64,000 nucleotides of DNA from Sphingomonas sp. (GTDB taxonomy: Bacteria; Pseudomonadota; Alphaproteobacteria; Sphingomonadales; Sphingomonadaceae): NCBI GenBank assembly GCA_025936675.1, contig JAICSX010000001.1, positions 1-64,000 on the forward strand. Direction: 5' to 3'. Made by a program: the position numbers and the translations under genes. Below, piece after piece: positions 1-64,000 of the stretch (positions are counted from its first letter, which is position 1; every line of letters starts with the position of its first letter). The notes under the pieces are model-generated. The model ran no database searches. It was not told where the DNA came from and saw only the letters and a program-made list of their open reading frames with translations.

Positions 1-1
1 G

Positions 2-1657
<1,656 letters not shown>

Positions 1658-1661
1658 TTGG

Positions 1662-3608
1662 TCAGCCGCCCTTCGGCAGCGCTCGTTCCAGTTCTTCGAT
1701 AAGCGGTTGAAGCCACGACCTGTACGGCTCCGCCGAGCCAATCCCCTGGCTGTTGATGGGTCTGCGCACCTGTTCGCTACTCGCCGTTCGCGCCGGCGCC
1801 GTGGAACGATGGAAGTCCACGCATTCCGGCTCAAAATCGAGGCCGAGGAACTTCAGAATGCCGCGGATTCGCTGTTCGGGATCCGTGACGAGTTCCTCGT
1901 AGGAGATTGTGAGAATGCTGCCCGGCGCCGCGGCAGCCATTGAATCCATGAAGCGGACATAATCAGCATAATGTCGCGCAAGGTATCGCTGATCGTTGGC
2001 GTAATCGCCGACTAGAACTCTGCGGAACACGGCCCAACAGGAGTCAAGCGCGTTCCGGCGAATGTCGAGGATCTTGGCATTGGGGAACATCAGCCTGATG
2101 AGACCGGCCCGAATCCAGTTCCCGTTATATTTGTCGATGAAGTGAGGCTTGTCCGTCTGGCGAAACTGCTGCGCGCGTTCCAGATACCAACTTGCCATTG
2201 AGCCAATCTTCTCGCGTGTCAGCTGATCCGGCAGCAGGCTCCTGTACGCAACACTTCTCTCTGCTTGTTCGAGAGCGACGAGCCGGGGCATGAGCGGTAG
2301 CTCGCCCAGGGCTTCGATTCTGGAGTGCTGACCCAAGATTCGCTCGAGCAGAGTTGAGCCCGAGCGCGGCATTCCCACGATGAAGACCGGCGACCTGCTC
2401 GGTGAGCCAAAAGCAGCAAAGCCTTCAAATAGGTCGACCGTACAGGCGCCGATCAACTCGTCAACGTGGCGACTAACTGCGTCCGGATCATAAGCACTCC
2501 CCGTCGAAAGAAGCGCCTGGGCTCTCGTGATCGCCTCGAAGGCTCCCTCGTGATCGCCTCGGCGATCATCGAGAATTGAACTTGCGAGTTGCAGAAAGCC
2601 GAGGTCGCGTGGCCGTGCATTTGGATCATCGATGGCGGACCGCATTTGCTGCTCGTCATCGTCTGACAGCTCGTCGGGGAAATAACTGGCAAGCGTCCAC
2701 CATGCGTGGCCAACTGCGGGTGAAGTTGCGATGATATCGCGAAGTGCTCTGACGCTATCGCTCTTTCGCCCCGCAATACGCAAAACCTGCGCATGCTTAG
2801 ACCGATCCGCAAGGCTGGCTCGGCCGCCAGCGGCAATCTCTTCATAAAGGACCGCCGCAGCAGCAGGAGCGTTCAATTGCGTCCGCAGATCGGCAAGGAA
2901 TCTTTTCGCGCTGGTCTCCTGGGGAACCCGCTTCAGCAGCTCCTCCAGGACTTCAGCGGCTTCTTGCAGGCGTAGCTGCCCCGCAAGCGCGCTAGCGAGG
3001 AGAATGCTCGCTGGCGGAAAGGCCGGCGCCCGATCGATGACCTTGCGCAGCACCGGTTCGACTTCATCGCCAGGGTCGAGTGAAAGTGCTGCCTCCGCAG
3101 CGATGGTCATCGCGATGAGATCGTCAGGATTCTTTTTCAGGTATTCTTCTGCGATTGATCTCGCTTCGCTGCTCCTCCTCGCTTGCTGGGCCGCTCTCGC
3201 GCGCTTGAGCGGCTCCGTGAATCCAAATTTGATGCCTTGGAGTTCCGCCTGCGCAGCTTCTTCAGGGCGGTCCAGCGCGCGCAACGCTGCGGCCACAATG
3301 CGAAATGCTCTTGGACCAGGCATCTCCGATGCGATCCTAGTCGCTCGCGTGAGAGCTGCCCCCGGATCGCTGCATAACAGGCCCGAAGCTATCTTCAGTT
3401 CCTTTTCGGAGCTGGGCGCAGTGGTGCTGTCGTTCGAAATCAGGTGTCTCTGCGAATGTGCATTTTCAATCGCGACATGGCTTAGCGCGCGCTCTCCGCT
3501 GCGGAAATGATATAGTACGAGAGTTCGCGCGTGGTGTTGACGCCGCAGAGCGAAGTCGCTGAAGCGAACGGGTGAACGATCCGTCCAAACCCTTCTTCTT
3601 CCAGGCAC
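1662..3608 (-). CDS. TPR-containing sulfotransferase (first of three)
   Basis: Predicted cytoplasmic enzyme with N-terminal TPR-like helical repeats (about residues 70-330) and a C-terminal PAPS-dependent sulfotransferase domain (Sulfotransfer_3 type, resembling tyrosylprotein sulfotransferases). The 5'-phosphosulfate loop reads P-V-F-I-V-G-M-P-R-S-G-S-T, followed by E-R-I-L-G-Q-H-S. The 3'-phosphate motif reads D-I-R-R-N-A-L-D-S-C-W. No signal peptide is seen. It converges on clpB with a 4-base gap. The 5' end is doubtful. The longest frame starts at a GTG at 3608, inside the divergent gene at 3572 and across the duplicated clpB tail. No further ATG, GTG or TTG occurs in frame until an ATG at 3323, which would cut into TPR-like sequence. 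The true start may be non-canonical, or the 5' end may have been lost in a rearrangement. Confidence 0.8.
   Translation of the reverse strand: MPGRRRVWTDRSPVRFSDFALRRQHHARTLVLYHFRSGERALSHVAIENAHSQRHLISNDSTTAPSSEKELKIASGLLCSDPGAALTRATRIASEMPGPRAFRIVAAALRALDRPEEAAQAELQGIKFGFTEPLKRARAAQQARRSSEARSIAEEYLKKNPDDLIAMTIAAEAALSLDPGDEVEPVLRKVIDRAPAFPPASILLASALAGQLRLQEAAEVLEELLKRVPQETSAKRFLADLRTQLNAPAAAAVLYEEIAAGGRASLADRSKHAQVLRIAGRKSDSVRALRDIIATSPAVGHAWWTLASYFPDELSDDDEQQMRSAIDDPNARPRDLGFLQLASSILDDRRGDHEGAFEAITRAQALLSTGSAYDPDAVSRHVDELIGACTVDLFEGFAAFGSPSRSPVFIVGMPRSGSTLLERILGQHSRIEALGELPLMPRLVALEQAERSVAYRSLLPDQLTREKIGSMASWYLERAQQFRQTDKPHFIDKYNGNWIRAGLIRLMFPNAKILDIRRNALDSCWAVFRRVLVGDYANDQRYLARHYADYVRFMDSMAAAAPGSILTISYEELVTDPEQRIRGILKFLGLDFEPECVDFHRSTAPARTASSEQVRRPINSQGIGSAEPYRSWLQPLIEELERALPKGG
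3537..3566 (+). repeat. direct repeat copy B: displaced clpB tail upstream of a sulfotransferase gene
   Basis: It matches the clpB 3' end (1619-1648) at 27 of 30 bases. In the same frame it reads L-T-P-Q-S-E-V-A-E-A-N-G and then stops at TGA 3573-3575, which overlaps the GTG start at 3572. A clpB-like stop is therefore still coupled to the downstream gene. Confidence 0.85.
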
Positions 3609-5020
3609 TGGACGCGCTGAGGCTCGGAGATCGTCGCGCAGCGGCCGTTCTGCTCAAGCGCCAGCTGCGCGAGGGGAATACGGCGGAGAAAAACCTTGCT
3701 CCCGTATCGGAATTGGCCACGCACATCGGCGAGATCGACCTTGCGATCGAGGCGTCGAGGCAGTGGAATCCCGGCTCACTGGAGTCGTTGCTCGGCGTTT
3801 GGGCGCTCATGGGAACATACGGCAGAGCAAATGAGGCATTGAGGGAGATCGAACGACTGCCGGCTTCGGTCCAAGACCATCCCTCCGTGCTTCATGTGCG
3901 AGGGACCATCGCGACTCAGTTCGGCCGCTTTGAAGAAGCTCAGGAGCTCTATCGAAGGATGCTCGCCAAGACGCCGGGTTCGCTTCAAACCTGGTTTGCA
4001 CTCGCGATGGTCAAGACCTTCACGCCCGACGATCCAGATCTTACCGCCATGGCTGAACTCGAGAAGGTGGCGGCAACAGCGCCGCCGGACGCCGGAAGTG
4101 CGTTCTATTACGGTTTCGGCAAGGCACTGGAGGATGGCGGTGATATCGACGGCGCATTCGCCGCATACTCGCGGGGAGCAGCGATGCGACGCGCTCAAGA
4201 CCCATTCGATGCGCAAGCCTACCGTGTTGCTGCCGAGCAGGTCATCACGGACTTCACGCCGGCAAATCTGGCGAGTCTCAGGCCTTCAGGATTCGAAGGG
4301 CGGCGGTCGCTGTTCGTGACGGGTCTCCCGCGCTCTGGAACGACGCTCACTGAGCAGATGCTGGTCAGCCATTCTGCCGTCAGCGACGGTGCCGAGCTGA
4401 ACCTGTTTGAGACCGCGCTGATGCCCGTACTTGGCAACAGCTACGCAAACGCGGTGCGTTATTCGCAGTCAGCTCGAGCTGACCCTTGGGGGGAGATTGC
4501 TTGCGATTATGCGCACTTGGTGGACGTGCACTTTGGGTCGTCGGATTTGGTTGTCGACAAGTCGCTCGCGCAAGCGCTGGCCATCGGACTGATCCTTCAT
4601 TCAATGCCGGACGCGCGGATCGCCTGGCTTCGGCGCAGCCCTGAAGACGTCGCCTTGTCCTGCTTCAGGACCTATTTCACGACCGGGCTCAAATGGACCT
4701 GCTCTCTAACCGACATCGCAGATTACATGCGGGCTGAAGATCGGCTGTTCGATCATTGGCGCTCGGTTTTCCCCGATCGCATCCTAACGGTGCCCTACGA
4801 AGATCTCGTTGCTGCGCCGGCAGAATGGTCGGAGAAGCTGCAGCGCCATTTCGGACTGCCGATCGAAGCAGGACTGGAAAATCGTTCGCGATCAGGCCGG
4901 TCAATTCGGACGGCGAGCGTCGGCCAGGTTAGCGAACCGATCTCAACGTCGCGGATCGGTGGCTCAGCTGCGTTCAAGAGTCACCTTCAGCCGTTCCGCG
5001 ACCGCTATTACGCCGACTAA
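3572..5020 (+). CDS. TPR-containing sulfotransferase (second)
   Basis: 482-residue TPR-sulfotransferase. Residues ~1-210 form TPR-like helix pairs. The catalytic part has the phosphosulfate loop L-F-V-T-G-L-P-R-S-G-T-T with E-Q-M-L-V-S-H-S (around residue 248) and the 3'-phosphate motif W-L-R-R-S-P-E-D-V-A-L-S. The family transfers sulfate from PAPS to protein or small-molecule hydroxyls; the substrate here is unknown. The start is GTG at 3572, overlapping by four bases (GTGA) a short stretch that repeats the clpB tail. This implies that the gene was once translated directly after clpB. No signal peptide. It is distinct from, not a recent copy of, the neighbouring sulfotransferases. Confidence 0.88.
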   Translation: MNDPSKPFFFQALDALRLGDRRAAAVLLKRQLREGNTAEKNLAPVSELATHIGEIDLAIEASRQWNPGSLESLLGVWALMGTYGRANEALREIERLPASVQDHPSVLHVRGTIATQFGRFEEAQELYRRMLAKTPGSLQTWFALAMVKTFTPDDPDLTAMAELEKVAATAPPDAGSAFYYGFGKALEDGGDIDGAFAAYSRGAAMRRAQDPFDAQAYRVAAEQVITDFTPANLASLRPSGFEGRRSLFVTGLPRSGTTLTEQMLVSHSAVSDGAELNLFETALMPVLGNSYANAVRYSQSARADPWGEIACDYAHLVDVHFGSSDLVVDKSLAQALAIGLILHSMPDARIAWLRRSPEDVALSCFRTYFTTGLKWTCSLTDIADYMRAEDRLFDHWRSVFPDRILTVPYEDLVAAPAEWSEKLQRHFGLPIEAGLENRSRSGRSIRTASVGQVSEPISTSRIGGSAAFKSHLQPFRDRYYAD

Positions 5021-5063
5021 TTCTCAGGCTGCTGTGCATTAGCCCAGCGCTTCTCATCATCGC

Positions 5064-5096
5064 AAAAGAAAAGGGGCGGCGCTTTCGCACCGCCCC
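5064..5096 (-). terminator. rho-independent terminator of the TonB receptor gene at 5122-8514
   Basis: On the minus strand a 10-pair GC-rich stem (5087-5096 with 5073-5082, one G-T pair) closed by a four-base GAAA loop is followed by the T-rich run TTTTCTTTT. It lies 26 bases beyond the receptor stop codon. Confidence 0.85.
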
Positions 5097-5121
5097 AATC
5101 CTTGTTCCAAGCTAACCAGCC

Positions 5122-8100
5122 TTACTGGCCACGCTCCGGCGCCGGAGCCGGCGGCGGCGGTGGCGGCGGCGGGACCGGGCAGGTCGCGGTCGCCAAGATC
5201 ACCGAGCCATCCGGGCAGGTCTGCGTCGCAGGCGGAGCCGGCGGCGGAGGTGGTGGCGGCGGCGGAGGCGGCGGCGCAGGCGGAGCCGGCGGCGCGCCAC
5301 CCCACAGCACGTCTAGGCCAAGCCGGACGTAGCGCGGAGTCTGGTAGTAAAGCGGAATGCCGTAGTCCGGGTTCGGACGGTAGCACTCTTGGGCCCCGTC
5401 GCAGACGGCCTTCGTCGAACCAATGCTGTGCGCGTTCTCGTGCTGGGCATTCTTTTGAAGCACAGCGTGCGAGTTGAACACGTTGAACACGTCCGCACGG
5501 AAGACGATCTTCCGATTGTCGGCACCCAACGGAATGTTCACGCGAGCCGAGAGGTCCAGCTGCTTCAACCAATCAGACTTCCATCCAGCGCCGCGCGGCG
5601 ACGGTGAAGTCGCCTGGTAATAACCGTGCGCATCTAGTGCGCCGGAACCGCAGAAATGGCTGACCGAACCATAGAAGCTCGACGGGTCGTACACGACGGG
5701 CTGCGGCAGGTACGGGTGATAGCCAAGGCACGAGCCATGCATCGGGGACTGCACAATGACGTTCGCGCCGAGCGTGAACATCTGGCCGAAGTGGTAAGCA
5801 CCGAACAGCTTGAAGTTCCAGCGGTGGTCGTTCGGCAACAGACCGTACGAATAATCGCTGAGCCCAAGATAGTCGAAGTCCTCCGTCGATCCGGCGTCCG
5901 CCTGGGCGCCGTTGCCGGCATCAGACTTCACCGTACCTTCGGTATTACCCTTCAGCTTCGACCAAGTGACAGAACCGCTGGCCATCCAGTGACCGTCGTC
6001 GACACGATTGAAGTCGAGGACGACCGACTTGTAGGTGCGCTGGACCTTCGGGAAGAGCATTCCCGTGGTCAACGTGACCGGCGTAGCCTTGCCGCTCAGT
6101 GCGTCGTACCAGTCGTTCACGGTCAGCGACGTCGTCGGCGACACGTTCCAGATGTAATAGGCGCTGTTGCCGGCCGCATAGAAGCTGCACTGCGGGCTCG
6201 TCGGAGCCTTGCTGCACCAGTAGGCCTGGAGCTGTGGCCGGAAGTCGGTGTCTTCCGAGACGCGGGCCAGCTTGCGGTACGTACCCTGGATGCCGAAGCT
6301 TAGCAGGCGGTTCGCCTGGAAGCGGGTACCGAGGATGAACTCGTCCTCGTACGTGGCCTTCGTTCCGGGCGCAACCTTGGCAATCGCCGGGTTTTGGACG
6401 CCACCACCTGCTACGTAGCAAGCCGCGTTGCCCGCAGCATTGGTGCCGTTAATGGGGTGGCCGGGCGCCGACGAAATGTCGGCCGGGCATTCCGAGTAGC
6501 CCGCGATACCTGGGTAAGCAGAGCCCAAGTCAGACGTCGGCATGCCGGTAACCGGATCCCAGCCGCCAGTATAATTGAACGCTTCGAAGAAATAGAGATC
6601 CTTGCCACGGAAACCAAGGTTCATCGCCGGCGGGATGAAGTACCGGCCGTAGCTGCCGAAGAACTTCCACTTGTCAAGCGAAGGCGGCGTGTAAGTGAAC
6701 GACGCACGGGGGCCCCAATTGCCCTTGAAGTTCATATATTGCTGGCCCGACAGGTTCGTCTGCCTGAACTCGTCGTCACGAAGACCAACGTTGATGGTCA
6801 AACCCTCGAGCGGAGTTGTCCACGAATCTTCGATATAATAGGCTGTGTCGTTGCCGGACACGTGGCCACCGAGATGCTCGTAGATCAGGTACGCATAGCC
6901 GTTGTTGTACTGATACTGGATCGGAAGCGTACCATTCAGGTCCGTCGTCTTCAGCTCGCTCAGATCTTCGTTGTCGAAGCCCAGGCGGATATGGTGCTGG
7001 CCGAATCCGCTGAAGCGGATGTCGGCGTCGCCGCGGTAGAAGCGGCGGCGCGTTTCGTCGGTCGATCGCCCGGTGAACGGCTGATCGGCCGACACACGGA
7101 CCGCGCTGCCGGCGGGCATTCCGGTGCATGTGAATGTCGTGGTGATGCAACGCGCCAGAGCGTAGTTCAACGTGGTTGAGCCCGGAATGACGTCGCCCGC
7201 GTCCTTGCTGACGCCGTAGGCGCCCGACAGGGTCAGCCAATTGGTGACGTCGCCGGTGTAACGCGCGACCCAGTTCAACCCGCCCCTCTTGAGCTGCTCC
7301 GTTCCGTTCAACAACGGCGCCCCAATGGTGCCGCCGGTGCAGGTTGTGTTCGTCGCGCCGGACGGCCCGGTGCAACCCGAGCCGGGCGTGAACGCATAAT
7401 CGTAGAGAGTCGTGGTCGCACGCGTGTCGAAAATCGTGAATTCGGCGTGCTGCGTCGGGTTGATGTAGGCGTCGATCTTGCCGCCCCAGAACGGATCGTT
7501 GGTCTTTGCGCGCTCGAACAGCTTGTTGCGCGCGTCGGCCCGCTCGGTGGTGTTCCGCTGCGGCTCGATGAGGCCGTAGACGAACAGGTGATCGGGGATG
7601 ATCGCTCCGCCGCCCTCGAGCGTCAGCTGCTTGCTATCGCTCCTATTCATCCGTCCGATGTCATAGGGGGCGCCACTGCCCGTATTCGGACCGTGCGACT
7701 GAAGACCCTTCGGGGTCCAGTCGATGTGCATGGCCAGGAACGGGATGTTCGTACCCGACTTTGTCGTCGCGTTGATGACGGCGCCCGTCGCGCGGCCGAA
7801 TTCAGCCGCATAGCCGCCGGTCTGCACGTCCACGTTCTTATAGAAATAGAACGGGACTCGCGCGGAACCGATGTAGGTGTCCGGGTTCGTGATGTTGAGG
7901 CCGTTGATGTAGTAGGCGTTTTCCGCGACCGACGAACCGCCGACGGTCGGGACTGCGTCGCCGCCGTGGGTGAAGGCCGTCACGCCCTTAGACGCGGTCG
8001 GCGCAAGGAGCGTAATAGACGTAATGTCGTGCCCGATCGGCGCGTTCGCATTGACCTGCTGAACGTCGACGTTGAGGCCGGTCGTTGCCGCGGTCTGCGT

Positions 8101-8514
8101 CTGGCGCAGACGGGTGCCGGTGATGATGATCTCGCGGCTGGCGGTCGCCGGAACGACGTTCAGTGTGATCCGGTTCGTCTGCGCGGCAGCGATCGTGATC
8201 GTGTTGTTATTGGGAGCATAGCCGGAGGCGTTGACGGAGATCGAATAATCGCCCGCCGGAAGACCCACTGCGCTGAAGTTACCAGCGCCGTCGGTTGTGA
8301 GAGTACGTGTCTGGTTCTGCGCGAGCGAGGTGAGCGTCACCGTCGCGCCCGCAATCGGCTTTCCACTATTGTCGGCCACGGTGCCGGCGATCGCGCCGGA
8401 GGTGTAGTCCTGGGCCGCGGCCGGCGTGGCCGCGATAAAGGTAGTTGCCGCGCCGGCGCCGAGCAGCGCAAGCGCTTGAATGCCCGCAGACGCGCGCAAA
8501 ATCGATTTCCTCAT
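5122..8514 (-). CDS. TonB-dependent receptor with carboxypeptidase-like domain and polyproline C-terminal tail
   Basis: 1130-residue outer-membrane receptor of the Oar-like group. From the ATG at 8514 (preceded by GGGGAG) it has a signal peptide ending in A-A-A-Q-D, a carboxypeptidase regulatory-like beta domain (about residues 35-115, G-A-I-A-G-T-V start), a plug opening with E-I-I-I-T-G-T-R, and a long beta-barrel. The barrel ends near R-Y-V-R-L-G-L-D-V-L-W. Instead of stopping at an aromatic residue, the protein continues ~60 residues. This tail has two runs of prolines around a C-P-D-G-S-V-I...C-P element and ends G-Q. It lies in the same direction as, and downstream of, the hydroxylase and sulfotransferase genes at 8760-11793, with a 245-base gap that probably holds its own promoter. 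The ligand is unknown. A longer in-frame start exists at 8559 but lacks a ribosome site. Confidence 0.93.
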   Translation of the reverse strand: MRKSILRASAGIQALALLGAGAATTFIAATPAAAQDYTSGAIAGTVADNSGKPIAGATVTLTSLAQNQTRTLTTDGAGNFSAVGLPAGDYSISVNASGYAPNNNTITIAAAQTNRITLNVVPATASREIIITGTRLRQTQTAATTGLNVDVQQVNANAPIGHDITSITLLAPTASKGVTAFTHGGDAVPTVGGSSVAENAYYINGLNITNPDTYIGSARVPFYFYKNVDVQTGGYAAEFGRATGAVINATTKSGTNIPFLAMHIDWTPKGLQSHGPNTGSGAPYDIGRMNRSDSKQLTLEGGGAIIPDHLFVYGLIEPQRNTTERADARNKLFERAKTNDPFWGGKIDAYINPTQHAEFTIFDTRATTTLYDYAFTPGSGCTGPSGATNTTCTGGTIGAPLLNGTEQLKRGGLNWVARYTGDVTNWLTLSGAYGVSKDAGDVIPGSTTLNYALARCITTTFTCTGMPAGSAVRVSADQPFTGRSTDETRRRFYRGDADIRFSGFGQHHIRLGFDNEDLSELKTTDLNGTLPIQYQYNNGYAYLIYEHLGGHVSGNDTAYYIEDSWTTPLEGLTINVGLRDDEFRQTNLSGQQYMNFKGNWGPRASFTYTPPSLDKWKFFGSYGRYFIPPAMNLGFRGKDLYFFEAFNYTGGWDPVTGMPTSDLGSAYPGIAGYSECPADISSAPGHPINGTNAAGNAACYVAGGGVQNPAIAKVAPGTKATYEDEFILGTRFQANRLLSFGIQGTYRKLARVSEDTDFRPQLQAYWCSKAPTSPQCSFYAAGNSAYYIWNVSPTTSLTVNDWYDALSGKATPVTLTTGMLFPKVQRTYKSVVLDFNRVDDGHWMASGSVTWSKLKGNTEGTVKSDAGNGAQADAGSTEDFDYLGLSDYSYGLLPNDHRWNFKLFGAYHFGQMFTLGANVIVQSPMHGSCLGYHPYLPQPVVYDPSSFYGSVSHFCGSGALDAHGYYQATSPSPRGAGWKSDWLKQLDLSARVNIPLGADNRKIVFRADVFNVFNSHAVLQKNAQHENAHSIGSTKAVCDGAQECYRPNPDYGIPLYYQTPRYVRLGLDVLWGGAPPAPPAPPPPPPPPPPPPAPPATQTCPDGSVILATATCPVPPPPPPPPAPAPERGQ

Positions 8515-8759
8515 CACATTCTCCCCAGACGACGTCCCTGCGCAGGACGCCAATCGCAAACGGTGGGAGAACGAGCTCCCACTGCCAAGTGCGTTCTGCC
8601 TATGGTAAGAGCGTGCTGTAAAGTTTGTTACGGAGTTGGGTTCGCTTTTGATTCACGACTGTGTCGGAGGCGCCACACCCCTCCAGCCACCCCTAACTAA
8701 TGGTAGCGTTATCATTTCTTCTGACAGCAGAGGCCGCGAAATCTGAGCGTCTGATATCC

Positions 8760-10478
8760 TCAGAACGCATAATGTCCGCGGGACATGGCATCACCAACGA
8801 TCGGCAGCACCGACTCGAGTTCGCTTGCGAAGTTCTTCCACCTTCCCACCGCAGTTTCGTTCAGCGGCTGCACGACCTGCGCATAGCTCGGCGTAGCCGG
8901 CACTGTACCGCGTTCGTGAAATTTTAGCTGAGCTGGTTCTATCTCAAGTCCGATTGCTGACATCAAACGCTCGGTCTCGGCGAGCTGGTTCGCGACAAGC
9001 GATTCATATCTCAGTTGATAGGTCGCCCCGATTCCCGCCTCGCTATATTTCTGAAGCAGCCAATCAGACAGGGCGAGATGGCGCGCAGCATCCTCCAACC
9101 GGTACGTGGAATTGAACCCGTGGGTCATTTCGTGCGCCATGGCCGACGTCAGAACATCGAGCGGGTGACGGCGCACATGAATGACCGGCGATTCGGGAAA
9201 GGCTAGTCGCAGCAGGGGAACCCAGAAGTCGTTCGTCGGCATCTTGTCGGTGAAATAGCGCCCGGCGCTCCTCAGCAGGCCGTACTTCTCGGCTCCGGCC
9301 AAATAGCGATCGCGCATCTTCGTGGGCCAATCGGATTGTGCGCGCACAAGCCCGGCTGGGAAGGACCACTCGCCTCCCGCGAGCGATACTGCGAGCTCGT
9401 GAAGTTCGCCACCGAAAGGTAGCTCGCCTCCCGCCTCCACCGCACTGTGGCTCGCCAGGATTCGTTCCGTGAGCGTCGTTCCAGAGCGCGGGAAACCGAC
9501 GATAAAGATGGGCTGTGGAACGTCCTCGCGAAGTTTCGCTCGCGGCAGGCTCGCCCCGGCGGGGGAAGCAAAGAAGCCGGCCAAGCTCTCCGCCAAGTTC
9601 CGCACCGCTTCCTGCGGGTACTTCCGGCCAGAGAGCGCAGCGAGCTTTTCCTTGCCGTTCGACCAATCGCTCCATGCTTCAGCATAGCGCCCGACGCGTT
9701 CGCGCAGGCGTCCTCGCTGGATTTGCTCGGTACCGAGGATCTCCGTCTTGCTATCGAGCAACGCAAGCGCCTGTTGATGCTGTCCCATGCGATCCAGCAG
9801 AATTGCTCGCTGTCGGTCCAAGCTGGCATTTGGCGGCAGAGGCATGCGTTGAGCATTCTCGAGGTGCCGCAATGCCGCCTCGAACCGCCCCTCACGTTCC
9901 TCCAGTTCGGCTAGATAAACGGTCGGCTCGAATGCATTCGGATCGGCCTTCGCCGCACTCTCGAGCGCTGCTCGCGCTTCCTCGAGCCGACCCAGTCGAA
10001 GAAAGACATGCCCCAGGCGAGTAAGCAGTTGTGGGTTTGGACCAGCGAGCGAGACAGCCTGTTGGAAGTGCTCAGCAGCTTCGAACGCGTCCAGGCGAGC
10101 CACACACAGCGATCCCAGCCTTTCATGTGCGTCGGCATTCCCTGGATCGGCCGCCAGCGCCGCGCGGCAGACCTGCTCAGCTTCCGCGGGGCGGTCGCGC
10201 CTCATCAGCAACTCCGTGAGGCCCGCATAAGGCCAGCGCAGCCGCGGGGCCACCGAGATGGCCATTCGAAGCGTCTGTTCCGCGGCTTGATCGTCCCCGC
10301 GCTCGATCTCTGCGATCGCCTTGATTTCGAGCGCGTCTACGTCCCTCGCATTCTGCCGTAAAATTTGAGCGGCTATTGCGTGCGCTGCGTCGAATTTCCG
10401 GGCCTGGATGGCGTGGCGTCCCGCCCAGATTTGCTGCGATAGGCCTGTAGAGTTCATACGCCGGGCAACTCGCGTCAT
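8760..10478 (-). CDS. TPR-containing sulfotransferase (third)
   Basis: 572 residues. The N-terminal ~280 residues are canonical TPR repeats (several A-x2-L-x3-A-x4-P patterns). The C-terminal sulfotransferase domain has the phosphosulfate loop F-I-V-G-F-P-R-S-G-T-T with E-R-I-L-A-S-H-S and the 3'-phosphate motif H-V-R-R-H-P-L-D-V-L. It lacks a signal peptide, so it should act in the cytoplasm on a nascent or unexported substrate. It follows the AspH-type hydroxylase gene by 52 bases in the same direction, suggesting one transcript. An alternative ATG lies 21 bases inside (10457). The substrate cannot be read from sequence. Confidence 0.9.
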   Translation of the reverse strand: MTRVARRMNSTGLSQQIWAGRHAIQARKFDAAHAIAAQILRQNARDVDALEIKAIAEIERGDDQAAEQTLRMAISVAPRLRWPYAGLTELLMRRDRPAEAEQVCRAALAADPGNADAHERLGSLCVARLDAFEAAEHFQQAVSLAGPNPQLLTRLGHVFLRLGRLEEARAALESAAKADPNAFEPTVYLAELEEREGRFEAALRHLENAQRMPLPPNASLDRQRAILLDRMGQHQQALALLDSKTEILGTEQIQRGRLRERVGRYAEAWSDWSNGKEKLAALSGRKYPQEAVRNLAESLAGFFASPAGASLPRAKLREDVPQPIFIVGFPRSGTTLTERILASHSAVEAGGELPFGGELHELAVSLAGGEWSFPAGLVRAQSDWPTKMRDRYLAGAEKYGLLRSAGRYFTDKMPTNDFWVPLLRLAFPESPVIHVRRHPLDVLTSAMAHEMTHGFNSTYRLEDAARHLALSDWLLQKYSEAGIGATYQLRYESLVANQLAETERLMSAIGLEIEPAQLKFHERGTVPATPSYAQVVQPLNETAVGRWKNFASELESVLPIVGDAMSRGHYAF

Positions 10479-10530
10479 CTAGCGGATTGGGCAAGACATT
10501 TTGCATCAGCCCCGCGGCGAGAGCCGGTGT

Positions 10531-11793
10531 TCACGCGATTTTTTGCGCGTCAGCGACCGCGAAAAGGCGGCAGATCATCTCCCGCTCGTGCTCGCTGAGG
10601 TGCGGATTCCAGCAGTCGAGTATCAAAATCGCTCGGTCCTCGCCGCTACGGTTCCACGCCTCATGTTCGATCGTGTCGTCGAACGCGAAGGCCTCGCCCT
10701 TGCGCCACTCGCGGGTCTCGCCGCCTACACGAAAGCTGCAGCCCGGGGGCACGATCAATGGCAGGTGAATGATCGTGCGGGTGTTCGTAACGCCAGTGTG
10801 CGGCGGGATGTGCTCCCCCGCGCGTAGAATGGAAAAGAAGGCGGTCGGAGCGCGGCCCGCCACCCTCGCCAGCGGTAGCCCTTCGACGATCTCTGTCGTC
10901 TTCGGCGCCCGCTCGCAGGCACTGTCGATACGCTCGCCGTCCTTCCATAGGTGTAGCGCGCTCCAGGCCGGTGAGTTGTTGAGCTCGGTCCAGACGTTCT
11001 CGGGCGTTCCCGGCGGCATCGTCACGTATGGTGCCAGGCCCGGATCCTCCGATTCGAGAAGCTCGATCAGCTCGGCGCGGATCACGTCCGTCGAGGATTC
11101 GAGCTCCGCAAGCCAGGGAAAGAGATCGCGGTCGAGGAACTCGTCAGCCGGGACGAACGGATAATGAAGCCCGAAGCACTGGTTCATGTAAACCCGCCGC
11201 CGGCCGAGCATATGATCGATTGCCGCGGTGATGCGACGGCGATCGCGTGGCGAAGCTTTCTCGAGATCTCTGTCGAGCTCCTTTTGCAGCGCGCTCCCGA
11301 GGCTCTCGTTGCACTTAGCGACGAACGCCCGCGCGTGATCGAACATGCGTTGCAGGTCGGGTGGCGCGTTCGGGTGCTCTGACGATAGTTGCGCAACTCC
11401 AGACCAACACAGCATCGCATCGGCAAGCTCTCCGCGGCGCTCGTGCAGCTCGGCCAAACGGATCAGCGCCATCAAGTGACGCTGGTCGGTCTCGAGAGCC
11501 GACTCCAGCGCCGCTCGCTCACCCTCGTCATTTCCACCCAACCGGTGCGCCTTGGCGAGATTAAGCCATAGAGCGGCAGCTCCCGGATCAGCCTGCGTTG
11601 CGGCTTCGAAATGCCGCTGCGCTTCGACTAGATCCCCCCGGTCGAGCGCCTCGACACCAAGCATGTTGTGGGCTCTGGGATCGTCATCGCGAAGGCGAAG
11701 CGCGGCTTCGGCTTCCCGGACCATATCCGCACGACGGCCCTGCTGTTGTGCCTGGATCGCCAAAGCGAGATGCTGCTCGACCGTCGTCGCCAC
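10531..11793 (-). CDS. TPR-fused aspartyl/asparaginyl beta-hydroxylase (AspH family)
   Basis: 420 residues. Residues ~1-140 are TPR repeats. The C-terminal ~190 residues are an Asp/Asn beta-hydroxylase double-stranded beta-helix, a 2-oxoglutarate and Fe(II)-dependent oxygenase. The expected two-histidine iron site is visible as P-P-H-T-G-V-T-N-T and E-H-E-A-W-N, with the 2OG-binding arginine shortly after (E-D-R-A-I-L-I-L-D). The family hydroxylates Asp/Asn side chains in proteins or small molecules. The TPR part suggests a protein partner. The gene is divergent (45-base gap) from the prolyl-hydroxylase-like gene at 11839 and precedes the third sulfotransferase in the same direction. Confidence 0.92.
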   Translation of the reverse strand: MATTVEQHLALAIQAQQQGRRADMVREAEAALRLRDDDPRAHNMLGVEALDRGDLVEAQRHFEAATQADPGAAALWLNLAKAHRLGGNDEGERAALESALETDQRHLMALIRLAELHERRGELADAMLCWSGVAQLSSEHPNAPPDLQRMFDHARAFVAKCNESLGSALQKELDRDLEKASPRDRRRITAAIDHMLGRRRVYMNQCFGLHYPFVPADEFLDRDLFPWLAELESSTDVIRAELIELLESEDPGLAPYVTMPPGTPENVWTELNNSPAWSALHLWKDGERIDSACERAPKTTEIVEGLPLARVAGRAPTAFFSILRAGEHIPPHTGVTNTRTIIHLPLIVPPGCSFRVGGETREWRKGEAFAFDDTIEHEAWNRSGEDRAILILDCWNPHLSEHEREMICRLFAVADAQKIA

Positions 11794-11838
11794 GATGCGC
11801 GAAATGACTGCTGATTCCGCGCGAGGTCAAGCTGTGGC

Positions 11839-12807
11839 ATGAGCTTCATGCAGATGGCCGACGGCACGCTCAACGACGCTTTACGACTGATCGAGGCCAA
11901 CGACGCCCGCGGGGTCGAGCTCGTGCGCACAATCGCATCGCGCGGCGATCCGGATGGCCTGTTCTTGCTTGCGCAGTTGATGCTGAGCGGAACAATGGTC
12001 CCGCAGGACGCGATCAGAGGGCGGCAGCTGCTCGAAGCTGCAGCATCACGAGGCCATGGCCAGGCGAACATCATCGTAACCAATCTGCTCGCCAGCGGAG
12101 TTGCGGGAAAACGCAACTGGCAAGCCGCGGTCGAGCGCCTCGCCGCTGAAGCGCGAGTCATTCCCGAGCGGCGAGCCGCGCTTGAGCTGATTCAGTCGAT
12201 GCATCTCGATGCAGAAGGCGATCCGCTCACCGCGCCGCAGTCGAAATCCTTATCGGTTCGGCCGCTTGCCATGCTTTTCGAGAGAATTCTCGCCCCTTCG
12301 GAATGCGCGTACCTGATTGGGATGACCGGCGATCTGTTCGAACCTTCGATGATTTATGACGATTCAAATCGGCGTGTCCGGGATACGATCCGGACTTCCG
12401 ATGGTGCGACGATCAACTGGTTGGCGGAGGATCCGGCAGTCCACGCGCTGAACCGGCGCATCGCTCATGCGACGGGAACACGGTACGAAGACGGCGAAGC
12501 CTTGCAAGTGCTCCGTTACTCACCGGGCCAGCAATACCATCCGCACTTCGATTGGATCGACGCAGCCGAGAACCAGCGGATCTGGACGGCGCTCGTCTAT
12601 CTGAACGATGAATATGAAGGTGGCGCCACCCGCTTCGTCCGCACGGGGCTGGAGGTACGCGGTTCTACCGGCGACATGCTCCTCTTTTCCAACGCGGACG
12701 AGGAGGGCAACGGCGACCCTCTCGCCGAGCACGCCGGCCTCCCGGTCACTGCGGGCACGAAGTTCCTCGCGACGCGCTGGATCCGCGAAGCGCGCTGGAT
12801 TCCATAA
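11839..12807 (+). CDS. prolyl 4-hydroxylase-like 2OG-Fe(II) oxygenase with helical-repeat N-terminus
   Basis: 322 residues. The first ~130 residues look like Sel1/TPR helical repeats (G-D-P-D-G-L-F-L-L-A-Q-L-M-L-S pattern). The C-terminal half is a P4Hc-type oxygenase. The iron ligands appear as H-x-D in Y-H-P-H-F-D-W and a distal His in A-E-H-A-G-L-P-V, and the 2OG-binding Lys in G-T-K-F-L-A-T-R-W. Known relatives hydroxylate proline in polyproline-like or loop peptides. No signal peptide. It is divergent from the AspH-family gene, so the two hydroxylases could share a control region. It is followed by a bidirectional terminator. Confidence 0.92.
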   Translation: MSFMQMADGTLNDALRLIEANDARGVELVRTIASRGDPDGLFLLAQLMLSGTMVPQDAIRGRQLLEAAASRGHGQANIIVTNLLASGVAGKRNWQAAVERLAAEARVIPERRAALELIQSMHLDAEGDPLTAPQSKSLSVRPLAMLFERILAPSECAYLIGMTGDLFEPSMIYDDSNRRVRDTIRTSDGATINWLAEDPAVHALNRRIAHATGTRYEDGEALQVLRYSPGQQYHPHFDWIDAAENQRIWTALVYLNDEYEGGATRFVRTGLEVRGSTGDMLLFSNADEEGNGDPLAEHAGLPVTAGTKFLATRWIREARWIP

Positions 12808-12808
12808 G

Positions 12809-12845
12809 AAAAGGGCGGACCCGAAGGCCCGCCCCTCCCCTTTTT
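12809..12845. terminator. bidirectional rho-independent terminator
   Basis: A stem of 12813-12821 with 12826-12834 (one A-C mismatch) around a CGAA loop is followed on the plus strand by a C/T run ending in TTTTT, and on the minus strand by TTTTCTT. It serves the oxygenase gene and the convergent TonB receptor gene. Confidence 0.8.
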
Positions 12846-12861
12846 ACCGCGTTGAACTTGC

Positions 12862-15800
12862 TTAGAACTTGATCCGTGCGCCCGCGGCGAACGTGCGACC
12901 GAGCGGATCGTAGGTCGACGGGAATGTATTGCCGCTGTTGAAGGCAGCAGTACCCGCGTTGTTGCCGACGACCGGCGGATCCTTGTCGAAGATGTTCCGA
13001 ACGGTGAACGTCAGGTCGAAGTGCTCGTTGACGTTGAACCGGGTCGAAAAGTCGAAGTAGCTCATTGGCGAAATATGGTTGTAGTTCACCGTCTGCCCGT
13101 TGAACGTTCCCGGCGTCCCCGCCGGCAACGACGCCGTGAAAGTAGTGGCGACCGTTCCGTCGAACAGGTAGCGATTACAGACCACCGGCGACCCATTGTA
13201 AGTCCCCGTCTGCGCGCCCGTACCCAACGGACGGCAATTGGATCCTGTGAACCCGCGAGCCGCAAAGTCGGATGCAGTGCCCTCATAGTCGACTCCACTG
13301 AGGAAGCGCCACAGTACCGACAGGTCGACCTTCCCCAACGATAGTGTCGTACGAGTATTGAACGACCATTTAGGTGCTGGCGTGGTACAGTTCACACTGT
13401 AGTAGCCCACGCACTCGCGATTGATGGATGTCGGCGTTGCCTGGAACTTGCTGCTGTGCGTCCAGTTGCCGCCGAGTGCGAGCGCGATCTTCGCAGGGCT
13501 GCCGACCCAGGTACCGAGACCACGTCTGTAGTCGAGCGTGAAGTCTACACCATCCGTCGAGATCTTACCCAGGTTCGACAGCTGCCGCGGCAAGCCGAAG
13601 GTGGTCGCCGGGCTTCCGGACAAACCACCCGTCGTCGGGTTACGTCGGATTCCCGTGCAGGCTGGATTGCTCGCCGAAGATGCGGACAGTCCGTTGAAGC
13701 ACAAGCCGATGACGTCGCCTGCCGTCGGAGCAGACACCGCGTCGCTGACCTTGATATTGTAATAATCGACCGTCGCATTCAGGCCCGGCACGAACCGCGG
13801 CCGAAGCACTGCGCCAACCGTCCAGGTCTTTGCAGTTTCCGGCTTCAGGAATGGGTTTCCACCCGAGGTCTGGTTGGCCTGTCCCGAGATCGGCGTAGGA
13901 ATAGCGCCGATCGATCCGGCCGGAGCACCCTGGGCAATACAGACCGCAGCCAGATTGGGATCGCTCAGCGGAGCCGCCCCAGCGCACGGGTCGGAAGTCA
14001 GTGCGATCAGGCCCGTTGTTACCGGCGTGAAGAGCTCGCCGATATTTGGAGCGCGAACGGCATGGTTGTACGCGCCGCGGAACTTGAGGTCGCGTACGGG
14101 AGCCCAGCTGCCTGCCAGCTTCCAGGTCGTCGTGTTGAACTTCGGCGTTCCCGGAGCCTGGATCGTGTAGTGCGACCGGCGGATGCCGGCTTCGAGCTGA
14201 AGCTCGTCGAAGAACGGCCGGTCGGAGATGATCGGCGCAATGACTTCGGCAAAGCCTTCGTAGACGTCGAGGCCGCCCTTGATGTTCGGGGCCGCGCCGC
14301 CGGCGCCGCCCAGCTCACCCGGAGTCTGGGCGAGAAGGTCGGCCTGCTGCGATGCGAAATATTTGCGATATTCGGCGCCAACCGCGAAGCTGACTGGGTT
14401 CCGCGCCCAGAGCTGCAGCGGCGTATCGCCGTTGATCGTGCCATGAGCCTGCGAAAGCCTGGTCCGGACGCGCGTCGTCGAGGGCTGGCTGATGAACGCC
14501 GCCATCGCCGGTGTGATGCTTCCCTCAGGTCCAAAGATATTCAGCGGGACGCACCCGTTGGTGTTGGTCAAGCAGGTATTTGGATCGACCGCGAGCAACG
14601 CCTGTAGCTGGCGCGACGTGAGCGCATAGTTCTGGATCGTCTGGACCTTGTCGCTCTGGCCCTTCGATCCCCACAGGTCGAAACCGATTTTGTCGGTGAT
14701 GTCGCCGCGAAGTCCGGCCCGGAAGTCGAACATCGTGGTGTTGTAGTCACTGATACGCGGCCCGAGCTCGGGCATGCGGCGGTTCGCCTGGAACGTGATC
14801 GTGCGATAATCCGGGTTCGGCGTCTTACCGTCAGCCAGGAATGGCCCAAAGGTCGTGGTCGCCGCCGCCTGGCACTGAGCAGCTGTTGGCGGCTGAATGC
14901 CCTTGGTCACTGAATCGGTATCGATCTCGTTGCAGAGGAACAGCCTCTGCGCCTGTGTCAGGAACGGGTTGTTGATGTTGACGGTGACATTCTGGGAGAA
15001 GAGTCCCGAGGGCGCGATGATCGTGTCGACCGTATTGTTGTTGTACATGCCGCGCGAATAAACGGTCAGGTGGTCCGTGATGTCATAGTGCGCGGCCGCA
15101 AACATGTTGTAGCGTTTGAACGGCGTCTGGAAGACGTTGTATGGGTTGAAGTTATATCCCTGGTAGAATGGAACGATCGAAGTGCCCGTCGGGTCGACCT
15201 GATAGGAATTCGCGTCGGATGTGAAGTTGAGCTTGGTCGGCGTAGTGGTCGACGACGTCGCCCCATTGAGATCGCCAGGATTGACCGAGCTCAACGCGAC
15301 GTTCGAATAGGGCCGGTCGTGGCCCTGGTAGATTGGATCCGACTCCTGGTAGCCGAGGCTGATCACGGCATTGCCGCGGCCGTCGGCGAAGTTCGCGCCG
15401 AGCGTGAGATCGCCGCGCTTGTACATGCCATCGCCGCGTTGCGTGACCTGGTCGGAAACCGCCAGCTCCATGCCCGCGAAGTCGCTGCGGGTGATGAAGT
15501 TGACAACGCCGCTGACCGCGTCAGCACCGTAGGTCGAGCTCGCGCCGCCGGTCAGCACGTCGACGCGATCGATCAGCGCAAGCGGAATGTCGTTGAGGTC
15601 GACGCGGCCGGTGAGGTCCACCGGAACGATCCGGACACCGTCGATGAGGACGATATTACGGTTAGAACCGAGGCCGCGAAGGTTGACGTATGCCGAACCG
15701 CCGCTGCCGTTGTTCACCTGCGCGCCGATGCTCGGAGCGGCGCCCGGGATGGTACGGAGGATTTCTTCGGCGGTGTTGGTCTGGCGAAGCTGGACTTCGT

Positions 15801-16101
15801 CATGGCCGAGGACGGTGACCGGGGCGGATGCAACCAGGTTCGGGTTGCGGATCAACGTACCGGTGATGACGATCTCTTGGCTGGCGGTGGGTTCGGCCGG
15901 CTTCGAGGATTCGTTCGACTGCACGCCCGCGGGCGGAGTCTGGTCGCTTGGCGCTGCAGGCGGAGTATTGCCCTGTGTATCCGTCGGCGTGACCGGCGCC
16001 GGAGGCTGCGGCGCGTTCTGCGCGAATGCGGGTGTTCCCAGCGTCACGCCTGCAATGATGGTGGTCGCGAGCAGCGACCCCTTGAATGTGCTCTTCGACA
16101 T
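12862..16101 (-). CDS. TonB-dependent receptor with proline-rich N-terminal segment
   Basis: 1079-residue outer-membrane receptor. The ATG at 16101 follows an A-A-G-G-G-G-A Shine-Dalgarno. There is a signal peptide to about A-F-A-Q-N, then a ~55-residue Pro/Thr/Ser-rich linker, the plug beginning E-I-V-I-T-G-T-L with the V-N-L-R-G-L-G and V-L-I-D-G-V-R motifs, and a barrel. The chain ends in A-R-I-K-F with the terminal phenylalanine usual for BAM-assembled porin-like proteins. The substrate is unknown. In many sphingomonads such receptors take up siderophores, glycans or oligopeptides, but nothing here decides. It converges with the 2OG-oxygenase gene. Confidence 0.94.
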   Translation of the reverse strand: MSKSTFKGSLLATTIIAGVTLGTPAFAQNAPQPPAPVTPTDTQGNTPPAAPSDQTPPAGVQSNESSKPAEPTASQEIVITGTLIRNPNLVASAPVTVLGHDEVQLRQTNTAEEILRTIPGAAPSIGAQVNNGSGGSAYVNLRGLGSNRNIVLIDGVRIVPVDLTGRVDLNDIPLALIDRVDVLTGGASSTYGADAVSGVVNFITRSDFAGMELAVSDQVTQRGDGMYKRGDLTLGANFADGRGNAVISLGYQESDPIYQGHDRPYSNVALSSVNPGDLNGATSSTTTPTKLNFTSDANSYQVDPTGTSIVPFYQGYNFNPYNVFQTPFKRYNMFAAAHYDITDHLTVYSRGMYNNNTVDTIIAPSGLFSQNVTVNINNPFLTQAQRLFLCNEIDTDSVTKGIQPPTAAQCQAAATTTFGPFLADGKTPNPDYRTITFQANRRMPELGPRISDYNTTMFDFRAGLRGDITDKIGFDLWGSKGQSDKVQTIQNYALTSRQLQALLAVDPNTCLTNTNGCVPLNIFGPEGSITPAMAAFISQPSTTRVRTRLSQAHGTINGDTPLQLWARNPVSFAVGAEYRKYFASQQADLLAQTPGELGGAGGAAPNIKGGLDVYEGFAEVIAPIISDRPFFDELQLEAGIRRSHYTIQAPGTPKFNTTTWKLAGSWAPVRDLKFRGAYNHAVRAPNIGELFTPVTTGLIALTSDPCAGAAPLSDPNLAAVCIAQGAPAGSIGAIPTPISGQANQTSGGNPFLKPETAKTWTVGAVLRPRFVPGLNATVDYYNIKVSDAVSAPTAGDVIGLCFNGLSASSASNPACTGIRRNPTTGGLSGSPATTFGLPRQLSNLGKISTDGVDFTLDYRRGLGTWVGSPAKIALALGGNWTHSSKFQATPTSINRECVGYYSVNCTTPAPKWSFNTRTTLSLGKVDLSVLWRFLSGVDYEGTASDFAARGFTGSNCRPLGTGAQTGTYNGSPVVCNRYLFDGTVATTFTASLPAGTPGTFNGQTVNYNHISPMSYFDFSTRFNVNEHFDLTFTVRNIFDKDPPVVGNNAGTAAFNSGNTFPSTYDPLGRTFAAGARIKF

Positions 16102-16310
16102 TACGTTCCCCTTTCGAATGCGGCCCGCGACCGCAAACCTCCCGCCAGTTGAACCAGCGCTGATTGCGTTTCCTACGTGTAACAATGAGGGCGAATCAAT
16201 CGGACGTGGCGGCGAGCCGACAAATCATGGCTGTTATGTTGCATTTGGGGCACAGGTTGCTTTTCGGCCAAAGTTGCTCTCGATTCGCAGCGGCAGGGAG
16301 GGGGAATAAG

Positions 16311-16847
16311 ATGATGCAGGCGCCGCAAATGCGCATGTTCTTTGCTGTAGTGCTGCTGGCGTCGGCGGGACCGATCGTCGCTAAGGAAAAGCCTGCGCCC
16401 TCGCCGCTGGTCAATGCAATCGACCATTGCCGCCAAATCACGGACCCGACGCAGCGGCTCGCTTGCTACGATTCTGCGGCAGCGGCTTTGGTCAATGCGA
16501 CGACGACCGGCGAAGTCAGCATCGTCGACCGGAACGAGGTGCGCAAAGTCCGCCATTCGCTGTTCGGCTTCAGCCTGCCGAAGATTCCGTTCTTCTCCGG
16601 CGACACAACGGCCAACGAAGCCCAGGACAAGCTCGACTCGACGATCACGAGAGTGACCGCGCTCAACAACGGCTATTTCCAGATCGTCATCGCCGACAAT
16701 AATGCGGTGTGGGTGACGACCGACGACTACACGAACTTCGATCCGCCGCGAGTGGGGCAGAAGATCGAGATCGTCCGCGGCGCGCTCGGAAACTACTTCT
16801 TACGCATCAATGGCCAGAACGGCGTTCGAGGGAGACGCGTCGGCTAA
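16311..16847 (+). CDS. exported protein with C-x(n)-RLACYD motif
   Basis: 178 residues starting at the ATG at 16311, just after a strong GGGAGGGGG ribosome site (longer in-frame starts upstream lack one). A signal peptide (M-F-F-A-V-V-L-L-A-S-A-G) is followed by a short element with H-C-R-Q-I and R-L-A-C-Y-D. This two-cysteine signature is found in many small periplasmic proteins, including TagO-like ones. The second half has a beta-rich region (G-Y-F-Q-I-V-I-A-D-N...V-W-V-T-T-D-D). The function is unknown. Its stop overlaps the convergent DUF2093 gene by four bases. Confidence 0.8.
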   Translation: MMQAPQMRMFFAVVLLASAGPIVAKEKPAPSPLVNAIDHCRQITDPTQRLACYDSAAAALVNATTTGEVSIVDRNEVRKVRHSLFGFSLPKIPFFSGDTTANEAQDKLDSTITRVTALNNGYFQIVIADNNAVWVTTDDYTNFDPPRVGQKIEIVRGALGNYFLRINGQNGVRGRRVG

Positions 16848-17053
16848 CGGCCGACAGCGCGCTGCTCGGCCTTGAGGCTCGCTTCGGCGTCGACATAGGG
16901 CTCCTGCCGCTCGACGCTCCAATATTTGAGCTCGTGGAGCGGAATCTTGCTGCCGGTGACCGCGCAGACCACATGGTCTCCGTCGCTGAGCAGGCGGAAG
17001 GTTCCTGGAAGATAGTGGATGCGAGCGGCCCGGCCGCTTCCGCTCATCAGCAT
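16844..17053 (-). CDS. DUF2093 domain protein
   Basis: 69 residues matching the small alphaproteobacterial DUF2093 family: I-H-Y-L-P-G-T-F-R-L-L, then V-C-A-V-T-G-S-K-I-P-L and L-K-Y-W-S-V-E-R-Q-E. The family's function is unknown. The ATG at 17053 is preceded by AGAGGA; a second ATG lies at 17047. It begins four bases after the xseA stop, so the two are almost certainly co-transcribed, an arrangement that is common in the order. Confidence 0.85.
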   Translation of the reverse strand: MLMSGSGRAARIHYLPGTFRLLSDGDHVVCAVTGSKIPLHELKYWSVERQEPYVDAEASLKAEQRAVGR

Positions 17054-17057
17054 GCGT

Positions 17058-18446
17058 CTATTCCTCTGCCGGATCGAACAGGCCCGGTTGCGGCGGAATG
17101 TAGGAACTGCGCGGCTTCCGCTCAACCCGCGAAGGCGCCGAATCATCGCCGACCGACGCGTCCACGGCGCCGTCGCCGAAGTGGAGCGTCAGGCGCCGAG
17201 CGGCGCGGGCATCCGCCGCATGAGTCAGGGTCTTGCCATCGCGGCTGGTAACCCTGGCAAATCCCCGGCTGAGCGGCTTGTCCGGATGGGCCAGTTCGGC
17301 AAGTCGCCAAAGCCCGGCCAGCTGGTCGGAGAGCCGCGCGATCTTCTGGTCGACAAGCTCGCTCCGCAGCCTGCCGGCGACCAGGTTGAGATCGGCCCGG
17401 GCGCTGCCTGCGCGCGCCGACAAGGAACGGGGCAGGCGCTCGCCGACCTCATCCAGCCGCTGAAGCATCGGCGCGAAGATCGCTGGCGGCTCGGGCCAGC
17501 GGCACACCGTCAGCTCGAAGCGCTCGCGGCTGCGCTCGATCCGGCGCGAGAGGCAATGCTGCGCGCGATGCTGGAGCTCGCCGAGTTGAGCAACAAGCTC
17601 GGCACGGACCGGCACGGCCATTTCCGCGGCCGCAGTCGGCGTCGGTGCCCGGCGGTCGGCGGCGTGGTCGATCAGCGTCGTATCGGTCTCGTGCCCGACC
17701 GCCGAGATCAAAGGAATCGGGCTTTCGGCCGCGGCGCGCACCACCTCTTCCTCGTTGAACGCCCAAAGGTCCTCGATCGAGCCGCCGCCGCGCGCAACAA
17801 TGAGAAGGTCGGGCCTGGGCTCAATCGATGGAAATGCCCGGATCGCCGCAGCGACCTTCGCCGCTGCTCCCTCGCCCTGCACAGGCACCGGCCACAGGAT
17901 CACCCGCGTCGGGCAGCGGTCCTCAAGCCGGTGGAGGATGTCGCGGATCACCGCGCCCGTGGGCGAGGTGACGACTCCGATCACGCGCGGCAGGAACGGC
18001 AGCCTCCGCTTGCGCTCCGCCGCGAACAGCCCCTCCGCAGCCAGCGCCTTGCGCCGCTTCTCGAGAAGCGCGAGCAGTGCGCCCTCGCCCGCAAGCTCCA
18101 TCCGCTCAACGACGATCTGGTACTTGGACCGGCCGGGATAGGTCGTCAGCTTGCCCGTCGCGATGACCTCGGCGCCGTCCTCGGGCCGAAACGCGAGTCC
18201 ACCCGCGCTCGTCCGCCAGATCACGGCGTCCATGCACGCATTCTCGTCCTTCAGGCTGAAATAACAGTGGCCCGAGCTGTGGCGCTTGAACCCGCTGATC
18301 TCGCCGCGCACCCTTACCTGCCCGAACGCGCTCTCGATCGTGCGCTTGAGCGCGCCGGAAAGCTCGCTGACGCTGAGCGCTGGCGAATTGTCGCCGGGGG
18401 CGACGTTGGCTAACAGGCCGGGCGAAGTGTCTTCGGGAAAGTCCAT
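17058..18446 (-). CDS. xseA: exodeoxyribonuclease VII large subunit
   Basis: 462 residues, the normal XseA length. XseA is the catalytic subunit that, with XseB, degrades single-stranded DNA to oligonucleotides. Visible are the N-terminal OB fold ([18 protein letters not shown]), the conserved catalytic core with [13 protein letters not shown] and [10 protein letters not shown], then a coiled-coil region. I chose the ATG at 18446, though an ATG at 18452 is possible. The frame stays open to 18788, but that extension is antisense to purD and does not look like XseA. The start codon overlaps that of divergent purD. Confidence 0.95.
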
Positions 18447-19701
18447 GAACATCTTGCTGCTGGGATCGGGCGGTCGCGAGGATGCGCTCGCGTGGCGGCT
18501 TAGGCAATCGCCGAGCTGCGGCAAGCTCATTGCCGCGCCCGGCAATCCCGGCATCGCGCGCTGGGCCGAATGTGTGAGTGTCGATCCGTGCGATCCGCGA
18601 GCGGTCGTCGATCTCGCGAGCCACGAGGGAATCGACCTGGTGGTGATCGGTCCCGAGGCGCCGCTGGTGGCGGGGGTCGGCGATGCGCTTCGCGCCGCCG
18701 GTTTCGCCGTCTTTGGTCCAAATGCCGCAGCGGCGAAGCTCGAAGGATCGAAGGGGTTCACCAAGGACCTCTGCCGCGCCAACGGCATTCCGACCGCCGA
18801 TTACGTCCGCGTAGATCGCCCCACTGAAGCGCGCGCGGCTCTCGATCGTTTCGGCATTCCCGTTGTAATCAAGGCGGACGGCCTGGCGGCCGGCAAAGGC
18901 GTGACCGTCGCAATGACGCGCGCCGAAGCCGAAGCGGCGATCGACGCTGCGGGCGACGGACCATTGGTCATCGAGGAATTCCTCGACGGCGAGGAAGCGA
19001 GCCTCTTCGCCCTGGTCGACGGCGAGACCGCCGTTCCGCTCGCCTCGGCGCAGGACCACAAGCGGGTCGGCGAAGGCGATACCGGGCCGAACACGGGCGG
19101 CATGGGCGCCTACGCCCCTGCCCCCGTCCTCACCCCCGAGCTTCAGAGCCAAGCGATGGACGAGATCGTCCGCCCCACGGCGCGCGCGCTTGCCGAAGCG
19201 GGAACGCCGTTCAGCGGCGTGCTTTATGCCGGGCTGATGCTCACTGCCGAGGGACCCAAGCTGATCGAGTATAACGTCCGCTTCGGCGATCCCGAATGCG
19301 AGGCGATCATGCCGCTTGTCGACGGCGACTTCGCCGAGTTGCTGCATGCCGTTGGGACCGGCCGCCTCGCCGAAGCGAAGCCGAAGCTCACCGGCAAGCA
19401 CACGGTCACCGTCATCGTCGCCGCGCGGGGCTATCCCGGGACGCCGGCGAGCGGTGGGCTCATTCGCGAGATCGACGCCGCCGAGCAGGTCGAGGGCGTC
19501 ACCGTCTTCCATGCGGGGACTACGGTCGCCGACGAGGGCCTCATCGCGAAAGGCGGCCGGGTCCTTGCCGTCACGGCGATCGGCGACACCTTCGCTAACG
19601 CGCGAGCGCGCGCGTATCGCGCAGTCGACCAGATCGACTTTGCCGACGGATTCCACCGCCGTGATATCGGCTGGCGAGAGCTCGAGCGGGAGCGCACATG
19701 A
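18445..19701 (+). CDS. purD: phosphoribosylamine-glycine ligase
   Basis: 418 residues. GAR synthetase, second step of de novo purine synthesis (phosphoribosylamine + glycine + ATP). The start is [17 protein letters not shown]. The ATP-grasp domain is visible ([29 protein letters not shown], and [10 protein letters not shown] near the metal site). Its ATG shares two bases with the xseA ATG on the other strand. The stop overlaps the next gene by ATGA. Confidence 0.96.
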
Positions 19702-20252
19702 ACGCCTTCTGGAGCTATTTCTGGCCTGCGTTCGGCGTAGGAGTCATTTTCGGTATTCTCGCCGGAGCAGTGGCATTTCGAGTGAGGATCGTGCGCGACC
19801 CCGAGCGGCCCCATGAGCCGACCCTCTTCGCCCGGCCCCGCCGCAAGCGCTACGCGTTGCTCGCCGCGGGAGTCGTAGCGTCGCTCGTCGCCGCTTCGCT
19901 ATGGCATGGGCCTTTGGGCGCCGCCGATCGCTTGTCAAAGAAGGTGGAGCAGGATTCTCGTCTCACGCTCGTCAACAACGAGGCTCCGGCCGGCATGATC
20001 GCCCAGATGCACCACGGGCCGCTCACACGGCAGGTGATCCTGTCGGGACCGGGCAACGATTTTCAGCGAGGCGAAGCCGTTCGGCTGCTCGACCAGATCC
20101 CCGGCGTGAGCGAAGCCAGCTGGAATCGCACCCCCGGCATTCCGCTGATTGTCGAAGGTATGGCGGTTGCTTTGCTGGGCTTCCTTTTCGGGCTGCTGGT
20201 CGCCTATCTGGTCGAGCTTCGCCGTCGCTACAACTCGCAATGGAACTGGTGA
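19698..20252 (+). CDS. small membrane protein with BON-like periplasmic segment
   Basis: 184 residues. There are hydrophobic segments near residues 7-27 and 50-70 and a long one at about 150-175, with a soluble central stretch between. The centre (R-L-T-L-V-N-N, Q-V-I-L-S-G-P, I-P-G-V-S-E-A-S-W) resembles a lone BON-type fold as seen in OmpA-family proteins. This is a weak call from pattern only. ATGA overlap with purD and a 4-base gap to the next gene suggest an operon. The function is unknown. Confidence 0.7.
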   Translation: MNAFWSYFWPAFGVGVIFGILAGAVAFRVRIVRDPERPHEPTLFARPRRKRYALLAAGVVASLVAASLWHGPLGAADRLSKKVEQDSRLTLVNNEAPAGMIAQMHHGPLTRQVILSGPGNDFQRGEAVRLLDQIPGVSEASWNRTPGIPLIVEGMAVALLGFLFGLLVAYLVELRRRYNSQWNW

Positions 20253-20256
20253 CTGA

Positions 20257-20748
20257 ATGGATTTTCTTCATGGAACTTGGCCGCCGATCATCATCGCGGT
20301 CGCGCTGCTCATCGTCCTCGCCCTGCTCGTCCTTCGTCCCCGCCAAAGGGTCAAGCTGACCGATAGCGCGCCGGTTCGGCCGCACATGGTGCAGAAGGTG
20401 CCGCCGGAGGGCCGCGGCATCGTCGGCGAGGCGGCCGCCGCAACCAGCGACGTTACCGGCGCGATCTTCCGCGCGCCCGTCCATCAACAGCTCGACGGTG
20501 AGAAGCTGCCGACTGACGATTTGTGCCGCCTCAAGGGCGTCGGGCCCAAGTTCGCCGACGCGCTTCATGGTCTCGGGTTCAATCGCTTCGACCAGATCGC
20601 TGCGCTGACGCCGACCGAGGTCGAGCGGCTCGATGCGCGGCTTGGCACCTTCGCCGGCCGGCTCTCCCGCGACCGCATCGTCGAGCAGGCGGACTATCTC
20701 GCCCGGGACGATATCGACGGGTTCGAGCAGAGGTTCGGGAAGCTGTAG
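20257..20748 (+). CDS. membrane-anchored helix-hairpin-helix protein
   Basis: 163 residues. One N-terminal transmembrane helix (I-I-I-A-V-A-L-L-I-V-L-A-L-L-V-L) is followed by a variable linker. The C-terminal domain carries the helix-hairpin-helix pattern L-C-R-L-K-G-V-G-P-K-F-A-D-A-L and I-A-A-L-T-P-T-E-V-E-R-L, similar to the domain annotated as 'flap endonuclease-1-like' in alphaproteobacteria. It probably binds DNA or protein; nuclease activity is not evident. It sits directly downstream of the BON-like membrane protein. Confidence 0.75.
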   Translation: MDFLHGTWPPIIIAVALLIVLALLVLRPRQRVKLTDSAPVRPHMVQKVPPEGRGIVGEAAAATSDVTGAIFRAPVHQQLDGEKLPTDDLCRLKGVGPKFADALHGLGFNRFDQIAALTPTEVERLDARLGTFAGRLSRDRIVEQADYLARDDIDGFEQRFGKL

Positions 20749-20751
20749 GTT

Positions 20752-20765
20752 CTAATGTCTGCTTT
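20752..20765. repeat. left arm of 14-bp inverted repeat flanking a membrane-protein gene
   Basis: The 14 bases CTAATGTCTGCTTT are the exact reverse complement of 21245-21258. The flanking bases (GGGTGGAAAGC) resemble a dispersed repeat known from sphingomonad and Bradyrhizobium intergenic regions (from memory). Confidence 0.7.
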
Positions 20766-20774
20766 GGGTGGAAA

Positions 20775-20790
20775 GCTGACGCTAGTCAGC
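20775..20790 (-). terminator. small hairpin over the stop codon of the membrane-protein gene
   Basis: A perfect 6-bp stem (GCTGAC/GTCAGC) with a four-base loop covers the stop codon of the minus-strand gene at 20782. There is no T run, so a terminator role is only possible. Confidence 0.35.
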
Positions 20791-21255
20791 GTCCTGCGCG
20801 TAGCGCGGCTCAGGCGTCATAACCAATCGATCCGGAACGCCGTGAAGTGAGCGAAAAATGAAGTAGATGATTGCCAAAAGAAGCGCGGTATCCGCTACTG
20901 CGAATGGTATTAAGGACAGCCCTGTCCACTGAGCAGCAAACGACCAGTCGATGAGTGCCACTGCGGCGATATGCAACGCTGCCAAGACACCGATGGTGAG
21001 CCAAAACCAGACTTGCCTACGGAGAGGCCACGAAATTCTCACCACGAGTGCAAACGAGCAAACGAACGCCCCCGCTATCGTGGCTCCGCCTTCCCCTAGG
21101 ACGTAGGCAAATCCGAAATAGGCAACGAGCGCACCCAGACCGATAATCGCGCCTTCCCAGCGGCTGGGAGCATAGAAAGGGGAAGCGGGTGCGCCTGTCA
21201 TCGAGGGGAAGATTGCACGTTTAGCTAGTGGCAGGAATGGGTCGAAAGCAGACAT
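20782..21255 (-). CDS. four-helix membrane protein of unknown function
   Basis: 157 residues with about four hydrophobic segments (A-I-I-G-L-G-A-L-V-A-Y; A-F-V-C-S-F-A-L-V-V; W-L-T-I-G-V-L-A-A-L; L-L-L-A-I-I-Y-F-I-F). I do not recognise a family. The whole gene lies between the arms of a 14-bp inverted repeat, and its apparent start (M-S-A-F-D-P) is made of repeat sequence, so the true start may be the ATG at 21201. Base composition is somewhat more AT-rich than its neighbours. It may be an acquired or cassette-like gene. Confidence 0.65.
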   Translation of the reverse strand: MSAFDPFLPLAKRAIFPSMTGAPASPFYAPSRWEGAIIGLGALVAYFGFAYVLGEGGATIAGAFVCSFALVVRISWPLRRQVWFWLTIGVLAALHIAAVALIDWSFAAQWTGLSLIPFAVADTALLLAIIYFIFRSLHGVPDRLVMTPEPRYAQDAD

Positions 21256-21258
21256 TAG
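21245..21258. repeat. right arm of 14-bp inverted repeat
   Basis: Exact inverted copy of 20752-20765; it supplies the first codons of the annotated frame. Confidence 0.7.
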
Positions 21259-21344
21259 CCTCTGCGAAGAATCTGCTGTCCTACAGGCCCCGATTTGTGG
21301 TCGATGCTGGTTGATTCAGCGATGCTTCGCGATTTCGAGCGGCG

Positions 21345-21379
21345 AATCTTCACAAAGCTGCTCCGACATTGTGAAGATT
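21345..21379. repeat. 11-bp perfect hairpin
   Basis: AATCTTCACAA (21345-21355) pairs with TTGTGAAGATT (21369-21379) around a 13-base loop. It sits 16 bases beyond the 3' end of the CBS-domain gene. Without a T run it could be a terminator-like structure, an mRNA-stabilising structure or an operator. Confidence 0.5.
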
Positions 21380-21394
21380 GGACGGCGGCCAGCC

Positions 21395-22738
21395 CTAGCC
21401 CACCGCTTCCGCTTCGCTCGCCGCCGTTCTGCGCTTGGGACGCGACGCAATCAGCTTGTCGATCTTGCGTCCGTCCATGTCGACAATCTCGAAGGACCAG
21501 CCGTCGTGGCGGAACTTCTCGCCCGTTTCAGGTAAATGCTTCAGCACGGACAGCGCAAAGCCGGCGGCCGTGGCATAGTCGCGGTCGGCGGGCAGGTTCA
21601 CGCCGAGGCGGTCGGCGAGGAGATCGGCACTCGCGGCGCCCGACACCAGCCAGCTGCCGTCGTCGCGCTCGACCAGGGGCGGCTCCTCGCCCTGCTCGAC
21701 ATCGTGCGCGAAGGTGCCGGCGAGCGCGGCAAGAAGGCTTCCCGGCGTGACGATCCCGTCGAGATGGCCATATTCGTCATGGACCAACGCGAGCGGGACA
21801 TCAGCGGCGCGAAGGACGGCAAGCGCGTCCATTGCGTCCATGAGGTCGGGGATCACCGGCGCCTTCCGGCACAATTGCTTGAGATTGATCGAGCGGCCCT
21901 CCAACGCGGCCGCCATCACGTCCCGCGTCTGGATGACTCCGGTGATATTCTCGACGGCGCCGTCGGCAACCGGAATCCGACTGTGCGGCGTTTCGAGCAG
22001 CGCGAGGCGGATCTCCTCGGGACTGGCGCCGATGTCGATCCAGTCAATCTCCGTCCTCGGAGTCATGACTTCGCGCACAGGCCGATCGGCGAGCCTAACG
22101 ATTCCGGAGATCATCGCCCGCTCGTCTTCTTCTAGCACGCCCGCGGTTTGTGCCTCGGCGATCACCAGGTGAAGCTCCTCGGCGGTGACCTGGTTCTTCG
22201 ATTCGCGGTCGAGCCCAAACAGCCTGAAGATGAAGGCGCTCGATCTGTCGAGCAGCCAGACGAACGGCGCCGTAATGAGCGACAGCCATCTCATCGGTTT
22301 GGCAATGACCGCTGCAATCGGCTCGGGCGAACGAAGCGCCATCTGCTTAGGCACGATCTCGCCGATGACCAGCGAAACATAGGTAATGATCACGACCACC
22401 ACGCCATAGCCGAGCGTGTGCGCCGATCCGTGACTGAGGCCCGCAAGCTCGAGCCGTTCGGCGACCGGCTCTCCAAGGCTCGCACCGGAGAAGGCTCCGT
22501 TGATAATGGTGATGAGCGTAATCCCGCTCTGCACCGTCGAAAGGAATCGACCGGGCTCCCCCGCGAGGTCCAGCGCGCATTGCGCACCCGAGCTTCCGCT
22601 CCGCGCCATCGCCCTCAGCCGCGCATCGCGCGACGAGACGATCGCGAGTTCGCTCAGCGCCAGCACCCCATTCAATGCGATCAGCGCAAGGATGAGAATG
22701 ACGTCGAGCCAGGGTATGGGGGCTAAATGGTCGCTCAT
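21395..22738 (-). CDS. CNNM/CorC-TlyC-type membrane protein with CBS domains
   Basis: 447 residues of the UPF0053 'hemolysin-related' family, implicated in Mg/Co or divalent-cation efflux; the haemolysin name is historical. An N-terminal DUF21/CNNM membrane domain with about four helices (I-L-I-L-A-L-I-A-L-N-G-V-L-A-L-S-E; V-I-G-E-I-V-P-K-Q) is followed by a CBS pair (V-R-E-V-M-T-P-R-T-E; S-R-I-P-V-A-D-G) and a C-terminal CorC_HlyC domain ending in an E-I-V-D-M-D-G motif. The ATG at 22738 is preferred over a TTG nine bases upstream. Confidence 0.92.
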   Translation of the reverse strand: MSDHLAPIPWLDVILILALIALNGVLALSELAIVSSRDARLRAMARSGSSGAQCALDLAGEPGRFLSTVQSGITLITIINGAFSGASLGEPVAERLELAGLSHGSAHTLGYGVVVVIITYVSLVIGEIVPKQMALRSPEPIAAVIAKPMRWLSLITAPFVWLLDRSSAFIFRLFGLDRESKNQVTAEELHLVIAEAQTAGVLEEDERAMISGIVRLADRPVREVMTPRTEIDWIDIGASPEEIRLALLETPHSRIPVADGAVENITGVIQTRDVMAAALEGRSINLKQLCRKAPVIPDLMDAMDALAVLRAADVPLALVHDEYGHLDGIVTPGSLLAALAGTFAHDVEQGEEPPLVERDDGSWLVSGAASADLLADRLGVNLPADRDYATAAGFALSVLKHLPETGEKFRHDGWSFEIVDMDGRKIDKLIASRPKRRTAASEAEAVG

Positions 22739-22859
22739 GGGCGGCAAAGTTAATGTAGCCTGCTCTTGCCGCCGTCCACAAGCAGCGCTTCACTTGTGGT
22801 GCGCGGAACTGTCGCGCGGCGCACCGGTTTCAATCCAAGAACATGGGGAGCTTGCCAGA

Positions 22860-23519
22860 ATGACGATCGACCGCTGCACCAAGGCGCTGGCCCTCGGCTG
22901 CCTGATCGCTGTCGTGACCGGCTGCGAGACCGCGCCGCCGCCGCCTGTGGCAGTGCCTGCGTCCTTCCGGCCCTTGGGCCTGACTGCGCCTTACCTGATG
23001 GGCGACGTGATCGGCGGGTACAGGACGCGCGCCGCCAAGATGCGGGCTGCGAAGATCCGGCCCCTGACAGCTGCAGAAGTCCCCGCGTACATGGCCAATC
23101 TCGAGACAGAGCTTCGCCAGCAGACTGCCGGCATCGGCCTCGACGTGCTCAACGTCGGTGGATCGATCGTGATCAGGATCCCGGCGGCGTTCACCTTCGA
23201 CGAGGGAAGCGCGACGGTGAAGGGGACAACGGACGCGACTTTGCTCGAGATTTCGCGGACCGTGAAGACCCGCAACAAGACCTTCGTCGACGTGCTCGCG
23301 CATACCGACACCACCGGCTCGCCGCAGGTGAACCAGGCACTGTCGGACCGGCGCGCGGCCGCCGTCGCGAGCTACCTCGCCGGTCACGGCGTTGCGAGGA
23401 CACGGATCGCGTCGAAGGGTCTCGGCGAGACCGCTCCCCTCTATAATCCGGAGACGACTGACACCCAGCGCGCAGCGAACCGCCGGATCGAGATCAGGCT
23501 GGTTCCGTACCGCGGCTGA
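22860..23519 (+). CDS. OmpA-family lipoprotein
   Basis: 219 residues. The lipoprotein signal ends in V-V-T-G-C, so it should be lipid-anchored. The C-terminal OmpA domain binds peptidoglycan: F-D-E-G-S-A-T-V-K, V-L-A-H-T-D-T-T-G-S, L-S-D-R-R-A-A-A-V and N-R-R-I-E-I-R. It belongs to the YiaD-like group. The frame is open far upstream, but the lipobox fixes the start near the ATG at 22860. It converges with tadA with no gap, and is divergent from the CBS-domain gene. Confidence 0.92.
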   Translation: MTIDRCTKALALGCLIAVVTGCETAPPPPVAVPASFRPLGLTAPYLMGDVIGGYRTRAAKMRAAKIRPLTAAEVPAYMANLETELRQQTAGIGLDVLNVGGSIVIRIPAAFTFDEGSATVKGTTDATLLEISRTVKTRNKTFVDVLAHTDTTGSPQVNQALSDRRAAAVASYLAGHGVARTRIASKGLGETAPLYNPETTDTQRAANRRIEIRLVPYRG

Positions 23520-23981
23520 TTAGTCCCTTTGGCGCCGCTCCGCGAAGAAGCGCCTGAGGATCTCGGCGGACTCCTCTTCTCCAATTCCGCCGAGCACGTC
23601 GGGCCGATGATGGCAGGTCGGCTGAGCAAAAATTCGCGCACCGTGGACGACTCCACCGCCTTTCGGGTCCTCCGCGCCAAAGCAAAGCGTTTTCAGACGC
23701 GCGACGGCGACCGCGGCAGCGCACATCGCGCATGGCTCCAGGGTCACCCACAAGGTGCAGTCGTCAAGGCGGGAGGTGCCGAGCTTCGCCGCCGCAGTGC
23801 GGATCGCTTCCATCTCCGCATGTGCAGTCGGGTCAGTAGAGCCGCGCATTGCGTTACGGGCCTCCGCGATAATCTCGTCCCCTAGCGTTACGACAGCGCC
23901 GACCGGCACTTCTCCCATTTCGGCAGCTTCCGCTGCAAGGTCGAGCGCCCGGCGCATGGCAAAGGGAAGCGGAAAGCCCAT
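23520..23981 (-). CDS. tadA: tRNA(adenine-34) deaminase
   Basis: 153 residues. TadA converts A34 to inosine in tRNA-Arg(ACG), an essential reaction. The zinc/catalytic motifs are plain: H-A-E-M-E-A (catalytic Glu) and P-C-A-M-C-A-A-A. The surrounding G-A-V-V...R-N and L-E-P-C fit the family, as does the length. Confidence 0.95.
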   Translation of the reverse strand: MGFPLPFAMRRALDLAAEAAEMGEVPVGAVVTLGDEIIAEARNAMRGSTDPTAHAEMEAIRTAAAKLGTSRLDDCTLWVTLEPCAMCAAAVAVARLKTLCFGAEDPKGGGVVHGARIFAQPTCHHRPDVLGGIGEEESAEILRRFFAERRQRD

Positions 23982-24025
23982 GGCCGAGGGCTAGACTAGC
24001 GACGCAACCGAGTCACATTCGCGCA

Positions 24026-24304
24026 TTATTGGCCGTTGTTGGTCGCGGGTGCCGTCTGGTTTTGGTCAGGCTTCTGTACGCTTAAGGTGGGGACGGTGAC
24101 GGTTTTCTGCGCCGAGCCGACCTTCACCGATCCCGTCTCGACATCGAATGCCGGCGGCTGGCCGCCGCTCGCCTTTATTCCATTGCTCGTCGTCGTCAGT
24201 TGCGGCGCCTTTCCGCCCCGCATGTTCAAGTCGAGGAAACCCGATGCCACCGCGATGATGACGATTACGACGACAAGAATGAGGATGAAGACAATCGCGC
24301 GCAT
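24026..24304 (-). CDS. small single-pass membrane protein of unknown function
   Basis: 92 residues from the ATG at 24304 (CAGGGATC just upstream). One long hydrophobic helix (I-V-F-I-L-I-L-V-V-V-I-V-I-I-A-V-A) is followed by a hydrophilic, Q/T/N-rich tail without recognisable motifs. A longer frame to 24361 has a poor N-terminus. It is divergent from rpmB. The family is unknown. Confidence 0.6.
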   Translation of the reverse strand: MRAIVFILILVVVIVIIAVASGFLDLNMRGGKAPQLTTTSNGIKASGGQPPAFDVETGSVKVGSAQKTVTVPTLSVQKPDQNQTAPATNNGQ

Positions 24305-24495
24305 GATCCCTGTTCCCGACAGAATATAACGATAGTGCGTGACGCGGTGCGCAACCGACATTTATTAAACGCAAATATTGTGCGACGGTTGCTATCGCAA
24401 CAGGCGGCGTAACGTTGACGAGCCGCGCCCGAGCGGCTAACGGGCGGCGCTCTTCGGGCCCGACAAAGGCTCGTCACAAAATCAGGATAAAGATC

Positions 24496-24792
24496 ATGTC
24501 GCGGGTTTGCGAGCTGACCGGCAAGGGCCGGCAGGTGGGCAACAATGTTTCCCACGCCAACAACAAGACGAAGCGGACGTTCCTGCCCAATCTGCAGAAC
24601 GTGACGTTGCTTTCCGACGCGCTTGGGACGAGCATCAAGCTTCGCGTCTCGACCCACGGGCTGCGCTCGGTGGAGCATGTCGGCGGTCTCGATAACTGGC
24701 TTTTGAAGACCAGCGACGACAAGCTGTCGCCCAAGGTCCGCAAGCTCAAGAAAGAGATTGCGAAAAAGACTGCTGAGCAGCCGGCCGCTTAA
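24496..24792 (+). CDS. rpmB: 50S ribosomal protein L28
   Basis: 98 residues. [22 protein letters not shown] is the classic L28 start, followed by K-R-T-F-L-P-N-L and L-R-V-S-T-H-G-L-R. The C-terminal extension beyond the ~78-residue E. coli protein is usual in alphaproteobacteria. The ATG at 24496 is preceded by AGGATAA; upstream in-frame codons are not L28-like. A 6-bp hairpin at 24421-24438 lies in the presumed leader. Confidence 0.96.
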
Positions 24793-24824
24793 GTCGGCTA
24801 ACCAACTGAATTCATTGCGGTTTT

Positions 24825-24990
24825 CCTGAACATAGGCTGCACGCCGTGTTCAGGGTTTATACCCCGCGAATCAGGCATAAGTGTCTGTATTGGCGGGGTT
24901 ATCCCCTTTTCCCTGCCGCGCCTGGAGACAGGCAACTTCCCTCGCGTCGCGTAACGAGGGGGCCCCGGTGCGCGTTGTTGCGCCGGGGCC
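24825..24990 (+). other. cluster of hairpins between rpmB and cobT (possible structured RNA)
   Basis: Five helices can be drawn in 166 bases: 24825-24832/24847-24854 (8 bp, perfect), 24861-24867/24893-24899 (7 bp), 24920-24924/24929-24933 (5 bp closing a GAGA tetraloop on the plus strand), 24939-24944/24955-24960 (6 bp), and 24961-24968/24984-24990 with an inner GCGC pairing (GC-rich). No ORF is convincing here. It may be a small RNA, an rpmB 3' structure or the cobT terminator region. No T run follows on either strand. Confidence 0.4.
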
Positions 24991-24996
24991 AATTCT

Positions 24997-26808
24997 CTAT
25001 GCGCTTTCGAAGAGGTTCGCGAGCTGCTCGACCATCGCTCCGGCGAGCTGGTCGGCGTCCATGATCGTGACCGCGCGACTGTAGTAACGGGTCACGTCGT
25101 GCCCGATGCCGATAGCGATGAGCTCGACCGTCGACCTCTTCTCGATCCAGTCGATGACCTGCCGCAGGTGCCGTTCGAGGTAGCTTCCGCCGTTGGCCGA
25201 GGCGGTCGAATCGTCGACCGGCGCACCGTCGGAGATCACCATCAGGATCCGCCGCTCCTCCGGCCGCGCGATCAGCCGGGTGTGCGCCCACAGGAGCGCC
25301 TCGCCATCGATATTCTCCTTGAGCAGCCCCTCCCGCATCATGAGGCCGAGATTTCGCCGCGAATGGCGGTAAGGCTCGTCGGCGCGCTTGTAGACGATGT
25401 GCCGAAGGTCATTGAGCCGCCCGGGGTTTGGCGGACGTCCCGCTGTCAGCCACGCTTCGCGGCTCTGACCGCCCTTCCAGCCGCGCGTCGTGAAGCCCAG
25501 GATCTCCGTCGCCACGCCGCACCGCTCCAACGTCCGCGTGAGGATGTCGCCGCAGATCGCGGCGATCGCGATCGGCCGACCGCGCATCGATCCTGAATTG
25601 TCGATCAGAAGCGACACCACGGTGTCCTTGAATTCGGTGTCGCGCTCGATCTTGTAGCTCAGCGAATGCGCGGGGCTGACAACGACGCGGGCGAGCCGCG
25701 CAGCGTCGAGGATGCCCTCTTCCTGGTCGAAGTCCCAGCTTCGCGCCTGCTGCGCCATCAACCGCCGCTGCAGCCGGTTGGCGAGCCGCGTCACAACTGT
25801 CTGCAGTCCCGCCATCTGCTGGTCCAGATAGGCGCGCAGCCGGCCGAGCTCTTCTTCGTCGCAGAGCTCCTCAGCCTCGACGATTTCGTCGAACCGCGTC
25901 GTAAAGGCTTTGTAGTCGGTCGGCGGTGAGAGGTCCCAGTTGCGCCGCGATGGAGCGGCCGAGACGGCATCGGCCAGCTCGTCCCCGGCGCTTGTCTCGT
26001 CCTCGCCGGCCTCGAACTCGTCGCTGGATTCGCCTTGGGCGTCCTCGTCCTCCACCTCCTCCCCGCGCATTTCGACATCGCCGCCGCCTGGGGTGCCTTC
26101 GTCGCCCTGCTCCGCCTTGTCCTCGCTTCCCCCGTCGTCGCCTTCCGCGTCGTCGCCGGCATCTTCCGGTTGTTCGTCCGCGTCTTCAGCAGCAGCGAGG
26201 TCGAGGTCTTCGAGCAGCCGCCGCGACAGCTTCGCAAAGGCGGCCTGGTCGTCCAGCGTCAGAGCAAGGGCGTCCAGCTCCGCTGCTGCCTTGTCCTCGA
26301 TCCATGGCGCGATCAGCTTGAGCCCGCTTTCGGCGGCGCGCGGCGGCGCCTCGCCGGTCAGCCGCTCTCGCGCGATCAGGCTGACCGCCGTCGCAAGTGG
26401 AACCTCTTCGGCGTTCCTGGCACGGACGATCGCGTCCCCGCGCACCCGCGCCTCGGTCAGCTGAGACAGGTTTTCGCGCACTCCGCCCATTGCTCGAGCG
26501 CCAAGGGCTTCGACGCGAGCGGTCTCGAGCGCATCAAATACGGCGCGCGCGTCGGCATCGACAGGCGCTGTCCGCGCATGGAGGCGAGCGTCATGGTATC
26601 GCAGGCGCAGCGCCGCGGAATCGGCGGCCCCCCGCGCTTCGGCGACCAGCTTAGGCTCGAGTGACAGACCGGGAGACGGAACGCGCGCGGTCTTACCCGA
26701 CGCTGGTGCGAGATCCGACGCAAAAACGATCTCTGCGTCGGCGTCCTTCGCAATTGCGCGCGTCGCACCTGCGAGGGCGCGCCGGAAAAGATCAATTCGT
26801 TCGGCCAT
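24997..26808 (-). CDS. cobT: cobaltochelatase subunit CobT
   Basis: 603 residues. CobT is the VWA-containing subunit of aerobic cobaltochelatase (with CobN and the AAA+ subunit CobS), which inserts cobalt into hydrogenobyrinate diamide. The N-terminal [12 protein letters not shown] is typical. The middle is a very acidic Asp/Glu/Gly-rich stretch (about residues 190-290). The C-terminal VWA domain has the [14 protein letters not shown] motif. The ATG at 26808 is preferred over the GTG at 26868. It is separated from cobS by the metalloprotease gene on the other strand, although cobS-cobT normally adjoin. Confidence 0.93.
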
Positions 26809-26877
26809 CAGACGTGCATGTAGCGGAGCGGACCATCTGCCTGAAGGGGCCTCGTGCACCGTTTCCACGTTTCGAAA

Positions 26878-26925
26878 AGCAAATTATTACCAAAAGTTAA
26901 TTTGTGATTGACTCATTACAACGGC
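26878..26925. promoter_or_regulatory. AT-rich intergenic stretch upstream of the metalloprotease gene
   Basis: A markedly AT-rich run in otherwise GC-rich DNA lies between the divergent cobT and metalloprotease genes and includes TTAATTTGTGATTGACTCAT. It is a plausible promoter region; exact -35/-10 elements cannot be fixed by eye. Confidence 0.35.
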
Positions 26926-27003
26926 GCGAGCAGCCTGCTTCCTTCGCACGAGTGAGTGCGGCTGTGGCGCTCGCTTCGGCGAGTGCGGCGTAGGGAGTAA
27001 GCC

Positions 27004-28626
27004 ATGAACTTGGTTCAGCGCGTCGGGCCGGTTTCGACAACGGCGACAGACTTCAATCTCGATACAATGTACGATCTCGGGTACCGCTATTACGGCACCA
27101 AGCCGATCATCGGCCTGGACGGCGTGATCGACCACATCGACAGCGGAACATCCATCACCGTCCCCGCCGATGGTGTGATCACCTACGGTTTCTTCGACGG
27201 CAATCATGCGGTCGGAGTCAATAACAATCCGCACCTCGGCGAAGGACAAGGCTATTCGCCCTTCTCGCCCGAGCAGGAGGCCGCGGCGGTGCAGGCGATA
27301 AGCTTGTGGGACGACCTCATCCCGCAGACGTTCGTCAATATCGGGGATGTGAGCGTCAGCCAGTGGGCACATGGCGACGCTACGATCCTTCTCCAGAACA
27401 CGACGACAGGACCGGCGCAGGCCTGGACCTATTATCCTGGCAACGTCCATCAGTACGAGCGGATCAGCAGCGACGTGTGGACCGACACACCGTCGGACAA
27501 TTGGTCAAACGACTGGTTCGGCAACATGGGTTACGGCGACACGACGCTGATCCATGAGCTCGGCCATTCGCTCGGCTTATCCCACCCGGGCGCGTACAAT
27601 TACGACCCGAACGTGACGCAAGATTACGCCGGTCTTGCGGAATATGCGCAGGACAGCACGCAATATTCGATCATGTCCTATTGGCCGGCGACCCAGACGG
27701 GCGCTCGGATCGTCAACTGGAATACGCTGCTGTACGGCTATGCCCAGACACCGCTGCTCCATGATGTCCTCACGATCCAGGATAAGTATGGCGCGGATCC
27801 GACGACCCGGGCGGGCGACACCACCTATGGCTTCAACTCGAACGCGGGGAACAACCTGTTCGACTTCTCTCAGAACAGCTACCCGTATCTGACCATCTAC
27901 GACGCTGGCGGGCATGATAAGATCGATCTGTCGGGCTTCACCGTGTCTCAGTTCGTCGACTTGCACGCGGGCTCATTCAGCTCGATTGGCGCGGGTTCGC
28001 CGAACCCGGACGTCGCCAATGCTCAGCTGGCCCAGCTGACGTCGTTGTCAGGTGAGGATTGGGGAACGTACGATTCGGCGACCGCTGCTCTGACGAACAG
28101 CATCCTCGCGTCTTACGAAAATGCGAACGCGAAATCGATTGCTCAGGACTTGTCCTATTATGGCCAAAGTCCGGTCACCGGAATCGCGACATCAGAGTAT
28201 CAGAATGTGTCGATTGCTTACGGTGTAACCATCGAAGACGCGACCGGAGGTTCGGCTCGCGATCTTCTTTGGGGCAACGAGGTGGCGAACGTGCTGAGCG
28301 GGCTTGGCGGCAATGACGTGCTTAACGGATTTGAGGGCAATGACACGCTGATTGGCGGCACCGGCACTGACACGCTCACCGGCGGCGCGGGCGACGATGT
28401 GTTCGTGTTCGCGAATGACGGATCGACGGACACGATCACCGACTTCCAAAGCGGTCACGACCGTATCGACCTGAGCGGCATTGGCGGCGCGACTTCGGCC
28501 TATGTGAGCTATGACGCCACGCACCATCAGGTCGCAATCGATACCAACCACGACGGCACTGCCGACATGTTCATCAATGTGCTCGGAAGCTCGCCGGTCA
28601 GTGGCGACTATATCTTCCACGCCTGA
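27004..28626 (+). CDS. serralysin-like (M10B) metalloprotease with RTX repeats
   Basis: 540 residues. The zinc site H-E-L-G-H-S-L-G-L-S-H lies near residue 184 and the Met-turn S-I-M-S-Y near 222, defining the metzincin fold. Four RTX nonapeptides follow (G-G-N-D-V-L-N-G-F and three more, about residues 433-465), binding calcium, then a C-terminal region ending in I-F-H-A of the type recognised by type I secretion. There is no N-terminal signal peptide, as expected for T1SS export. No type I exporter gene is present in the window. It probably degrades extracellular proteins. It is embedded between cobT and cobS on the opposite strand. Confidence 0.92.
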   Translation: MNLVQRVGPVSTTATDFNLDTMYDLGYRYYGTKPIIGLDGVIDHIDSGTSITVPADGVITYGFFDGNHAVGVNNNPHLGEGQGYSPFSPEQEAAAVQAISLWDDLIPQTFVNIGDVSVSQWAHGDATILLQNTTTGPAQAWTYYPGNVHQYERISSDVWTDTPSDNWSNDWFGNMGYGDTTLIHELGHSLGLSHPGAYNYDPNVTQDYAGLAEYAQDSTQYSIMSYWPATQTGARIVNWNTLLYGYAQTPLLHDVLTIQDKYGADPTTRAGDTTYGFNSNAGNNLFDFSQNSYPYLTIYDAGGHDKIDLSGFTVSQFVDLHAGSFSSIGAGSPNPDVANAQLAQLTSLSGEDWGTYDSATAALTNSILASYENANAKSIAQDLSYYGQSPVTGIATSEYQNVSIAYGVTIEDATGGSARDLLWGNEVANVLSGLGGNDVLNGFEGNDTLIGGTGTDTLTGGAGDDVFVFANDGSTDTITDFQSGHDRIDLSGIGGATSAYVSYDATHHQVAIDTNHDGTADMFINVLGSSPVSGDYIFHA

Positions 28627-28682
28627 TCGGCGATTGTGAACGGAGAGGGCGCTGCTACTGGGCGGCGCCCTTTTTCGTGGGC

Positions 28683-29687
28683 CTAAGCCTTGCCGACGAC
28701 GCTTTCGGGCAAATCCTCTCCGAAAACGCGTTGGTAATATTCGGCGATCAGGGGCCGTTCGGATTCGTCGCACTTGTTGAGGAACGACACTCGGAACGCA
28801 TAGCCGACGTCGCCGAAGATGTGCGCGTTCTGCGCCCAGCTGATCACGGTCCTTGGGCTCATCACCGTCGAGATGTCGCCGTTGATGAAGCCCTGGCGCG
28901 ACAGCTCGGCGACCTTGATCATCTTGTCGACAATCTGTTTGCCATTGGGATCGTCATATTCGCCCGACTTCGCGAGCACGATCTGCGCCTCGACGGCGGC
29001 CGGAAGGTAATTAAGCGTCGTGACGATGTTCCAGCGATCCATCTGGCCTTGGTTGATCGCCTGGGTGCCATGATAGAGGCCGGTGGTGTCGCCGAGGCCG
29101 ACCGTATTGGTCGTGGCGAACAAGCGGAACCACGGGTTCGGACGGATCACCCGGTTCTGGTCCAGCAATGTCAGCTTGCCCTCGGCCTCCAGCACGCGCT
29201 GGATGACGAACATCACGTCCGGACGGCCGGCATCATATTCGTCGAAGACTAAAGCGACGGGGTGCTGCAGCGCCCAGGGTAGCAGCCCCTCGCGGAATTC
29301 GGTGACCTGCTGCCCGTCGCGAAGCACGATCGCGTCGCGGCCGACGAGATCGATCCGGCTGATATGCGCATCGAGGTTGATTCGGATGAGCGGCCAGTTG
29401 AGCCGAGCCGCGACCTGCTCGATGTGCGTCGACTTGCCCGTGCCGTGATAGCCCTGGACCATTACCCGACGGTTCTTCGCAAACCCGGCGCAGATCGCCA
29501 TCGTCGTATCCGGATCGAAGACGTAGGTCGGATCGAGGTCGGGCACGCGCTCATCGGCCTCGCTGAAGGCCGGCACTTCCATGTCCGAATCGACTCCGAA
29601 CAGTTCGCGAACTTTCGCGATCTTGTCGGGTGAGGCCATCAGCGTCTCCGCGCGGCTTTCGGGATCGGCGTTGGGAAGGTCGGTCAT
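28683..29687 (-). CDS. cobS: cobaltochelatase subunit CobS
   Basis: 334 residues, the normal length. CobS is the AAA+ (MoxR-like) ATPase partner of CobT in aerobic cobaltochelatase. Walker A is G-Y-H-G-T-G-K-S-T, Walker [11 protein letters not shown], and the sensor region reads [12 protein letters not shown]. cobN is not in the window; cobST pairs also occur in genomes without a complete cobalamin pathway. Confidence 0.95.
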
Positions 29688-29725
29688 GGTCCTGCCTTAA
29701 GGGATGCGCGCTGGCGCCTCAACGT

Positions 29726-30319
29726 TCAGCCAATTTTTGGCGGGAGCGGGAAGAGCGTCCGGAAGCGCTTCGCCAGCTCCATGTCTCCCTTTACCTCGAT
29801 CATTTCAAGAGGCGCGCCGCCGTGGATGACCGCAGCGATGTCGCTCGGTGCACCGCCGAATATCACGTCACAGTCCTCGATCGGTTGGCGCATCACCTCC
29901 AGGCGACCGTCGTGGACATGAGTCACGTAGGTGACGTCGCCGAAGTTGAAGCCGATACGCGCGTCGATGCCTTTGGAAAGATCGGGCGAGATCAAGGTCT
30001 GCAGCGACATAATGACCGATACATGGCTCATCTGCAGCGTCGGATCGTGCCACGGGCTACGCGCCGCCCAGCGGCCGAGTGAGGCAATCAGCGGAACCAC
30101 CTCGAGGCCCCATTCGGTCGCCTCGTAGACCTGGACGGACGCGGGTGGGGGAAGCTTCGTCTTGCGGACGAGCTTCCGCTTTTCCAGCTCCGCCAGCCGC
30201 TGCGCGAGGACGTTCGCGCTGATCCCTTTGAGGTCCGACTTAAGCTCGGAAAAGCGCCGCGGCCCGTATGCGAGTTCACGAAGCACGAGCATCGCCCATC
30301 GCTCACCCAGCAATTCCAT
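29726..30319 (-). CDS. HxlR-family regulator fused to an SCP2-like domain
   Basis: 197 residues from the first ATG. The N-terminal winged helix is of HxlR type (G-E-R-W-A-M-L-V-L-R-E-L, G-P-R-R-F-S-E-L, L-A-Q-R-L-A-E-L-E). The C-terminal ~90 residues look like a sterol-carrier SCP2 fold (A-A-V-I-H-G-G-A-P-L-E-M and K-G-D-M-E-L-A-K-R-F). The family's conserved N-terminal segment (here R-R-Y-E-D-A-C-G-L-A-H-A) is encoded in frame upstream of this ATG, but no ATG/GTG/TTG precedes it. Only an ATA at 30385 (with AGGAG nine bases before it) or an ATT at 30409 could serve. The real protein probably starts there. It is divergent from the detoxification operon it likely controls. Confidence 0.85.
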   Translation of the reverse strand: MELLGERWAMLVLRELAYGPRRFSELKSDLKGISANVLAQRLAELEKRKLVRKTKLPPPASVQVYEATEWGLEVVPLIASLGRWAARSPWHDPTLQMSHVSVIMSLQTLISPDLSKGIDARIGFNFGDVTYVTHVHDGRLEVMRQPIEDCDVIFGGAPSDIAAVIHGGAPLEMIEVKGDMELAKRFRTLFPLPPKIG

Positions 30320-30379
30320 CGCGTGGGCGAGACCACAAGCGTCCTCGTAACGCCGCTTTTCGTCAGTTTGCCGCGATTT

Positions 30380-30396
30380 AGTTATTTTTTCTAACT
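30380..30396. promoter_or_regulatory. candidate HxlR operator
   Basis: AGTTA (30380-30384) and TAACT (30392-30396) form an inverted repeat with a 7-base spacer in an AT-rich stretch between the divergent regulator and the GST operon. It overlaps the regulator's possible ribosome site. The assignment rests on position and symmetry only. Confidence 0.35.
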
Positions 30397-30596
30397 CCTC
30401 AGTTGTAATTTATGACTCATGGGTGCAAAAAGCAAGCGAATCGAGTCGCAACAGCCGAGGAATGAAGCCGGCGGACGGCGCGAAAACGGCAGTTCGACGA
30501 GCGAATGCGACGGTTTGGCCAGCCGTGGCTGAACAGTCATCGAAACAGGCGTATGGCGCGAGTCGCGTCATGTGCCGGCAGTCAGGAGGGGTCCGA

Positions 30597-31280
30597 ATGC
30601 CGCTTAATCAGAACGCTTCGATCGAGATCACCGCATTCCAGTGGGTGCCCCCCGGAGCGCAAGGGCTGGTCAAGGATCTCCGTGTTCGCTGGGCACTCGA
30701 GGAGGCGGGGCTAGATTACCGTGTCCGGCTGATCGGTGGCGAACGGCCCGCCCGTTATTCCGAGGAGCAGGCGTTCAACCAGGTACCATGCTTCCGCGAC
30801 GAGACCGTCCAGATCTTCGAGAGCGGTGCGATCCTTCAATATATCGGCGAGAAGACCGAGGCGCTGCTTCCACGCGACCCGCAGGCGAAGTTTCGAGCGA
30901 TCCAATGGATGTACGCGGCCGTCAGCAGCGTCGAACCGTTCATCCAGTTTCGGGCTTTGCTCAACGTCGTCTTCGCTGACCAGTCTTGGGCTGAACCCGC
31001 CAAGCCGACCTTCGAGCATTTCGCGCGGCTGAGGCTGCAGCAACTGTCGGACCGGCTTGGCGACAGAGAGTGGCTCGAGGGCAACAAGTTCACGATCGGC
31101 GACCTGATGATGGTCACGGTCCTTCGGATTGCCGACCGCAGCGGCCAACTGGCCGACTTCCCCAAACTCGCCGCCTATGTGAAGCGCGGCGAGGCGCGCC
31201 CGGCATTCCAGAGAGCGCTCGGCGACCAGCTCGCCGTGTTTGCGGCCAATGAACCCCAAGCTGAAGGAGCAGCAGCATGA
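30597..31280 (+). CDS. glutathione S-transferase family protein
   Basis: 227 residues. The N-terminal thioredoxin-like GST domain has N-Q-V-P-C-F-R-D and I-F-E-S-G-A-I-L-Q-Y-I (the cis-Pro and glutathione-gamma-Glu sites). The C-terminal helical domain has F-T-I-G-D-L-M-M-V (N-capping box). The family conjugates glutathione to electrophiles. The ATG at 30597 follows AGGAGGGG with ideal spacing; earlier in-frame codons are probably a ~175-base untranslated leader. First gene of a six-gene operon; its stop overlaps the next start (ATGA). Confidence 0.88.
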   Translation: MPLNQNASIEITAFQWVPPGAQGLVKDLRVRWALEEAGLDYRVRLIGGERPARYSEEQAFNQVPCFRDETVQIFESGAILQYIGEKTEALLPRDPQAKFRAIQWMYAAVSSVEPFIQFRALLNVVFADQSWAEPAKPTFEHFARLRLQQLSDRLGDREWLEGNKFTIGDLMMVTVLRIADRSGQLADFPKLAAYVKRGEARPAFQRALGDQLAVFAANEPQAEGAAA

Positions 31281-32035
31281 CCTATTTCGAAGGATTCATC
31301 GTGCCCGTCCCGAATGGCAACAAGGACGCATTTGCGGCGCACGCCAACTCGCTGTCCGCTTCGCTACGCGACTGCGGCGTTCGGCGGCAACTCGAGGCAT
31401 GGGGGAGCGACGTTCCCGAAGGCAAGAACACCGACTTCTACAAGGCGGTCGACGGAAAGCCGGGCGAGAATGTGGTCTTCGCCTGGTTCGAATATCCCGA
31501 CCGCCAGGCGCGCGATGCATCCAACGAAAGAATGATGAGCAATCCCGAGATGGCGGAGATGGGAACGGACGTGCCCTTCGATGCCAAAAGGATGATCATG
31601 GGCGGCTTCCAGTCGGTCGTCGAGGAAGGCTCCGCCGGCGGCCGCTACGTCGACGGCATTGTCGTGCCCGTCCCGAACGACAAGCGCGACGAGTACGCCA
31701 GCCTCGCAGGCCGGAACGCAAAGGTCTTTCGCGAATATGGCGCAACCCGCGTCGTCGAGAATCTCGGCGACGATGTGCCGCACGGGCAGGTCACCGACTT
31801 CTACCGAGCGGTCAAAGCCGAAGACGGCGAGACCATCGCCTTTTCGTTCATCGAGTGGCCGGACAAGGCTTCGCGCGACCAGGCCTGGCAGAAGATCATG
31901 CACGATGAGCGCATGCAGCATGGCGGCGGCCTCTTCGACGGCAAGCGCATGTTCTGGGGCGGCTTCGAGGTTGTGATCGATACCGCGCGAGGAGAGCAGG
32001 TTGCCGCCTCAGCGTCCGCGCCGATCACCGCCTGA
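31277..32035 (+). CDS. tandem double-domain DUF1428 protein
   Basis: 252 residues made of two DUF1428 (YbaA-like, ferredoxin-like fold) units, about residues 1-115 and 123-237. The halves align well: G-F-I-V-P-V-P-N vs G-I-V-V-P-V-P-N, T-D-F-Y-K-A-V vs T-D-F-Y-R-A-V, and F-D-A-K-R-M-I-M-G-G-F vs F-D-G-K-R-M-F-W-G-G-F. Most family members have a single unit, so this is an internal duplication. Biochemical function is unknown. Second gene of the GST operon with a 4-base overlap. Confidence 0.88.
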   Translation: MTYFEGFIVPVPNGNKDAFAAHANSLSASLRDCGVRRQLEAWGSDVPEGKNTDFYKAVDGKPGENVVFAWFEYPDRQARDASNERMMSNPEMAEMGTDVPFDAKRMIMGGFQSVVEEGSAGGRYVDGIVVPVPNDKRDEYASLAGRNAKVFREYGATRVVENLGDDVPHGQVTDFYRAVKAEDGETIAFSFIEWPDKASRDQAWQKIMHDERMQHGGGLFDGKRMFWGGFEVVIDTARGEQVAASASAPITA

Positions 32036-32059
32036 GACACACGAGCGAAGGAGGTCGAG

Positions 32060-32887
32060 ATGACCGACGTAAGGACCGAAGACGCGCCGACGCTGATTGA
32101 GGGCAATCCAGCGCCGCGCGGCGATCATGTCTGGTACGAGCTGATGACTACCGACGCAGATGCGGCGAAGGACTTCTACGACGCCGTGGTCGGCTGGGAC
32201 ATCAAGGAAGGGGCACCCGAATTCCAGGGTTACCGGATGATCGGCAGGAGCGACGGGAAGTTCGCCGGTGGAGTGCTGCCGCTCACCGCCGAGATGCAAG
32301 AGCATGGCGCCCATCCGTGCTGGCTCGGCTACATCTACGTGCCGGATGTCGACGAAGCCGGTACCTCGATCGAGCGGGCTGGCGGCAAGGTCCTGATGAA
32401 GCACGACGTGCCCGAGGTTGGACGCATCGCGATGGTGAGCGACCCGCAGGGGGCGCCCTTCTATATCATGAAGCCGATCCCGCCCGCGGGCGACCCCAAC
32501 GCAAAGAGCGACGTGTTCGAGCCGAACACCGAGCAGCGATGCGGCTGGAACGAGCTGTCGACCAGCGACCCTGTCGCGGCGCGTCGCTTCTATGGCGACC
32601 AGTTCGGCTGGACGAGCGACAACTTCATGCCGATGGGCGAGCATGGCGAATATCGCTTCTTCGAACAGAATGGCGTGACGATCGGCGCGGTTGCAGGAAC
32701 GATGGACGGCAGCCGGCCGCACTGGCGCTATTACTTCCGCGTCCCGTCGATTTCGAAGGCGAAGGAAACTGCCGAAGCGAAGGGCGGGAAGATCGCAGTC
32801 GGACCCATGCAGGTCCCCGGCGGCGACCACATCATCATCGGCTTCGATCCGCAGGGCGCCGAATTCGCGCTCGTCGGCCGCGAATAG
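32060..32887 (+). CDS. two-domain VOC (glyoxalase/dioxygenase superfamily) protein
   Basis: 275 residues with two VOC modules. Each opens with W-Y-E-L-M-T-T-D or W-N-E-L-S-T-S-D followed by A-x2-F-Y and G-W; each ends with a P-Q-G-A-x-F motif. The fold hosts metal-dependent lyases, dioxygenases and drug-binding proteins, so the substrate cannot be assigned. Similar 'glyoxalase/hydroxylase-like' proteins occur next to stress and detoxification genes. It sits 24 bases after the DUF1428 gene with AGGAGG upstream. Confidence 0.87.
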   Translation: MTDVRTEDAPTLIEGNPAPRGDHVWYELMTTDADAAKDFYDAVVGWDIKEGAPEFQGYRMIGRSDGKFAGGVLPLTAEMQEHGAHPCWLGYIYVPDVDEAGTSIERAGGKVLMKHDVPEVGRIAMVSDPQGAPFYIMKPIPPAGDPNAKSDVFEPNTEQRCGWNELSTSDPVAARRFYGDQFGWTSDNFMPMGEHGEYRFFEQNGVTIGAVAGTMDGSRPHWRYYFRVPSISKAKETAEAKGGKIAVGPMQVPGGDHIIIGFDPQGAEFALVGRE

Positions 32888-32898
32888 GAGGGAATAAC

Positions 32899-33393
32899 AT
32901 GGCTAAGATGACCACTTGCCTTTGGTTCGACAAAGGCGAGGCGAGGAAGGCCGCGGAATTTTACTCTTCGGTTTTCCCGGATACGAAATTGGGCAGCGCG
33001 ATGGCCGCTCCCGGCGATTATCCCGGCGGCGAATCCAATGACGAGCTGACGGTGGAGTTCACTCTTCTCGGGCAATCGTTCGTCGGCCTCAACGGCGGCC
33101 CCAACTTCATGCCCAACCAGGCGGTGAGCTTCATGGTCGTGACGGAAGACCAGGAGGAGACCGACCGCTACTGGAACGCGATCACTAGCAACGGCGGCGA
33201 AGAGAGCATGTGCGGCTGGTGCAAGGACCGCTGGGGCTTCTCCTGGCAGATCACGCCGCGCGTGCTGCTCGAGGCCAATTCGAACCCCGATAAGGCTGCC
33301 GCGGGGCGTGCCTTCCAAGCAATGATGACGATGCACAAGATCGACATCGGCAAGATCGAGGCGGCACTCCGGAGCGAGACCGCAGATGCGTAA
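32899..33393 (+). CDS. VOC-superfamily protein, PhnB/3-demethylubiquinone-methyltransferase-like
   Basis: 164 residues. T-T-C-L-W-F-D-K-G-E-A-R-K-A-A-E-F-Y and F-P-D-T-K-L at the start, F-V-G-L-N-G-G-P in the middle and W-C-K-D-R-W-G-F-S-W-Q at the end match the PhnB-like VOC subgroup, whose 'methyltransferase' name is a legacy annotation. The ATG at 32899 follows AGGAGG. Overlaps the next gene by 8 bases. Function unknown; presumably part of the same response unit. Confidence 0.87.
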   Translation: MAKMTTCLWFDKGEARKAAEFYSSVFPDTKLGSAMAAPGDYPGGESNDELTVEFTLLGQSFVGLNGGPNFMPNQAVSFMVVTEDQEETDRYWNAITSNGGEESMCGWCKDRWGFSWQITPRVLLEANSNPDKAAAGRAFQAMMTMHKIDIGKIEAALRSETADA

Positions 33394-34048
33394 GCTCACC
33401 GGAGCCATCTTCCAGTCGCTCGATTGCGTGATGCAGGCGCCGGGCGGTCCTGAGGAAGACCCGACCAGCGGCTTCCGTTTCGGCGGCTGGTCGCAGCCGA
33501 TGTTCGCTCAGGACATGGGCCCGTTCGAGAAGCTGATCATGGGCGAGTACGATCTGCTCTTGGGCAAGCGGACCTACGACATCTTCGCCGCTTATTGGCC
33601 GTACAATCAGGACAATCCGATTGGTGAAAAATTCCAGCGGATCAACAAATATGTGCTGACCCATTCGGACGATCCGCTGGAGTGGGAGAACAGCCATCGT
33701 CTGTCCGGCGACACGGCTGATGCAGTCGCCGAGCTCAAGCGGAGCGAAGGCCGCGACCTGCTGATCCAGGGCAGCAGCACGCTCTATCCCCCACTGCTCT
33801 CCGCGCGCCTGATCGACGAGCTGACGGTGATGACATTCCCGGTCGTTCTTGGGTCGGGGAAGAGCATCTTCGACGGTTCGGAAAGGGCCGGCGCGCTGAA
33901 GCTCGTCGACCACTTCGTATCTGACACCGGCGTGGTGATCGCGACTTATGAGCCCGCTGGAGATGTGATCACCGGCACCTTCGCAACCAAGGAACCGAGT
34001 GAGGCCGAGCAGCAGCGGCAGGCGAAGATGAAGGAAGGCGCGTGGTGA
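33386..34048 (+). CDS. dihydrofolate-reductase-like (RibD C-terminal) protein
   Basis: 220 residues of the DHFR/RibD-C superfamily. M-R-K-L-T-G-A-I-F-Q-S-L-D at the start, L-L-L-G-K-R-T-Y-D in the middle and L-L-I-Q-G-S-S-T-L-Y plus P-V-V-L-G-S-G-K-S-I-F near the end match the NADPH-binding core. Members are NADPH-dependent reductases of largely unknown substrate, and this one is not expected to be the cell's folA. It is in the detoxification operon and overlaps both neighbours. Confidence 0.87.
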   Translation: MRKLTGAIFQSLDCVMQAPGGPEEDPTSGFRFGGWSQPMFAQDMGPFEKLIMGEYDLLLGKRTYDIFAAYWPYNQDNPIGEKFQRINKYVLTHSDDPLEWENSHRLSGDTADAVAELKRSEGRDLLIQGSSTLYPPLLSARLIDELTVMTFPVVLGSGKSIFDGSERAGALKLVDHFVSDTGVVIATYEPAGDVITGTFATKEPSEAEQQRQAKMKEGAW

Positions 34049-34698
34049 GTTTGGAACTCTATGGTCACCCGTTCAGCAGCTACACCTGGAAGGCGCTAAT
34101 CCCGCTCTATGCTGACGGCACGGAGTTCCAGTTCCGGCAGGTGCCCGAGGATCAGGAGACATATGCCGAACTGAAAGGACTCTGGCCGTTCGGCAAATTT
34201 CCGACGCTCGTCGACAACGGTCAGGTCATCCCTGAGGCGACCTGCATCATCGAGCATCTGCAGGCGCATTATCCGACCGAGAACGTCTGGATCCCGGAAG
34301 GCGAGCTCGGGCGCCGCGTGCGCTTCCTCGACCGCTACTTCGACCTCTACGTCCAGGGCAACATGCAGCCCGCGGTCAACCACGCGCTCCGGCCCGAGGG
34401 AAAGGGCGACGCGTACGGCGCGCAGCAAGGTCGGAAGAACCTGCACATCGCCTACGACTGGCTCGAAGAGAATTTGCCTGCGGATGGCTGGGCTGCGGGC
34501 GAGAGCTTCACGTTGGCCGAGTGCGCCGCCGCACCGGCTTTATTCTATGCCGACTGGGTCGAGGAGATCGGCGACAGCCGGCCGAAGCTTAAAGCCTATC
34601 GCGCGCGTTTGCTCGCACATCCGGTCGTTGCGCGCGTGGTGGACGAAGCCCGGCCATACCGCCCGTACTTCCCGCTCGGCGCACCCGATCGCGACTAG
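34045..34698 (+). CDS. glutathione S-transferase family protein (second)
   Basis: 217 residues. The N-terminal half has L-Y-G-H-P-F-S-S-Y-T-W-K (Ser/Tyr catalytic region), F-G-K-F-P-T-L-V-D and I-P-E-A-T-C-I-I-E-H-L; the C-terminal half has F-T-L-A-E-C-A-A-A-P. It is clearly diverged from the first GST in the operon, so it is not a recent tandem copy. I use GTG at 34045 (GTGA overlap with the previous stop, AAGGAAGG upstream); GTG at 34042 is equally in frame. Its stop overlaps the convergent J-domain gene by four bases. Confidence 0.87.
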   Translation: MSLELYGHPFSSYTWKALIPLYADGTEFQFRQVPEDQETYAELKGLWPFGKFPTLVDNGQVIPEATCIIEHLQAHYPTENVWIPEGELGRRVRFLDRYFDLYVQGNMQPAVNHALRPEGKGDAYGAQQGRKNLHIAYDWLEENLPADGWAAGESFTLAECAAAPALFYADWVEEIGDSRPKLKAYRARLLAHPVVARVVDEARPYRPYFPLGAPDRD

Positions 34699-35267
34699 GC
34701 GAACGCAGCGGCTTTCCGAAGCAGCTGGTATGCCTCGATGACCTCGCCGAGCCGGCCCTCATGGCTGCGGTCGCCGCCGTTCTTGTCCGGGTGGTAGCGG
34801 CGGACGAGGCCGGAATAGCGCTTGCGCAGCTGGTTGCGATCGGCGTCCTCGCCCAGACCAAGCACCGACAATGCGCGCCGCTCGGGCTTGCTGAAACGCG
34901 ATGGCGCGGAACGCTCGCGAATGCTCCGAAAACGACCGGAAATGGCGTCCAACGGATCCGAAAAGTCGCTCCAGCGCGGCGGCGGGTCGGCGCCGTTGGC
35001 GGCGAACTTGCGACTCGGGCGATCCCAGCCGGCGAGCGGATGTTGCGCCTCGGTTATCTCCTCGGTGCTCATGCCTTCGAAGAAATTGTACTTCGCATTA
35101 TGTTCGCGGACATGGTCGAGGCAGAGGAAGCGCCAGCTGCCGGGGCCGTCGAAGTTCGCCGGCTGCAATGGAGCTTTGAATTCGCCCGGCGCGGTGCAGC
35201 CCGGGACGGCGCATCTCGCCCTCGCCCCCTCGATCCTACCGTGCATCCTGGATTGCTTCGTCGCCAT
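34695..35267 (-). CDS. J-domain protein with N-terminal Cys-rich segment
   Basis: 190 residues. The C-terminal J domain has the D-N-A-K-stimulating H-P-D in R-R-Y-H-P-D-K-N-G-G-D. The N-terminal half carries C-A-V-P-G-C and F-L-C-L-D-H, a possible metal-binding set, and a linker. This J-protein is typically divergent from bolA in alphaproteobacteria and close to cobS. Its first codons (M-A-T-K-Q-S-R) fall on a sequence resembling a REP arm, so the second ATG, M-H-G-R-I-E-G, is a possible start. Confidence 0.87.
   Translation of the reverse strand: MATKQSRMHGRIEGARARCAVPGCTAPGEFKAPLQPANFDGPGSWRFLCLDHVREHNAKYNFFEGMSTEEITEAQHPLAGWDRPSRKFAANGADPPPRWSDFSDPLDAISGRFRSIRERSAPSRFSKPERRALSVLGLGEDADRNQLRKRYSGLVRRYHPDKNGGDRSHEGRLGEVIEAYQLLRKAAAFA
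35248..35264. repeat. REP-arm-like segment at the J-domain gene start
   Basis: CTGGATTGCTTCGTCGC here differs at one of 17 positions from the right arm of the palindrome at the window's end (63974-63990). Confidence 0.4.
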
Positions 35268-35289
35268 CGAATCCCGCTATATAGGTGCC

Positions 35290-35583
35290 ATGAACGCCCA
35301 GACCATCGGACCCGTCGCAACTGAGATGCTCAGCCGGCTCAACTCGGCGCTTTCCCCGACCGCCATCGAACTGATCGACGATAGCGAGCAGCACCGCGGC
35401 CACGGCGGCTACAACCCCGCGGGCGAGAGCCACTTCACCTTGCTCATCGAAAGCCCGGCCTTTGCCGGAAAGAACCGCGTCGAACGACAGCGCATGATTT
35501 ACGCGGCGCTCGGCGATCTCATGCGCGAGCGCGTTCACGCACTTTCCATCCGTGCCAAAGCACCTGGCGAAAATATACCCTAG
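35290..35583 (+). CDS. BolA family protein
   Basis: 97 residues with the BolA fold. I-E-L-I-D-D-S-E-Q-H-R-G-H-G-G-Y near residue 25 contains the conserved His region, followed by E-S-H-F-T-L-L-I and R-Q-R-M-I-Y-A-A-L and the terminal H-A-L-S-I-R-A-K. BolA proteins partner with monothiol glutaredoxins in iron-sulfur handling and stress. The ATG at 35290 lies 22 bases from the divergent J-domain gene. Confidence 0.92.
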   Translation: MNAQTIGPVATEMLSRLNSALSPTAIELIDDSEQHRGHGGYNPAGESHFTLLIESPAFAGKNRVERQRMIYAALGDLMRERVHALSIRAKAPGENIP

Positions 35584-35596
35584 TCATCGACTAGGG
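35578..35596. terminator. 8-bp hairpin over the bolA stop codon
   Basis: CCCTAGTC/GACTAGGG with a 3-base loop. It lacks a clear T run, so it may be a weak terminator or an mRNA 3' structure. Confidence 0.4.
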
Positions 35597-35649
35597 ATTA
35601 AACTATCAGCAACCCCGCCGAGTCGAATGACGCGTGGGAGATGCTCAAA

Positions 35650-36516
35650 ATGTCCCCTCGTTCCTGTGTTGGCCTATTGCTCGCCGCCACTGCCCTCACG
35701 CTTTGCTCTTGCTCAAAGAACGCCGGCCCAGACGGCGGCCCGCAAAGCACCGAAGAGAGCGATACGAGCTCTCCGCCCAACATCGCCCCGAGCGCCGCAC
35801 CGGGCGTCGCGTTCAACTACCAATATGAGTTCAGCCTTCCCGACGATCGCATCGCCGCGAGCCAGGAAGCGCAGGCAAGTGCATGCGAGAACCTGAGCCT
35901 TGCCCGATGTCGCATCACTGGAATGTCCTACAGCGTCGATCAGAACGAGCAGGTCACGGCCGAGCTGGACCTGAAGCTCGATCCGCAAATCGCGCGGCAG
36001 TTCGGGAAATCCGCCCAGCAGAATGTCGTTTCCAATGATGGCAAACTCGTCCGTCTCGACATCGGCAGCTCGGACGAGGGACAGAAGATTGAGGAGGCGA
36101 CCAGGCAGAAGAATGACGCTTCGACACAGATCGCGCAGCTTCAGCAAGAGCTGGCCAAGACCAAGCCCGGGACTGAGGCTCGTGCCAACCTCATGAGCCA
36201 GATCGAGGAACTGCAGGGACAAGCGTCACAACAGGCGAGCAGCATCGCGACAAGCCAGGCGACCTTGGCGAGCACCCCCATGGCGTTTCATTACTACGGC
36301 CGCGGCGGCGTTCCGGGGTTCCGCGGCAATCCGATCCGAGAGGCTTGGATAACCTTCGCCACAACCGTCGAATGGCTCGTCGGAATCCTTCTTCAGGCAT
36401 TGGCCGTGCTGATTCCGGTCGCTTTGCTGCTCGCCTTGTTGATCGCGCTGTGGCGAACGCGGCCTATGCGGGCCCTGCGCCGTTGGATTAAAGGGCCCGA
36501 GGAGTCGGCTGCCTGA
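35650..36516 (+). CDS. lipoprotein with coiled coil and C-terminal transmembrane helix (DUF4349-like)
   Basis: 288 residues. The signal sequence ends at L-C-S-C, a probable lipobox. A mixed alpha/beta region (V-A-F-N-Y-Q-Y-E-F-S-L-P) and a Gln-rich coiled coil (about residues 150-205) follow. A strong hydrophobic helix (L-L-Q-A-L-A-V-L-I-P-V-A-L-L-L-A-L-L) precedes a basic tail. This order matches DUF4349 family proteins of unknown function. The ATG at 35650 has GGGAG eight bases upstream; the ATG at 35641 has it directly abutting. Confidence 0.78.
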   Translation: MSPRSCVGLLLAATALTLCSCSKNAGPDGGPQSTEESDTSSPPNIAPSAAPGVAFNYQYEFSLPDDRIAASQEAQASACENLSLARCRITGMSYSVDQNEQVTAELDLKLDPQIARQFGKSAQQNVVSNDGKLVRLDIGSSDEGQKIEEATRQKNDASTQIAQLQQELAKTKPGTEARANLMSQIEELQGQASQQASSIATSQATLASTPMAFHYYGRGGVPGFRGNPIREAWITFATTVEWLVGILLQALAVLIPVALLLALLIALWRTRPMRALRRWIKGPEESAA

Positions 36517-36548
36517 CAAACGGCGAGGGCCACTCCCGGAGACGCAGG

Positions 36549-37454
36549 ATGGCGACCGTCGAAACAGCGTTCGAGCAAGTGATCACGCCGGTCACGCACG
36601 ATCTAGGCGACTTCAAGGTCAACCGGACGCTGCCGGCGCGCGAGCGGACGATGGTCGGGCCCTTTATTTTCGTCGACGAGTTCGGTCCTGCGCGGTTGCC
36701 TGCCGGTCGAGGCATGGACGTCCGTCCGCACCCGCACATCAACCTCGCGACGGTGACCTATTTGTTTGAGGGCGCGATCGAGCACCGCGACAGCATCGGC
36801 AGTCATGCGGTGATCGAGCCCGGCGCGATCAACCTGATGACGGCCGGAAGCGGAATCGTGCATTCCGAGCGGTCGCCGCGTGAGCTCCGGCCGGGCGGAC
36901 CGAGTCTCTACGGAATGCAGACCTGGATAGCGCTTCCCGACGACGGCGAAGAGGTCGCGCCCGCGTTCGACCATGTCGCTGCTGACGCGCTTCCGCTGGT
37001 CGAGGATGCGAATGTCAGCGCTCGCGTCCTGATGGGCAGCTTGTGGGGAGCGACAGCAACGATCCGCTGCGATTCCCCGACTATTTACGCGGATATCCTG
37101 CTTGGCGCCGGTAGCGCGATCGCGATCGAAGCTGAGGCCGACGAGCGGGGGGTGATGGTGGTCGGAGGCGAGGGTGAGCTCGACGGGCAGAAGCTCGACC
37201 TTTTCACCCTGTACGTGTTGAGGCCCGGTCACGAGGCGCGGCTGTCGAGCGCGACGGGCGGCCGGGTGATGCTGATGGGCGGCCAGGCATTCTCAACGCG
37301 ACGATACGTGTTCTGGAATTTCGTCTCCTCGTCGCGCGACCGGATCAACCAGGCCAAGGAGGATTGGAAGGCGCTGCGATTCGACCTGATCCCTGGCGAC
37401 GACCAGGAATACATCCCGCTTCCCGAAGTACCGCTCACGGTCAGCTATCCGTGA
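36549..37454 (+). CDS. pirin family protein
   Basis: 301 residues, a two-cupin pirin. The N-terminal cupin has the conserved metal-site motif V-R-P-H-P-H-I-N-L-A-T-V-T-Y and E-H-R-D-S-I-G-S, with G-S-G-I-V-H-S-E-R-S. Bacterial pirins include quercetin 2,3-dioxygenases and redox regulators; which applies here is unknown. The stop overlaps the next gene (GTGA). Confidence 0.93.
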   Translation: MATVETAFEQVITPVTHDLGDFKVNRTLPARERTMVGPFIFVDEFGPARLPAGRGMDVRPHPHINLATVTYLFEGAIEHRDSIGSHAVIEPGAINLMTAGSGIVHSERSPRELRPGGPSLYGMQTWIALPDDGEEVAPAFDHVAADALPLVEDANVSARVLMGSLWGATATIRCDSPTIYADILLGAGSAIAIEAEADERGVMVVGGEGELDGQKLDLFTLYVLRPGHEARLSSATGGRVMLMGGQAFSTRRYVFWNFVSSSRDRINQAKEDWKALRFDLIPGDDQEYIPLPEVPLTVSYP

Positions 37455-38365
37455 CCGAGTTCCGGCGAATATCGCTGAGCACCGGCGTAAAGCTCAATGT
37501 CGCGCTCGCCGGCATCCCTGAGAATCCAGCGGTAATCCTGCTTCACGGATTCCCCGAATCGCACCGAACATGGCGTGAAGTGGCACCGCGTCTTGAAGAC
37601 GCGTTCTTCCTCGTCATGCCAGACCAACGCGGCTTTGCCGGATCCGATCTTCCGCAGAATGTTGAGGATTATCGGACCGACATACTGATCGACGACATTT
37701 TCGCGTTCGCTGACGCACTCTCCCTCGAGAGCTTCGCCCTTGTCGGGCACGACTGGGGTGGCGCGATCGCCTGGGGCGCGGCGCTGCGCTGCGATCCACG
37801 TCTGACGCGCCTCGCGATCGTCAACGCGCCGCATCCAGTCATCTTCCAGGAGAGCCTGATTGAGAATGAGGATCAGCGCGCTGCCTCGCAATACATCAAT
37901 GCGTTTCGGCTGCCCGGGTTCGAGAAGGCCGTCGAGGCGATGGGGTTCGAGGCATTTTTCGACAAGACATTCTCGCGCCACACCGACATCACCAGGATCC
38001 CCGAAGCCGAGAAGCGCCAGTACATCGCCGACTGGTCGCAGCGCGGCGCATTCAATGCGATGCTGAACTGGTATCGCGCCTCGAAGGTGATCGTTCCTCC
38101 CCCGGGCATTACTGTTCCGCTCCCCGACTGGCTCCTGGCTGCATTTCCGAGCGTCAAAATACCGACGCTCGCCATCTGGGGAATGAACGACGCAGCGTTG
38201 CTGCCGATCCAGCTCGAGGGCCTCGACCGTCTCGTCGAGGACCTAACGATCATCCGCCTTCCTGACACTGGCCATTTCGCGCCCTGGGAAGCGGCCGATC
38301 AGGTTGCTGCGGCGCTAGAGCCCTTCCTTGCAGGCCAAGCGGCGGCTACTGCCCCCGCGCAATGA
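37451..38365 (+). CDS. alpha/beta hydrolase (epoxide-hydrolase/dehalogenase-like)
   Basis: 304 residues. The oxyanion motif is H-G-F-P-E-S, the nucleophile elbow G-H-D-W-G-G (Asp nucleophile, as in epoxide hydrolases and haloalkane dehalogenases, rather than Ser), and the catalytic His lies in D-T-G-H-F-A-P-W-E. A cap domain lies between (about residues 130-230). The Asp nucleophile and the H-G-x-P motif favour epoxide hydrolase. GTG start coupled to the pirin gene; its own stop overlaps nusB (ATGA). Confidence 0.88.
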   Translation: MTEFRRISLSTGVKLNVALAGIPENPAVILLHGFPESHRTWREVAPRLEDAFFLVMPDQRGFAGSDLPQNVEDYRTDILIDDIFAFADALSLESFALVGHDWGGAIAWGAALRCDPRLTRLAIVNAPHPVIFQESLIENEDQRAASQYINAFRLPGFEKAVEAMGFEAFFDKTFSRHTDITRIPEAEKRQYIADWSQRGAFNAMLNWYRASKVIVPPPGITVPLPDWLLAAFPSVKIPTLAIWGMNDAALLPIQLEGLDRLVEDLTIIRLPDTGHFAPWEAADQVAAALEPFLAGQAAATAPAQ

Positions 38366-38811
38366 CCGAAGCCCGTTCGCTTTCCCGTTCCGCCGCGCGT
38401 CTTGCCGCGGTCCAGGCGCTCTACCAGCACGACATGGAGGGTACGCCCCTGCCGCGCCTCCTCAAGGAATTCCACGATCACCGGCTCGGGGCGACAATTG
38501 AGGATGAACAATATCACGATGCCGAGCGGGATTTCTTCGACGACATCGTGACTGGAGCGGACGCTCGGCGTGAGGAGATCGACGCGCTGATCGCGGGCAA
38601 GCTTGCCGAAGGCTGGACCCTCGAGCGGCTCGATCGGCCGATGCGCGCAATCCTCCGCGCCGGCGCTTATGAGCTGGTAGCCCGGGCCGATGTCCCGGTC
38701 GGCTCCGTGATTTCCGAATATGTGGACGTGGCGCACGCCTTCTATGACAAGCGCGAGAGCGGCTTTGTGAACGGTCTCCTGGACGCGGTCGCGAAGAACG
38801 TCCGGTCCTAA
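38362..38811 (+). CDS. nusB: transcription antitermination factor NusB
   Basis: 149 residues. NusB binds boxA RNA with S10 in rRNA antitermination. A-A-R-L-A-A-V-Q-A-L-Y-Q, W-T-L-E-R-L-D-R-P-M-R-A-I-L-R and the terminal V-N-G-L-L-D-A-V-A are diagnostic. It overlaps the upstream hydrolase and precedes thiL, a common alphaproteobacterial order. Confidence 0.95.
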   Translation: MTEARSLSRSAARLAAVQALYQHDMEGTPLPRLLKEFHDHRLGATIEDEQYHDAERDFFDDIVTGADARREEIDALIAGKLAEGWTLERLDRPMRAILRAGAYELVARADVPVGSVISEYVDVAHAFYDKRESGFVNGLLDAVAKNVRS

Positions 38812-38885
38812 GCCCAACCGATCATTCGCACGTCGAGCCGACTTCGCCTTGCGCCCACCCGCTGCGAGGCTAACCTGCTGGCCTG

Positions 38886-39863
38886 ATGCGCGAATCCGAG
38901 GTCATCCAGCGGCTGCGGCGGATCGCGACAGCGCCCGAAGCGCGCGGACTGCTCGACGACGTGGCGGTGCTCGACGGCTATGTGATCTCGCACGACAGCA
39001 TCGCCGAGGGTGTTCACTTCCTGCCGTCGGATCCGCCGGCGAGCGTCGGGTGGAAGCTGGTCGCGGTGAACCTGTCGGATCTTGCAGCGAAAGGGGCGAA
39101 GCCCGCCGGGGCCCTGCTGTCGCTGACAATTTCCGGACCCTCGGAATGGGCGCTCGCCTTTCTGGGTGGGATTGAGGCGGCCTGCGAAAGCTATGGCCTT
39201 CCGCTGCTCGGCGGCGACACCATCGCGCTACCTGTTGGTGCGCCGCGCGTGCTCGGAATGACGGTCATCGGCAGAGCAGACGGCCAGGTGCCGCACCGCG
39301 GCGGAGGCAAGGCTGGCGATGCGCTGTGGCTGATCGGAACGGTCGGCGATGCCGCCGCCGGCCTGGGGCTTCTCAATGCCGATCCAAAGGCGACGGGTGC
39401 TCTCGTTGACATCTATCGCCGGCCCGTCCCTCAGCTGAGCGCGGGTCACGAGCTCGCGGCGCATGCTCACGCGATGATGGACGTATCGGACGGCCTGCTA
39501 CTCGACTGCCAGCGCATGGCTGAAGCGAGCGGTGCCAGCGCGGCGATTGACCTGGATGCGCTGCCGCTGTCGCGAGCGTTCGTCGCGGAGCGGGGCGAGG
39601 ATCTTTCTGCCCGGCTCTTCGCAGCAAGCGGCGGCGATGATTATGCGCTGCTTGCCGCGCTTCCGTCCTCGTTCGATCCGGAAACGCTTTCTTTACCAAG
39701 CGGGACGAGGATCAGCCGCGTTGGATTGCTTAAGAATGACGGGCCGAGACTTGGCCTATTGTTCGGGGGCGAACCGGTCGAACTGCCGGAGAGGCTTGGA
39801 TTTGAGCACCAGAGCGATCACGATCGCGGGCTTTCCGCTTCGCCAATGGCTAATCGGTCTTAG
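38886..39863 (+). CDS. thiL: thiamine-phosphate kinase
   Basis: 325 residues. ThiL phosphorylates thiamine monophosphate to thiamine diphosphate with ATP. L-L-D-D-V-A-V-L, the D-S-I-A-E-G-V-H-F metal site, N-L-S-D-L-A-A-K-G-A, G-G-D-T and M-D-V-S-D-G-L-L-L-D fit the PurM-like family. After the usual end near L-G-F-E-H, the frame runs 17 more residues that overlap a different-frame ORF (39802-39906). That extension may be unconserved. Confidence 0.94.
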   Translation: MRESEVIQRLRRIATAPEARGLLDDVAVLDGYVISHDSIAEGVHFLPSDPPASVGWKLVAVNLSDLAAKGAKPAGALLSLTISGPSEWALAFLGGIEAACESYGLPLLGGDTIALPVGAPRVLGMTVIGRADGQVPHRGGGKAGDALWLIGTVGDAAAGLGLLNADPKATGALVDIYRRPVPQLSAGHELAAHAHAMMDVSDGLLLDCQRMAEASGASAAIDLDALPLSRAFVAERGEDLSARLFAASGGDDYALLAALPSSFDPETLSLPSGTRISRVGLLKNDGPRLGLLFGGEPVELPERLGFEHQSDHDRGLSASPMANRS

Positions 39864-39906
39864 CGGCCTCGCGTCGGGAATGGCGCTCGCCCTGCTGCTT
39901 CACTAA
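39802..39906 (+). CDS. possible 34-residue membrane peptide overlapping the thiL 3' end
   Basis: From a TTG at 39802, preceded by GGAGAGG seven bases upstream, a short frame encodes a basic N-terminus and one hydrophobic helix (W-L-I-G-L-S-G-L-A-S-G-M-A-L-A-L-L-L-H). It overlaps thiL by 62 bases in another frame. The ribosome site and helix make it plausible; overlap and small size keep it speculative. Confidence 0.3.
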   Translation: MSTRAITIAGFPLRQWLIGLSGLASGMALALLLH

Positions 39907-40043
39907 CACCCAGATCAAGCTCGTTAATCCGCGCGGTTGCCAGCCGCGAAAACGCTGCCTAAAGCTTCGCCGCTTTTTCATCGCGGCTGCCGTCCAGCGC
40001 GGCCGCTTTTTGCCTGCTTGAAACAACGGGGAAGCGTGATTCC

Positions 40044-42215
40044 ATGAACGTCGGCTTTAACCAGCTTTACATCGCCCTGGCGTGCGGCCTGATCGCCGTG
40101 CTCTACGGTATCTTCACCAGCCGCCAAGTGCTCGGCATGTCGCCCGGAAACCAGCGCATGGTCGAGGTCTCGGCCGCCATCCAGGAAGGCGCACGCGCCT
40201 ATCTTCGCCGGCAGTATACGACGATCGCGATCGTCGGCATCGTCGTCGCGATCATCATCGGTGTGTTTCTCGGCGGTCTCAGTGCCGCGGCCTTTGTGCT
40301 CGGAGCCGTGCTATCCGGCGCTGCCGGGTTCATTGGCATGAACATCTCGGTTCGCGCCAACGTCCGCACTGCCGAAGCGGCCCGCAACAGCCTCCAGAGC
40401 GGATTGACCACGGCGTTCCGCGCAGGCGCGGTCACCGGCCTGCTCGTCGCGGGTCTTGCTCTGCTCGCGATCTCGGGCCTCTTTTGGTACCTGACCGGTC
40501 CGGGCGGCTATGCGCCGAACGACCGACCCGTCGTCACGGCGCTGACCGCACTCGCACTCGGCGCCTCGCTGGTTTCGATCTTCGCGCGTCTCGGCGGTGG
40601 CATCTTTACCAAGGCCGCCGACGTCGGCGCTGACCTCGTCGGCAAGGTCGAAGCTGGAATTCCCGAAGACGATCCACGCAATCCGGCGGTGATCGCCGAC
40701 AACGTCGGCGACAATGTCGGGGACTGCGCCGGAATGGCTGCCGACCTTTTCGAGACCTATGTCGTCACGGTCGGAATCACGATGGTGTCCGTCGCGCTAG
40801 CGCTCGGCGCGTCGCCGCAGCTGCTCGCCCTGATGACCCTCCCGCTGCTGATCGGCGGCGTCTGCATCATCACCTCGATCATCGGCACCTACATGGTTCG
40901 CCTCGGCAAGGGCGGCTCAATCATGGGCGCGCTCTACAAGGGCTTCTGGACCGCAACGATCCTCGCGATCCCAGCGATTTATGGCGCGTTCCGGCTGGCG
41001 CTGGGCGACGATCTGAACGCGCCAATCGGGGCAGCCGGCGCTGGCACGCCCGGCGCCGCGACGACCGCTGCCGCGGGCATGTTCACCGGTATGGACCTCT
41101 TCTGGTCGAGCCTGATCGGGCTAGCGGTCACCGCGCTCATCGTCTGGATCACCGAATATTACACGGGCACGAACTATCGCCCCGTCCAGTCGATCGCACG
41201 CTCGAGCCAGACCGGCCACGGCACCAACATCATCCAGGGACTGGCGATCAGCCTTGAGTCCACGGCGCTGCCGACGATCGTCATCATCGTCGGCCTCATT
41301 GCGAGCTACCAGCTTGCCGGCTTCCTTGGGGTCGCGTTCGCCGCGTCGGCGATGCTTGCGCTCGCGGGCATGGTCGTCGCGCTCGACGCTTATGGCCCGG
41401 TTACTGATAATGCCGGCGGGATCGCCGAAATGTCGGGCCTGGAGGAGGACGTTCGCACCCGCACCGATGCTCTCGACGCGGTCGGTAACACGACCAAGGC
41501 CGTCACCAAGGGTTATGCGATCGGCTCCGCCGGCCTCGCCGCGCTGGTGCTGTTCGGCGCCTACACCGCCGACCTTCGCGAGTTCGGCGGGCAGATTGGC
41601 GTCACCAGCAACCTCGACAGCCTGTTCAGCCTGTCGAACCCGTATGTCATCGTCGGACTGCTCCTGGGCGCGCTACTGCCTTACCTGTTCGGCGCGATGG
41701 GCATGACCGCAGTCGGCCGCGCGGGCGGCGCGGTGGTTGAGGAAGTGCGCGGTCAGTTCCGCGACAATCCCGGCATCATGGACGGTTCGGTTCGCCCGAA
41801 CTACGCCCGGACGGTTGACCTCGTCACCCGCGCCGCGATCCGCGAGATGATCCTTCCCTCGCTTCTGCCGGTGCTCGCGCCGATCGTCGTCTACTTCGCC
41901 ATCGGCGCTGTTGCGGGCAAGGAGAACGGCCTTGCAGCGGTCGGTGCGCTGCTCCTCGGCGTGATCGTCTCCGGTCTGTTTGTCGCCATTTCGATGACCT
42001 CGGGCGGCGGCGCGTGGGACAATGCCAAGAAATACATCGAGGACGGAAACTATGGCGGCAAAGGCTCCGAGGCTCATAAGGCCGCGGTGACCGGCGACAC
42101 GGTCGGCGATCCGTACAAGGACACCGCCGGCCCGGCCGTGAACCCGATGATCAAGATCACCAACATCGTCGCGTTGCTGTTACTCGCGGCGCTCGCAGCG
42201 CACGCAGCCGTCTGA
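40044..42215 (+). CDS. hppA: membrane-bound proton-pumping pyrophosphatase (K+-independent type)
   Basis: 723 residues with ~16 membrane helices. The enzyme hydrolyses PPi and exports or pumps protons across the inner (or acidocalcisome) membrane. The substrate signature [11 protein letters not shown] and D-N-V-G-D-N-V-G-D are present. The subclass motif reads G-N-T-T-K-A; lysine at this position marks K+-independent H+-PPases (alanine marks the K+-dependent ones). A rho-independent terminator follows. Confidence 0.96.
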
Positions 42216-42237
42216 CCTGATCCACCGTTCAAAAGGG

Positions 42238-42277
42238 GAGCCCCACCTCGGCAATGCCGCGGCGGGGCTTTTCTTTT
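42238..42277 (+). terminator. rho-independent terminator after hppA
   Basis: AGCCCC (42239-42244) pairs with GGGGCT (42264-42269), enclosing an inner CGGC/GCCG helix; TTTTCTTTT follows. It lies 23 bases past the hppA stop. Confidence 0.8.
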
Positions 42278-42302
42278 GCGCTGGACGGGCGTTGTAGGCC
42301 CG

Positions 42303-43274
42303 ATGCCGCATGCAATCCGAGTCCATGAGACGGGAGGGCCAGAGGTCCTCAAGTGGGAGGAGATCAAGGTCGGCGATCCCGGCCCCGGTGAAGTGAAGAT
42401 CCGCCAGGAGGCCGCGGGTCTCAACTTCATCGACGTCTATCACCGCACCGGCCTCTACAAGCAGGAGATGCCGTTCACGCCGGGCGTCGAGGGAGCAGGC
42501 GTCGTCGAAGCTGTGGGCGCGGGCGTTACCAATGTGAAAGCCGGCGACTGTGTCGCCTATGCAAGCCAGATCGGCGGCTATGCCGAGGAGCGGCTAATCG
42601 CGGCCGACCGCCTCGTAAAGCTTCCCGACGGGATCCCTACGGAACAGGCGGCGGCAATGATGCTCCAGGGGCTCACCGCGCGCATGCTTCTGCGCGCCGT
42701 GCACCGCGTCGAGGCCGGCGAGACTATTCTCATCCACGCAGCGGCGGGCGGCGTTGGGCTGATTGTATGCCAGTGGGCGAAAGCGCTTGGCGCAACGGTC
42801 ATCGGTACTGTTTCGACGGACGAGAAGGCCGAGCTCGCCCGAGGGCACGGCTGCGATCATCCGATCATCTATACACGCCAGGATTTCGCCGCCGAGGTCG
42901 ATCGCATCACGAATGGAAAGAAGCTTCCGGTCGTCTACGATTCAGTTGGCCGCGACACGTTCATGAAGTCACTCGACTGCCTTCGCCCGCGCGGCCTGAT
43001 GGTCAGCTTCGGCAACGCTTCCGGTCCGGTGGAACCCTTCTCGCCGCTGCTGCTGTCGCAGAAGGGATCCTTGTTCCTGACGCGACCCACGCTGTTTCAT
43101 TACATCGCGACGAAGGAGGAGCTGGAGGAAAGCGCGCGCGAGCTCTTCGAGATGGTCGAGAGCAGCAAGGTCAACGTCGAAGTAAAACAGCGTTTTCCGC
43201 TAAAGGACGCTGCGGAAGCGCACCGCGCGCTCGAAGCTCGTCAAACGAAAGGATCGACCGTCCTCTTCGTGTGA
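42303..43274 (+). CDS. NADPH:quinone oxidoreductase (zinc-free MDR family)
   Basis: 323 residues. The GroES-like N-terminus has R-V-H-E-T-G-G-P-E-V-L and F-I-D-V-Y-H-R-T-G-L-Y; the cofactor fold has H-A-A-A-G-G-V-G-L-I-V-C-Q (A-A-x-G-G-V-G motif, NADPH). These are the hallmarks of QOR-type one-electron quinone reductases lacking the catalytic zinc ligands. The ATG at 42303 gives the usual length. Confidence 0.92.
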   Translation: MPHAIRVHETGGPEVLKWEEIKVGDPGPGEVKIRQEAAGLNFIDVYHRTGLYKQEMPFTPGVEGAGVVEAVGAGVTNVKAGDCVAYASQIGGYAEERLIAADRLVKLPDGIPTEQAAAMMLQGLTARMLLRAVHRVEAGETILIHAAAGGVGLIVCQWAKALGATVIGTVSTDEKAELARGHGCDHPIIYTRQDFAAEVDRITNGKKLPVVYDSVGRDTFMKSLDCLRPRGLMVSFGNASGPVEPFSPLLLSQKGSLFLTRPTLFHYIATKEELEESARELFEMVESSKVNVEVKQRFPLKDAAEAHRALEARQTKGSTVLFV

Positions 43275-43347
43275 GCCGAGCGCTGCTTCACATTTGCGGC
43301 TGCCGCCGCTAAGCCTCCGCGACTTTTGAAACCGAAAGAGGAATCGC

Positions 43348-43599
43348 TTGGCCAAGGAAGAATTGCTCGAGATGCGCGGAAAGGTGGTGGAGCTGCTGCC
43401 CAATGCGATGTTCCGCGTCCAGCTCGAGAACGGCCATGAAGTGCTCGGCCACACGGCCGGCAAAATGCGCAAGAACCGAATCCGGGTGCTGACCGGCGAC
43501 GAGGTCTTGGTCGAAATGACGCCCTACGACCTGACAAAAGGCCGCATCACCTACCGCTTCATGCCTGGCCGCGGAGGCCCGCCCGGCTATACGGGCTAA
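43348..43599 (+). CDS. infA: translation initiation factor IF-1 (TTG start)
   Basis: 83 residues. The S1/OB-fold protein [13 protein letters not shown] is plain, with [14 protein letters not shown] and [11 protein letters not shown]. The start codon is TTG with AGAGGAA upstream, and a C-terminal tail of ~11 residues extends beyond the E. coli protein. First gene of infA-maf-RNase E/G-yacG, an order typical of this group. Confidence 0.96.
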
Positions 43600-43608
43600 G
43601 TCTGACAT

Positions 43609-44181
43609 ATGCGGCTGATTCTCGCTTCGGCGAGCCCTCGCCGCCTCGACCTGCTCGCGCGCATCGGCGTCACGCCAGACGCGATAGTTCCAGCGGACAT
43701 TGATGAGAGCGTTCCCCCGGGAGAGCTGCCGCGGGAACACGCGCTTCGGCTCGCGCGCGAGAAGGCATTGGCCGTCGCCGCAAAGGAAGCAGACGCGCTG
43801 GTTCTCGCCGCCGATACGGTGGTCGCAGTGGGTCGGCGGATCCTCCCGAAAGTCGAGGACGAAGCGACGCTGCGCGCCTGCATGAAATTGCTGTCGGGGC
43901 GACGCCATCGTGTCCTTACCGGCGTTGCTTTGTCGATCCCGGGAAAGCCGGTTCGCGAGAGGCTGGTCGAAACTATGATCGCCATGAAGAGGCTTAGCGA
44001 CGAAGAGATCGACTATTATGCGAGCCACGGCGAATGGCGGGGCAAGGCGGGCGGCTACGCGCTCCAGGGCTATGGCGAGGTCTATGTGCGCCACATCGCC
44101 GGCAGTTATTCGAACGTCGTCGGCCTGCCGCTCGCGGAAACGCGCGTGCTTCTGAAATCCGCTGGATACCCGCTTGCCTAA
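43609..44181 (+). CDS. maf: Maf nucleotide pyrophosphatase
   Basis: 190 residues. L-I-L-A-S-A-S-P-R-R is the conserved Maf start, with V-L-A-A-D-T-V-V and G-K-A-G-G-Y-A-L-Q-G. Maf proteins hydrolyse dTTP/UTP or modified nucleotides as house-cleaning enzymes. It begins 9 bases after infA and overlaps the RNase gene by 8 bases. Confidence 0.95.
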   Translation: MRLILASASPRRLDLLARIGVTPDAIVPADIDESVPPGELPREHALRLAREKALAVAAKEADALVLAADTVVAVGRRILPKVEDEATLRACMKLLSGRRHRVLTGVALSIPGKPVRERLVETMIAMKRLSDEEIDYYASHGEWRGKAGGYALQGYGEVYVRHIAGSYSNVVGLPLAETRVLLKSAGYPLA

Positions 44182-45094
44182 ATGGATCATCGAGCGCGGC
44201 ATCGGTGAGACCCGAGCGGCGCTGGTCGAGAATGGGGAAATCGTCGAAGCCCGCGTTCGGCGGGATGGCGTCATTCCTGCGGGGACCATCCTCGAAGCGA
44301 AGCTGCTCTCGGTTGCGCCGCGCGTTACGGTCGAAGCGGGTGGCGAAACCTTCCTCCTTCCGCGCGGAGCACGCGGGGTCAGCGAAGGCGGGTCGCTGTT
44401 CATCGAGGTCATGCGGGAAGCGCTCGGCGGCACGGAACCCTGGAAGCGCGGCCTCGCCCGCCTAACGAGCGAACAGCCTCGTCCGGCTTCGCCACTGGCG
44501 GAAGGGCGCGAAGGCCGGATCGAAGGGTGGGACGACCTTCTCGAAGAGGCGCAGAGCGGGATTGTCCGGTTCAATGGAGGTGAGCTGCGGATCGAACCGA
44601 CCGCGGCGATGACGATGATCGATGTCGATGGCTGGCTCGAAGCCGCCGAGCTTGCGCAGGTGGCCGCGTGGGCGTCCGCGCGCGCCATCAGGCGGCTCGA
44701 TCTTGGCGGCTCGATCGGGATCGACTTCCCGACCTTAGGCGACAAGGAGGCCCGGCGGACCGTCGATGGCATACTCGATGAATATCTGCTAAAGCCGTCG
44801 GAACGCACGGCGATCAATGGCTTCGGATTTGTGCAGGTGGTGCGGCCGCGGCCAAGGGCATCTTTTATCGACTTGGCGCGAGATCGCGGACCGTTCGAAG
44901 CGCGTGCTCTGCTTCGACGTGTCACTGCCGAGACTCCCGGCGGAAAGCGCATCGTTGCTCACCCGTCAGTGATTGCCGTGCTCGAAAAGCATCGCGCATG
45001 GCTCGACGTCCTTGCCCGTCAGGTCGGCGGCGCGGTCGAGTTGCGTGCCGATGCATCGCTTCCCATGTCGGGCGGGTATGCGGAAAACCTCTGA
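44174..45094 (+). CDS. compact ribonuclease E/G-family protein
   Basis: 306 residues, far shorter than E. coli RNase G (489). The N-terminus I-I-E-R-G-I-G-E-T-R-A-A-L-V is the usual RNase E/G opening. The catalytic Asp pair can be seen in M-I-D-V-D-G and G-I-D-F-P-T-L, flanking R-R-L-D-L-G-G. The S1 insertion is reduced and the C-terminal Zn-link cysteines are absent, so activity or oligomerisation may differ from the full-length enzymes. TTG start, 8-base overlap with maf. Confidence 0.85.
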   Translation: MPKWIIERGIGETRAALVENGEIVEARVRRDGVIPAGTILEAKLLSVAPRVTVEAGGETFLLPRGARGVSEGGSLFIEVMREALGGTEPWKRGLARLTSEQPRPASPLAEGREGRIEGWDDLLEEAQSGIVRFNGGELRIEPTAAMTMIDVDGWLEAAELAQVAAWASARAIRRLDLGGSIGIDFPTLGDKEARRTVDGILDEYLLKPSERTAINGFGFVQVVRPRPRASFIDLARDRGPFEARALLRRVTAETPGGKRIVAHPSVIAVLEKHRAWLDVLARQVGGAVELRADASLPMSGGYAENL

Positions 45095-45266
45095 CAAGCC
45101 GAAGAAATGCCCATTGTGCGGAAAGCCGGAATCGCCGGCTGACGCGCCGTTCTGCAGGCGCGGATGCAAGGACCGCGACCTCTTGAAATGGCTCGGCGAA
45201 GGGTATCGCATTGCCGGGCCGCCGGCAGACCCTGAAAGGGTGGACAGCGAAGAAGGCGACGGTTAG
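45078..45266 (+). CDS. yacG: YacG zinc-ribbon protein (DNA gyrase inhibitor)
   Basis: 62 residues with the four-cysteine zinc site C-P-L-C-G-K and F-C-R-R-G-C-K-D-R-D-L, then W-L-G-E-G-Y-R-I. The E. coli homologue inhibits DNA gyrase. The start at 45078 lies inside the RNase gene end (17-base overlap). Confidence 0.93.
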   Translation: MRKTSDKPKKCPLCGKPESPADAPFCRRGCKDRDLLKWLGEGYRIAGPPADPERVDSEEGDG

Positions 45267-45307
45267 GGAGCGCGCTCGCTTGAGCCGGCGTCCCGCCTGC
45301 TCCGAGA

Positions 45308-45383
45308 GCCCAGGTAGCTCAGTTGGTAGAGCACGTGACTGAAAATCACGGTGTCGGTGGTTCGATCCCGCCCCTGGGCACCA
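45308..45383 (+). tRNA. tRNA-Phe (anticodon GAA)
   Basis: 76 bases including an encoded CCA. The 7-bp acceptor GCCCAGG/CCTGGGC, D-arm GCTC/GAGC, anticodon stem CGTGA/TCACG around CTGAAAA and T-arm with TTCGATC all fold. The anticodon is GAA. It follows yacG, as commonly seen in the group. Confidence 0.97.
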
Positions 45384-45409
45384 GCCCCACGCACAGCCAT
45401 GCTGGGGGC

Positions 45410-46561
45410 ATGGCGAGCATGGGGCTGGGCACGCAACCTGAAAACATCCTCGACCTTCCCACGCCCGCCCTGCTGCTCAATCGCTCGCGTCTCGAACGAA
45501 ACGCCGCGCGAATGCGCGACAAGGTCCGCTCCCTCGGCGTGACGCTGCGCCCGCACGTAAAGACGTCCAAGTCGATCGATGTGCTTCGGGTGCTTTCCGG
45601 CGGCGAAGACGTGCCGATCACCGTCTCGACCCTGGCCGAGGCTCGCTACTTCTTCGCGCATGGCGTGACCGACATCCTCTACGCCGTCGGGGTCGCGCCA
45701 GTGAAGTTGCCGGAAATCGCCGATCTGATCCGCGCCGGATGTAGGCTGCGGATCATCCTCGACACGCCGGAGGCTGTTGAAGCGGTGTGCGCATTTGCTG
45801 ATGCCGAGCAGGTAAAGATCGAAGCGCTGATCGAGATCGACAGCGACGGCCACCGTGCCGGAGTCGCGCCCGACGATCCGTTACTGATCGAAATCGGCCG
45901 TCGCCTCGGTCCGAGCCTTGCCGGCGTGATGACCCATGCCGGCGCATCCTACGATTGCCGAACGCGCGACGAGTTCGAAGCCATGGCCGAGCAGGAGCGC
46001 GCCCTCACGGTCGAAGCCGCAGAGCGCCTGCGTGCTGCCTGCCTGCGTTGCCCGATCGTCAGCGTCGGCTCGACCCCGACGCTACACTACGCGCGAAGCC
46101 TCGACGGCGTGACCGAAGTACGCGCGGGTGTCTGTGCATTCGGAGACCTGGTGCAGGCCGAGCTCGGTACGTGCGGCATCGCCGACATCGCGATCGGCGT
46201 GCTCGCCAGCGTGATCGGCCACAATCGCCAGCACGGCCGCGTGCTGATCGACGCCGGCTTCCTCGCGCTGAGCCGCGACCGCGGCACTGCTGATCTACCG
46301 GTCGACTGGGGCTTTGGCGCGGTCTGCGACCCGGTGAGCGGTGAAATCATCGAAGGCGTGACTCTCTCCTCGACCAACCAGGAGCATGGGATCATCACCG
46401 CTCGATCGGGCGAGATCGACTTCGACCGCTTCCCCGTCGGCAGCCGGGTCAGAATACTGCCCAATCATGCCTGCGCCACGGCGGCGGCATATGACCGCTA
46501 TTTCGTGACGGATGGCGGCGGTGCGATCGAAGCGGTGTGGGATCGCGTCAACGGCTGGTGA
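45410..46561 (+). CDS. D-serine dehydratase / D-threonine aldolase-like PLP enzyme
   Basis: 383 residues of the alanine-racemase-like DSD1 family. The PLP lysine is in R-P-H-V-K-T-S-K. The C-terminal Zn-binding His/Cys pair appears as N-H-A-C-A-T, typical of eukaryotic-type D-serine dehydratase and D-threonine aldolase. Substrate preference between D-Ser and D-Thr cannot be read. It starts 26 bases after the tRNA; the ATG at 45419 is an alternative. Confidence 0.88.
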   Translation: MASMGLGTQPENILDLPTPALLLNRSRLERNAARMRDKVRSLGVTLRPHVKTSKSIDVLRVLSGGEDVPITVSTLAEARYFFAHGVTDILYAVGVAPVKLPEIADLIRAGCRLRIILDTPEAVEAVCAFADAEQVKIEALIEIDSDGHRAGVAPDDPLLIEIGRRLGPSLAGVMTHAGASYDCRTRDEFEAMAEQERALTVEAAERLRAACLRCPIVSVGSTPTLHYARSLDGVTEVRAGVCAFGDLVQAELGTCGIADIAIGVLASVIGHNRQHGRVLIDAGFLALSRDRGTADLPVDWGFGAVCDPVSGEIIEGVTLSSTNQEHGIITARSGEIDFDRFPVGSRVRILPNHACATAAAYDRYFVTDGGGAIEAVWDRVNGW

Positions 46562-46632
46562 TCAGCCGCACCAAGGTAGTTGAACGAAGTCCCATGAGCC
46601 GCCAACCTGCCGACAAATCGGTGGGAGGTCCC

Positions 46633-47082
46633 ATGAAACTCCAAGTTTCTATCGCGTCAGCGGCTCTATTGCTTGCTGCTGCCGCACCCGGATGGCAGGC
46701 GAAGACGCTCGCTTCGGCGGCGCCGTTCATCGACAAAGCAAATGATGAGTGGACGCGCGCAATCGTCAGCGGGAACTCCGACGTGCTCACTGCTCCCTAT
46801 GCCGAGAAAGGCATCTTCGTTGGGCCTGATGGTTCGGTCAGCATCGGCAAGGCCGCCGTGCGCGCAATGTATGCGAGCCGCCCCGCAAGCGTGAAGGTGC
46901 TGAAAGCCTCGATCAAGAGCGACGGCCGCGCCGCGCACGACCCCGATGACGTCTACGAATGGGGAACCGCATCGATGACCGTAAGGCGTGGCGGCACTGT
47001 AAAGCAGGCGTCTGGCCGCTACCTTACCGTCTGGCATCACGAGAACGGCGCCTGGTTGATCACGCGCAATATTGCCTTCTGA
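46633..47082 (+). CDS. secreted NTF2/SnoaL-like (DUF4440) protein
   Basis: 149 residues. A signal peptide (S-I-A-S-A-A-L-L-L-A-A-A-A-P-G) is followed by an NTF2-like fold: A-N-D-E-W-T-R-A-I-V-S-G-N, F-V-G-P-D-G, V-Y-E-W-G-T-A-S and Y-L-T-V-W-H-H-E-N-G-A-W. Function unknown. GGGAGG precedes the ATG at 46633. Confidence 0.8.
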   Translation: MKLQVSIASAALLLAAAAPGWQAKTLASAAPFIDKANDEWTRAIVSGNSDVLTAPYAEKGIFVGPDGSVSIGKAAVRAMYASRPASVKVLKASIKSDGRAAHDPDDVYEWGTASMTVRRGGTVKQASGRYLTVWHHENGAWLITRNIAF

Positions 47083-47134
47083 GCGAAGCATCGGCTGGGC
47101 TGGCGCGTTTTCTCCGTTGAAAGGAGAAATCGAA

Positions 47135-47317
47135 ATGCCAGCCAAATCAAAATCCCAGCAAAAAGCCGCCGGAGCTGCGCTCTCGGCCAAGCGCGGGGAC
47201 ACGCCCAAGAGCGAGCTCAAGGGAGCGTCCAAGTCGATGATGTCGATGAGCGAGAAAGAGCTCGAGAAGATGGCGTCGACGAAGCGCAAGGGTAAGCCTG
47301 AGCACGTCGGCGACTAA
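47135..47317 (+). CDS. small basic DUF3008 family protein
   Basis: 60 residues, highly Lys/Ser/Ala-rich. [16 protein letters not shown] and [11 protein letters not shown] match DUF3008. It is preceded by AAGGAG. The family's role is unknown; it may be a stress or nucleoid-associated protein. It converges with etfA, and the stop codons overlap. Confidence 0.85.
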
Positions 47318-48243
47318 AGCTTCTCGGTCAGCTCGGGCACGATCTTGAAGAGGTCGCCGACGAGGCCGATGTCCGCAACCTGGAAGATCGGCGCTTCCTC
47401 GTCCTTGTTGATGGCGATGATCGTCTTCGAATCCTTCATCCCCGCGAGGTGCTGGATCGCGCCCGAGATGCCGATCGCGATATAGACCTCGGGAGCGACG
47501 ATCTTGCCGGTCTGCCCGACCTGGTAATCGTTGGGCGCATAGCCCGCATCGACTGCGGCGCGACTCGCGCCGACCGCTGCACCGAGCTTGTCGGCGAGTG
47601 GGTCGAGCAGGGCATGGAACTGCTCGCTGCTTCCGAACGCGCGGCCGCCGGAAACGATGACCCCTGCACTGGTCAGCTCGGGCCGCTCGCTCTTCGAGGC
47701 TTCGAGGCCGACGAAGCTGCTCGTGCCCGGATCGCCCGACGCCTCGAGCTGCTCGACCGATGCAGAACCACCGTCAGCTGCGGCTTTCTCGAACGCCGTC
47801 GTTCGGACGGTGATGACCTTCTTCGCATCTTTCGATTTGACGGTCGCGATCGCGTTGCCGGCGTAGATAGGCCGCGTGAACGTATCCGGCCCCTCAACCG
47901 AGAGGATGTCGCTGACCTGCATGACGTCGAGCAATGCCGCGACACGGGGCGCAATATTCTTGCCGGTGGTCGTTGCCGGAGCAACGAACGCGTCGTGGCT
48001 GTCCATCAGCTTGGCCGCGACAGGCGCGACGGCTTCAGCCAATTGGTGCTCGAGTGCCGGCGAATTCGCCACATAGACCTTCGCCACACCGGCAATCTTC
48101 GCCGCCGGTTGCGCAACGGCATCGGCATGGTTGCCAGCAACCAGCGCATGCACTTCACCAAGCATCGACGCCGCCGTGACGGTCGCCAGCGTCGCGTCCT
48201 TGATCGACTTTCCGTCGTGCTCGACCAGAACCAGAACGCTCAT
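47314..48243 (-). CDS. etfA: electron transfer flavoprotein alpha subunit
   Basis: 309 residues. It binds FAD and passes electrons from acyl-CoA and other dehydrogenases to ETF-ubiquinone oxidoreductase. The C-terminal FAD domain shows [19 protein letters not shown] and G-Q-T-G-K-I-V-A-P, ending with N-K-D-E-E-A-P-I-F. It overlaps etfB by four bases. Confidence 0.97.
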
Positions 48244-48989
48244 TTCGCAATCCCCAGACCCTTGAGACGCTCGACCAGCTCGTCGACGCTTCCAACCTTG
48301 ATTCCAGCCTGGCGCTTTGCCGGCTCGACGACCTTCAACGTCTCGATCCGCCGCGCGACGTCGACGCCGTAATCGCCCGGCGACTTGGTCGCGAGCGGCT
48401 TCGATTTCGCCTTCATGATGTTGGGCAGCGACGCGTAGCGCGGCTCGTTGAGGCGAAGATCGGTCGTGACCACCGCCGGCAAATTGAGCTTCACGGTCTC
48501 GAGGCCGCCGTCGACCTCACGGGTCACGGTCACGGAATCCCCACCTGGCTCGACCTTCGACGCGAAGGTGCCCTGCGGCCAGCCGAGCAGCGCCGCCAGC
48601 ATCTGCCCCGTCGCATTATTGTCGTCGTCGATCGCCTGCTTGCCGAGGATGATCATGCCCGGCTGCTCCTCTGCGGCGATCTTGGCGAGGATCTTGGCGA
48701 CGGCGAGCGGCTCGACCTCTTCATCGGTCTGGACGAGGATCGCGCGGTCGGCGCCCATGGCGAGCGACGTCCGCAGCGTCTCCTGCGCCTTCGCCGGCCC
48801 GATCGACACCGCGACGATCTCAGTCGCGATGCCCTTTTCCTTCAGCCGGATCGCTTCCTCGACTGCGATCTCGTCGAACGGGTTCATGCTCATCTTCACG
48901 TTCATGAGATCGACGCCGGAGCCGTCCATCTTAACGCGCGGCTTCACATTGTAGTCGATGACGCGTTTGACCGCGACCAGCAGCTTCAT
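48240..48989 (-). CDS. etfB: electron transfer flavoprotein beta subunit
   Basis: 249 residues. [21 protein letters not shown] and [11 protein letters not shown] match EtfB, which binds AMP and the partner dehydrogenase. It follows sucC by 12 bases, so sucC-etfB-etfA is likely one operon. Confidence 0.97.
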
Positions 48990-49001
48990 GATGTTCTCCA
49001 G

Positions 49002-50207
49002 TTAAGCAGCAACCGGCGCCTTAACCTCGGCGACGATCTTCCTGGCGGCGTCGCCGAGGTCGTTGGCGGCGATGATCGGAAGGCCGCTCTGCGCCAGGAT
49101 GTCCTTGCCCTGCTGTACGTTCGTCCCTTCGAGCCGGACCACCAGTGGGACGTTGAGCGAAACTTCGCGCGCCGCGGCAACGATTCCATCCGCGATGATG
49201 TCGCAGCGCATGATCCCGCCGAAAATGTTGACGAGGATTCCCTTCACGGCCGGATCGCTGAGGATGATCTTGAACGCCGCGGTGACCTTCTCCTTCGACG
49301 CGCCGCCGCCGACATCGAGGAAGTTGGCCGGCTCCGCACCCTCGAGCTTGATGATGTCCATCGTCGCCATGGCAAGGCCGGCGCCATTCACCATGCAGCC
49401 GATCGAGCCGTCGAGCTTGATGTAGCTGAGGCCGTACTTCGACGCCTCGATCTCCATCGGATCCTCTTCCGAGAGATCGCGCAGCTCCTGAAGCTGCGGA
49501 TGCCGGAAGTCTGCATTGCTGTCGAAGCCGACCTTGGCGTCGAGCACCATCAGCTGCCCCTGGTCGGTAACGGCGAGGGGATTGACCTCGATCTGCGAGG
49601 CGTCTGTGCCCAGGAACGCATCATAAAGCTTGGCGAGGACCCTGCCTGCCTGCTTGGCGAGATCGCCGGTGAGGCCGAGTGCCGCAGCGACCTCGCGGCC
49701 ATGGTGCGGCATCAGGCCCGTCGCGGGATCGACGGTGATGGTCGTGATCTTCTCGGGCGTCTCGTGCGCCACCTTCTCGATCTCGACTCCGCCCTCAGTC
49801 GAAGCGACTACGGCCACGCGTCCACTCTCGCGGTCGACCAGGAGCGCCAGGTAAAATTCCTTGGCGATGTCGACGCCGTCGGTGATGTAGAGCCGCTGGA
49901 CCTGCTTGCCGGCCGGTCCGGTCTGGACCGTCACCAGAGTCTTGCCGAGCATCTCCTGTGCGTGCTCGCGCACCTCGTCGACCGAGTGAGCGAGGCGGAC
50001 GCCGCCCTTGGCGGAATCGCCGAGCTCCTTGAACTTGCCCTTCCCGCGGCCGCCGGCGTGGATCTGCGCCTTCACGACCCACAGCGGCCCGGGCAGCTTC
50101 TGGGCCGCCTCGACGGCCTCATCGACGCTCATTGCCGCATAGCCCGCCGGCACGGGAACGCCGTACTTCGCGAGCAGCTCTTTCGCCTGATATTCGTGGA
50201 TGTTCAT
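49002..50207 (-). CDS. sucC: succinyl-CoA synthetase (ADP-forming) beta subunit
   Basis: 401 residues. The N-terminal ATP-grasp domain ([12 protein letters not shown]) and the C-terminal CoA-ligase domain with [13 protein letters not shown] and G-G-I-M-R-C-D are complete. It forms the TCA-cycle enzyme with SucD, whose gene is not adjacent. It is divergent from dinB with 31 bases between the starts. Confidence 0.96.
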
Positions 50208-50238
50208 GGCCGGGCGCCTTAATCAGATAGGCGTCCCG

Positions 50239-51321
50239 ATGCAAAGCGCCGAGCACCCGACCCGTAAGATCATCCACGTCGACATGGACGCCTTCTACGC
50301 GTCGGTGGAACAGCGAGACGACCCGGCGCTCAGGGGCAAGCCGGTCGCGGTCGGCGGCGGCCATCGCGGCGTGGTGATGGCGGCCAGCTACGAGGCGCGC
50401 AAATACGGCGTCCGCTCGGCAATGCCAGCGGTCACTGCCAAGCGCCGCTGCCCCGAGCTCATCTTCGTCAAGACGCGCTTCGACGTCTATCGCGCGGTGT
50501 CGCAGCAGATCCGCGCGATCTTCCTCGATTATACCGATCTCGTCGAGCCGCTGAGCCTCGACGAAGCCTATCTCGACGTGACCGAGGACCGGCACGGCCT
50601 CGGCAGCGCCCGGGCCATCGCCGAAGATATCCGTCGCCGAATCCGCGAGCAAACCTCCCTCACGGCGTCGGCCGGGGTCAGTTATTGCAAGTTCATCGCG
50701 AAGCTCGCCTCCGATCACCGCAAGCCCGACGGCCTCTGCGTGATCACGCCCGAGAAAGGGCCCGAGTTCGTCGCATCCCTTCCGGTGGCCCGCTTCCATG
50801 GCGTCGGGCCGGTCACGGCCAAGAAGATGGAGCAGCTCGGGATCGTCACCGGCGCGGACTTGCTCGAGTGGAGCCTCCCAGCGCTGCAGGCGCACTTCGG
50901 GAGCTCGGCGGACTGGTACTGGCGTATCGCCAGGGGGATCGACGAACGCGAGGTCAAGCCCGATCGGCCATACAAGTCGGTGAGCGCCGAACGCACCTTC
51001 GATGAGGACTGCAGGGATCCCGAACGGCTTTCAGCCGAGCTCGAGCGCATTGCCGGCTACGCGTGGGAACGGGTCAGGCGCGCCGAGGTCACCGGACGGA
51101 CGGTGACCCTCAAGATCAAATTTGGCGATTTCACGATCATCACCCGCTCCAAGAGCTTCACCACGGCGGTTCCGGATCTCGAAGCGTTTACGGCAACCGG
51201 CCAGTCGCTTCTCTCCGCTCTGCACCCCTTATCGAAAGGTATAAGGCTGCTCGGACTGGGGCTCCACAATCTAAGTGAAAACCCGATTGACGAGCCGGTC
51301 CAACTCGGACTCGCAATCTGA
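50239..51321 (+). CDS. dinB: DNA polymerase IV (Y family)
   Basis: 360 residues. The translesion polymerase has the active-site motifs I-H-V-D-M-D-A-F-Y-A-S-V-E, A-A-S-Y-E-A-R-K-Y-G-V and P-L-S-L-D-E-A-Y-L-D-V-T, then the finger/thumb HhH (G-V-G-P-V-T-A-K-K-M) and little-finger domain. I saw no SOS box in the short divergent space. The start at 50239 is the first Met that gives the standard N-terminus. Confidence 0.95.
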   Translation: MQSAEHPTRKIIHVDMDAFYASVEQRDDPALRGKPVAVGGGHRGVVMAASYEARKYGVRSAMPAVTAKRRCPELIFVKTRFDVYRAVSQQIRAIFLDYTDLVEPLSLDEAYLDVTEDRHGLGSARAIAEDIRRRIREQTSLTASAGVSYCKFIAKLASDHRKPDGLCVITPEKGPEFVASLPVARFHGVGPVTAKKMEQLGIVTGADLLEWSLPALQAHFGSSADWYWRIARGIDEREVKPDRPYKSVSAERTFDEDCRDPERLSAELERIAGYAWERVRRAEVTGRTVTLKIKFGDFTIITRSKSFTTAVPDLEAFTATGQSLLSALHPLSKGIRLLGLGLHNLSENPIDEPVQLGLAI

Positions 51322-51488
51322 GGTTAGTTGTGATATAAAATTGTCATACGGGGCCGCGAGCGATTCAGCTGCGGCCTTAAATTCAAGGGAAGCCAAGAAA
51401 ACAGGCAGTAGGGCCGCGACCGCCGGGTCGTTTTGGGGGACGATGCGCGATGCGCCGGCTCTCTCTGCCGCATTTGGAAAGGTGAGCA

Positions 51489-52022
51489 ATGGCTACAAAG
51501 GCGCTTAGCTTCGACGTCGGTGATTATGTCGTGTACCCCAAGCATGGCGTTGGCCGGGTCGTCGAGCTTCAAAGCACCGAAATCGCAGGTACCCGTCTGG
51601 ATCTCTACGTCCTTCGCTTCGAGAAGGAGAAGATGACGCTCCGGGTTCCCGTCAACAAGGCGGACTCGGTCGGCATGCGCAAGCTCTCGTCGGACAAGAC
51701 GATGAAGGATGCTCTGGAGACCCTCAAGGGCAAGCCCAAGGTCAAGCGCACCATGTGGTCGCGCCGCGCCCAGGAATATGAAGCGAAGATCAACTCGGGT
51801 GACCTGACGTCGATCGCGGAAGTCGTGCGCGATCTGTTCCGCCCCGACGATGCGCCGGAGCAGAGCTATTCGGAGCGGCAGATCTTCGAAGCGGCTTCGT
51901 CGCGCCTGGCGCGCGAGCTTGGAGCGATGGAGCAGACCGACGAGAAGTCGGCGCTCGCCAAGATCCTCGACATCCTCAACAAAGCCTGGCCAATCCACAA
52001 CAAGGCGAGGGAAGACGCCTAA
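51489..52022 (+). CDS. CarD/CdnL-family transcription regulator
   Basis: 177 residues. The N-terminal RNA-polymerase-interacting domain opens with F-D-V-G-D-Y-V-V-Y-P-K-H-G-V-G-R-V. The C-terminal helical DNA-binding domain has the conserved W in R-T-M-W-S-R-R-A-Q-E-Y. CdnL proteins stabilise open complexes at rRNA and growth promoters. The 167-base gap upstream contains an AT-rich patch (51331-51345) that could be its promoter. Followed by a terminator. Confidence 0.93.
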   Translation: MATKALSFDVGDYVVYPKHGVGRVVELQSTEIAGTRLDLYVLRFEKEKMTLRVPVNKADSVGMRKLSSDKTMKDALETLKGKPKVKRTMWSRRAQEYEAKINSGDLTSIAEVVRDLFRPDDAPEQSYSERQIFEAASSRLARELGAMEQTDEKSALAKILDILNKAWPIHNKAREDA

Positions 52023-52047
52023 GTCTTCCGAACTTCGGTTTATCGAG

Positions 52048-52076
52048 AGGGCGCCCATGTGGCGCCCTTTCTTTTT
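52048..52076 (+). terminator. rho-independent terminator after carD
   Basis: AGGGCGCC (52048-52055) pairs with GGCGCCCT (52061-52068) around a 5-base loop, followed by TTTCTTTTT. Confidence 0.85.
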
Positions 52077-52141
52077 GGGCATTGCCGACTCGGTCTACAA
52101 GGCGTATTAGTGTTATAAGACACCAGTGAGGAGCGTTGAAC

Positions 52142-53080
52142 ATGTCCCGGTCGCTCGCGATGGAAATCCTCTCCGCAATCGCATCTTCGGCTCGCCAGGC
52201 GCGCCACCGCGAGGATGATGGCCCCGACGCTGAGCGCGATTTCGATGTGGGCGCGTTCGAACGCGTCGAGATCGCCGCACCGTTCGACGTCGACATCCGG
52301 ACCGGCGACCGACCAAGCGTCCACGCGAGCGGGCCGGAGAACCTTCTCGAAGAAATCATGGTCGAGGTCCAAGGTGATCGCTTGTTCATCGGCTGCGACG
52401 GTGATTGCGACGCCGACGTCCAAGTCACCGTGACGGTATCGCACCTGCGGTCGCTTCGGAGCTCCGGATCAGGCGATGTGACGGTCAAGAAGGTGAAGGG
52501 CGACGACTTCGATTGTGCCTGCAGCGGCTCGGGCGACCTGTCGATCGATTCAATTGACGTCGGCAAGCTAAAGCTGTCGGCAGCCGGCTCCGGCGATGTC
52601 CATATCGATAAGATACGCGCTGACGAGATGGATGCCGGGACCATGGGCTCGGGCGATCTCGACCTCGACGGCGTCGAAGGTTCGGTCTTCAAGCTGAGGC
52701 TGAACGGCTCCGGCGACGCCAGCATCGGCGAATATAGCGGCGACCGGCTCGAAGCGAGTCTGACCGGCTCCGGCGACCTTGCGCTCGAAGCGATCGACGC
52801 CGGCTCGGCCAAGCTCTCCATCTTCGGTTCTGGAGACGTATATTTCGGCGACGGACGGGTGAACGCGCTTTCGCTGGAGACTGCCGGATCGGGCGACATC
52901 AGCACCGAAGGCGTCGAAGCAGAGCAAGCGACGATCTCGGTCTGCGGCTCGGGCGACATTTCGGCCCAGGTGACCGGCAAGGCCGAGATCAGGGTCATGG
53001 GCTCGGGCGACGTTTCCGTCACCGGCGGTGCCAAATGCTCGGTCGTCGGCTGCGGCTCCGGCGAGATCAGCTTTTCATGA
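52142..53080 (+). CDS. DUF2807 (GIN-domain) beta-helix protein, no signal peptide
   Basis: 312 residues. The DUF2807 'head-GIN' fold appears as ~12 repeats of a G-S-G-D-[VLI] turn spaced about 20 residues apart, predicting a right-handed beta-helix. Unlike its two downstream paralogues it starts with M-S-R-S-L-A-M-E-I-L-S-A and has no convincing signal peptide. It may therefore be cytoplasmic, or use an unrecognised route. GAGGAG precedes the ATG at 52142. The family's role is unknown (often cell-surface or adhesin-like). Confidence 0.88.
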   Translation: MSRSLAMEILSAIASSARQARHREDDGPDAERDFDVGAFERVEIAAPFDVDIRTGDRPSVHASGPENLLEEIMVEVQGDRLFIGCDGDCDADVQVTVTVSHLRSLRSSGSGDVTVKKVKGDDFDCACSGSGDLSIDSIDVGKLKLSAAGSGDVHIDKIRADEMDAGTMGSGDLDLDGVEGSVFKLRLNGSGDASIGEYSGDRLEASLTGSGDLALEAIDAGSAKLSIFGSGDVYFGDGRVNALSLETAGSGDISTEGVEAEQATISVCGSGDISAQVTGKAEIRVMGSGDVSVTGGAKCSVVGCGSGEISFS

Positions 53081-53145
53081 CGCGGCCGCTTGCCGGATGA
53101 GGCCTTTCGCCTAAGCAATATGAAGAACAGCGGGAGAGATTGAAT

Positions 53146-53868
53146 ATGCGCACGTCCGCCGTTGCGGTGATCGCCGCCTCCACAGCCCTCGCGGGCTGCC
53201 ATGCCGGTGCCCAGGATGTAGGCCCCACAGTCTCGCGCAACTACCAGGTCGCGAACTTCCAGAAGATCGAGGTTTCGGGCCCATACGAGGTCGATGTCCG
53301 GACCGGCGGCAATCCCGGAGTCTCGGCGCAGGGCGGTGAAAAGCTGCTCGAGCGGACAACTGTGGAGGTCGAGGGCGACCGGCTCGTGATCAAGCCCGAA
53401 CATAATGGCGGGATGTTCCACTTCAGCTTCGGTTCGCGCGGCAGCGCGCACTTCACGGTCACGGTGCCGCAGTTGAACAGCGCCTCGATTGCCGGATCGG
53501 GCGACATCAGTGTCGACCGCGTTGCCGGCCAGAGCTTCGACGGGTCCGTCGCGGGATCGGGCAGCCTCGACGTCGGCGCGCTCGAAGTGCAGCAGCTGAA
53601 ACTGTCGATTTCGGGATCGGGCGGAATCAAGGCTTCGGGCGGCAAGGCGCAGACGGCGGAATATGAGATCGGCGGTTCGGGCGACATCGACGCAGGCGCG
53701 GTGCAGACGCAGCAGGCCAAGGCTTCGATCGCCGGCTCGGGCGACATCAAGGCAAACGCAAGCGGCACCGCCGACGTCAGCATTATGGGCTCGGGCGACG
53801 TCGCGGTCACCGGGGGCGCCAAGTGCAATGTCGACAAGCACGGGTCGGGCAGCGTCAACTGTTCGTAA
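53146..53868 (+). CDS. DUF2807 (GIN-domain) lipoprotein
   Basis: 240 residues. The signal ends at A-L-A-G-C, a lipobox, predicting an envelope-anchored lipoprotein. The body repeats the G-S-G-D/S-I turns of the beta-helix, and the end has A-V-T-G-G-A-K-C, like its upstream neighbour. GGGAGAG lies upstream of the ATG at 53146. Second of three paralogues. Confidence 0.9.
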   Translation: MRTSAVAVIAASTALAGCHAGAQDVGPTVSRNYQVANFQKIEVSGPYEVDVRTGGNPGVSAQGGEKLLERTTVEVEGDRLVIKPEHNGGMFHFSFGSRGSAHFTVTVPQLNSASIAGSGDISVDRVAGQSFDGSVAGSGSLDVGALEVQQLKLSISGSGGIKASGGKAQTAEYEIGGSGDIDAGAVQTQQAKASIAGSGDIKANASGTADVSIMGSGDVAVTGGAKCNVDKHGSGSVNCS

Positions 53869-53915
53869 GGCGCGCTTTTAGAGCCTCGTTAACCACGATC
53901 GTGGAAGGTGGGCGC

Positions 53916-54611
53916 ATGCGCACCTTCCTCATCGCTGCAACCGCAAGCCTGATACTTGCTTCTCCGGTCCACGCTGCAACGCGTAACTTCGGCATCACGG
54001 GGTTCACCAAGATCCGGGTCGAGGGCCCCTACAAGGTCACGCTCACGACCGGCGTTGCACCATTCGCCAAAGCCACTGGGTCGGCAACCGCGCTGGACCG
54101 GGTCGCGATCGACGTGCGCGGAGACACGCTCGTCGTACAGACGAACCCGAGCGCCTGGGGCGGCTATCCAGGCGAAAATCCCGGCCCCGTCGAGGTGGCC
54201 ATCGGCACGCATGACCTCAGCAGCGCGAGCCTGACGGGCGCCGGAAGCATTGCAATTGACCGCGTGCAGGGTCTCACGTTTTCGCTCGCCGTTCAGGGCT
54301 CGGGAGCGGCTGAGATCGGCAATGTTGCCGCCGACCAGATGGAGGTGAACCTCGCCGGGACCGCCAGCGCGAAGCTGAAAGGCAGGGCGCGGAGCGTCAC
54401 CGCGCTGGTCCGCGGCCTTTCGTCACTCGACGCGGCAAACCTCACCTCCCCCGAAGTGCACATCACTGCGGACGGTTCGTCGACGATCGACGCCAATGTG
54501 ACCGATACGGCGCGTGTCGATGCCTGGGGACCCGCGACGATTCGGCTTAGCGGACGCCCATCCTGCACCCTGAAAGTAACCGGCTCGACGAACGTCAGCG
54601 GCTGCCGCTGA
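53916..54611 (+). CDS. exported DUF2807-like protein
   Basis: 231 residues. The signal peptide is M-R-T-F-L-I-A-A-T-A-S-L-I-L-A-S-P-V-H-A-A. The body retains DUF2807 spacing and the F-T-K-I-R-V-E-G-P-Y opening, but many G-S-G turns are degenerate. The strongest ribosome site (GGAAGGTGG) fixes the ATG at 53916. It converges with the DUF1489 gene two bases later. Confidence 0.87.
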   Translation: MRTFLIAATASLILASPVHAATRNFGITGFTKIRVEGPYKVTLTTGVAPFAKATGSATALDRVAIDVRGDTLVVQTNPSAWGGYPGENPGPVEVAIGTHDLSSASLTGAGSIAIDRVQGLTFSLAVQGSGAAEIGNVAADQMEVNLAGTASAKLKGRARSVTALVRGLSSLDAANLTSPEVHITADGSSTIDANVTDTARVDAWGPATIRLSGRPSCTLKVTGSTNVSGCR

Positions 54612-54613
54612 TC

Positions 54614-55015
54614 CTAAACGAGCGCAAGTGCTGCGAGGCGGCCGTAGAGCGGTGCCGGCAACTCGCCGACGCCGCTCGAATCGCCATCGGCGGAAGGCGC
54701 GTCTTTATCTTCGAGATAGCGCCAACCCTGATGTGCGCGGCGTGGCATCGGCGACACCCGGACAAGGTCCGCCGAGCAGACGATATCGATGCGGCCATCG
54801 TCGCGATCCTCGAAGCGCAGGATTTCGATCCCCGCGACCAGCCGATGCTTGACGATCCAGTAGAGCCTACCGCCGATCAGCTCCGGTGCGCGCTTCGGGC
54901 GCATCCGGGTTGCGACGCGCACCTCGCCATTGGCACATCGATTGGCGATCCGCTGTTGCAGCGCCTCGACGTCGCGACACGCGAAGGCGACCTTGGTCAA
55001 ATGAAGCGTCGGCAC
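54614..55015 (-). CDS. DUF1489 family protein
   Basis: 133 residues. L-H-L-T-K-V-A-F-A-C, R-M-R-P-K-R-A-P-E-L-I-G-G-R-L-Y-W-I-V-K-H-R-L and R-A-H-Q-G-W-R-Y-L match alphaproteobacterial DUF1489. The family is of unknown function. It precedes no co-directional partner closely. Confidence 0.87.
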   Translation of the reverse strand: MPTLHLTKVAFACRDVEALQQRIANRCANGEVRVATRMRPKRAPELIGGRLYWIVKHRLVAGIEILRFEDRDDGRIDIVCSADLVRVSPMPRRAHQGWRYLEDKDAPSADGDSSGVGELPAPLYGRLAALALV

Positions 55016-55054
55016 GTTTCTCTGGTGCCGAAATACCCCATGATTCGCAATTGC

Positions 55055-56491
55055 TTAGCTGCCGAGTCCGGCGAGTGAGGCGAGTCCGAGGAAGCTGAAG
55101 AAACCCGTCACGTCGGTGATCGTGGTTACGAAAACGGCGGAAGAAACGGCAGGGTCAACATCAAACCGGTCGAGGGTCACCGGGACAAGGATCCCGCCGA
55201 TCCCGGCCGCAAGATTGTTGATGACCATCGCCGCGCCAATCACCGCGCCAAGAAGGAAGCCGTCCGGCGTCGGGTGGACCACGCCGAAGACGAGTGCGAC
55301 TCCTGCCCCGATCAGCAGGCCAAGTGAAAGCCCGTTCGCCAGAGCGATCGTCAGCTCGCGGCCAAACGCCCGGAGTGTGTTCGATTCGGTAAGCTGGTTG
55401 GTTGCAAGCGCCCTCACTGCCACAGCGAGCGTCTGCGTCCCCGCATTGCCGCCCATGCCCGCGACGATCGGCATGAGCACGGCAAGAACCGCATATTTTC
55501 CGATCTCGCCCTGGAACAGGCTGACAACGCTCGCGGCGAGGATGGCCGTCCCGAGGTTGATCACCAGCCAGAACAGCCGCCGGCGTATCGTCAGGGGCAC
55601 CGGCTCATTGATATCGCCCTCGCCCGCGCCGGAGAGGAGCAGGACGTCCTCGCCCGCTTCTTCCTGGATGATGTGGACGATGTCGTCGACGGTAATCATG
55701 CCGACGAGACGGTTTGCGTCATCGACCACCGCCGCGGACACCAGCGCATATTTCTGGAAGCGGAGCGCGACGTCTTCCTGGTCCATGTCGACGGGAATCA
55801 GGGTCTGCTCGCGCGCCATGATCTCGGCGACCGGCGTGTTCCGCGGGGTCCTGAGGATCGTCGACAGCTGGCACGTGCCGACCGGATGATGGTCGGGGCT
55901 GACGACGAACACTTCCCAGAAATCGGTCGGCAGGTCGGCGGTCGAGCGGAGATAGTCGATGACTTGTCCGACCTTCCAATGCTCCGGCACAGCGCAGAGG
56001 TCGCGCTGCATCAGGCGGCCGGCGGATTCCTCGGGATAGCTTAGCGCTTCCTCGACCGCGGCGCGGTCGTCGGGCTCCATCCGCTGCAGGACGGCCTGCT
56101 GCTCGTCGCGGTCCAAATCCTCGATCAACGCAACGGCGTCGTCGGTCTCCAGCTGTCCGGCGATGTCGGCGACCTGCTGCGGCTCGAGCTCGTCGAGCAG
56201 GTCCTCGCGGACATAATCGTTCATTTCCGCGAGCACGTCGGGGCTGACGATTCCTGCGAGCGCCTTGACCAGTCCTTCGCGCTCGTCGCGGGCGGCAAGC
56301 TCGATCAGGTCGGCGATGTCGGCGGGGTGAAGCGGCTGGACGAGATGCCGCGCGGTCTCATCGTCGCCGGCCTCGACGGCATCGAGCACCCGCTCGACGA
56401 ACTCGGGGCGCAGCCGGGTCTCCTCGTCCATCACCGCATTGGGTGTGGAGTCCTGAGGGGGCGCGACGGCGATGGACTCGCTCTCGCTCAC
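55055..56491 (-). CDS. mgtE: magnesium transporter MgtE
   Basis: 478 residues. The N-terminal superhelical domain (L-H-P-A-D-I-A-D-L-I) is followed by two CBS domains (including V-G-M-I-T-V-D-D-I-V) and a C-terminal five-helix pore domain (M-P-I-V-A-G-M-G-G-N-A-G-T-Q, the signature). A Mg2+-gated Mg2+ channel of the inner membrane. No M-box-like structure is apparent in the short upstream region. Confidence 0.95.
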   Translation of the reverse strand: MSESESIAVAPPQDSTPNAVMDEETRLRPEFVERVLDAVEAGDDETARHLVQPLHPADIADLIELAARDEREGLVKALAGIVSPDVLAEMNDYVREDLLDELEPQQVADIAGQLETDDAVALIEDLDRDEQQAVLQRMEPDDRAAVEEALSYPEESAGRLMQRDLCAVPEHWKVGQVIDYLRSTADLPTDFWEVFVVSPDHHPVGTCQLSTILRTPRNTPVAEIMAREQTLIPVDMDQEDVALRFQKYALVSAAVVDDANRLVGMITVDDIVHIIQEEAGEDVLLLSGAGEGDINEPVPLTIRRRLFWLVINLGTAILAASVVSLFQGEIGKYAVLAVLMPIVAGMGGNAGTQTLAVAVRALATNQLTESNTLRAFGRELTIALANGLSLGLLIGAGVALVFGVVHPTPDGFLLGAVIGAAMVINNLAAGIGGILVPVTLDRFDVDPAVSSAVFVTTITDVTGFFSFLGLASLAGLGS

Positions 56492-56610
56492 GTCTCACTC
56501 CCTCGCTTGGACCCGGTTGCGCCCTCCTATGGTCGCTGCTGCTCTGGCGCAACCACGGCCGCGCCCCTAAATCGCGCTTCTTTCCAAGCTTTCATGTGGG
56601 AGCAACCAGA

Positions 56611-57075
56611 ATGGCCGACGACCGCCTGACCCTTTCCCTTTCGACCGGCGGCGACGTCGTCATCAAGATGAGGCCCGATCTCGCGCCCGGGCACGTCCAG
56701 CGCATCACCGATCTCGCCAACAGCGGCTTCTACGACGGAGTCGTGTTCCACCGCGTGATTCCGGGCTTCATGGCGCAGGGCGGCGATCCGACCGGCACCG
56801 GCACAAGCGGCTCCAACCTTCCGAACCTCAAGGCCGAGTTCAGCCGGGAGCCGCATGTCCGCGGCACCGCCTCGATGGCGCGAACGCCCAACCCTGACAG
56901 CGCCAACAGCCAATTCTTCATCTGCTTTGACGATGCCCGCTTCCTCGACGGCCAGTATACCGTCTGGGGTCAGGTCGAGAGCGGCATGGAATATATCGAT
57001 GCATTGCCGGTCGGTGAGCCGCCGCGCGAGCCCGGCAAGATCGTCAAGGCGACAGTGGGCAAGGCCTCTGAGTGA
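56611..57075 (+). CDS. cyclophilin-type peptidyl-prolyl isomerase
   Basis: 154 residues. Catalytic and substrate-binding residues are seen in F-H-R-V-I-P-G-F-M-A-Q-G-G-D, N-S-Q-F-F-I-C-F and D-G-Q-Y-T-V-W-G-Q-V. No signal peptide, hence cytoplasmic (PpiB-like). The stop overlaps the next gene (GTGA). Confidence 0.95.
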   Translation: MADDRLTLSLSTGGDVVIKMRPDLAPGHVQRITDLANSGFYDGVVFHRVIPGFMAQGGDPTGTGTSGSNLPNLKAEFSREPHVRGTASMARTPNPDSANSQFFICFDDARFLDGQYTVWGQVESGMEYIDALPVGEPPREPGKIVKATVGKASE

Positions 57076-57827
57076 AGAAAGTCGCGCTGGTCACCGGCGC
57101 TTCTGCCGGTCTCGGCGTCGAGTTCGCGCGGCAGCTGAGTAAGCGCGGGCATAGGCTCGTGCTTGCCGCGCGGCGCAAGGAGCGTTTGGAAGGGTTGGCG
57201 GCAGAGTTGGGCAATGCGCGCTCGGTGGCGATCGATCTCTCGAAAAAGGACGCCGCGGCAAAGCTGATGGCTGACCTCGAAGCGAAAGGGGAAACGGTCG
57301 ACCTGCTCGTCAACAATGCCGGCTTTGGACTGATCGGCCGGTTCGCGAAGGGAGATCCGAAGCGGCTGCGGCAGATGATCGACCTGAATGTCGCGACTCT
57401 CACCGATCTCTGTCGAGCAGTTGCGGAGGCTATGATTAAGCGGAAAGCAGGCGGGATCATCAATGTCGCGTCGACCGCCGCCTTCCAGCCCGGTCCGAAC
57501 ATGGCGGTCTATTTCGCGACCAAGGCGTTCGTCCTCTCCTTCACCGAGGCGCTTCACGAGGAGCTGAAGCCGCATGGCGTCCACGTGACCTGTCTCTGCC
57601 CTGGACCGACGCGCACCGAATTCGGCGAAGTCGCCGGTTTCGGCGGCAACAGCCTGTTCGACCGGGTCGCGATGGAGTCGCCCGAAGTCGTCACGGCTGG
57701 GCTCAATGGCCTCGACAAGAACAAGGCAGTGGTCGTCCCGGGGCTCATCAACAAGGTGACTGCCAGCAGCGGTCGCTTCGCTCCACGCTCCGTCGTTCGC
57801 AAAATCGCCGGAGCGATCAAATATTGA
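57072..57827 (+). CDS. short-chain dehydrogenase/reductase
   Basis: 251 residues. The Rossmann motif is T-G-A-S-A-G-L-G, N-N-A-G follows, and the catalytic Ser and Y-F-A-T-K (Y-x3-K) are intact. It resembles the DltE/YqjQ-type SDRs of unclear substrate. GTG start coupled to the cyclophilin gene. Confidence 0.9.
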   Translation: MKKVALVTGASAGLGVEFARQLSKRGHRLVLAARRKERLEGLAAELGNARSVAIDLSKKDAAAKLMADLEAKGETVDLLVNNAGFGLIGRFAKGDPKRLRQMIDLNVATLTDLCRAVAEAMIKRKAGGIINVASTAAFQPGPNMAVYFATKAFVLSFTEALHEELKPHGVHVTCLCPGPTRTEFGEVAGFGGNSLFDRVAMESPEVVTAGLNGLDKNKAVVVPGLINKVTASSGRFAPRSVVRKIAGAIKY

Positions 57828-57897
57828 CGAGCAGTTGAAACCCGGCCGATGTGCCGCCGTTACGCATGCGGCATGACAGTGCGGGGCAGGAGAAGAA

Positions 57898-60207
57898 ATG
57901 CCTGAAGCAGATACGATCGATCGCGTGACCTCGCGCAAGGTCCAGGTCGCGAGCCTCCCGCCGGCGGATAGCGGGCGCGGCTTCGCGCGGCTTTCGGACC
58001 GGTTGATGGACGAGTTGGGCCTCAACGAAGGCGACGTGATCGAGATCGCCGGAAAGCGGTCAACTGCTGCCCGGGCGATCCGTCCCTATGGCGAAGACGA
58101 GAATATCGACATCATCCGGCTCGACGGCCTGCAGCGCGCGAACGCAGGCGTCGGTTCTGGCGACTTCGTCGAAGTTCGGAAGGCGGAGTCCAAGCCGGCG
58201 ACCCGCGTCGTTTTTGCCCCTGCGCAAGCCAATGTCAGGCTCCAGGGTTCGGCCGAGGCCTTAAAGCGCACCTTCGCCGGTCGGCCGCTGGTCGAAGGGG
58301 ACACCGTCGCGACCGCCGGCCATCAGCGCATCAATGCGAATGTGCCCGACCATATCCGGCAATTGCTCAACGCGCCGGCATTCGCGCTTCAGGAGCTAAG
58401 GCTGGTCGTGGTCACCGCCGCGCCCAAAGGCGTCGTCCACATCGACAGCAATACGGTGGTCGAGCTGCTCACCGAATATACCGCCAAGGACGGACAGCGG
58501 CGCGCGGACGTCACTTACGACGATCTCGGCGGAATGCGGGACACTATCGACGCCCTTCGCGAGATGGTCGAGCTCCCACTGCGTCACCCCGAGCTGTTCC
58601 AGCGCCTCGGCGTCGATCCGCCCAAGGGAGTGCTGCTCCATGGGCCGCCAGGCACCGGCAAAACTCTTCTTGCTCGCGCGGTCGCCAATGAGAGCGCGGC
58701 GAAATTCTTCCACATCGCAGGGCCTGAGATCATGGGTTCCGCCTATGGGGAAAGCGAGCGCCGGCTGCGCGAATTGTTCGAACAGGCCGCGCAGAATGCG
58801 CCCTCGATCATCTTCATCGACGAAATTGACTCGATCGCGCCCAAGCGAGGGCAGGTTACCGGCGAGGCCGAGAAGCGGCTCGTCGCACAGCTCCTGACCC
58901 TCCTCGACGGCATTGAGCCGCGCCAAAACACGGTCGTCATCGCGGCGACCAACCGGCCCGAGGCGATCGACGAGGCGCTGCGCAGGCCCGGCCGCTTCGA
59001 CCGCGAGATCATCGTCGGAGTCCCCGACCAGCCCGGTCGCCGCGAGATCCTTGGGATCCACACGCGCGGCATGCCGCTCGCGCCGGACGTCAATCTCGAT
59101 GACCTCGCACGCCGGACCTACGGCTTCGTCGGTGCGGATATCGCTGCGCTTTGCCGCGAGGCGGCGCTGGAAGCCGTGCGGCGTATCATGCCGCGCCTCA
59201 ACCTCGCCGAGCAGACGATCCCGACCGAGATCCTCGATGCGCTTTCGGTCGAGCTCCGCGACTTCGACAATGCGCTGAAGCGCGTCCAGCCGTCCGCAAT
59301 GCGCGAAGTCATGGTCGAAGCGCCGCAAATCCGATGGGATGACGTCGGCGGCCTCGACCAAGCCCGTGATCGCCTCCGCGAAGGAGTCGAGCTTCCGCTC
59401 AAGCATCCCGAAGCATTCCGCCGCCTCGGAATCCGTCCGGCCAAGGGCTTCCTGCTCTACGGCCCGCCGGGAACCGGAAAGACGCTTCTCGCCAAAGCCG
59501 CGGCACGGGAGGCGGAAGCGAATTTCATCGCGACCAAGTCCTCGGACCTCTTGAGCAAGTGGTACGGCGAAAGCGAGCAGCAGATCGCTCGGCTGTTCAA
59601 CCGGGCGCGCCAGGTCGCGCCGACGATCATCTTCATCGATGAGCTCGACAGCCTCGTCCCCGCGCGCGGCGGCGGGCTTGGCGAGCCGCAGGTGACCGAG
59701 CGCGTGGTAAACACGATCCTTTCAGAAATGGATGGGCTCGAGGAATTGCAGAATGTCGTGGTGATCGGCGCGACCAACCGCCCGACACTCATCGATCCCG
59801 CGCTGCTCCGCCCCGGCCGCTTCGACGAGCTCATCTATGTCGGACCACCCGATACTGCAGGCCGCAGGCGCATTCTCGCGATCCATACGCGCGGGATGCC
59901 GCTCGCAGACGATGTCGATCTCGAGAAGATCGCGCAGCGGACCGACCGCTTCACCGGCGCGGACCTCGAGGATCTCGTTCGCCGGGCGGGCCTGACCGCC
60001 CTCCGCCGCGGGCTGGAGATCGACAAGGTCACGATGGAGGATTTCGAGGTGGCACTCGCCGAAACGCGCGCGTCGGTGACGCCCGAAATGCTCGAGGAAT
60101 ATTCGCGCATCCAGGATACGCTGAAGAGCGATGCGACGCGGCCCCTCGGCGGCATCGGCTTTGTCCTCCCCGGCATGCTGCACCCCAAGGAGGGCGGCAA
60201 AGCTTAG
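57898..60207 (+). CDS. CDC48/VCP-type double AAA ATPase
   Basis: 769 residues. An N-terminal double-psi beta-barrel CDC48 N-domain (V-A-S-L-P-P-A-D-S-G-R-G, L-N-E-G-D-V-I-E) is followed by two AAA modules. Each has G-P-P-G-T-G-K-T Walker A, I-I-F-I-D-E Walker B and the second region of homology (A-T-N-R-P). This is the archaeal/eukaryotic p97-like unfoldase architecture, which is uncommon in bacteria. Substrates are unknown; it could feed a proteasome-like or ClpP-type protease, none of which is nearby. The 3' end overlaps the convergent MFS gene by four bases. Confidence 0.93.
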   Translation: MPEADTIDRVTSRKVQVASLPPADSGRGFARLSDRLMDELGLNEGDVIEIAGKRSTAARAIRPYGEDENIDIIRLDGLQRANAGVGSGDFVEVRKAESKPATRVVFAPAQANVRLQGSAEALKRTFAGRPLVEGDTVATAGHQRINANVPDHIRQLLNAPAFALQELRLVVVTAAPKGVVHIDSNTVVELLTEYTAKDGQRRADVTYDDLGGMRDTIDALREMVELPLRHPELFQRLGVDPPKGVLLHGPPGTGKTLLARAVANESAAKFFHIAGPEIMGSAYGESERRLRELFEQAAQNAPSIIFIDEIDSIAPKRGQVTGEAEKRLVAQLLTLLDGIEPRQNTVVIAATNRPEAIDEALRRPGRFDREIIVGVPDQPGRREILGIHTRGMPLAPDVNLDDLARRTYGFVGADIAALCREAALEAVRRIMPRLNLAEQTIPTEILDALSVELRDFDNALKRVQPSAMREVMVEAPQIRWDDVGGLDQARDRLREGVELPLKHPEAFRRLGIRPAKGFLLYGPPGTGKTLLAKAAAREAEANFIATKSSDLLSKWYGESEQQIARLFNRARQVAPTIIFIDELDSLVPARGGGLGEPQVTERVVNTILSEMDGLEELQNVVVIGATNRPTLIDPALLRPGRFDELIYVGPPDTAGRRRILAIHTRGMPLADDVDLEKIAQRTDRFTGADLEDLVRRAGLTALRRGLEIDKVTMEDFEVALAETRASVTPEMLEEYSRIQDTLKSDATRPLGGIGFVLPGMLHPKEGGKA

Positions 60208-61502
60208 GCGGCGAGGCGGCTCCGCCCGGCAGCGGCAAGGCCGACCAGGAGCAAGGCGAAGGCAGCGAACGGCAGATCGTGGGCCCAGCCGTAGAGGATG
60301 ATCCCGGCCGCGGGCGCAAGCACGTAGCTGATCCCGTTGGCCGAGGTGATGACGCCTGCGACGGCGCCTTGCTCGGCGAGCGGCACGGCGAGCGACGCAC
60401 CGGCGGTGAAGCCGGGTCGCGTGAAGCCGAAGCCGAGCGACGCGACCGCAAACCCGATGGTGATTCCGTAGAGATCCTTCGACAGCATCGTCCCGATCAG
60501 GCCCGCTGCGGCGATCAGCGCACCCCACAGGATCAGCGCGCGCGGATTGAGGTTCAACCGCGGGATGAGACCCCATTGTGCGCCGAGCGTCGCCACGGCT
60601 CCCGCCATCATGACGATCGCGATCGGTCCTTCGGATGCCGCCGCGCGCAAGTGCAGGCGGTCGATCACGAAGAAACCGATGCAGGTCAGGGTCGCGGCCT
60701 GCGCATGACCGGCTGCGACGCCGGCGATTATCCAGGGGCGCACCCGCGGGTCCTTCCAGCTCAGCCGTTTCAATCGCCGCGGCGCCGTCGCAGCAGTCAC
60801 GCTCGCACCGGTCGGCGGGCTTGCGAGCGACGGGTAGCTCATCGCTGCCCCATGACCGATGCGGCGGCCCGCGCGGTCGTCGGGCAACCACAGGACGATG
60901 GCCATGAACACTGCGGCTGCGACGAGAGCGAATGCGAACAATGGCCCCGCAAGCCCGACGATCGGAAGCACGAACAAGGGTGCGACCGCTGGTCCGATGA
61001 TGGTTCCTAGCCCGAAGGAGGAGGACAGAGCCGATAGCGCCGCGACGCGGCCGCTGCGCCGCGTCTTCGAAGCGAGATAGGCCTGGGTAGCCGATGGGGT
61101 TGCACAGCCGAGGCCGCCGTAGATCGCGCGGAATGCCGCGAAAAGGCCGAAGGTCAGGCCTCCAGCGATCCAGCGATGAAGCCCGCTGAACAGGACAATG
61201 CCGCACAAGGTCATCGACAGGATGAAGCCGCTGACGCCCATCATCGTCAGCGTTTTGCGGCCGTGGTGGTCGCTCTTCTCCGCCCAGTAAGGGGCGAGCA
61301 AGACCCACAGCACCGCCGACCAGGTGTAAGCCACCGCGACGTAGAAATCGTCGATCCCGATCTCGCGTCCGATCGCCGGCATGACCGACTGGAGCGCCGT
61401 GTTGCCCGATGACGCAACCAGCATCGCGCAGTAAAGCAGCACGAAATGCGTGTTGGTCAGCGCTGCCTTGCCGACCGCTCCATTGCGCGCGATTGAAGCC
61501 AC
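60204..61502 (-). CDS. MFS transporter (TCR/Tet-like)
   Basis: 432 residues with about 12 hydrophobic helices. The loop-2/3 motif A appears as W-A-E-K-S-D-H-H-G-R-K-T. It has the general layout of the multidrug/metabolite H+-antiporter branch; the substrate cannot be read. It is convergent with the CDC48-type gene. Confidence 0.9.
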   Translation of the reverse strand: MASIARNGAVGKAALTNTHFVLLYCAMLVASSGNTALQSVMPAIGREIGIDDFYVAVAYTWSAVLWVLLAPYWAEKSDHHGRKTLTMMGVSGFILSMTLCGIVLFSGLHRWIAGGLTFGLFAAFRAIYGGLGCATPSATQAYLASKTRRSGRVAALSALSSSFGLGTIIGPAVAPLFVLPIVGLAGPLFAFALVAAAVFMAIVLWLPDDRAGRRIGHGAAMSYPSLASPPTGASVTAATAPRRLKRLSWKDPRVRPWIIAGVAAGHAQAATLTCIGFFVIDRLHLRAAASEGPIAIVMMAGAVATLGAQWGLIPRLNLNPRALILWGALIAAAGLIGTMLSKDLYGITIGFAVASLGFGFTRPGFTAGASLAVPLAEQGAVAGVITSANGISYVLAPAAGIILYGWAHDLPFAAFALLLVGLAAAGRSRLAA

Positions 61503-61668
61503 AGTCCGTCGCTTAGAGGCGGCGACGGCAGGACGAAACCTCCTGTCGTATTAATCGCGCGGTTCGCAGAACGGGCCGCGACTGCGGCCCGCCTCCCGCG
61601 TTCGAAACTTGCCAAGCGGCGGCGCTTTTGCCAACGGTTTCGACCTTCCTAGCCCCACGGGAGCTTTC

Positions 61669-62310
61669 ATGTCCTCTTCACCCGCGCGCACGCTGAAAGG
61701 TTCACGATGCCTTCAGCGCCGCCGCGACCGCCGCAGCCCGAGCCCGCAGTGGCAATTCCTGCGCGGATTCCTGAAAAATCCCGTGATGGTCGGCTCGATC
61801 ATCCCGTCGAGCCGCGTGCTCATCGACAGGATGCTGGAGCCGGTCGACTGGGCGAACACGCGGCTGTTCGTCGAATATGGCCCCGGAGTGGGCACCTTCA
61901 CGCGCCCGCTGCTCGAGCGGCTCGCGCCCGACGCGACGCTGCTGACGATCGACACCAATCCCGATTTCACGCGCTATTTGCGCGAACATATCGATGACGA
62001 GCGGCTGGTTGCGGTCACCGGGTCGGCGGCGGACGTCGAGAAGATCCTCAAAGAGCGCAGCCTCGGCCAGGCCGATTACGTGCTTTCGGGTCTGCCCTTT
62101 TCGACGCTTCCCCCGGGCGTCGGTGAGGACATCGCCGAAGCCACATCGAAGGTCATCCGGCCGGGCGGGGCATTCCTGGTCTATCAGTTCAGCCCGAAGG
62201 TCCGCGATTTCATCGCGCCGCATTTCGACCCGATCAAGCGCGGCTTCGAGTGGATCAACGTTCCGCCCGCGACCCTGTTCTGGGCTTACAAGGGTGAGCC
62301 GAAGGCCTAA
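61669..62310 (+). CDS. phospholipid N-methyltransferase-like SAM-dependent methyltransferase
   Basis: 213 residues. The SAM motif V-E-Y-G-P-G-V-G-T-F-T and the PmtA-type F-L-R-G-F-L-K-N-P, plus S-G-L-P-F-S-T-L-P and V-Y-Q-F-S, place it in the PmtA-like family (phosphatidylethanolamine to phosphatidylcholine). Related rRNA-like methyltransferases are an alternative. The ATG at 61669 follows CGGGAG; a longer frame to 61609 lacks a ribosome site. It converges with the PLD-family gene (4-base overlap). Confidence 0.85.
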   Translation: MSSSPARTLKGSRCLQRRRDRRSPSPQWQFLRGFLKNPVMVGSIIPSSRVLIDRMLEPVDWANTRLFVEYGPGVGTFTRPLLERLAPDATLLTIDTNPDFTRYLREHIDDERLVAVTGSAADVEKILKERSLGQADYVLSGLPFSTLPPGVGEDIAEATSKVIRPGGAFLVYQFSPKVRDFIAPHFDPIKRGFEWINVPPATLFWAYKGEPKA

Positions 62311-63479
62311 CGCTCGGCCCGGAAGTTCAGCCGCCGCGTGACGCTGTAATCCATCACGTTCACCAGGAAGTGTGACAGCGCCCATTTGACGCGCTGCCAG
62401 AGGCTGGCGCGGCGCTTGTGCAGCTCCGGCGTGATCCAGTTGCAGTCCTTGAGCTCGCGTTCGAAATAGCCGCGCATTGCGTCGGCGAAGCCGGCATCCT
62501 TGATCCGAAGCATGACTTCCAAATTGATGTAGAAGCTCCGGTAATCGAAGTTGGACGAGCCGATGTGGACGATGTCGTCGACAATCGCGAGCTTCGTGTG
62601 AAGCTTGGCCGGCTGATATTCGTACAATCGCACATGACGGCGAAGCAGCCGGCTGTAGCTGTGCCGGGCCGCCGCCACCGTTGCAATATTGTCGGATTTC
62701 GCCGCGTTGATGATCCGCGCCTCGCCGCGCCGTCCGACCCTGCCGATGCGCCGGATCATCGCCCCCGGCGGCGCGAAATAAGCGAAGATCATGTCGAGCC
62801 GGCGCGCGCGCTTCATGTCGCGCCCGATGCTCCGCCACCAGCTGTTGCGAACGCTCAACGGCCCGCTGAACTTCCACTGCAGCGGCCCCTGCCATTCGTT
62901 ATATTCGGCAATCATCCGCCGAAGCGAGCGGAGCTTCGATCCTTTCCGCTTCGACCAGCGGAACAAGGCATCGAAATAGCGCGCGGCGGGAATTGCCTCC
63001 GGGCCATCGACCCGGAGCCAGAGGTCGCGCCAGTGCTTTGCACTCCGGTCGTCGAGATAGGTTGCGTCGATGTTCGCGCCGCCGATGAGGACGGTCTGCT
63101 CGTCGATCACGATCAGCTTTTGGTGATTGCGGAGGAGATAGCGACGCCCGTAGCTGGGGTTGAACACACAATATTCGCCGCCGGCCTCGGCAAGGTCGCT
63201 GAAGAACTTAGGGGTCGCAGCCGAACCGAAGCCGTCGATCAGCAGCTTGACCTCGACTCCGCGCTTGGCGGCGTCGGTCAAAGCGTTGCGAACCGCATCG
63301 CCATCCTGGTCGGGATTGAACATGTACATCAGCATGCGGATGCTGCTTCCTGCCGCCGCGATGAGGCTCAGCAGCATCCCGAAGCGATCCTGCCCCGTCT
63401 CGATCAACTCCAGCCGGTTGCCCGAGATCTCGGCGCGGATCGGCGCAGTCTTCACAGGGTCGGCGGCTTGGTCGGGCAC
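62307..63479 (-). CDS. cardiolipin-synthase-like PLD-family protein
   Basis: 390 residues from the GTG at 63479. Two HKD motifs: N-H-Q-K-L-I-V-I-D and L-H-T-K-L-A-I-V-D-D, each followed by a G-G/S-x-N motif (G-G-A-N-I, G-S-S-N-F). The enzyme likely makes cardiolipin from phosphatidylglycerol or PE, or is another phosphatidyl transferase. It lacks the usual N-terminal transmembrane helices, as in ClsB-type proteins. An ATG at 63545 and a GTG at 63563 are also in frame but run through the probable rpoZ promoter. GTG 63479 has AAGGAAAG upstream. Confidence 0.88.
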   Translation of the reverse strand: MPDQAADPVKTAPIRAEISGNRLELIETGQDRFGMLLSLIAAAGSSIRMLMYMFNPDQDGDAVRNALTDAAKRGVEVKLLIDGFGSAATPKFFSDLAEAGGEYCVFNPSYGRRYLLRNHQKLIVIDEQTVLIGGANIDATYLDDRSAKHWRDLWLRVDGPEAIPAARYFDALFRWSKRKGSKLRSLRRMIAEYNEWQGPLQWKFSGPLSVRNSWWRSIGRDMKRARRLDMIFAYFAPPGAMIRRIGRVGRRGEARIINAAKSDNIATVAAARHSYSRLLRRHVRLYEYQPAKLHTKLAIVDDIVHIGSSNFDYRSFYINLEVMLRIKDAGFADAMRGYFERELKDCNWITPELHKRRASLWQRVKWALSHFLVNVMDYSVTRRLNFRAER

Positions 63480-63493
63480 AGCGCCAGCTTTCC

Positions 63494-63523
63494 TTGACTT
63501 TTCAGCCTCCCGCAAGCTATTGG
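63494..63523 (+). promoter_or_regulatory. probable sigma70-type promoter of rpoZ
   Basis: TTGACT (63494-63499) is followed, after 17 bases, by CTATTG (63517-63522; TATTGG with an 18-base spacer is the alternative). It lies ~57 bases upstream of the rpoZ start. Called by eye. Confidence 0.5.
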
Positions 63524-63579
63524 CGCCGCCTTTCCGGCATCCCATATAGCTGGCAACTCCCACTCCTCCGGAGCATCAA

Positions 63580-63921
63580 ATGGCGCGCGTTACCGTTGAA
63601 GATTGTGTCGACAAGATCCCGAACCGGTTCGATCTTGTCCTGATGGCGGCCCAGCGTGCCCGGCAGATCTCGGGCGGCGCCGACCTCACCATCGATCGCG
63701 ACCGCGACAAGAATCCGGTCGTCGCGCTCCGCGAGATCGCCGACGTGACGGTGAAGCCGAAGGAACTCGAGGAAGCGATCGTCACCAACCTCCAGAAGGT
63801 GCGGGTCGACGAAGAGGACGAGACCGAGGAGCTGGCGTCGCTGAGCGAAGCCGCCGAGGCGCTTCGCCTGACCGCCGCCGCGCCGCCGCGCCCGACGCCG
63901 TCGGGCGGGGACTACGAGTAA
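63580..63921 (+). CDS. rpoZ: RNA polymerase omega subunit
   Basis: 113 residues. [20 protein letters not shown] and A-A-Q-R-A-R-Q-I-S, then A-L-R-E-I-A, are diagnostic of omega, which aids RNA polymerase assembly and ppGpp binding. An acidic, Pro-rich C-terminal tail is typical of alphaproteobacteria. Confidence 0.96.
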
Positions 63922-63929
63922 CCAGCGAG

Positions 63930-64000
63930 TCATTGCGAGCGTAGCGAAGCAATCCAGGAATTAATTGCATATTCTGGATTGCGTCGTCGCTGCGCTCCTC
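63930..64000. repeat. REP-like palindromic element, cut by the window end
   Basis: GAGCGTAGCGAAGCAATCCAG (63937-63957) faces CTGGATTGCGTCGTCGCTGCGCTC (63974-63997) as an imperfect inverted repeat around an AT-rich loop. I recognise this arm, from memory, as one common between genes in sphingomonads. The expected outer GCAATGAC of the right arm lies beyond base 64000. It sits directly after rpoZ and may act in transcript termination or stability. Confidence 0.65.

Follow-up and report, generated by a model that had tools for sequence, protein, structure and literature searches.

Human AspH carries its TPR ahead of the oxygenase domain, and TonB-dependent receptors (TBDRs) may be associated with Trp-halogenase and SapC. 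The literature searched held nothing on the latter association, and TonB is not mentioned in the accessible part of PMC5945002. A bacterial tyrosylprotein sulfotransferase, RaxST, is described from the raxX-raxSTAB cluster of Xanthomonas; in the accessible part of PMC6637879, it acts before export, and its essential residues are an Arg, a Glu/His base, and a Ser. Isopeptidase-type lasso clusters place peptide-modifying enzymes next to a TBDR (PMC9266682, accessible part). AspH and sulfotransferase names also stand beside lasso-type names in the accessible part of PMC10040529, where a table gives adjacent numbers to the Pontixanthobacter/Allopontixanthobacter gene clusters that it names lasso B2, sulfotransferase, AspH, sulfotransferase, PqqD, and asparagine synthase; these cluster numbers probably follow gene order.

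The window (the whole 64,000-nucleotide stretch of Sphingomonas sp. DNA that was analysed) contains a cluster that resembles human AspH, RaxST, and the lasso clusters in part. The earlier note had described three TPR-sulfotransferases (STs), a TPR-AspH, a helical-repeat prolyl-hydroxylase-like oxygenase (P4H), and two large TBDRs between 1662 and 16101 with no unrelated genes between them, and ORF calls together with Pfam matches confirmed this composition, the P4H being of a Sel1-repeat type (Table 1). The cluster is flanked by clpB on one side and by c0-xseA-purD on the other, and its end is better moved out to c0. Intergenic gaps within the cluster are 45 to 245 bases and thus leave room for very small ORFs at most. 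As called, STA and STB overlap (1662-3608 and 3572-5020), so at least one of them has a later true start. None of the five enzymes (STA, STB, STC, AspH, and P4H) has an obvious signal peptide, as judged by eye from the N termini. A RiPP-type precursor was sought in the window and none was found; small ORFs were inspected in the largest gap (8480-8800), where, apart from TBDR1, STC, and a reading frame antisense to TBDR1, the ORFs were chance-like and 20 to 75 aa long. Terminator-like sites were not in excess over the region (9 found versus 12.3 expected in shuffles), and no RNA elements reached the gathering threshold in positions 1-20000.

Table 1. Features of the cluster and its immediate surroundings.
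Feature	Coordinates	Strand	Remarks
STA, TPR-sulfotransferase	1662..3608	-	Sulfotransfer_3 138.9 bits + TPR_16; start codon uncertain
STB, TPR-sulfotransferase	3572..5020	+	Sulfotransfer_3 110.3 bits + TPR_14; convergent with TBDR1
Terminator-like hairpin	5073..5096	-	10 pairs, then T-rich; 3' of TBDR1, between TBDR1 and STB
TBDR1, presumably Oar-like receptor	5122..8514	-	ATG of the signal peptide near 8514; called ORF extends to 8559
STC, TPR-sulfotransferase	8760..10478	-	Sulfotransfer_3 105.8 bits + several TPR; same strand as AspH and TBDR1
TPR-AspH	10531..11793	-	PF05118 147.3 bits + TPR; 52 bases upstream of STC, same strand
Sel1-repeat P4H-like 2OG-Fe(II) oxygenase	11839..12807	+	PF13640 59.4 bits; divergent from AspH
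TBDR2, ~1,080 aa	12862..16101	-	ORF called to 16185, ATG near 16101; barrel + Plug
c0, secreted protein, ~180 aa	16164..16847	+	Profile match 1.7e-53; true start downstream of first start codon

The Sulfotransfer_3 scores of the three STs compare with a cut-off of 27 bits. Among solved structures, the ST profile matched TPST1/TPST2 best (PDB 3ap1, 5wri, and 8w5z; 8.6e-33 to 1.1e-29), with CurM as the next kind (5.5e-20). All 22 ST sequences compared share the PAPS-loop Arg and the Glu that comes after it. The Ser in the second PAPS motif was nearly invariant; it is kept in STB and STC, while STA, unlike most relatives, has Ala at that column. The same three kinds of residue are essential in RaxST (PMC6637879, accessible part). 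The STs are TPST-like and presumably PAPS-using, and sulfate transfer to Tyr in protein is their predicted activity. In contrast to TPST1/TPST2, they are bacterial, carry an N-terminal TPR fusion, show neither a signal nor an anchor that is obvious by eye, and are encoded beside a TBDR. The cluster also differs from raxX-raxSTAB, with RaxST compared by description only: no RaxX-like peptide or type I secretion gene was seen, the genes of 1662-16101 being accounted for and small ORFs having been inspected in the largest gap. Likewise, no cyclase, B2 protein, or isopeptidase is present among the genes of 1662-16101, and no precursor accompanies them, which sets the cluster apart from TBDR-containing lasso clusters.

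The catalytic half of the window AspH matched human AspH (PDB 5apa and 5jqy) at 2.7e-30, with HTG, HE, and R aligned and conserved, residues that we take to bind iron and 2OG. With its TPR and PF05118 domains and these residues, the protein belongs to the protein beta-hydroxylase family, and it is predicted to hydroxylate Asp/Asn in protein. Unlike human AspH, it shows no lumenal targeting, and no EGF-domain substrate is known here. An AlphaFold model of the TPR-AspH, built on a narrow alignment, modelled the oxygenase part poorly (pLDDT 63.6) and was left unused. The catalytic domain of the P4H aligned with solved prolyl 4-hydroxylases (2jig, 3itq, and 5hv0) at 8e-35 and 6e-31, the former value being that for 2jig, presumably an algal enzyme. 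Its HxD, H, and K residues are conserved, and H236, D238, H298, and K308 were invariant across 21 sequences and aligned with 2jig, which places it among the P4Hs. Solved P4Hs differ from it in that it is fused to Sel1-like repeats and lies in a TBDR neighbourhood; Sel1 scored 22.7 bits in the window protein, under the cut-off of 30.7, and the N-terminal part of the family profile matched solved Sel1-repeat proteins (e.g., 6ok3 at 4.4e-13). With TPST1/2, human AspH, and prolyl 4-hydroxylases as the nearest solved relatives, the kinship to protein-modifying enzymes that had been claimed from the DNA alone was borne out.

Of the two receptors, TBDR2 is a TonB-dependent receptor by both its barrel (112.8 bits) and its Plug (81.1 bits). 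TBDR1 matched CarboxypepD_reg (71 bits), while its Plug, at 21.3 bits, fell short of the 23.9 cut-off and no barrel was matched, so that we consider it a divergent receptor of what we take to be the Oar-like kind. Its C-terminal tail contains polyproline/CPDGS, and the polyproline tail is not seen in the TBDR1 relatives compared.

The proposal had been staked beforehand on conservation of the neighbourhood outside this strain, and the AspH, ST, and P4H families are indeed linked with TBDRs in many genomes. Among 80 AspH loci fetched, 62 held a TBDR and 41 an ST. Co-occurrence above chance was tested for ST-TBDR adjacency with control genes and with random placement, and both were strongly exceeded; that most TPR-STs are neighbours of a TBDR is the strongest result and reaches beyond the cluster itself. 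With a broader receptor profile, seeded with ST-adjacent receptors and applied equally to cases and controls, 16/22 STs in 20 loci (a random draw from 81 of ~150 listed places) lay within 600 bp of a TBDR, compared with 13/326 control genes (Fisher p 2.6e-15, to be taken as a guide only since the genomes are mutually related). An earlier, narrower profile gave 7/22 STs versus 13/330 controls and missed receptors that were visible among the neighbour sequences. STs were excluded from the control genes; one control region, L161, has an ST of its own that adjoins a TBDR. In three genomes, selected for their many STs and long contigs rather than randomly, 18 of the best 20 of 29 TPR-ST matches adjoined a TBDR gene, with gene ends, as in the count of 12 below, approximated from the place of the domain and the extent of the open frame (one overlaps by 826 bases), whereas random placement of these 20 gave a mean of 1.6 and a maximum of 7 of 20 in 3,000 trials. 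The matches listed were 8, 8, and 4 TPR-STs per genome. Three further genomes, at least two of which seem to lie outside the order, had 7/12 STs within 800 bp of a TBDR versus ~5% expected; because these genomes had entered through AspH loci, the count is also given without the 4 STs in those loci (4/8), and a fourth genome, G006, with 3 STs, was left out.

All 8 neighbour receptors of STs given the Pfam test had a Plug above the cut-off, and three or more kinds of receptor occur as partners (~800 aa, Oar-like TBDR1, and TBDR2-like). Thus, the common denominator is the receptor, not one ligand. An ST beside a TBDR1-like receptor, as in STB-TBDR1, recurs in L082, L195, and L215; in L215 the receptor gene is followed in tandem by the ST after ~70 bp, and L082 has a tandem pair too. 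Flanking genes vary from one ST-TBDR pair to another (by eye). The ST-TBDR pair is the commonest unit, usually without a hydroxylase, while AspH, P4H, c9 (a TPR-2OG oxygenase), and c1 (a divergent sulfotransferase-fold protein) are optional partners that come and go. The idea of a modification system therefore held as far as the enzyme-TBDR linkage in many genomes is concerned but not as one fixed system, as the partners vary. The component families are known, and what is new is their regular pairing with receptors; we found no description of it in the open-licence literature searched, which is weak evidence of absence, and within this limited search we know of no described system of the kind.

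Pairing is looser for AspH and for receptors of the TBDR2 kind. PF05118 had 48 matches in 60 genomes, of which 37 strong ones (E < 1e-30) were counted and 11 weak, short ones left out; in only 9/37 loci was an AspH as close as 600 bp to a TBDR. No TBDR was seen with the AspH group of L063, L066, L070, and L072, and L003 has an intact-looking AspH with only a weak 151-aa TBDR-like ORF beside it. Conversely, many TBDR2-kind receptors lacked such an enzyme in the 20 kb that was fetched: 9/25 loci of the best TBDR2-like matches (7 of the 25 overlapping earlier loci) and 13/19 in a second set of 20 drawn from 76 rows, whose 20th member, G025:C5 (L100), was already counted in the first. Ten flanking genes scanned in these partnerless loci included no modifying enzyme of these families; they were one more TBDR and M23, XseA, RtcB, AbiTii, acyltransferase, argininosuccinate synthase, DUF885, AraC-type, and solute-binding genes. 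By eye, 4 of the 11 weak, short AspH matches lay within ~5 kb of a listed ST, ST and AspH being together without a TBDR, and one of these adjoins an ST (G035:C1:1287005) that has no close TBDR. In G012, a short AspH match adjoins a lasso-type B2 (PF13471) gene. With these short AspH genes, which adjoin STs or a lasso-type gene but no TBDR, the substrate may also be a peptide.

In sphingomonad-type bacteria, the genes of such enzymes adjoin TBDR genes far above chance, which suggests chemical decoration of the receptors or of something linked with them. With confidence somewhat short of even, we read these loci as TBDR-paired modification cassettes whose enzymes would sulfate or hydroxylate the adjoining receptor in the cytoplasm before export. 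Each TPR-ST would act on the receptor of the adjoining gene. The TPR solenoid of the enzyme may bind the receptor chain in the cytoplasm while this is newly made and unfolded, and the catalytic domain would sulfate Tyr (or another hydroxyl) ahead of Sec export. Where present, TPR-AspH and Sel1-P4H may hydroxylate Asp/Asn and Pro on the same client, and the decorated receptor would have an altered surface charge and altered ligand or partner binding. The looser pairing described above and the missing polyproline tail in TBDR1 relatives count against this reading. Animal TPST and AspH work in the secretory pathway, not in the cytosol, which counts against cytoplasmic modification of receptors; animal chemokine receptors, as a parallel for decoration of bacterial receptors, carry sulfotyrosine. 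A broader proposal, which we hold to be well short of probable, is that most TPR-STs of Alphaproteobacteria and some gammaproteobacteria have one-to-one receptor partners that they sulfate in the cytoplasm before export (with AspH, P4H, or c9 hydroxylating in some loci). Outer-membrane receptors would then carry sulfotyrosine and hydroxylated residues, which might adjust the choice of ligand or shield the receptor against phages or bacteriocins. If true, this would be a widespread modification of bacterial cell-surface proteins by kinds of enzyme known mainly from eukaryotic secretory pathways, and it would explain many sphingomonad "TPR sulfotransferase" and "AspH" genes. If the client is instead a ligand or peptide, the pairing still gives a genomic handle for assigning receptor function, and the arrangement of one receptor with one enzyme makes the question of the client directly testable under either reading.

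That the ligand rather than the receptor is modified is a rather doubtful reading, in which a cell using a peptide or small molecule imported via the TBDR (or made, exported, and retaken) would sulfate or hydroxylate it in the cytoplasm in the course of that use. TBDRs import ligands, 2OG oxygenases and sulfotransferases act on small molecules too, some ST-TBDR pairs adjoin catabolic- or peptidase-like genes (by eye), and beyond clpB some relatives have an M17 aminopeptidase (by Pfam) and M16-, M28-, and penicillin-acylase-like genes. However, one kind of TPR-ST pairs with several kinds of receptor in differing gene surroundings, sulfation would be unexpected as a catabolic step, and the nearest solved relatives modify proteins. 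We consider it unlikely that the client is another protein or ribosomal peptide (c0, a periplasmic partner, a RaxX-like peptide, or a lasso-type peptide whose gene lies elsewhere) that the receptor uses or imports. Often accompanying TBDR2-kind receptors, c0 is present in the window and in 37/80 AspH loci, but it also adjoins TBDRs around which no enzyme is in view (L178, L199, L212, and L213), and only 1/20 ST loci have it. In the accessible parts of the sources, sulfation of the small peptide RaxX by RaxST precedes its secretion (PMC6637879), lasso clusters of the isopeptidase type include a TonB-dependent transporter (PMC9266682), and lasso B2, sulfotransferase, and AspH clusters are numbered next to one another (PMC10040529); a short AspH also adjoins the PF13471 gene in G012. 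Against this, none of the 37 strong AspH and listed ST matches lay within 10 kb of the 28 PF13471 matches in the same 60 genomes (by eye), and the small ORFs in the window's largest gap look like chance, although a precursor may lie elsewhere in the genome.

Modification of a lipid or envelope glycan, with receptor adjacency arising from shared envelope function and common regulation, is very improbable. The AspH superfamily includes LpxO and OlsC, and many sulfotransferases act on such substrates; the window AspH scored 54.4 bits with the NCBIfam model for LpxO and 81.7 bits with that for OlsC, far under the respective cut-offs of 500 and 450, its catalytic half finds human AspH in the PDB, with TPR preceding the oxygenase in the window protein too, and a general lipid enzyme needs no copy per receptor, such as the numbers of listed TPR-STs per genome would imply. 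Hitch-hiking, with abundant TBDRs whose neighbours are coincidental or were inherited once, is hardly credible. One chromosomal site is common to many of the 80 loci (clpB in 27, xseA in 28, and purD in 25), and 12/40 random control regions hold a TBDR (13 receptor genes in all), but the control genes, the random placement, the many different sites, and the several kinds of receptor speak against it, and receptor abundance as the cause is strongly disfavoured by 16/22 versus 13/326 and by 18/20 versus a random maximum of 7.

A modified site was also sought in the receptor sequences. In a column comparison of 134 TBDR2-like receptors labelled by linked enzyme, no convincing Asp/Asn/Pro/Tyr site discriminated AspH-linked (76) from unlinked (38) receptors; the filter left seven columns, which look like general motifs of the receptor family. 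ST-paired receptors are probably closer kin to each other, and therefore we did not count as evidence their higher Tyr content, which, among receptors found with the 800-aa profile, was 4.9% in 15 ST-paired receptors versus 3.5% in 37 others, with acidic-Tyr also higher and many columns differing.

Between clpB and the c0-xseA-purD block, the genes are ordered STA(-), STB(+), TBDR1(-), STC(-), AspH(-), P4H(+), and TBDR2(-), where ST is a TPR-sulfotransferase, TBDR a TonB-dependent receptor (TBDR1 is Oar-like), AspH a TPR-aspartyl/asparaginyl beta-hydroxylase, and P4H a Sel1-repeat prolyl-4-hydroxylase-like oxygenase; the set of three STs, two hydroxylase-type enzymes, and two receptors described in the earlier note was thus borne out. 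The co-oriented AspH, STC, and TBDR1 genes are separated by 52 (AspH/STC) and 245 bases (STC/TBDR1), and STB converges with TBDR1 at a separation of 101 bases. Because their mutual identity in local alignments was just 27 to 29%, STA, STB, and STC are probably old paralogues rather than a recent expansion. The polyproline/CPDGS tail of TBDR1, missing from the TBDR1 relatives inspected, is a possible target of P4H. The secreted protein c0, with a C...RLxCYD motif and a weak VasI match below the cutoff, also adjoins TBDRs with no modifying enzyme in view (e.g., loci L199, L212, and L213).

Coordinates of individual features (window positions unless a fetched locus, L, or a genome, G, with contig, C, is given)
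Feature	Position	Strand	Remark
clpB	2-1657		Left flank of cluster
STA	1662-3608	-	
Terminator-like hairpin, 10 pairs	5096-5073		3' of TBDR1
TBDR1 C-terminal tail	5122-5301	-	
c0-xseA-purD	16164 onwards		Right flank of cluster
c0	16164-16847	+	
c1 (example)	L017:8912-9967	-	
c9 (example)	L074:9999-11504	-	
Sequence with Ala as in STA	L053:1765-2532		
ST near short weak AspH match	G035:C1:1287005-1289547		
PF13471 gene beside short weak AspH match	G012:C1:2788729-2789603		

When a profile of 22 ST sequences (alignment A4) was compared with the PDB, the top matches were TPST1/2 (8.6e-33 to 1.1e-29), with CurM (5.5e-20) and small-molecule sulfotransferases ranking below. An Arg and a Glu were invariant and a Ser nearly invariant across the 22 sequences; in STA and in one L053 sequence, the Ser that most others have in the second PAPS motif is replaced by Ala. 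The catalytic half of AspH matched human AspH (2.7e-30), while P4H matched solved prolyl 4-hydroxylases (8e-35 and 6e-31) and, by profile, resembled Sel1-repeat proteins in its N-terminal part. Among the residues aligned in AspH and P4H are those that bind iron or 2OG. By these domain and PDB matches, each of the five enzymes combines a solenoid (TPR or TPR-like) with a catalytic domain of a type that modifies proteins, and the repeat domains previously ascribed to every enzyme were confirmed.

TPR-STs are mostly receptor neighbors, with or without an accompanying hydroxylase. A TBDR lay within 600 bp of 16 of the 22 ST genes in 20 sampled loci, compared with 13/326 control genes, and all 8 of the 8 neighboring receptors checked by Pfam were confirmed as TBDRs. 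In genomes G035, G018, and G040 (42, 44, and 56 Plug matches, respectively), 18 of the 20 STs among the matches listed had a TBDR no more than about 240 bp away when gene ends were estimated, against a chance expectation of 1.6 on average and 7 at most (random placement, 3,000 trials). Three further genomes, entered via AspH loci, had 7/12 STs within 800 bp of a TBDR (4/8 once the 4 STs in the AspH loci themselves are set aside), with about 5% expected. Partner receptors fell into at least three types (about 800 amino acids, Oar-like, and TBDR2-like). The STB/TBDR1 pair of the window has counterparts: of the TBDR1 homologues in 60 genomes, three of the four top-scoring ones directly adjoin an ST, in tandem at about 70 bp in L215, in tandem in L082, and convergently in L195; no ST was found in the stretch fetched around the fourth (L216) or around five more distant homologues (L217 to L221). 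Genes judged by eye to be FAD-oxidoreductase-, PuuD-, or peptidase-like flank the pairs in L123, L126, L127, and L136, which hints at nutrient uptake functions.

An AspH-alignment scan of genome contigs yielded 80 loci (the best 80 of 88), mostly from Sphingomonadales, with others from Steroidobacter, one Caulobacterales bin, and gammaproteobacterial bins. Among these best 80 of 88, a profile grown from TBDR2 detected a TBDR in 62 and none in 18; an ST was present in 41, neighbor families c0 and c1 in 37 and 36, c9 in 12, P4H in 6, and c16 in 5, and 51 had a TBDR plus another enzyme besides AspH. The neighborhood, which the earlier note had read as a possible protein-modification system, is therefore conserved beyond this strain. 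Relatives of clpB, xseA, and purD recurred in 27, 28, and 25 of the 80 loci, so the neighborhood partly represents one ancestral site, the remaining loci being sited elsewhere. Across 60 genomes of the order, 31 matched PF05118 and 55 matched PF13469. TBDR2-like receptors above 580 bits occurred in 14 of 37 strong-AspH loci versus 0/40 random 20-kb regions, and any TBDR lay within 600 bp of AspH in 9/37 (10/38 with the first receptor profile). Viewed from the receptors, at least one enzyme was found in the fetched stretch of 16/25 best and 6/19 mid-scoring TBDR2-like loci and 2/40 random regions.

The accessory family c9 is a TPR fused to a 2OG oxygenase domain (2OG-FeII_Oxy_5, PF13759), often adjoining TBDR2-like receptors that are without AspH, and c16 is a short PF13640 oxygenase. 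Family c1 had no Pfam match; it aligned with the ST profile (hhalign probability, 95%; E, 3.5e-8), and the 22 best PDB matches of its AlphaFold model (pLDDT, 90.8) were sulfotransferases without exception, led by TPST2 (Foldseek probability, 1.00), at modest TM-scores of 0.35 to 0.44 by query length. Thus, c1 is a predicted sulfotransferase-fold protein.

Since receptors and solenoid-bearing enzymes of protein-modifying type recur most while their surroundings vary, the simplest reading, which we favor tentatively, is that the receptor chain is the client. The solenoid would hold this chain in the cytoplasm, the held chain would be sulfated and, in some loci, also hydroxylated, and the decorated receptor would be exported afterwards; PMC6637879 provides a precedent for sulfation ahead of export in RaxST/RaxX. 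However, a site signature sought in the receptors was not found, numerous receptors of this type lack a neighboring enzyme, AspH sometimes stands alone, and some ST/AspH associations have no TBDR. That the client is instead a ligand seems unlikely, and another protein or peptide is less likely again. A lipid or glycan is an improbable client for enzymes of this predicted kind, and coincidence would be a most improbable account of pairing at the frequencies seen against control genes and random placement.

Among the associations lacking a receptor, one of the two exceptions in the count of three genomes, an ST in G035, has a short weak AspH match about 1.5 kb away, 4/11 weak AspH matches were within about 5 kb of an ST among the matches listed (by eye), and in G012 a lasso B2-type (PF13471) gene adjoins a short weak AspH match. 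In PMC10040529, sulfotransferases and AspH carry numbers adjacent to those of lasso B2, PqqD, and asparagine synthase. Thus, ST and AspH can also be associated where there is no TBDR, perhaps acting on a peptide. Within 10 kb of 28 PF13471 matches, we saw 0/37 strong AspH and, among the matches listed, no STs (by eye). L125 (G049:C6) likewise has a TPR-ST close to a short AspH-family match without a near TBDR; this and the G035 pair represent a second context, which may be peptide-directed.

The enzyme and receptor families are already known; no description of the ST/AspH/P4H-TBDR pairing, whose function is putative, was found in the open-licence literature searched. A second TPR-AspH group (L063, L066, L070, and L072) adjoins c27, a gene that by eye encodes a UvrD-like helicase, with no TBDR near AspH in these fetched loci. 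In L003, the receptor match adjoining a 435-amino-acid AspH reading frame was only a weak TBDR-like one of 151 amino acids, and in L073, TBDR fragments lie beside an AspH that is itself in pieces. Beyond clpB, near the cassette site, L006, L017, L030, and L039 to L041 carry an M17 aminopeptidase with a signal-like N terminus, together with M16-like and penicillin-acylase-like genes (by eye).
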